A DNA stretch of 23,086 nt, taken from positions 1-23,086 of IMG/VR virus record IMGVR_UViG_3300025168_000711, one strand, 5' to 3'. Each line of letters starts with the position of its first letter. The first letter of the stretch is position 1. The notes under the pieces are model-generated. The model was not told the origin of the DNA and did no database searches. It saw nothing but the letters and a program-made list of their open reading frames with translations. Made by a program: the position numbers and the translations under genes. Below, in pieces: positions 1-23,086 of the stretch. Origin of the DNA: a virus.

Positions 1-310
1 CGTCTAAAATATCCCAAGAAGTAACAGCAGGATAATAAGAAAAAGAATTCCAGAGTTGAAGTTCATCAAGTCTGCGATTGGGAACAGCTTCCGGTTTAAA
101 ACCACGTTGAATAAAAGCCGAAATTGGTAGACGATAAAAGATTGCACCACTTTCCATAATGCAATGAAATAAGATTGCACGACCGGTAAGCGCTGACATA
201 CCAAAGATAATACAGTCTTCAACTTCACCATGATGTTTTTTACAATCATATAAATACTCTCTTCTTATTTGAGCATATGTTACAGGAATGTTTGCGTTTA
301 AGTAAGCCAT
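1..310 (-). CDS. Conserved phage protein of unknown function, C-terminus cut by window edge
   Basis: The frame starting at the ATG at 308-310 is open to the window edge: 103 codons with no stop. It begins MAYLNANIPVTYAQIRREYL and continues with an ordinary globular composition, including a D-C-I-I-F-G stretch and an L-P-I-S-A-F-I-Q stretch. It sits two bases after the stop of the DNA polymerase gene (TAATTATG), as expected for the next gene of the same operon. Similar proteins beginning MAYLNANIP are, from memory, common beside DNA polymerase genes in marine podovirus-like phages, with no known function. An overlapping 81-codon ORF in another frame (4-249) is very hydrophobic at its end and is a shadow. 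I am confident this is a gene and claim no function. Confidence 0.85.
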   Translation of the reverse strand, partial: MAYLNANIPVTYAQIRREYLYDCKKHHGEVEDCIIFGMSALTGRAILFHCIMESGAIFYRLPISAFIQRGFKPEAVPNRRLDELQLWNSFSYYPAVTSWDILD

Positions 311-312
311 AA

Positions 313-2169
313 TTAATCATAAATATCCCCCCAATTTTTGCCTGATTCATAGTCAACTTTGTTAGGGACTTCTAAACTAACAGCATTTTCCATAATTTCA
401 ACAATTTTTTTAGCATGTTTATCTGATTCTACAGAAACATCTAATTCATCATGAATTTGTATATGGGCTACAATACCTTCCTTATATAATTCTAACATAG
501 ATTTTTTTGTCATATCAGCTGCAGATCCTTGTATTAATTTATTTAAAGATTTATATGTGTAAGCTCTTTTGATCCCTGGTCCGTGTTCCCTGAGTGCATC
601 TTCATGAGGCAATGCTTTGTGCATACCAAACATATTAGGCTCCCATAAAGGAAACCTACAAAGTCTTCCTAATAAAGTTCTAATCTGACCACGTTCTTGA
701 GCTCTGTTTGATGCACTATTCATTAACTGTTTAACAAAAGGTACTTTTGCATGATACTGTTCAAATAGTTCCGCAGCTTTTTCTTTCGATACACCTAGTT
801 CAGCTTGTAGTTTTGCTTTACCCATACCATAAAATAAACCAAGATTAATAACCTTAGCTTGTGATCTTGGTATGTTAGCCATATCGGCTACTGTTTTGTG
901 AAAGTCTGTTGCTACATCATCTTTATAAGAATCAACAACATCATAGACAGATGGAAATTTATGTAATGATGCATAGTGTACAACTAATCTAGGCTCTTGT
1001 TGTGAGTAATCAAAACAACCCCATGTACATCCTTTTTCAGGTAAAAATAAAGATCTAATCATAGGTCCAAGATCCTTGTTTCTTGCAGGAAGTTGTTGCA
1101 AATTTGGATTTGAATAACTAAATCGGCCTGTAACAGTGCCTCCTTGATCTGATCTTATTTGATTAATATCGGCATGTATTCTACCTTTATGTTCATACCT
1201 AATTATGGTATCAATAAAAGTAGTGTGAGCCTTGTTAATTTCTCTAGCTTTTGCTATTTTCTGAACTAGAGGATGTGGGTGTTCTTGTAAAAAATTTTTA
1301 GTAAAGGAGGGAGCCTTTGATTTCTCGGTTGTTTCATACCCTAACCCAAGCTTGTCAAAAATTTTGGCAATGGATCGTGCTGCCCATATTTGAGTATCTA
1401 ATCCTGTTTCTTTTTTTACTTGGTGCAGTAATTGCTCTTCTTGTGTGGATAATTGTTCTTTCAATTTATGAGCTCGTTCGACATCGACCCGGACGCCTTT
1501 AAATTTCATATCAACTAAACAAGGAAATAGGTCTGTTTCAAGATTAAAAATAGATTCTATGTCTTGATCTATAATTTCTTTTTTAAATATTTGCCATAAT
1601 TCTAATGTAAGTTCTGCATCTTTTTCTGCATAAGCTCCTACATGCATTGCAGGGAGTTGCCACATATCAGCTTTTGGATCTAAACCTCTAGATTTTGCTT
1701 CTTGATTTAAGGCTTGTTCATTCTTACCGTGTCCTAGATAGTCCCAAGATATAGCGTTTAAAGAATATTGAAATCGGTTTTCATCAATTAAGGATGCTGC
1801 AATCATTGTATCTACAACAAGACCATTTATTTTAATACCCATTTGTCTAATCCAACAAACATCATACATTGCATTGTGAAATATTTTTATAGCATCGGTT
1901 GCCATAATATCTTTGAACCATTTTAAGGTACGCTTCTTATCCATATTAGGTCCTGAGCCGTGAGCAATTGGAAAATAAAACTTTCTTCCAGGTACAGCTA
2001 CAGCGATACCTACAACTTCACCATTACCAATAACTGAGCCAGATCCTTTTTTCTTAAGATCAGGATCTCTTGTTTCTAAGTCAACAGCAATCTCATCGTA
2101 TTGTCTTAGATCAGGATATTCTTCAGGTTCTATCCATTCAGTTTGCGCTGTAAATAAAGGTACTCTCAC
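313..2169 (-). CDS. polA: DNA polymerase I, family A, with 3'-5' exonuclease
   Basis: This is a 618-aa replicative family A polymerase. The N-terminal proofreading exonuclease has all three motifs: D30-x-E32, N99-x3-D103 and Y180-x3-D184. The polymerase domain shows motif A with D387-Y-S-Q-Q-E392, the O helix R435-x3-K439-x7-Y447-G, and motif C H573-D574-E575. There is no 5'-3' exonuclease domain, as is usual for phage enzymes of this length. The residue equivalent to E. coli Phe762 is Leu443 (codon 841-843). The start codon is GTG at 2167-2169, overlapping the stop of the DUF3310 gene as GTGA, so translation is probably coupled to it. It is the second-last gene of the DNA metabolism operon visible here. 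Function is very secure; the start is well supported by the overlap. Confidence 0.97.
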   Translation of the reverse strand: MRVPLFTAQTEWIEPEEYPDLRQYDEIAVDLETRDPDLKKKGSGSVIGNGEVVGIAVAVPGRKFYFPIAHGSGPNMDKKRTLKWFKDIMATDAIKIFHNAMYDVCWIRQMGIKINGLVVDTMIAASLIDENRFQYSLNAISWDYLGHGKNEQALNQEAKSRGLDPKADMWQLPAMHVGAYAEKDAELTLELWQIFKKEIIDQDIESIFNLETDLFPCLVDMKFKGVRVDVERAHKLKEQLSTQEEQLLHQVKKETGLDTQIWAARSIAKIFDKLGLGYETTEKSKAPSFTKNFLQEHPHPLVQKIAKAREINKAHTTFIDTIIRYEHKGRIHADINQIRSDQGGTVTGRFSYSNPNLQQLPARNKDLGPMIRSLFLPEKGCTWGCFDYSQQEPRLVVHYASLHKFPSVYDVVDSYKDDVATDFHKTVADMANIPRSQAKVINLGLFYGMGKAKLQAELGVSKEKAAELFEQYHAKVPFVKQLMNSASNRAQERGQIRTLLGRLCRFPLWEPNMFGMHKALPHEDALREHGPGIKRAYTYKSLNKLIQGSAADMTKKSMLELYKEGIVAHIQIHDELDVSVESDKHAKKIVEIMENAVSLEVPNKVDYESGKNWGDIYD

Positions 2170-2414
2170 TTCTTAACTTTCATATCATTTAACTTTTTAA
2201 TTTCTAATTCACAATAATGTATTATCTTTTCTAGATCTTCTATACCATTTTTTGTAAGATATCTACATACATATTTTACAACGTTCCCTTGAAAAAACGA
2301 AAGATTATTTTTTGAAATAAATTCATACGGTTGAATGTGAAAACTTTTGTAATGTTTTCCCCCTATCTGTTTATCCTGTGGGAAAGCCCCTTTAAATATA
2401 TCTTTACTTGTCAT
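2166..2414 (-). CDS. DUF3310 family small protein
   Basis: This 82-aa protein has the core pattern of DUF3310: D-K-Q-I-G-G-K-H-Y near residue 15, then Q-P-Y-E-F-I, then a helical stretch with F-Q-G-N-V-V-K-Y-V-C-R-Y and a final E-D-L-E-K-I-I-H-Y segment. DUF3310 is widespread in phages. Phage T7 gp1.7, a nucleotide kinase, carries this domain in a longer protein, so a role in nucleotide metabolism is possible but not shown for the short form. The start overlaps the upstream helicase stop as ATGA (2411-2414) and its stop overlaps the polymerase GTG (2166-2169). It is thus locked between replication genes and probably expressed in step with them. Confidence 0.85.
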   Translation of the reverse strand: MTSKDIFKGAFPQDKQIGGKHYKSFHIQPYEFISKNNLSFFQGNVVKYVCRYLTKNGIEDLEKIIHYCELEIKKLNDMKVKK

Positions 2415-3901
2415 AATTGATAACCATACCTTTCTTTTGCGGGTTTTAAGATGTAAAGATTATGTCTGGATCTAGTTGCTCCTACATACCAAACTCTATG
2501 TTCTTCATCTTCTTTATCTTGATTTAACTCTACTGAGTCTCTTATCCTTTTGGTATTATCTAAAACCAAAATAACATTATCTTCTTCTCCACCTTTTGCT
2601 CCGTGAATGGTAGATACTTCTATTCTGGGTTCCTCAGATAATTTTTCTTTGTTACCTAACATTGTTCTGATGTAAAAACATTCTTCTTGATCTGCGTTAA
2701 CAAAAACTTGATACCATATATCTTTTTTAGAATAACCAATGTCTTCCATGTTTACTTCTAATTTGTTTTTTAATTTATTTTCAGGAAAATTTGCAGATAA
2801 ATAATCAAATATATCCTTACAATCAGATATACTTATGTTATTGCCTTTTATAAGTTCTCCCCATTTTAATATACATTTATATAATTTAGCATCATAACTT
2901 TTTCCATATTTTGTTTTATAAAACATACTTATTTCCCTAAGCTGTTTACATATTTTATCTCTACGATAAGTAGTTCTTGTTAGTATTAACCATTTGTCTT
3001 TAGTTAAATCTAAGTTATCTGTATTAAAAATATACTCTACCCTTCCTTTATTTCCTTTTTTAGCTAAATAGTTTTTTTGTTTCCTTACTTTAATTCTACT
3101 TAATATTACATTAGAAATATTTTGAACAGATAAAGGGACTCTTTCTGATCGGTCTAGTATTATTTCTTTTGCGGGTTCATTTAAAAATCTTTTTACATCA
3201 GCTCCTGCCCAAGCGAAAATTGCTTGGTCGTCATCTCCTGCTAAATAAAGATGCTTACATTTTGTTTTTAAAACATCAAACATATTCCATTGAATAGGAG
3301 ATAAATCTTGGGCTTCATCAATAAAAATAACTTCTAGTTCCTCACATTTATCTTTCATTTTTACAAATAACTCAATCATATCGTTGAAATCATATAAGGT
3401 ATTATTTTTTTTAAAATGATTATAGTTCATAAAGATATGACCTAATGTTTCATAATCTATTTCCCTACTCCATTCATTAGTATTAAATTCTTCTTCTACG
3501 GAAATATGTTTTACTCTAGCCTTATTTATAAGTTTAAAATAATCACTGTTAAAATTTAAATAACCACTTTCATCACCACTGTCTGTAACTCTTAAATTTA
3601 AATCCTTACCTATTTGTTCATAATGTTCTGGTTGCATTACCCTATCTTCACTCATACTAATAGTTTGAAAAGCGAAAGAATGTAATGTTCTAAAGTTTAT
3701 TAAATCATCTTTGCTCAATAAATGGGATACTTCCTTATCTTCTAATAATCTATCTTTAGCTTCTTTTGCTGCTTTCTTTGTAAAAGCAAAATACCCAATC
3801 TTTTTAGGATTTATTTTTTTATTTAAAATATAGTCCTTAACATAATTTAATAGAGTTGTTGTTTTACCTGTACCGGGAGGACCAAATATTTTTGTAATCA
3901 T
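2411..3901 (-). CDS. UvrD/Rep-like superfamily 1 DNA helicase
   Basis: This 496-aa protein has the SF1A helicase motifs in order. Walker A is G-P-P-G-T-G-K-T at residues 7-14. Motif Ia is F-T-K-K-A-A-K-E-A near 40-48, and R-T-L-H-S-F follows near 71-76. Walker B is I-D-E-A-Q-D at 194-199, followed by G-D-D-D-Q-A-I-F-A-W-A-G-A-D at 222-235. The C-terminal half has S-T-I-H-G-A-K-G-x-E and a final V-G-A-T-R-S-R-H-x-L-Y motif VI. It should unwind DNA 3'-5' with ATP. It is shorter than cellular UvrD (about 720 aa), so accessory subdomains are reduced. The ATG at 3899-3901 overlaps the primase stop as TAATG, suggesting the two products are made together and work at the same fork. Confidence 0.93.
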   Translation of the reverse strand: MITKIFGPPGTGKTTTLLNYVKDYILNKKINPKKIGYFAFTKKAAKEAKDRLLEDKEVSHLLSKDDLINFRTLHSFAFQTISMSEDRVMQPEHYEQIGKDLNLRVTDSGDESGYLNFNSDYFKLINKARVKHISVEEEFNTNEWSREIDYETLGHIFMNYNHFKKNNTLYDFNDMIELFVKMKDKCEELEVIFIDEAQDLSPIQWNMFDVLKTKCKHLYLAGDDDQAIFAWAGADVKRFLNEPAKEIILDRSERVPLSVQNISNVILSRIKVRKQKNYLAKKGNKGRVEYIFNTDNLDLTKDKWLILTRTTYRRDKICKQLREISMFYKTKYGKSYDAKLYKCILKWGELIKGNNISISDCKDIFDYLSANFPENKLKNKLEVNMEDIGYSKKDIWYQVFVNADQEECFYIRTMLGNKEKLSEEPRIEVSTIHGAKGGEEDNVILVLDNTKRIRDSVELNQDKEDEEHRVWYVGATRSRHNLYILKPAKERYGYQL

Positions 3902-5523
3902 TAAAATATTTCCTCTTTAGATCTAGTAGGTATGATTTCACCTTTAGTCATACTTAAATCTCTAGACTCAATAGGAATTTTTACTACTGATACTGCAGGG
4001 TATTTATTTTCCTCATCACCTTCTTTTTTGGGAAATCTTTTTTTAATACCAAACACTGCCTTAAATAATGTCTGCATCATTTCTGCAGTTCTATCTCTTT
4101 TTTCTTTCCATTCTTTATTTTTAAGAGCATTATAAAAATTACTATAAGTAAAAAAAGCTTCATCCCCATCTATTAAAGTTGCACCACTTTTAAATGATGC
4201 ATAGTTCTCTGCTTTAGGTCCTTTAAGATAAAGAATTAAATACTCTTCTAATAATTCATTGGGTGTAGTTCCTTTTGGTGGGGGCGTGATTAATTTAGGT
4301 GGAAACAAACCATCTAATATATCTTGAAAAGAATCTTGTTTTACTTTTGGAGGAACAATTCCTGCTGAGTTACCAATAATAGCTCTAAGTTCATCTTGAA
4401 TAATAATTTGCTTTATAGTTTTTGCTCTAACTTCTTTTGTGCTTTCCCCAACAGTAACATTAAAAGTATACTCTGGTTCTGGGTAATTTATTTTTTGTAA
4501 TCCTGTCAATGGTGGAAATACTTTTCTTTTATCTGATAAATATCCGAATCTTCTATTTTTACATTCTGCTTTTACACAAACAGGTTGTATAGGATCTTCA
4601 TTACAAGTATGTCCTTTCATCTCTCGTTTCCAAGATATTAATTTCTTTTTGGTTTTTTCTTCTGTCCAATCTAATATCCCTTGAGCATTTGTTTGAAAAT
4701 ATTTACCTGGTGCTGCTTTAACCATATCTTCCCAATTGTCAGGATATTTCTTTTTGGCAAACACTGCATAGTTGTATAAAAATCTATCTCGGCCATCACT
4801 TAATTTTTCTTTTGTTAAAATACCTAGACAAGGAGGACCATCAGAAAACTCTTCACTTCCACCACTTAATATTTCCTTCATATGGGTAATACCAAACTCT
4901 TCTAATTCATCTGCTGTATATGTGTTTACTTTAATAACTTCAGAAAATTGATCAAAAGTAAATTGAGTTCCATCATAATTAAAAGCTGTTCTTTCTGTTT
5001 TGTTATAGTAAGGAACATTTATAAACTGTCCGTCAATATAGTTACCATCAGCGTCCTTACCAAGTTCTGTTTGTTTAGGGTAAATTTCAATGTTGGTAGG
5101 AAGTTTTAAAGCAAACAATAATTTTTCTAAAAAATTTCTTATCGTTGCAGCTTTAATAGGTTCTTTTAAAAATACATATAAATGTAAACCACCACTTTTA
5201 GACTTTATGGGGACTAAAGGCATTTTATATTTTTGAATAATATCTAAATAAATTTTAAAAGGAAAATCTTTGTAACTATGTTGTTTGTCGTCAATATCAA
5301 TAGCACCGAATCTTGCCATACCTTGATCATCACAAGGTTGTATACCTATAGAAGTAGATCCATTTAAATGATCTAAGTAATCACTTTTTTTAATTGGTCT
5401 GTGAACCCATTTATATACGGGTTTTGCTTTTCCTGTAGAGGGATCTATAGTTGTTCGAGATAGATCGGCTACACCAAAATTTCTTTCTAAGCCTGTAAAA
5501 GCTTTTATAAATATATCTTCCAT
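3901..5523 (-). CDS. Archaeo-eukaryotic-type (AEP) primase, TOTE-like
   Basis: This 540-aa protein has the AEP catalytic signature. A hydrophobic strand ends in D76-I-D78-D79 (metal binding), followed by K-S-K-S110-G-G-L-H114 (the S-x-G-x-H-type motif) and an I-E146-I-Y-P-K-Q strand for the third motif. The spacing and the surrounding sequence match the primase domain that Pfam names after TOTE conflict systems (from memory). A Cys cluster, C-N-E-D-P-I-Q-P-V-C-V-K-A-E-C, lies near residues 301-315 and may bind zinc. The C-terminal part looks like helical or winged-helix accessory sequence, with no Walker motif, so helicase activity must come from another gene. No Shine-Dalgarno sequence is visible ahead of the ATG at 5521-5523; a strong hairpin ends ten bases upstream. 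Confidence 0.85.
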   Translation of the reverse strand: MEDIFIKAFTGLERNFGVADLSRTTIDPSTGKAKPVYKWVHRPIKKSDYLDHLNGSTSIGIQPCDDQGMARFGAIDIDDKQHSYKDFPFKIYLDIIQKYKMPLVPIKSKSGGLHLYVFLKEPIKAATIRNFLEKLLFALKLPTNIEIYPKQTELGKDADGNYIDGQFINVPYYNKTERTAFNYDGTQFTFDQFSEVIKVNTYTADELEEFGITHMKEILSGGSEEFSDGPPCLGILTKEKLSDGRDRFLYNYAVFAKKKYPDNWEDMVKAAPGKYFQTNAQGILDWTEEKTKKKLISWKREMKGHTCNEDPIQPVCVKAECKNRRFGYLSDKRKVFPPLTGLQKINYPEPEYTFNVTVGESTKEVRAKTIKQIIIQDELRAIIGNSAGIVPPKVKQDSFQDILDGLFPPKLITPPPKGTTPNELLEEYLILYLKGPKAENYASFKSGATLIDGDEAFFTYSNFYNALKNKEWKEKRDRTAEMMQTLFKAVFGIKKRFPKKEGDEENKYPAVSVVKIPIESRDLSMTKGEIIPTRSKEEIF

Positions 5524-5532
5524 AAATTAAAT

Positions 5533-5560
5533 AGTATGGGCGATTTTTTTCGCCCATACC
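5533..5560 (-). terminator. Strong hairpin, probable terminator or attenuator before the primase gene
   Basis: The arms 5534-5543 and 5550-5559 are perfect inverted repeats: 10 bp with five G:C pairs inside and a G:U pair possible at the base. The loop is six A residues in the minus-strand transcript. The following minus-strand sequence, TATTTAATTT, is U-rich but not a pure U tract, so termination is probably partial. It lies 12 bases after the stop of the 267-aa gene and 10 bases before the primase ATG. It could lower primase output relative to the upstream protein, protect the upstream mRNA 3' end, or limit ribosome access to the primase start. Confidence 0.65.
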
Positions 5561-5572
5561 GATGTTAAAAAA

Positions 5573-6376
5573 CTAGAAGTGTGTTCCTGTTTTATTTCCC
5601 GGTTTACTAGCTTCGCCGTGCTTAACCTCAACGTCTCCTTTTGAAACGCTTTCAGAAAAACTTTTACCTTGTTGGTAAAGGGCAGCATCTTCAACTGCAC
5701 CGACTTTACTAATTTCCCATCCAAACCATGTACCTTTATCATTAGACTGTTGAACAGTTCTTAATTGATAAATGTGGCTATAAGATGCCGGAGTAAAAAG
5801 ACCATTTTTACCCTTCATTTTTATACTAGACACCATACTATTCCATTTTCTGCTTATCTTTAATTGTGTTGATTTCATTGAAATCAAAGCAGTTGATGGA
5901 GTTTCTGAATTAACTATTACAAAGTGACTTGCCGTCTTTTCTACATAGTTACCGTTTGGTAATCTATCTTTATAAGAAGCATCTCTTTTAGTCTTAGTTA
6001 AGATGTCGCTTGATGAAGTATGGATAGCTACAGGAGCTCCTGAACCTTCGCCTCTATCTTGCCATTCAATATACTCTAACTTGTAATGACAAGGAATAAC
6101 TTGGATTCCTTTTTCACCATTAAACAATTCTCCTGTTACAGAGTTGTAAATCATTCCAGGTTCTGCACCTTCAATGTACTTACCGTCTCTTTTATTAACT
6201 TCAGGAGACAATTGTCCTAGTATCTTAAGAAAAGGTAATGCAAGATCATCGTGACCTATATTACCTAATCCCTTATCTGCATCTGCTTCAAACAGATTTA
6301 CAGATAATGCACCAGCTGTAGCTTTGTTTGCTATATCCGATGTTCCTTGGTTCTTTGTTCTTTTTTCACTACTCAT
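5573..6376 (-). CDS. Conserved phage DNA-metabolism protein, possible ssDNA-binding protein
   Basis: This 267-aa protein has a polar, disordered N-terminus (residues 1-25), then a conserved stretch with N-L-F-E-A-D-A-D, D-L-A-L-P-F-L-K-I-L-G-Q and L-S-P-E-V-N-K-R-D-G-K-Y-I-E-G-A. The middle is rich in beta-strand-like sequence and the tail is acidic and polar (S-E-S-V-S-K-G-D-V-E-V-K-H). Proteins with this N-terminal pattern are, from memory, frequent in phages beside primase and helicase genes and are usually called hypothetical. A single-stranded-DNA-binding role is inference from the position, the size and the flexible C-terminus. The start is secure: AGGAGG lies seven bases before the ATG at 6374-6376. 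The strong hairpin after its stop fits an abundant product. Confidence 0.8.
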   Translation of the reverse strand: MSSEKRTKNQGTSDIANKATAGALSVNLFEADADKGLGNIGHDDLALPFLKILGQLSPEVNKRDGKYIEGAEPGMIYNSVTGELFNGEKGIQVIPCHYKLEYIEWQDRGEGSGAPVAIHTSSSDILTKTKRDASYKDRLPNGNYVEKTASHFVIVNSETPSTALISMKSTQLKISRKWNSMVSSIKMKGKNGLFTPASYSHIYQLRTVQQSNDKGTWFGWEISKVGAVEDAALYQQGKSFSESVSKGDVEVKHGEASKPGNKTGTHF

Positions 6377-6387
6377 GATTATTCCTC

Positions 6388-6939
6388 CTATGTTCTAGTG
6401 ATTTTTGTTCGGCTTCCTGCGAACACGTTAAATAAATCCGTAGGCATCTCTTGTCCAGCTTCGAGACGCTCACGGACTAATGCTTTAAGTGTCATTGGTT
6501 CAACCTTTAACTTCTGGACTGGTTGATACCCTTGACCTTGTGCAAGGCCAGCATATTCTGCTGCCTTGTTATCTTCGTTACGACCAAAGGAAACAGTAAC
6601 CTCATTTTTAATAAGATCACCCAAGCCGTTGTTACGAAGCCAGTTAAATGCTTCTTCCTTTTTTGCAATAGGAATTGAAGCACCGTAGACGGGTTTCACT
6701 TCTACAGCGGATCCGTCTGCTAATTTTAAGGTAGAGACATTCATTTCAATCATCATTGTTGGAATGACTTCCGATGAAATTACATCTGCCTCTTGTTTTA
6801 ATTTTTTTAAATTGTCCTCTGCTTCTTTAACCTGATCTTCTAGATTACGAAGTTTAAGAACTTGGTCGGATAATGATTTAACATCATTAGTTTGTTGTAT
6901 TGACTCTGACTTATCTTGCTCAAAGTTTATTTTGTTCAT
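6388..6939 (-). CDS. Conserved phage protein with N-terminal coiled coil
   Basis: The product is 183 aa from the ATG at 6937-6939. This start is preferred over one 16 codons upstream because AAGGAG lies eight bases before it. The upstream alternative (6987) would also fall within or just after a candidate promoter. Residues about 20-60 form a charged heptad-like coiled coil (L-E-D-Q-V-K-E-A-E-D-N-L-K-K-L). Then come a V-I-P-T-M-M-I-E-M segment, a W-L-R-N-N-G-L-G-D-L-I-K segment and a conserved C-terminal block with P-M-T-L-K-A-L-V-R-E-R and P-T-D-L-F-N-V-F. I recognise this arrangement as a widespread phage family found near replication genes, with no established function. It is followed by the 267-aa gene after 11 bases. 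Confidence 0.85.
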   Translation of the reverse strand: MNKINFEQDKSESIQQTNDVKSLSDQVLKLRNLEDQVKEAEDNLKKLKQEADVISSEVIPTMMIEMNVSTLKLADGSAVEVKPVYGASIPIAKKEEAFNWLRNNGLGDLIKNEVTVSFGRNEDNKAAEYAGLAQGQGYQPVQKLKVEPMTLKALVRERLEAGQEMPTDLFNVFAGSRTKITRT

Positions 6940-6976
6940 GTTTTCTGCTCCTTGTTTATTTTTAACTTTCTGATTT

Positions 6977-7005
6977 CTTGTAAACAATTATTTTATCAAT
7001 GTCAA
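6977..7005 (-). promoter_or_regulatory. Candidate sigma70-like promoter for the replication genes
   Basis: On the minus strand a perfect TTGACA (7000-7005) is followed after 17 bases by TACAAG (6977-6982), which matches TATAAT at four of six positions. Transcription would begin near 6970, about 30 bases before the chosen ATG at 6939, leaving room for the AAGGAG site. The -35 box overlaps the stop codon of the 131-aa gene. In such AT-rich DNA a chance match is possible, mainly because the -10 is weak. Confidence 0.4.
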
Positions 7006-7397
7006 TCTTCAATAGCTCCTTTTTCATATAGGTTAATTTCAACAGGATAATATGTTTTTTCTTGTTTATCCCACTTTAATAGATTAAATCTACCGTTTGT
7101 TCTATCTGCGACAATTGAGCACGCCACTCCAATAATTGCAGGATCTCCTGTTAATAATAAATAATCTTTAGGTGTGTAATTTCCTAAAAGTTTTCTTAAT
7201 TTAAAAATTAAAGGACCGGGAGATAACACCATTTGTGAAAATTCAGGTAAACAAACCTTAATCTTGCCATATTTTTGAACTCCCATAATATTAAATTTAG
7301 GACGACCTGATTGAGTACCGGGTAGCTCTTGTATTAAATATACAGTAGGTTCGTGGTTTTTAATATTTTTGTAATCTAAATTTTCTTTCATTGACAT
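7002..7397 (-). CDS. Conserved phage hypothetical protein
   Basis: This 131-aa soluble protein begins M-S-M-K-E-N. Its best ordered part is the C-terminal half, with K-D-Y-L-L-L-T-G-D-P-A-I-I-G-V-A and a polar end around L-K-W-D-K-Q-E-K-T-Y-Y-P. I do not recognise a domain, but the composition and the clean junctions show a real gene. It is the first gene of the leftward DNA metabolism operon and is divergent from the SNF2 helicase gene. Either Met1 or Met3 could be the start, and no strong Shine-Dalgarno is visible. A leftward promoter may share the TATATA-rich palindrome at 7408-7419. It could be an early regulator by position, but nothing in the sequence proves that. Confidence 0.8.
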   Translation of the reverse strand: MSMKENLDYKNIKNHEPTVYLIQELPGTQSGRPKFNIMGVQKYGKIKVCLPEFSQMVLSPGPLIFKLRKLLGNYTPKDYLLLTGDPAIIGVACSIVADRTNGRFNLLKWDKQEKTYYPVEINLYEKGAIED

Positions 7398-7419
7398 ATT
7401 CTATTTGTTTATATATAAA
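7391..7419 (+). promoter_or_regulatory. Near-consensus promoter for the SNF2 helicase gene
   Basis: TTGACA at 7391-7396, a 17-base spacer and TATAAA at 7414-7419 match the sigma70 consensus at 11 of 12 positions with ideal spacing. The predicted start of transcription is near 7426, about 21 bases before the ATG at 7447. The -35 lies inside the first codons of the divergent 131-aa gene. The -10 lies inside a perfect 12-bp palindrome, TTTATATATAAA (7408-7419), which could also act as a -10 for leftward transcription, though the leftward -35 (TTGGTC, 7437-7442) is poor. Confidence 0.7.
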
Positions 7420-7446
7420 ATAACTAGAAAGATAAAGACCAATATT

Positions 7447-8880
7447 ATGAATTATAAGTTTAAAACAAAGCCCTATGCGCATCAAATAACTGCGTTAGAA
7501 AAATCATGGAATAAAGAAGTATATGCTTATTTTATGGAGATGGGTACAGGTAAGTCAAAAGTGTTGATAGACAACATATCTATGCTCTATGATAAAGGAA
7601 AAATTAATGGGGCTTTAATTGTAGCACCAAAAGGAGTGTATCAAAACTGGTATGACTCTGAATTGCCTATTCATATGGTAGAACATATTGAAAAAAATAT
7701 AGTCCTTTGGAAAGCTAATATTAATCAAAAACAAAATTTAAAACTTAAAACTTTATTCGAATCTACCCACAAATTAAATATATTAATTATGAATGTAGAA
7801 GCTTTTTCTACTAAAAAAGGCTTGGACTTTGCTTCTAGCTTTTTAAATACTCATCAAACATTAATGGCTATCGACGAGTCTACTACCATAAAAAACCCTG
7901 ATGCTAAAAGAACTAAAAATATTGTGGCTTTAGGTAAGGCTGCTAAATACAGAAGAATACTTACAGGTTCACCAGTAACTAAATCACCTTTAGATTTATA
8001 TAAACAATGTGAGTTTTTAGATGAGTTTTTATTAGATCATGCCTCTTATTATTCATTTAGAACAAGATACGCTATTATGAAAACAGCTAATTTTGGAGGA
8101 AGGTCTGTACAAATTGTTACAGGTTATAGAAATTTATCCGAGTTATCTGAAAAACTAGAACCTTTTTCTTATCGTTGTTTAAAAGAAGACTGTTTAGATT
8201 TGCCTGATTATACTTATACAAAAAGAATTATTCAATTAACACCAGAACAACAAAAGATATATAATCAAATGAAGCAAGTTGCACTAGCACAACTGGATGG
8301 CAAAATGATGACAACACAATCTGCTATGGTTCAACTAATGAGATTACATCAAATTACTTGTGGTCATTTTACTGCTGATGATGGTTCAATTAAAAAAATT
8401 AAAAATGATAGGCTTTCAACTTTAATAGAAATTTTAGAAGAAGTTGAAAACAAAGCTGTCATTTGGGCTCATTATAGAAATGATATTGCTTCTATTATTG
8501 AAGCAGTAGAAAAAACTTTTGGTAAGGATTCTTATGTAACTTACTACGGTGACACAACAAATCAAGAAAGACAAAATGCTATCAAACAAATTCAAGATCC
8601 TAATAGTAAAGTTAGATTTATAATTGGTACACCTCAAACAGGTGGTTATGGTATTACTTTAACAGGTGCAAATACTATGGTTTACTATGCTAATGGTTAT
8701 GACTATGAGAAAAGAATTCAATCTGAAGCTAGAATTAATAGAGCAGGCCAAACAAGAAAAATGACTTACATAGATATTATTGCTGAAAAAACTATTGATG
8801 AAAAAATAGTAAAAGCACTTCGTAATAAAATGAACATAGCTACTAAAATTACAGGGGACGCTTTAAAAGAGTGGATCTAA
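7447..8880 (+). CDS. SNF2-like superfamily 2 helicase/translocase
   Basis: From the ATG at 7447 this is a 477-aa SF2 ATPase. It shows P-Y-A-H-Q near residues 9-13, Walker A E-M-G-T-G-K-S-K at 31-38, the Walker B box D-E-S-T at 143-146, L-T-G-S-P at 172-176, and a C-terminal lobe with T-G-G-Y-G-I-T-L and Q-S-E-A-R-I-N-R-A-G-Q, the SNF2-type motif VI. DEST in place of DEAH is common in phage SNF2 proteins. Such proteins translocate on double-stranded DNA; the target here is unknown. An upstream in-frame ATG at 7405 would lie before the predicted transcription start, so 7447 is preferred. It is the only gene on the plus strand and ends tail to tail with the holin-like gene. Confidence 0.92.
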   Translation: MNYKFKTKPYAHQITALEKSWNKEVYAYFMEMGTGKSKVLIDNISMLYDKGKINGALIVAPKGVYQNWYDSELPIHMVEHIEKNIVLWKANINQKQNLKLKTLFESTHKLNILIMNVEAFSTKKGLDFASSFLNTHQTLMAIDESTTIKNPDAKRTKNIVALGKAAKYRRILTGSPVTKSPLDLYKQCEFLDEFLLDHASYYSFRTRYAIMKTANFGGRSVQIVTGYRNLSELSEKLEPFSYRCLKEDCLDLPDYTYTKRIIQLTPEQQKIYNQMKQVALAQLDGKMMTTQSAMVQLMRLHQITCGHFTADDGSIKKIKNDRLSTLIEILEEVENKAVIWAHYRNDIASIIEAVEKTFGKDSYVTYYGDTTNQERQNAIKQIQDPNSKVRFIIGTPQTGGYGITLTGANTMVYYANGYDYEKRIQSEARINRAGQTRKMTYIDIIAEKTIDEKIVKALRNKMNIATKITGDALKEWI

Positions 8881-9071
8881 AGTTTTTCTAAAAGAACTAA
8901 AATAACACCACCCATACCTGTAATGACTGCTCCCATAGATACTAATAATATTCTTTCTACTCTAGTAATTTGTGATTCTAATTGATTCATTTTGTCGTGA
9001 GTTTGTTTCTGCATAATTCTGCAGAGTTTTTCGTGTGAGTCTATTCGTTGTAGTGCGTTGTCTTTAGCCAT
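8877..9071 (-). CDS. Small membrane protein, holin-like (coiled coil plus one membrane segment)
   Basis: This 64-aa protein has a charged, helical N-terminus with a heptad-like pattern (L-C-R-I-M-Q-K-Q through M-N-Q-L-E-S-Q-I-T-R-V-E) and a single glycine-rich membrane segment near residues 42-61 (I-L-L-V-S-M-G-A-V-I-T-G-M-G-G-V-I-L-V-L). The layout resembles XhlA-type lysis accessory proteins and small phage holins. That role is inference from topology and size. It overlaps the preceding 153-aa gene by one base (TAATG at 9069-9073). Its TAG stop interleaves with the TAA stop of the convergent SNF2 gene (8877-8880). No endolysin gene is visible in this window, which weakens the lysis reading. 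Confidence 0.75.
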   Translation of the reverse strand: MAKDNALQRIDSHEKLCRIMQKQTHDKMNQLESQITRVERILLVSMGAVITGMGGVILVLLEKL

Positions 9072-9532
9072 TAAAAACTCCCTGAAAAACTTGTTGGATC
9101 TGCTGAATACTCTTCCATAGAACTAGCACCATCAAAGTTACCGCCTGAATCAGTATTTTCAAAACCAGCGTCTGAAGTTATATTTAATCTTCCTTTTCTT
9201 TGATCTATCAATGTTTGACCTTGTTCTTTAGCAAAGTCAATTGCACTTTCATATCCAGCTGATCTAGCCATAATATTAGGTACACCATATAATGGATTCA
9301 TAAATAAACCTGCAATGTCTCTAAATCTTATAGGCATTCCTTCGTAAGCACCAATACCTTGTTTTGTTGGATCTATGGTTATTTGATCATCACTGCCTGA
9401 TCCTTGGTCCTCGATTATTTTAGGCATGATAGGTGCTGTATAATCCACGGCTGCAATACCTTGATTTATAGGCTGAGGTCTACTTGAGATACCTTGGTCT
9501 GCATAAAACTGTAATAATTGATTAATGTCCAT
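9071..9532 (-). CDS. Hypothetical phage protein, probable structural-module member
   Basis: This 153-aa acidic protein is rich in Gly, Ser, Asp and Gln, with low-complexity ends. A more ordered centre contains I-R-F-R-D-I-A-G-L-F-M-N-P-L-Y-G-V and a helix ending in Q-G-Q-T-L-I-D-Q-R-K-G-R. I do not recognise a domain. It follows the 1484-aa gene directly: the TAG stop of that gene is part of its ribosome site (TTTAGGATAATTTATG), so translation is probably coupled. Its place at the end of the virion operon suggests a minor structural or assembly role, which is inference only. Confidence 0.8.
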   Translation of the reverse strand: MDINQLLQFYADQGISSRPQPINQGIAAVDYTAPIMPKIIEDQGSGSDDQITIDPTKQGIGAYEGMPIRFRDIAGLFMNPLYGVPNIMARSAGYESAIDFAKEQGQTLIDQRKGRLNITSDAGFENTDSGGNFDGASSMEEYSADPTSFSGSF

Positions 9533-9540
9533 AAATTATC

Positions 9541-12500
9541 CTAAACTAAAAAATCGTCTCCAAATGCTTTTAACTTATCTAAACTTGAAAGTGAGGAGTA
9601 TTGTTGTCCTTGATTTAAAAACCTTTGACCAAGATTTGCTTGTTGATTTTGTACAGCTGCCGTTGTTCCTTGTGTAAAGTTAGGTGTAGGTAATGTAGCT
9701 TGTGGTGCTATTGGAGCTACAGGTTCTATTGTTGTTGGTACAGATCCTGTTTGAGCTCTTGGATTTATAATACTATCAATTGTATTAGTAATAATATCTG
9801 GACTTTGACCTAATTCTATTTCTTGTAAGTCGCTTCTTATATCCTCAAAAAAATCTACAGCTGTATCAAATTGTGTTTCTATCTTACTAGCTTCCTCTGG
9901 ATTCTCCTCATATAATCTATCTATAGTAGACTCCAAAGTAGATTCACTTAAGTTAGGTGCAATAAATTCTCCATCTAATAATGCAGCAACTCTTTTTTTG
10001 TTTTTTAATCGAACACTTATCTTTTCTTCAATATCAGAGTTGTCCGCACCCATGGCTTCCATGTCTTTAATAGTTTGATACATTCTACTTTGAGTATCAT
10101 AATTATCTTTTAAATATTCTGTCATATAGCCTATTCTATTTTCTACACTTATGTTTGGTCTATAAACATTAGATGAAAATTTACTTCTAATATTGTTTAT
10201 GTCTTTATTGTAGGAAGCTACAATAAAAGGTAAACTGTCCATCGGTTTTGCTTCTTCAACACGAAGTCCTGACATCAATGCAGTTAATTCTGTTGCACTA
10301 TCATAAGTAGTACCGTAATCAGTAAAGTCTTGAGTAACACCTTTCCATACTCTTCTTGAACTTCTTGAAGCGCCTGGTTCTAACTGTGCTATTAAATGTC
10401 CTAGTGATGCATCAATTTTTTCCATTGCAGTATCTTGTTCATAAAAAATAGTTCTACCTTCTTTAGTTTTTCCATCTCTTAAAGTTAAGTCAGCTATTGC
10501 TCCAGCTCCAATAGATTCACTTACAAAAGGATCAAAAAACTCTGTAAGAGCACCTGGAGTATCGTTTAAAGTATCATAAATTAATGCGTTATATACTATT
10601 CGACTTGCGCTTTGATTAGTTAAAGTTCCATTTCCATATGCATTCAGTACAGCATTTATGGGTCTAAGCATTGAATCATAAGGATTAGTGTAAGAAAAAT
10701 TAAAATATTTAAAATTACCATTTTCATCAGATTCTGTTAATGGAATTAGTGTTGAGTTTTTTTGATAGTCAGGTGCTACAGATCTTTTAAATGCATCCAT
10801 TTTTTCTTGTGATACGCCTGTAATTTTTTCTGCAGTTTCTGCAATGATAGTGCCTGTTCCACCAAATACCGCCGAAGCACCTACAAGTCTTCTTGCTCCC
10901 ATTTGTCTAATAAATGGGTTTGTACTTGTTAATTCTCTTGCACCTATTTCAATTAAATGTGCACTTGTTCTTAATATTTCCGCTGGAAAAGCTACGAAAT
11001 TTCCAAGAGGTAAGTTTCTAATATTTTTTATAATAGCAGGTACCTTACTATATGTAGGTATTGTATTGGTAACTAAATAAGCAGATATATCTTTTACGTC
11101 TTTAAAGTTTTGAACTAAATTTTCTTTTTGATTTAATAATGATTGCCTTGTTGCGGGAGTAGCTTTTACTAAGTCTGCATCTATCTTAGCAATTTTAGCA
11201 TTAGCTTCTATTAGTTCTTCTACAACATCATTTTGTTTTCCAACCGTTCTATACCAATCGATTATATTTTCCCTAACCACAGCATCTCCTCTTAAACCTT
11301 TAGCACTATGTTGAAAGGCTTGACCTAATGCATCTTGATAAAAATCATCTGCATATATTTTCCAAACGTTGTCTCCTCCTTGATATAAATCAAAAGCTTT
11401 TTTAACTGTTGGATTCTCCATTAAAGCAGATAAAGTAAATTTACCGTTTTTAGCTTTTTCTAAAATAGTTTTAATTTCATTAACCTCTATGTTTTGATCA
11501 ACTATTCCTCTTGCTATTCTATCTTCCATTTTTTTAGCAACATCCGATGCACTTATTAATTTACTTGGAAAAATATCATCAGCCATTAATTTAAAAGCAT
11601 CAGTTAAACTTACTCTGCCTCCGATTAAACCACTAGCTAAAGCAAAAAAAGAAGCTGTTGATACGTTTCTAATTTGTGTCATTGGAGAAAATACTGTTTT
11701 ACCAATCTGACCTGCTGCTTTAACTGACATCAATGCACTGTATAAAGGAATGTCATACATTCTAGATAGATATTCTTCTGTACCTTTAACTGCATTTGCT
11801 ATTTCAGGAGTAACATATAAACCAGTAGTTCCTTCTCCACTACGTTTGATACCGCTGTTAAATAATTTACTTTCAAATAAATCAAAAGTTTTACTTCCAG
11901 GATTAAGATCTGCAGTTACGGCTGTTAAATTATTTGGGTTTGTCACACCTGCTGCAGTAGCTTCTTCAATAGATCTAAAAGCATAACCATTTCTTAATCC
12001 ATTTTCTGCAAACTTATCAAAAAAATCTTTTTTATATATTTGTTTAGCTGTCTGTAAAAAAGTATCTGTAACAGCTGCTCTGTAATCTTTTAAAGGTTCT
12101 AAAAAAGCTTTACTAACTGTTTCAAAGCCTTCACCGTCTAAAGCTTTTTTCATAATATCAGGAACAGATCCTCCTGCTTTTATTAAGGTTCCTTGTGATG
12201 TAAACACTTCTACTTCTTTTCCATCTTTTAAAACTTTTTTAGTAATATCTAAAAGCTCACCTTTTTTACTAATTTTAAATGTATTAGCTACTAACTGAAA
12301 TAAAGATTCTGGACTTCTATTACTTTCAATTAAAGATTTCTGTAATTGAGTCATTGTATTATCAGCCAATAAGTCTACAGCTTCTTGTCTACTAATACTT
12401 TTTTTCTGCATTAAATCTGAAATTAATTTAGGTTGAGAAGATTCTATTTTAGGAACTGTAAATTTTTTAAAAAAATCTTTTGCTCCACCGACTCTTTTAC

Positions 12501-13995
12501 CTGTTTTAGGATCTAATTTACCTAAAACTTTGTTTGGATCAAATTGATATGCTTTGTTTTTCATTACACTAAATACTTGTTTTAAATATGCTCCACCACT
12601 ATCAACAATACTTGCACCCAGATCTTTAAGAGCATCATCAGTGTTTTCAGATAAAAGTTTTCCGTATCGTAAACTTAAATTATTAATGTTTTTCTTTAAT
12701 TCTTTAGCATTTTTTTGTGTATTTTTAGGTAGCTTATTTAATATTTCAATAGCTTCATCCGAATCTTTAAATAATTCTTTTCCGTCCTTTGTTGTTTTAA
12801 CTCTTCTTGCTTGTAAGTAATCATATAATAAATCATTATTTCTTAAATACATTTGATCATCTACGGCTGTAATTGGTTTTGGATATTTTAGTTTTGCAGT
12901 TTGTAAATATCTTGGAAGTTCTAAAACATCGGCTCCTTTAGCTATTTCTTTAAATTGGCCATCTATTTGGTTCATTACTTTAACTAAAGTTTTTTCTTCT
13001 GCTTGTACTGCGTTTTCAAATTTTCTATACTCTTCTGCTTGACTAGCACTTAAAGCACCATCAGATTTAAATGCATTTTTAACATTGTCTAATTTTTTAA
13101 AAAATCTTTCTTTAAAAGGTGCAGTTGGAGCTATGCTATAATTTTTCCAATCTTTTGGATCAGGAATATTTAACACTTTTCTTAACCTAGTACTCTGGTT
13201 TCCTAAAAATTCTGCTGTAGTTCTTGCACCTTTACCAGCTGTTTCACTACCAATAATTTTACTTAATGGATTAAATATAGTGTAGTCTATCGCTCTTAAT
13301 GTTTTACCTCCCACATAACCAACTGCTTTTCCTGCAGGTTTTAATCCATATTTAAAACCTAATGTTCCAGCTACTGGTAATGCTGCAGTTAAGCCACCTC
13401 CTAGTAAAGCGCCTTCTGCTCCGAATCTAATTTTTTCTTTAAAAAATTCTGCTGCTTTAAGAGATCCTTCTAATTCATCTCCTTTGTAATCTTCGCCAAA
13501 ACCCATCGTTTGAGATAATGTTTCTAAATCTCCTGGAGTAGAAACTGCAAAATCAGTAATACCACCAATGCTTCCATAATAACCAGCTCTTTTCGCAAGC
13601 TCTGCACTTTTAGCACCTACACTAGGTAAACTACTTAACTTAACAATTTGACTTGCTTTATTTAATTTTAAAACTCCATTAGCTATTTTAATTGCAGCTC
13701 CTGCAGGTAAAGCAAATTGACCTAAAATAGAAGTAATGTCTCCTACCTTTGTTTCTGTTTCAGGAGTTATTCTTTCAAAAATATTGTCAATTGCACTAAT
13801 TAAATTTGTGTTGGCAACATAATCAATTGGCATTGCGCCTAATTGAAGTAAACCTTGAACAGCTTGACTGACCCCTTTGATTGCTCCTATAGGTATGTCT
13901 GTAATATAATCTATAGCACCTGTTGTTTCAGGTCTAATTTCTTCTTGAGGTTCTGAAAAAACACCTCCAAATAAATCTGTATTTTCTTCCGCCAT
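9541..13995 (-). CDS. Very large internal virion / DNA-ejection-type protein
   Basis: At 1484 aa this is by far the largest protein here. It is mostly helical and charged, with scattered hydrophobic, glycine-rich stretches near residues 95-110 (F-A-L-P-A-G-A-A-I-K-I-A), 195-220 (L-L-G-G-G-L-T-A-A-L-P-V-A-G), about 785 (A-S-F-F-A-L-A-S-G-L-I-G-G) and 1040-1055 (G-A-S-A-V-F-G-G-T-G-T-I-I-A). The C-terminal 80 residues are rich in Gln, Pro and Thr and look disordered. Large size, amphipathic hydrophobic patches and a place after other virion genes fit the giant ejection proteins of podoviruses (T7 gp16 and similar). No lysozyme or transglycosylase motif was recognised, so the call rests on position and composition. 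AGGAGG lies four bases before its ATG. Confidence 0.75.
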   Translation of the reverse strand: MAEENTDLFGGVFSEPQEEIRPETTGAIDYITDIPIGAIKGVSQAVQGLLQLGAMPIDYVANTNLISAIDNIFERITPETETKVGDITSILGQFALPAGAAIKIANGVLKLNKASQIVKLSSLPSVGAKSAELAKRAGYYGSIGGITDFAVSTPGDLETLSQTMGFGEDYKGDELEGSLKAAEFFKEKIRFGAEGALLGGGLTAALPVAGTLGFKYGLKPAGKAVGYVGGKTLRAIDYTIFNPLSKIIGSETAGKGARTTAEFLGNQSTRLRKVLNIPDPKDWKNYSIAPTAPFKERFFKKLDNVKNAFKSDGALSASQAEEYRKFENAVQAEEKTLVKVMNQIDGQFKEIAKGADVLELPRYLQTAKLKYPKPITAVDDQMYLRNNDLLYDYLQARRVKTTKDGKELFKDSDEAIEILNKLPKNTQKNAKELKKNINNLSLRYGKLLSENTDDALKDLGASIVDSGGAYLKQVFSVMKNKAYQFDPNKVLGKLDPKTGKRVGGAKDFFKKFTVPKIESSQPKLISDLMQKKSISRQEAVDLLADNTMTQLQKSLIESNRSPESLFQLVANTFKISKKGELLDITKKVLKDGKEVEVFTSQGTLIKAGGSVPDIMKKALDGEGFETVSKAFLEPLKDYRAAVTDTFLQTAKQIYKKDFFDKFAENGLRNGYAFRSIEEATAAGVTNPNNLTAVTADLNPGSKTFDLFESKLFNSGIKRSGEGTTGLYVTPEIANAVKGTEEYLSRMYDIPLYSALMSVKAAGQIGKTVFSPMTQIRNVSTASFFALASGLIGGRVSLTDAFKLMADDIFPSKLISASDVAKKMEDRIARGIVDQNIEVNEIKTILEKAKNGKFTLSALMENPTVKKAFDLYQGGDNVWKIYADDFYQDALGQAFQHSAKGLRGDAVVRENIIDWYRTVGKQNDVVEELIEANAKIAKIDADLVKATPATRQSLLNQKENLVQNFKDVKDISAYLVTNTIPTYSKVPAIIKNIRNLPLGNFVAFPAEILRTSAHLIEIGARELTSTNPFIRQMGARRLVGASAVFGGTGTIIAETAEKITGVSQEKMDAFKRSVAPDYQKNSTLIPLTESDENGNFKYFNFSYTNPYDSMLRPINAVLNAYGNGTLTNQSASRIVYNALIYDTLNDTPGALTEFFDPFVSESIGAGAIADLTLRDGKTKEGRTIFYEQDTAMEKIDASLGHLIAQLEPGASRSSRRVWKGVTQDFTDYGTTYDSATELTALMSGLRVEEAKPMDSLPFIVASYNKDINNIRSKFSSNVYRPNISVENRIGYMTEYLKDNYDTQSRMYQTIKDMEAMGADNSDIEEKISVRLKNKKRVAALLDGEFIAPNLSESTLESTIDRLYEENPEEASKIETQFDTAVDFFEDIRSDLQEIELGQSPDIITNTIDSIINPRAQTGSVPTTIEPVAPIAPQATLPTPNFTQGTTAAVQNQQANLGQRFLNQGQQYSSLSSLDKLKAFGDDFLV

Positions 13996-14003
13996 TTAGC
14001 CTC

Positions 14004-15659
14004 CTATGCTTCAGCAGGTAGTACTAAATTTACTCCATACTTTTGATTAAATTTAACTACATCACCTTGTGTTCTGATGTATGAAAAATCTTGTAATGCT
14101 TGATCGCTACTTGATATTAATCTAACAACACCATCTGTAATTTCTTGCGGTAGTCTATTTCTTAAATCTTCAAAAGATAATTTAGATGTCTCTTCTGTAG
14201 GAACTTGACCTACTGCTGGTCTAGTAGTCATTGGGTTTTCTGTACCTAAAGCATAATTAATTCTACCACCGTCTTTTTTAAATTCTAAAATTCCAGCGTC
14301 AGCTAATACTTTATCTAAAGCAAAAAGTCTTTCTCTAGCTTCAGGAACATTCGCTAAAAGACTTCTAGTATTTAATATAGCATTTAAATCTCTTTGATAA
14401 TTAGGATCGTTTTTAGGTTTTTTTATTATTTTACTAATTAGTTTGTTATAATTATTTAATTCTGTTCCTGTTTTAGTTGCATCAAATCTTGTTTGTTTTG
14501 GACTTAGCATATTAATCACACTTTGTTTTGAAGCTAAATCTTTTAAAGCTTTATTACGTACTTTTTCTGGTAGTTTTGTATTTTCTGAAATAGCTTTAAG
14601 TTTAGACATTTCTTCAAATTGTTTTTCTGAAAATCCTTTTTTGCCTGCTGCTATTTTTGCAAGATCTTTTTGTGTAGCACCTTTGTAAGCTAATAATGCT
14701 TTTTCTCTATCTCGAGCTGATTTACCTTTAGCAAGTTTCATTCCTTCTGTTCCAGCAATATCTAATTTATCTGAAAGAGTTTCTCCCTTCATTGCTTTTG
14801 CAATTAAAAAGGCTTTCTCTGAAGTAGACACATTGTCTGGTAGTATTTTATCTAATATTCTTTTCTCATCTTCAACAGAACTTAAAATATCTGATTCAGT
14901 ATATTTAGCATCTTTTTCTGCCGCTGCTTCAGCTTTAGCTATTGCAGCTAATTCTTTTGCTTCTTCTTCTTTTGCTAATGCAGTTGCTTCTACTTCTGCT
15001 TCCATTTCTCTTAATCTATTTTCATAGCCTGGTGAACCAGGTGCTTGTAATTCATCTTCCATAGTTTTTTTAGTTTGTCTATCTTGTGTTCTTCCCATAA
15101 ATTTAGGATAAGTACCTGTTTCAGGATCTAAGAAAAATGCGTCTGTAAAGCTAATTGGTTTTCCTTGTTTATCTCTTTTAATAAGTTTTTCTGCAAAATT
15201 TGTAGCGTCATTTACTCCTGCTGTTTCATCCATGTAACCAGAGTCATTCATTTGTTTCATGTATTTTAATGCTTCAGTAGATCTAGGTCTATTGAGATAA
15301 GCTAATCCTGTTTGAGCAGCAATAGGGGCTGCAAATGCTACTCCACCCATATAGGGTGATCCTCTAGGTGGTACAATTCGATTTCTATTTTGATTACCTA
15401 CTAGTTCTTCCAACATACTTTGACTTATAATAGATTCTACTCCAGGGCCTCCCGCACTTGCCGTTGTGTTTATTTTTGTAGGACTTGAAAAATATTTATC
15501 TCCTCCTTTAAATAAATTACCGAAACCAAATCTTGCATTAACTCTTGGAGTAACTCCACCCATAGAATAATTAGGTCTTCTTTCAACATGAGACATAATA
15601 CCCGTGCCTTGAGTTGAGCCACCTCTTTTAAACATTGGTCTTTTAAATACGTTGTACAT
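14004..15659 (-). CDS. Virion-associated coiled-coil protein with GGR motif
   Basis: This 551-aa protein starts with a basic, glycine-rich segment (M-F-K-R-G-G-S, then S-M-G-G-V-T-P-R-V). Residues about 205-245 are an Ala/Glu/Lys-rich coiled coil, and helical, Lys-rich sequence follows to about 450. A motif K-K-D-G-G-R-I-N-Y-A-L-G-T lies at 461-473, closely like four copies in the 666-aa protein two genes upstream. A conserved-looking C-terminal domain contains L-S-F-E-D-L-R-N-R-L and F-N-Q-K-Y-G-V-N-L-V. Proteins of this type occur among internal virion proteins of marine podovirus-like phages (from memory). Its ATG overlaps the stop of the 290-aa gene (TAATG, 15657-15661). The exact virion role is unknown. 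Confidence 0.75.
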   Translation of the reverse strand: MYNVFKRPMFKRGGSTQGTGIMSHVERRPNYSMGGVTPRVNARFGFGNLFKGGDKYFSSPTKINTTASAGGPGVESIISQSMLEELVGNQNRNRIVPPRGSPYMGGVAFAAPIAAQTGLAYLNRPRSTEALKYMKQMNDSGYMDETAGVNDATNFAEKLIKRDKQGKPISFTDAFFLDPETGTYPKFMGRTQDRQTKKTMEDELQAPGSPGYENRLREMEAEVEATALAKEEEAKELAAIAKAEAAAEKDAKYTESDILSSVEDEKRILDKILPDNVSTSEKAFLIAKAMKGETLSDKLDIAGTEGMKLAKGKSARDREKALLAYKGATQKDLAKIAAGKKGFSEKQFEEMSKLKAISENTKLPEKVRNKALKDLASKQSVINMLSPKQTRFDATKTGTELNNYNKLISKIIKKPKNDPNYQRDLNAILNTRSLLANVPEARERLFALDKVLADAGILEFKKDGGRINYALGTENPMTTRPAVGQVPTEETSKLSFEDLRNRLPQEITDGVVRLISSSDQALQDFSYIRTQGDVVKFNQKYGVNLVLPAEA

Positions 15660-16531
15660 TATTTGAATAAACTCCCTAAACCATAAATAGTAGCTGCGCC
15701 ACCTAATGCTTGACTTAAAGGACTAGCTGATCCACCGCCAGCTGTTCCTGTTGAAGAAGACATATAAGGTTGAGGGTATCCAGACATTAATCCACCAATT
15801 GTAGAACCTAAGAATTGCATTCTTTGATATGGTTCGTAAGCAGACTCTCTTGATCCTTGAGCCGCTGCATCTAGTACAGCTTGTTGATATCCAAGGTTTT
15901 GAGTTCCCGCAGCACCTAATTGTTGTTGCATTGTAGTTGCTAAAGAAGGTTGTAATGAAGCTAAACCTACTGCTTGCTGTTGTGCAAGTCCCGCAGATTG
16001 TTGTGCTTGTTGAAATCCTTGTTGTCTTAATTGTGCTTCTAGTAATGCTCTATCTTGTAAACTCTGTGACATAAATTCTGATTGCATAACACCTTCTCGT
16101 CCACCACCAAATGCACCAGCGCTAATAGCTTGGTTAGCAATTTGTTGTTGAGCAATTTGTCTTTGTTTATCAAACTCGGATAGTGTTGTATCAATAACTT
16201 CTTGTTGGTAAGGAGATTCAAAAGCTTGGTAGGCTGATGGTCCCATGTAGTCTTGTGCTTTTTGTAAAAAAGGTTGGTAGCCTGCAACTCCTGTACCTGT
16301 TCCAACTCCTGTAACTGCTCCTTGTTGGTCAAATTGTAAAGTACCTAATCCAGCTTGTGTTGCTGCTACTTGTTGTGCTTCTTGAGCTAAAGGTCCCTGA
16401 CCCGCGATCGATGGTGCAAAGGCACCTACATTTACCGGCTTTGCGGCTAGTTGCGCTGCAACGTCTAAATACTTTTCACCGGCTGCTTCTAAATAGGGTG
16501 CTGGTCTGGATATGGTTGTTTGTTCTGCCAT
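15659..16531 (-). CDS. Gln/Ala-rich virion protein
   Basis: This 290-aa protein is very rich in Gln and Ala. The middle is helical with a recognisable family pattern: S-P-Y-Q-Q-E-V-I-D-T-T near residues 107-117, a Q-R-Q-I-A-Q-Q-Q-I-A-N-Q helix, then I-S-A-G-A-F-G-G-G-R-E-G-V near 136-148, then more Gln-rich helix. The C-terminus is Gly/Ser-rich with a hydrophobic tail. I know this pattern from hypothetical structural proteins of marine tailed phages; it may be an internal or tail-tip component. It is coupled on both sides by TAATG overlaps (16529-16533 and 15657-15661), so it is made together with the 666-aa and 551-aa proteins and may assemble with them. Confidence 0.75.
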   Translation of the reverse strand: MAEQTTISRPAPYLEAAGEKYLDVAAQLAAKPVNVGAFAPSIAGQGPLAQEAQQVAATQAGLGTLQFDQQGAVTGVGTGTGVAGYQPFLQKAQDYMGPSAYQAFESPYQQEVIDTTLSEFDKQRQIAQQQIANQAISAGAFGGGREGVMQSEFMSQSLQDRALLEAQLRQQGFQQAQQSAGLAQQQAVGLASLQPSLATTMQQQLGAAGTQNLGYQQAVLDAAAQGSRESAYEPYQRMQFLGSTIGGLMSGYPQPYMSSSTGTAGGGSASPLSQALGGAATIYGLGSLFK

Positions 16532-18531
16532 TATGCTATGCCTTGTTTTTCTGCTTGTTTCATTATGTTATATAGCTTTTGTGCTCCTGTTTCAACATCT
16601 CCATTACCTATTCCTCTGACAGCATCAGCTGTCATAACGAACTCGTTTTTAGATAACATTGCAGGCACATCATCTGCTTTTTCTTTAATACCTACAGGCA
16701 CAAAACCACCTGTATTTCTATAATCTAACTCAGTTATTCCACCTTGGTTATTTCGAACAGGAACCTCGGAACCCATAGCTAATTCTGCTCTACCACCATA
16801 AGCTTTCATATTTAACATTCTTTTTATTGTTTCATCAAATCCTTCATATTCACCTGTTTTTAAATTAAAATCATCACTGTTTGTAATAGACATTGCTTTT
16901 CCAATACCTATATTTTTTTCTGCTGCTAATTTAATAGCTGCTTGTACTTTTGCATTTTTCATTTCTCTAAACATTTTTTCTTGTCCAGTTTCATCTTCAC
17001 TGCCTCCAGCAAATCCTATTCTACCACCTTCTTTTTTACCCATTTTTATTTTTAAGAAAGCTTTTAAAGCAGATTCGTCTTTTTTAAATTTACCTGGGTT
17101 TTTAAATATTTTATATAATTGAGGCATAGTAAATGTTCGATCACTACCACCTTGTTTAGCTAATGTTTTAAATAAGAAAGATTTTTCTGCTCTAGTAAAA
17201 GGAGATAAAAGCCCTCCTATTCCACCACCTCCTCCTTTAATCTCATCAAGGTCGGATTTAAGAGGATCTATTTGTTTAATACCTGAACGACGTTGAGGAC
17301 TAAATCTTGTACTACTGGGATCATCGCTTCCCTCAAAGAAACCTATTCGACCACCATCAGCTTTACTATTTAATTCTTGTTCTAATTCATATAACATCTC
17401 TTCTTCTTTTTCTTCTTGAGTCTTATCATCCATTGGATAAGGTCCTTGATCCGTTGGTTCACCTGGTTCAAAAATACCTGGTTCAAAATCTGTAAGTTCA
17501 TTAACTGCGTTAGGATATTTTCTAAGTGTTTCATTTAAAGCTTCAACATCTAATCCATTTTCTTCTTTTTCATCTAAGGTAATACTCGGAACACCAAAAG
17601 GTGTTGAACCTGATGAATACTTAACTCTTCCACCTTCTTTTAATCCAAAGGCTTCCGGTGTAATAATGTCTGCGTAATACTTACTATATCTAGCTTTGTC
17701 TGCTTCATACATTTCTTCTGTGTACTCATCTACATCACCAACTAACTCTGCTTCTTTAGCTAATTTTTTTGCATCAAGATAAGAAACACCACCTGCAATG
17801 GTTGCACCAACTGCAAGTTTATCTATTTGAGTTTCACCTGGTGATCCTGGTACAGGGTTTGTAAATACAGCTTTTAGTCCTTTACCGCCTAATTCTTTTA
17901 ACCCTTCACCCATTTGAGTAAAATCGCCACTAGTAATTTTTCCAAGAGATTCTTTAAATGCTGAAGAAGTAGTAGCTTCAGTTGAAGTTTTCAATAAACT
18001 AGGATCAACTTTACTTACAACACCAGAAACATCTGCAGTTTTAGGTGCAAAAAGTTCTTCATATTGAGGAACTTCTATTGCTTCTATTTTTTGTGTTTGA
18101 CCTAATTGTGCTGCTTTTCTTTTATCTAAAAATTTACCAATACCTGTTTCAGTTCCTAAAGGTGAACTAAATCCTGATGTAAAACCACTTCTAGTAAATG
18201 CACCACCTGAAGTAAAAGGATTACTTTGAAAACCTGCGCCGCCTAAATATCTAGCACCTTGACCTAAACCATAAGTCATAAGTCCTGATTTAACTCCTCT
18301 AGAAATACTACCTGTTTGATCAAAGGAACCAAGACCTGCCATAGCGCCACCAAGAGCGGGGTTAAATGGAGCAACAAAAGGTGCAGCTTTAACTGCAATG
18401 TCAGCTACTTCATTAGGTATAATTTTTCTAGCAAACTTTTTAAGACTACTTCCTAAACCGAATTTTTCTCGGTCTACTAAGCTTCCTACTCCATATAGTT
18501 GTCTGTTCATCTGTCCTCTTGATATTGGCAT
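16531..18531 (-). CDS. Virion protein with repeated GGR motifs and a C-terminal EFV module
   Basis: This 666-aa protein begins MPISRGQMNRQLYGVGSLVD, followed by a Gly/Ala-rich, weakly hydrophobic region to about residue 130. The middle is low-complexity and charged. Four copies of a short motif of the form K-x-x-G-G-R-[IVA]-x-[FYL]-x-x-G-S occur between about residues 295 and 595. The last 59 residues form a separate module with V-P-A-M-L-S-K-N-E-F-V-M-T-A-D-A-V and G-N-G-D-V-E-T-G-A-Q-K-L-Y-N-I-M, a pattern I know from several phage virion proteins. The combination suggests an internal virion or tail assembly protein with peptide docking motifs; this is inference. It is coupled to the 290-aa gene by a TAATG overlap. 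Confidence 0.75.
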   Translation of the reverse strand: MPISRGQMNRQLYGVGSLVDREKFGLGSSLKKFARKIIPNEVADIAVKAAPFVAPFNPALGGAMAGLGSFDQTGSISRGVKSGLMTYGLGQGARYLGGAGFQSNPFTSGGAFTRSGFTSGFSSPLGTETGIGKFLDKRKAAQLGQTQKIEAIEVPQYEELFAPKTADVSGVVSKVDPSLLKTSTEATTSSAFKESLGKITSGDFTQMGEGLKELGGKGLKAVFTNPVPGSPGETQIDKLAVGATIAGGVSYLDAKKLAKEAELVGDVDEYTEEMYEADKARYSKYYADIITPEAFGLKEGGRVKYSSGSTPFGVPSITLDEKEENGLDVEALNETLRKYPNAVNELTDFEPGIFEPGEPTDQGPYPMDDKTQEEKEEEMLYELEQELNSKADGGRIGFFEGSDDPSSTRFSPQRRSGIKQIDPLKSDLDEIKGGGGGIGGLLSPFTRAEKSFLFKTLAKQGGSDRTFTMPQLYKIFKNPGKFKKDESALKAFLKIKMGKKEGGRIGFAGGSEDETGQEKMFREMKNAKVQAAIKLAAEKNIGIGKAMSITNSDDFNLKTGEYEGFDETIKRMLNMKAYGGRAELAMGSEVPVRNNQGGITELDYRNTGGFVPVGIKEKADDVPAMLSKNEFVMTADAVRGIGNGDVETGAQKLYNIMKQAEKQGIA
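16755..17645 (-). repeat. Four dispersed copies of a GGR peptide motif within one gene
   Basis: In the 666-aa product the motif occurs as K-E-G-G-R-V-K-Y-S-S-G-S (near 17610-17645), A-D-G-G-R-I-G-F-F-E-G-S (near 17325-17362), K-E-G-G-R-I-G-F-A-G-G-S (near 16998-17038) and A-Y-G-G-R-A-E-L-A-M-G-S (near 16768-16806). The spacing is irregular and the flanks differ, so this is a repeated peptide motif and not a recent tandem DNA duplication. A fifth copy lies in the 551-aa protein near 14241-14279. Confidence 0.8.
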
Positions 18532-18578
18532 AATTTAAATTAGTTAGTGTGCAGGGGAAACCTGAATCTCTTACTTTA

Positions 18579-18782
18579 CTAGGTTTTTCCAAACAAATCA
18601 AGCTTTGGCATCTTAACTAATACATCTCTTTGTACGTCTTCTGGAGCTATATTAGCTACCTTTAAAGCTTCTTCGTCTTTGTATATTTCACCTGTTTTAT
18701 TATTTTTTATAGTTACTATAACTTCTGTGGGTTCTACTAAAGGTAATTCTTTACCATTTATTTTTATTGTTTTATCAGTCAT
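18579..18782 (-). CDS. Small conserved hypothetical protein of the tail module
   Basis: This 67-aa soluble, charged protein has a beta-strand-like first half (T-I-K-I-N-G-K-E-L-P-L and T-E-V-I-V-T-I-K-N-N-K-T-G-E-I-Y) and a helical, polar second half ending in L-D-L-F-G-K-T. No domain is recognised. A good ribosome site, AGGAAGAG, directly precedes the ATG at 18780-18782. The gap of six bases to the upstream gene places it in the same operon. A 47-base spacer separates it from the 666-aa gene. A small chaperone or minor virion protein would fit the position, without proof. Confidence 0.75.
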   Translation of the reverse strand: MTDKTIKINGKELPLVEPTEVIVTIKNNKTGEIYKDEEALKVANIAPEDVQRDVLVKMPKLDLFGKT

Positions 18783-18788
18783 CTCTTC

Positions 18789-19118
18789 CTATGTTCTGTC
18801 AAATTCTAATATTGCAACTGTACCTTCAAAAATATCAGCCGTAGCTGCTTGCAGTTGTAGTTTGTCACTTTCTTCTAATATAATAGTCCCATCTGCTATA
18901 GATTTAGAAGTACCTGAATTAACAGTATGTTCTGCAAACTGAAAACTAGTTGTTACAGAGTTATCATATATAAAAGCTTTTATCTCTACATTACCTGCTC
19001 CTACATTAGCTGTATGTATATTTTGTATAATAGCTCTTGAATCAGAGGGACAAGTATAAATGTCTGTCTTATTAGTTGAGTTTAAATCAAATTGTGTATT
19101 TCTATATCTATTGGCCAC
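18789..19118 (-). CDS. Small beta-rich probable virion protein
   Basis: This 109-aa protein is mostly beta-strand-like and begins M-A-N-R-Y-R-N-T-Q-F-D-L, then I-Y-T-C-P-S-D-S-R-A-I-I-Q-N-I-H and a C-terminal segment with L-E-E-S-D-K-L-Q-L-Q-A and V-A-I-L-E-F. This pattern of alternating strands is common in small phage tail or decoration proteins (from memory). The start codon is GTG at 19116-19118, with GGGAGGAAG ending two bases before it (AGGA core seven bases upstream). Its start overlaps the end of the 60-aa gene by 11 bases. It probably forms a small beta-sandwich attached to the tail or capsid; no specific partner can be named. Confidence 0.75.
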   Translation of the reverse strand: MANRYRNTQFDLNSTNKTDIYTCPSDSRAIIQNIHTANVGAGNVEIKAFIYDNSVTTSFQFAEHTVNSGTSKSIADGTIILEESDKLQLQAATADIFEGTVAILEFDRT

Positions 19119-19290
19119 TGCTTCCTCCCGTACTAAACCATGTTAATCTTTGTTGCTCTTCTCTTAAGTCTTGTTGAAAAGTAGAATTTAATTTTTGTAC
19201 TAATCCATCAAGGTCTCTAATTAATGCATCTGCAACATTTTTATTATAGTCTTTACTAGGTCTTGTAAATGCTAATACTATTTTTGCCAT
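19108..19290 (-). CDS. Small conserved phage protein of the tail module
   Basis: This 60-aa protein contains a central helix, A-L-I-R-D-L-D-G-L-V-Q-K-L-N, followed by F-Q-Q-D-L-R-E-E-Q-Q-R-L-T-W-F. The Q-K-L-N-x-x-F-Q-Q-D-L segment with a W-F near the end recurs in short proteins next to tail genes of marine phages (from memory). The ATG at 19288-19290 overlaps the stop of the 717-aa tail gene (TAATG), with a GGAAGAAG purine tract just upstream, so it should be made in step with the tail protein. Function is unknown; a small helical tail component or assembly factor fits the location. Confidence 0.7.
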   Translation of the reverse strand: MAKIVLAFTRPSKDYNKNVADALIRDLDGLVQKLNSTFQQDLREEQQRLTWFSTGGSSGQ

Positions 19291-21443
19291 TATCTTCTTC
19301 CGTCCGCTTGTATATCCAATCTAAATCCACCAAGCTTCCAATCTTGTGCGGATCCTGTATTTGCAATTTTCAAAGAAATTGCTCTTCCTCTAGCTCTTGT
19401 ATCTACTTTAGTTGTAGATGAAGTAATTGTAAAGGGTCCAAGTGAGGAACTTGCTTGGGAACTATTTGGATAATCTCTTAGGTTTAAAGTAACTTGAGTA
19501 TTGCCACTTTGAGATAAAAAGTCAGGTACGAATCTTCTTATTTTCATAATAAACTCACCATCTCCTCTTGTGTCCGCACCACCTTGTTGCCCTTGAGTAA
19601 TATCATAATCCCCTGATTGTATGTTAGCTGCTACTGTAGTGGTTGCTGAAGATTTAACTTGATCGGTTCCTGTTTCGTGTTGATAGTATGTTGTAGCTCC
19701 TTCAGTATTTCCAACAACATCATAAGATGTACCCGACGCATTAAAAGATGTTGCATGAGGTAAACCAAATACAGACGAATCAACCCAAGTTGTTCTAGCT
19801 AAAGATCCTGTAGTCCATATAGGTCTTTGTGGTGATGATTCCATATAATTATATGTTACAGATCTATTAACTATTTCTGAAGATTGAGTTGGATAAAACC
19901 AAGTTATTTCACCAAACAAGTTATTTAAACCTACGTTAATTAATTGAGATGCTGTTGTATTAATATCATCAAATACATAATCTTCTACTAAACAAATCAT
20001 AGTTTCTAAATTACCAGAGTATCTAAAGAATCCATTTTCAGATAACCAATATGCAGCACCGTCTACTTCTATAGCGGCATTCATTCCAATTAAACCACAG
20101 TTTGTACCTACTTGTGCAAAACCAAATGTAAATGGTGGACCAATAAAACGCATTGTAAATAATGATGTATCTGTCCAAACATAAATAGCATCTCTACCTC
20201 TAACAGCTCCTATAATCCGTGATCCATCGGCAAGTCTTTGTGTACCAGCGGTATTTACAGCTGTAGGTGCGTAAACATTAATATTTTCTTGATCAGAAAA
20301 TCTAATAAACATATCGTCTTGTGTCGATTGATCTCCAATCGTTGTTTCTGTACCAAAGAATACTAAGTGTCTATCCGGTGTAGATACTAACATATCTCTA
20401 GATGCCGTGGGTGCTCCAGATATAATAGTGGCTCTTGTTGCTACGGCATTAGCTGCATTTGAATCCCATTCAAAAACTTGTGCATTGTGAATTAAAGAAA
20501 TAACCTTGTCTCCAAAGTTATCTATAGACCACATACCTGGATCTATAACTAAGTCTCCAGATGCTGCTTCACCCCATGCTACATAATCAGATGAGTTTGT
20601 AACTGCCACACCATTGCTGTGTATTGCTGCGGTTGTATTTCTTACACCTCTTGTAACACCTGTTAATTGATTACCTGCAATTCCTGTGTATGATATTTCT
20701 TCTGATCCTATTTGAACAAAGTTTGTTCCTGATGATGGAAATAAAGATGCATCACCTAATACTACTGTAGTTGTTGAAGCATTGATACCGCCATTCAAAG
20801 TTGTAATAGCTTCTCCCGATACTGTTCCACTCCACTGTCCTAAACCAAAACCAAATCCTGGTGCTTGTTCTGCTGGTCCTACACTATAATAAGCTTGAAC
20901 TCTAATACCACCAGATGTTGTAGCACCTGATCCTGTTTCATTAGAAGACATTGTAATATTAATTTCTGATGATGATATAACAGTTGTTACCATAAACTTT
21001 TTATCATCAAAATCTGTTGCTGAATAATTAGAGTTTGTAATAGCTGTAAAATTATCTAATAAAACAATATCACCTGCTACTAAACCATGATTACCACTAA
21101 ATGTTATAGTAACAACAGCGGATCCGTTTGTTGTAGAAAAAGCATTAGATAAAGATGTTGTAGATCGAATTGGGTGTATGTCATAAAACACACCACCAGA
21201 ATAAACATATAAAATTCTGTTTGTACCTATAATAGAAAACTTAGTTCCTGATCTATTAACAATATGATGCATAGCTCTTGCTGCACCCGTCATATCGTTT
21301 TCACCAAGTTGTAACCAACCGCCTATTTTTTCAGGGGTGTTGTACCTAAATCGTACATTGTCGCCATCGATCCATTGTCCCTCCGCTTGAGTTGGGGTCA
21401 ATTGTTTATTGAATCCAGGCAAAAAATTCATCTTTTGTAGCAT
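19290..21443 (-). CDS. Tail / packaged-DNA stabilization protein (P22 gp10-like)
   Basis: This 717-aa protein has the N-terminal pattern of the P22 gp10-like stabilization family: F-L-P-G-F-N-K-Q near residues 7-14, then W-I-D-G-D-N-V-R-F-R-Y near 24-34 and P-E-K-I-G-G-W near 37-43. Later come W-S-I-D-N-F-G-D near 305-312 and repeated beta-blade-like segments to the end. Two beta modules seem inserted in the first third, at about 97-187 and 221-283; the second contains Q-I-G-S-E-E-I-S-Y-T-G and L-T-G-V-T-R-G-V. The family plugs the portal-tail channel and links to the tail needle or hub. AGGAA lies six bases before the ATG at 21441-21443, supporting that start over Met5. Confidence 0.75.
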   Translation of the reverse strand: MLQKMNFLPGFNKQLTPTQAEGQWIDGDNVRFRYNTPEKIGGWLQLGENDMTGAARAMHHIVNRSGTKFSIIGTNRILYVYSGGVFYDIHPIRSTTSLSNAFSTTNGSAVVTITFSGNHGLVAGDIVLLDNFTAITNSNYSATDFDDKKFMVTTVISSSEINITMSSNETGSGATTSGGIRVQAYYSVGPAEQAPGFGFGLGQWSGTVSGEAITTLNGGINASTTTVVLGDASLFPSSGTNFVQIGSEEISYTGIAGNQLTGVTRGVRNTTAAIHSNGVAVTNSSDYVAWGEAASGDLVIDPGMWSIDNFGDKVISLIHNAQVFEWDSNAANAVATRATIISGAPTASRDMLVSTPDRHLVFFGTETTIGDQSTQDDMFIRFSDQENINVYAPTAVNTAGTQRLADGSRIIGAVRGRDAIYVWTDTSLFTMRFIGPPFTFGFAQVGTNCGLIGMNAAIEVDGAAYWLSENGFFRYSGNLETMICLVEDYVFDDINTTASQLINVGLNNLFGEITWFYPTQSSEIVNRSVTYNYMESSPQRPIWTTGSLARTTWVDSSVFGLPHATSFNASGTSYDVVGNTEGATTYYQHETGTDQVKSSATTTVAANIQSGDYDITQGQQGGADTRGDGEFIMKIRRFVPDFLSQSGNTQVTLNLRDYPNSSQASSSLGPFTITSSTTKVDTRARGRAISLKIANTGSAQDWKLGGFRLDIQADGRR

Positions 21444-21464
21444 AGAAATTCCTGTTTTATTTAG

Positions 21465-21491
21465 ATTATATTAAATTGCGCTGTAGATCAA
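21465..21491 (-). promoter_or_regulatory. Candidate promoter for the tail and virion genes
   Basis: On the minus strand a perfect TATAAT (21465-21470) lies 15 bases after TTGATC (21486-21491), which matches TTGACA at four of six positions. The 50-base gap between the 2OG oxygenase gene and the tail gene is the longest gap in the right half of the window. Transcription would start near 21458, 15 bases before the tail gene ATG, keeping its ribosome site. The spacer is shorter than the ideal 17, so this remains a candidate. Confidence 0.4.
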
Positions 21492-21493
21492 CG

Positions 21494-22138
21494 TTATTTG
21501 GGTATACCCAACATAGGTCTTTTATCATACAAATTGGACTTTGCAAACCGTCCATCTGCATGATTATAGTGTAAAAACACTTGTCCGCAAAGCTTTCCTT
21601 CAAAAGGTTTTCGCCAATGCTCTAATTCACAGCCAGAATAAATAAGCATATCACCAGGTTTTAAATTAACTTCTACACCTAATGGTGCACTTGGTTTGAT
21701 AATACCTTTGTATTCTTCAATAACATTATCTGCTCCTGTTGGATCTAGATAGATAGGCCAGTGATCACCACCTAAACATAGTGTAGTTGATATTTCACAA
21801 CTAGGTCTATCTTTATGTCTATTTAATATATTACCTGTTCTATAAAGTCTTGTGTAAGAATAAGTTGGAACTAATTTAAGTCCTGTTTTCTTTTGCATAA
21901 CATCAATAGTTTTAACTAATAAAACTTCCATAAGTCTATCTGCATATTTAGCATAAGATCCTGGTACTTGTTTATCATGAAAATTACCAACTAATGGATT
22001 ACCTACATGGGTGGTATAATTGTTTATCATCCAGTTATCAGCTTCTGCAGATATTTGTAAATATCTATAAGCAACGTCTGCTAACTCTTTAGATATAGCA
22101 CCACGTATGACTTGGTATTTATTTTTCTTAAAACTCAT
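21494..22138 (-). CDS. 2OG-Fe(II) oxygenase
   Basis: This 214-aa protein shows the double-stranded beta-helix dioxygenase pattern: L-N-R-H108-K-D110 supplies the H-x-D iron ligands, and L-E-H174-W-R the distal histidine. Between them lie I-S-T-T-L-C-L and L-K-P-G-D-M-L-I-Y-S-G, the usual strands before the distal ligand, followed by V-F-L-H-Y. Such enzymes use 2-oxoglutarate and oxygen to hydroxylate a substrate, which cannot be told from sequence. Its ATG overlaps the stop of the preceding oxygenase gene (ATGA, 22135-22138), so the two are translated in tandem. It is the last of three such genes before the tail operon. Confidence 0.85.
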   Translation of the reverse strand: MSFKKNKYQVIRGAISKELADVAYRYLQISAEADNWMINNYTTHVGNPLVGNFHDKQVPGSYAKYADRLMEVLLVKTIDVMQKKTGLKLVPTYSYTRLYRTGNILNRHKDRPSCEISTTLCLGGDHWPIYLDPTGADNVIEEYKGIIKPSAPLGVEVNLKPGDMLIYSGCELEHWRKPFEGKLCGQVFLHYNHADGRFAKSNLYDKRPMLGIPK

Positions 22139-22740
22139 ATTTGTATAAAGTTAAAGGACACAGATATACGCCAGTTCTTTTCGCCTTTATCTGTATTTAA
22201 ATTAATGTCTACGCCGTGAGGCAACCACGATGGAAAGAATATCATTCTTCCTTCTACAGGTTCATAAGCACATACTCTCCATAAAGCTTCAGGCATACCT
22301 TCAATTCTTCTAGGCATATGTGTATTTGGTCCTGGTCTAGGATCTTCTAAAAATATTTTACCTGAGTTTTTTGGCGCTTTGATATAATATACACCTGACC
22401 ATAATGAGTTAGGGTGAGTGTGTGTTTTGTTGTACGAATATGTAGGGCTAACATTTGCCCACATATTACCTAATCCTAGTTTAGGTTGTACTCCATAATC
22501 TTTATTGCACTCTTCAGCCATTTTAAATAGTTCTTGAGTAAGAGGATTAAATTCTTTTTTCTTATCCATGTCTGTTTTACTGTGCCAACCAAATCCAGAG
22601 TTTGTTTTCTTTTCTCCATCAGGATCAGCTTTCTTCCAAGCTTTAATATGCTTAAATAAGTATTTATTTAATTCTTTAGCGTTAGGTAAATCATAAAAGT
22701 ATACAGGAGTTGGAAATAATATTTTTCTATTAAGTTTCAT
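22135..22740 (-). CDS. 2OG-Fe(II) oxygenase, TIGR02466-like family
   Basis: From the ATG at 22738-22740 the product is 201 aa. It starts with an L-F-P-T-P-V-Y segment typical of the TIGR02466/2OG-FeII_Oxy_5 group. It continues with W-A-N-V-S and T-H107-T-H109-P-N-S-L-W-S-G-V-Y-Y, then I-F-L-E-D-P-R, then F-F-P-S-W-L-P-H175-G-V and W-R191-I-S-V-S-F-N, which give iron-binding and 2OG-binding residues. An upstream in-frame ATG at 22764 exists, but the 22740 start forms an ATGA overlap with the preceding stop and follows a GGAGG about 12 bases upstream. The substrate is unknown. It differs clearly in sequence from its two neighbours, so the three are not recent duplicates. Confidence 0.87.
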   Translation of the reverse strand: MKLNRKILFPTPVYFYDLPNAKELNKYLFKHIKAWKKADPDGEKKTNSGFGWHSKTDMDKKKEFNPLTQELFKMAEECNKDYGVQPKLGLGNMWANVSPTYSYNKTHTHPNSLWSGVYYIKAPKNSGKIFLEDPRPGPNTHMPRRIEGMPEALWRVCAYEPVEGRMIFFPSWLPHGVDINLNTDKGEKNWRISVSFNFIQI

Positions 22741-23086
22741 TTTAATGGCGGTCCTCCAAACCACATAACCATAGATCTTCTTATACCTTTTTTAACAGGG
22801 GCTACTTTGTGTCTTAAAAATGATGCAAAGAATATAGCTTGTCCTTGTTTCAAGGGTAAAGGCTTCTCGCCACCCATTTCTGAAAACATTAAATCGCCTC
22901 CAGTAAAATCTTTAGGGTCTGACAATAATAAAGTCATAGATATTTTTCTAATAGGATTCTGGCCTTCTTGACCAAAAGCATTTAGATCCATATGCCAATC
23001 ATAAAAACCACCTTTAGGATATTCTGTAAATTGTGCTGGCTCTGTAAGTGTTACACCATCAAAACCAAAATGATTTAAATTTACAA
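22737..23086 (-). CDS. 2OG-Fe(II) oxygenase, PKHD/prolyl-hydroxylase type, N-terminus beyond window
   Basis: The reading frame stays open to the window end, giving 115 visible residues. The sequence Y-P-K-G-G-F-Y-D-W-H-M-D-L-N carries the H-x-D iron motif, and R-K-I-S-M-T-L-L-L-S, T-G-G-D-L and F-F-A-S-F-L-R-H-K-V-A-P-V follow, with the distal His and then R-R-S-M-V-M-W-F. This is the C-terminal catalytic half of a prolyl-4-hydroxylase/PKHD-type enzyme. The first internal Met (22989-22991) lies inside the H-M-D motif and cannot be the start. Its TGA stop overlaps the next oxygenase ATG as ATGA. The substrate could be protein, nucleic acid or a small molecule. Confidence 0.9.
   Translation of the reverse strand, partial: VNLNHFGFDGVTLTEPAQFTEYPKGGFYDWHMDLNAFGQEGQNPIRKISMTLLLSDPKDFTGGDLMFSEMGGEKPLPLKQGQAIFFASFLRHKVAPVKKGIRRSMVMWFGGPPLK

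Follow-up and report, generated by a model that had tools for sequence, protein, structure and literature searches.

In marine phages related to the window studied here, a run of adjacent 2-oxoglutarate (2OG)-Fe(II) oxygenase genes moves together with the adhesin gene upstream of it as one cassette, inherited apart from the genome backbone, and this co-movement is well supported by the loci that we compared. The best explanation that we can offer, and one that we hold with middling confidence, is that the enzymes hydroxylate or otherwise mature their cognate adhesin.

Three overlapping oxygenase genes at the end of a viral contig

The window is a complete linear virus record of 23,086 bp, which may itself be a fragment. 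Its relatives at the DNA level are almost exclusively Pelagibacter phages, and its PolA/primase/helicase set resembles that of HTVC023P-type podoviruses as described in PMC9599517. Three oxygenase genes (P3, P2 and P1) lie at its right end, where the contig edge cuts the array inside P3. The features of this region are:

22737..23084, minus strand: P3, PKHD-type 2OG-Fe(II) oxygenase by its PF13640 match; C-terminal 115 aa, the 5' end lying beyond the contig
22737..22740, minus strand: ATGA stop/start overlap of P3 and P2, read from the sequence
22135..22740, minus strand: P2, TIGR02466/PF13759 oxygenase of 201 aa with H107-x-H109...H175 (TIGR02466 score, AlphaFold2, Foldseek)
22135..22138, minus strand: ATGA stop/start overlap of P2 and P1, read from the sequence
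21494..22138, minus strand: P1, predicted 2OG-Fe(II) oxygenase of 214 aa labelled "ferrochelatase" (phrog_2954), with H108-x-D110...H174 (AlphaFold2, Foldseek)
21444..21493, minus strand: 50-bp gap between P1 and VIR4 with an AGGA ribosome-binding site, read from the sequence
19290..21443, minus strand: VIR4, conserved virion structural protein (phrog_3287, E 2e-114), used as backbone marker downstream of the array

A previous reading of the sequence only had described three distinct oxygenases in one operon, coupled by ATGA overlaps at both junctions, and the sequence, family matches and models bear this out. It had also led the array straight into the tail operon; a virion gene does lie close by, but VIR4 follows a gap and has its own AGGA site instead of an ATGA coupling. 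For P2, the GTG at 22764 (longest ORF) was considered as start and the ATG at 22740 was taken instead. A promoter and terminator scan gave no signal above chance level.

Elsewhere in the window, a 1484-aa ORF without PHROG match (9541-13995, minus strand) occupies the place where large ejection or internal virion proteins usually sit. The helicase gene at 7405-8880 (phrog_62) is the only long gene on the plus strand, the remainder being on the minus strand. PHROGs 21866 (primase), 2954 and 61, for which enrichment in seasonal viral chronotypes has been described (PMC11561400), are all three present, at 3901-5523, 21494-22138 and 22737-23084, respectively.

P1 resembles prolyl hydroxylases rather than ferrochelatases

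P1 matches phrog_2954, named "ferrochelatase", with an E-value of 2e-54, and has neither a Pfam nor an NCBIfam match. Among 30 P1 homologues, none matched the ferrochelatase family PF00762 at E-values up to 1, nor was there any meaningful Pfam hit. The AlphaFold2 model of P1 (pLDDT 90.7) adopts a double-stranded beta-helix according to the model and Foldseek, with Pseudomonas prolyl-4-hydroxylase (4iw3/4j25, E 1e-9), a Dictyostelium PHD and human PHD2 as best matches, and its top list consists nearly entirely of 2OG oxygenases (E 1e-9, TM 0.5-0.66). The facial triad HxD...H (H108, D110 and H174) is invariant in an alignment of 30 diverse homologues. Since both the model and the invariant HxD...H fit a 2OG oxygenase and no ferrochelatase match was found, the label of phrog_2954 is very probably wrong, and P1 is predicted to be a prolyl-hydroxylase-like 2OG-Fe(II) oxygenase. 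The P1 and P2 models have their fold in common with known prolyl-4-hydroxylases (Pseudomonas PPHD 4iw3/4j25, PBCV-1 vCPH 5c5t and human PHD2), and P1 also the HxD...H. However, sequence identity is just 12-17%, and about 10 residues past the distal His, where an Arg or Lys usually binds 2OG, P1 shows no clear or invariant Arg, its invariant R97, R176 and H190 being located elsewhere.

Other PHROG names call for similar caution. The first half of phrog_3531, also named ferrochelatase, is matched by P1 and its second half by P3, which is the pattern expected of two 2OG domains. We also noticed weak matches from P2 and P3 to phrog_274 and phrog_2297 ("DNA endonuclease"), and "DNA endonuclease V" genes sit within the 2OG arrays of Mosig and Syn9; examples of probable mislabelling are L005 4188-5470 and L509 5216-7462. 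Thus, the labels of phrog_2954, phrog_3531, phrog_274 and phrog_2297 probably hide 2OG oxygenases, a structure model being at hand for the first of them alone. A profile-profile comparison between P1 and the families of P2 and P3 gave no useful information. In 84,980 bacterial species, P1 was found at 15 loci, all on marine MAG/SAG contigs that look phage-borne.

P2, P3 and P4 keep family-typical active sites

P2 scores far above the cut-offs of both of its families (TIGR02466, 137.9 bits vs 62.5; PF13759, E 4e-22, 79 bits vs 27). With its AlphaFold2 model (pLDDT 93.6), Foldseek retrieved the uncharacterised proteins 3bvc (E 1e-12) and 2rg4 (E 1e-10) as the nearest solved structures, followed by PHD2 and P4H. 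The metal-site residues of P2 (HxH...H) are invariant in 27 homologues, and in the alignments of P2 and of P4, the fourth oxygenase of related arrays, this invariant HxH...H replaces HxD/E...H, so that P2 lacks the canonical carboxylate ligand. Because the motif is invariant and HxH also stands at the aligned position in the solved relatives of P2, we consider it a family trait rather than decay. P2 and P4 may use 2OG.

P3 matches PF13640 (E 2.9e-15, above the Pfam cut-off) and aligns with the PKHD hydroxylase PiuC over the catalytic core (phmmer 1e-10). Despite this likeness to PiuC/YbiX hydroxylases, it falls well below the NCBIfam equivalog thresholds (69 bits vs 143, the others scoring lower). 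Its residues H111, D113, H172 and R182 (L087 numbering) are invariant in 19 homologues. We found no substrate of PiuC in the literature. Of the three dioxygenases announced by the sequence-only reading, then, P1 and P3 keep HxD...H, whereas P2, like P4, has the family-wide motif without carboxylate; Fe(II)- and 2OG-dependent activity is predicted for P1 and P3 and may extend to P2.

The array is conserved in order and overlap

The tandem picked out from the window recurs in relatives, with P3-P2-P1 in this order at 142 of 163 loci and across 29 P1 lineages at 80% identity; most other loci are on contigs that end inside the array. In the same set, 4-nt overlaps occur at 105 and 102 junctions, and VIR4 lies directly 3' of P1 in 130 loci, the contig ending there in 15 more. 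Since order and overlaps are both conserved, the arrangement is not due to chance. A set of 65 more distant loci, with P1 proteins sharing 39-100% identity with the HTVC008M one, nearly always has a P3-like gene ahead of P1 where the contig extends far enough.

Close relatives carry four 2OG genes (P4-P3-P2-P1). In the nearest one (L087), whose P2 is 100% identical to that of the window, the series starts with a kelch-type adhesin and a helical 220-aa protein and continues with P4, P3, P2, P1 and VIR4. The helical-looking 220-aa protein (L087 728-1390) is conserved in relatives between the kelch adhesin and P4 and has no Pfam hit; it was counted apart from the 2OG family, with which single-linkage clustering had merged it, and is possibly a fibre chaperone. 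Some arrays hold further genes. A sulfotransferase, an APS-kinase-like gene and a CTP_transf_like nucleotidyltransferase gene form a module inside some kelch-type arrays, whole in L016, L034 and L043 and partial, upstream of P4, in L048. In roughly 30 loci (L008, L014 and others), P2 and P1 are separated by the gene of a ParB_N-domain protein of ~137 aa.

The array accompanies two of three adhesin types

We sorted the adhesins near these loci into kelch-type proteins that match kelch proteins in the PDB (KEL), glycine-rich proteins with PF21722 (GLY), and fibres with Laminin_G_3 beside a DUF7483 tail-fibre gene (LAM). Their position and repeats, and the annotated fibre genes that take their place elsewhere, suggest a receptor-binding fibre role for KEL and GLY. 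Pelagiphages that bear the array and glycine-rich adhesins include HTVC023P (gp61/gp62) and HTVC033P (gp62/gp64). The pairing was counted in adhesin-seeded scans, in which the seed is blind to the array; an adhesin count seeded with P1 was dropped as seed-biased. With classes assigned by pattern, contig fragments as loci and few LAM loci, 2OG genes were found within five genes downstream of the adhesin in 51 of 52 KEL and 25 of 25 GLY loci, and in none of 18 LAM loci. Within the VIR4 backbone, the array was present in 36/36 KEL, 20/20 GLY and 0/8 LAM loci (Fisher 2e-10, ignoring kinship). A VIR4-seeded scan gave the same picture (KEL or GLY, 21/21; LAM, 0/7), and at 58 of 60 loci of the GLY scan a 2OG gene came straight after the last adhesin. 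There are exceptions: the kelch locus L450 is without array, HTVC027P has 2OG genes adjoining VIR4 but neither a KEL nor a GLY adhesin, and cyanophage S-P4 carries a P1-like gene amid replication genes.

Adhesin and array are exchanged as a unit

A VIR4 tree of 79 proteins requires at least 25 changes of adhesin type and at least 8 of LAM. Across 8 independent pairs in which one member has LAM and the other does not, LAM and array run counter to each other every time (median p 0.008). Even VIR4 proteins that are 94% identical may belong either to a locus with kelch adhesin and array or to one with LamG and no array; L243, whose VIR4 is 94% identical to that of the window, has a LAM fibre and lacks the array. 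Four GLY loci (L182, L195, L208 and L209) that were scored as array-less on one strand in this analysis carry the array next to the adhesin on the other strand, and L247 has opposite-strand P2-like genes only.

The oxygenase trees look different, with one change of adhesin type each for P1 and P3, parts of the P3 tree being unsure owing to long branches. Within adhesin types, P1 distances track P3 distances closely (correlation 0.85-0.89) and VIR4 distances poorly (just 0.15-0.35), even though P1 and VIR4 are adjacent (50 bp apart in the window). The many changes of type on the VIR4 tree against one on the P1 and P3 trees indicate that array and adhesin form one cassette. The array is thus co-inherited with the fibre type independently of the backbone, as expected of a host-recognition cassette, and since P1 and VIR4 have decoupled histories, the boundary of the cassette probably lies at or near 21444..21493.

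Maturation of the adhesin as the favoured role

KEL and GLY adhesins keep homologous arrays and LAM fibres have none, which suggests that the former require these enzymes, probably as their substrates; both the P1 and the P2 model resemble protein (prolyl) hydroxylases. We propose that P4-P3-P2-P1 and the directly upstream adhesin or tail-fibre-tip genes would constitute one exchangeable host-recognition cassette, whose oxygenases would be translated together late in infection. The enzymes would hydroxylate residues of the cognate adhesin before or during fibre assembly, in kelch-like repeats in the phage type of the window and in glycine-rich domains in others, and thereby may alter its stability or its binding to the receptor. 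In some phages the hydroxyls might then serve sulfation. The adhesin as substrate, hydroxylation as the chemistry and late expression are what we infer.

The sequence-only reading had left open whether virion proteins, DNA or a host metabolite are modified, and among virion proteins had named the tail or ejection proteins encoded next. Our data favour virion proteins, but the adhesins upstream, which are encoded outside the window, rather than those downstream, because inheritance of the array follows the adhesin type and hardly depends on VIR4. That reading had also thought of stepwise or combined modification, with which the sulfotransferase and APS-kinase-like genes of some arrays are compatible. 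Against an adhesin substrate, no obvious target motif is common to kelch and glycine-rich adhesins. A search for a proline-rich motif shared by KEL and GLY gave, in favour of such a substrate, a strong excess of PP doublets in KEL (4.8-fold over shuffles, 522 vs 109 in 187 proteins). The excess is weak in GLY (1.3-fold) and also seen in LAM fibres (1.7-fold), so that prolyl hydroxylation of adhesins may be taken as a lead only.

The main rival, which we think unlikely but which fits the same pattern, is that the enzymes act on the host receptor or on precursors of it, e.g. LPS/O-antigen building blocks, and so prevent superinfection or re-adsorption to debris. With a different receptor for each adhesin, this would lead to the same coupling with adhesin type, and both the sulfotransferase and APS-kinase-like genes and the glycosyltransferases in host-recognition clusters of pelagimyophages (PMC7029224) would suit such a role. 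However, the P1 and P2 models are most like protein (prolyl) hydroxylases, and the array genes adjoin virion genes.

Co-inheritance is partly expected from linkage, the genes being contiguous and swapped as a block, and metaviromic islands of marine phages do hold Fe(II)-dependent oxygenases (PMC3909814). The array might then have no direct functional link to the adhesin: placed between adhesins and VIR4, it would hitch-hike in a hot spot of recombination, and KEL and GLY would have inherited it by accident. We find this quite unlikely: arrays with catalytic residues and 4-nt overlaps are kept behind KEL or GLY in nearly 100% of cases across many lineages and always lost with LamG. Linkage is insufficient because two non-homologous kinds of adhesin keep homologous arrays and a third never does.

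According to the published reading, the 2OG oxygenases are auxiliary metabolic genes (AMGs) that act on host iron/haem or 2-oxoglutarate metabolism, with a ferrochelatase as partner or through 2OG draw-down (PMC9599517, PMC11561400, PMC3037559). This appears very doubtful to us, since the structure model makes the supposed ferrochelatase one more 2OG oxygenase, the array retains several distinct active sites in fixed order, and metabolism leaves the tie to adhesin type unexplained. Finally, AlkB/TET-like oxidation of phage DNA or repair of alkylated DNA, which a weak Oxygenase-NA match of P3 and cyanophage 2OG genes adjoining uvsX/uvsY/uvsW (PMC2984593) might suggest, is most improbable: AlkB and TET are absent from the top Foldseek matches of P1 and P2, close relatives drop the array along with the adhesin while retaining the backbone, and the location gives no support, the array being in the fibre/virion region at least 12 kb from the polymerase, primase and helicase genes (313-8880).

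Relation to known systems and significance

Co-located 2OG genes are known from pelagiphages and cyanophages (PMC9599517, PMC3037559, PMC9602691). The pelagiphage 2OG/"ferrochelatase" groups (HTVC023P-type, PMC9599517; HTVC008M; PMC11561400) comprise the same genes (phrog_61, phrog_81 and phrog_2954) in the same phage group; their co-location and variable copy number have been reported, and the phrog_2954 label was used to call them AMGs with a haem partner (PMC9599517, PMC11561400). In these reports we found neither the adhesin pairing nor the fixed order nor the 2OG nature of the "ferrochelatase". Fe(II)-dependent oxygenases are also listed among host-recognition genes of hypervariable metaviromic islands (8 cases, Table 1 of Mizuno et al., PMC3909814), a single table line in which we found no mechanism or adhesin specificity. 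In the literature that we searched, which covers few subscription journals, we found no link of 2OG arrays to adhesin type and no correction of the ferrochelatase label. The pairing of array and adhesin thus appears to be new, whereas 2OG co-location in pelagiphages was already published. In Alteromonas phages V22/A5 (PMC7289586, PMC10579305) and in T4 gp37/gp38, fibre and accessory gene are likewise exchanged as a unit from one phage backbone to another; there, the accessory is a cognate chaperone, in contrast to the three or four oxygenases in the phage group of the window.

The 2OG oxygenases of marine-virome phages are frequent and unexplained, and are read as AMGs without known substrate. 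Pairing with adhesins supplies a specific substrate candidate and would make many of these genes a matter of "host recognition" instead of "host metabolism". A ferrochelatase AMG would also be removed, on whose label haem and iron interpretations and part of the seasonal-enrichment result had rested. More broadly, we tentatively suggest, as a possibility short of an expectation, that marine phages carry dedicated protein-hydroxylase arrays for the post-translational modification of their own receptor-binding adhesins and exchange both as one host-range cassette, with sulfation added in some. If true, phages would have their own version of collagen prolyl hydroxylation.
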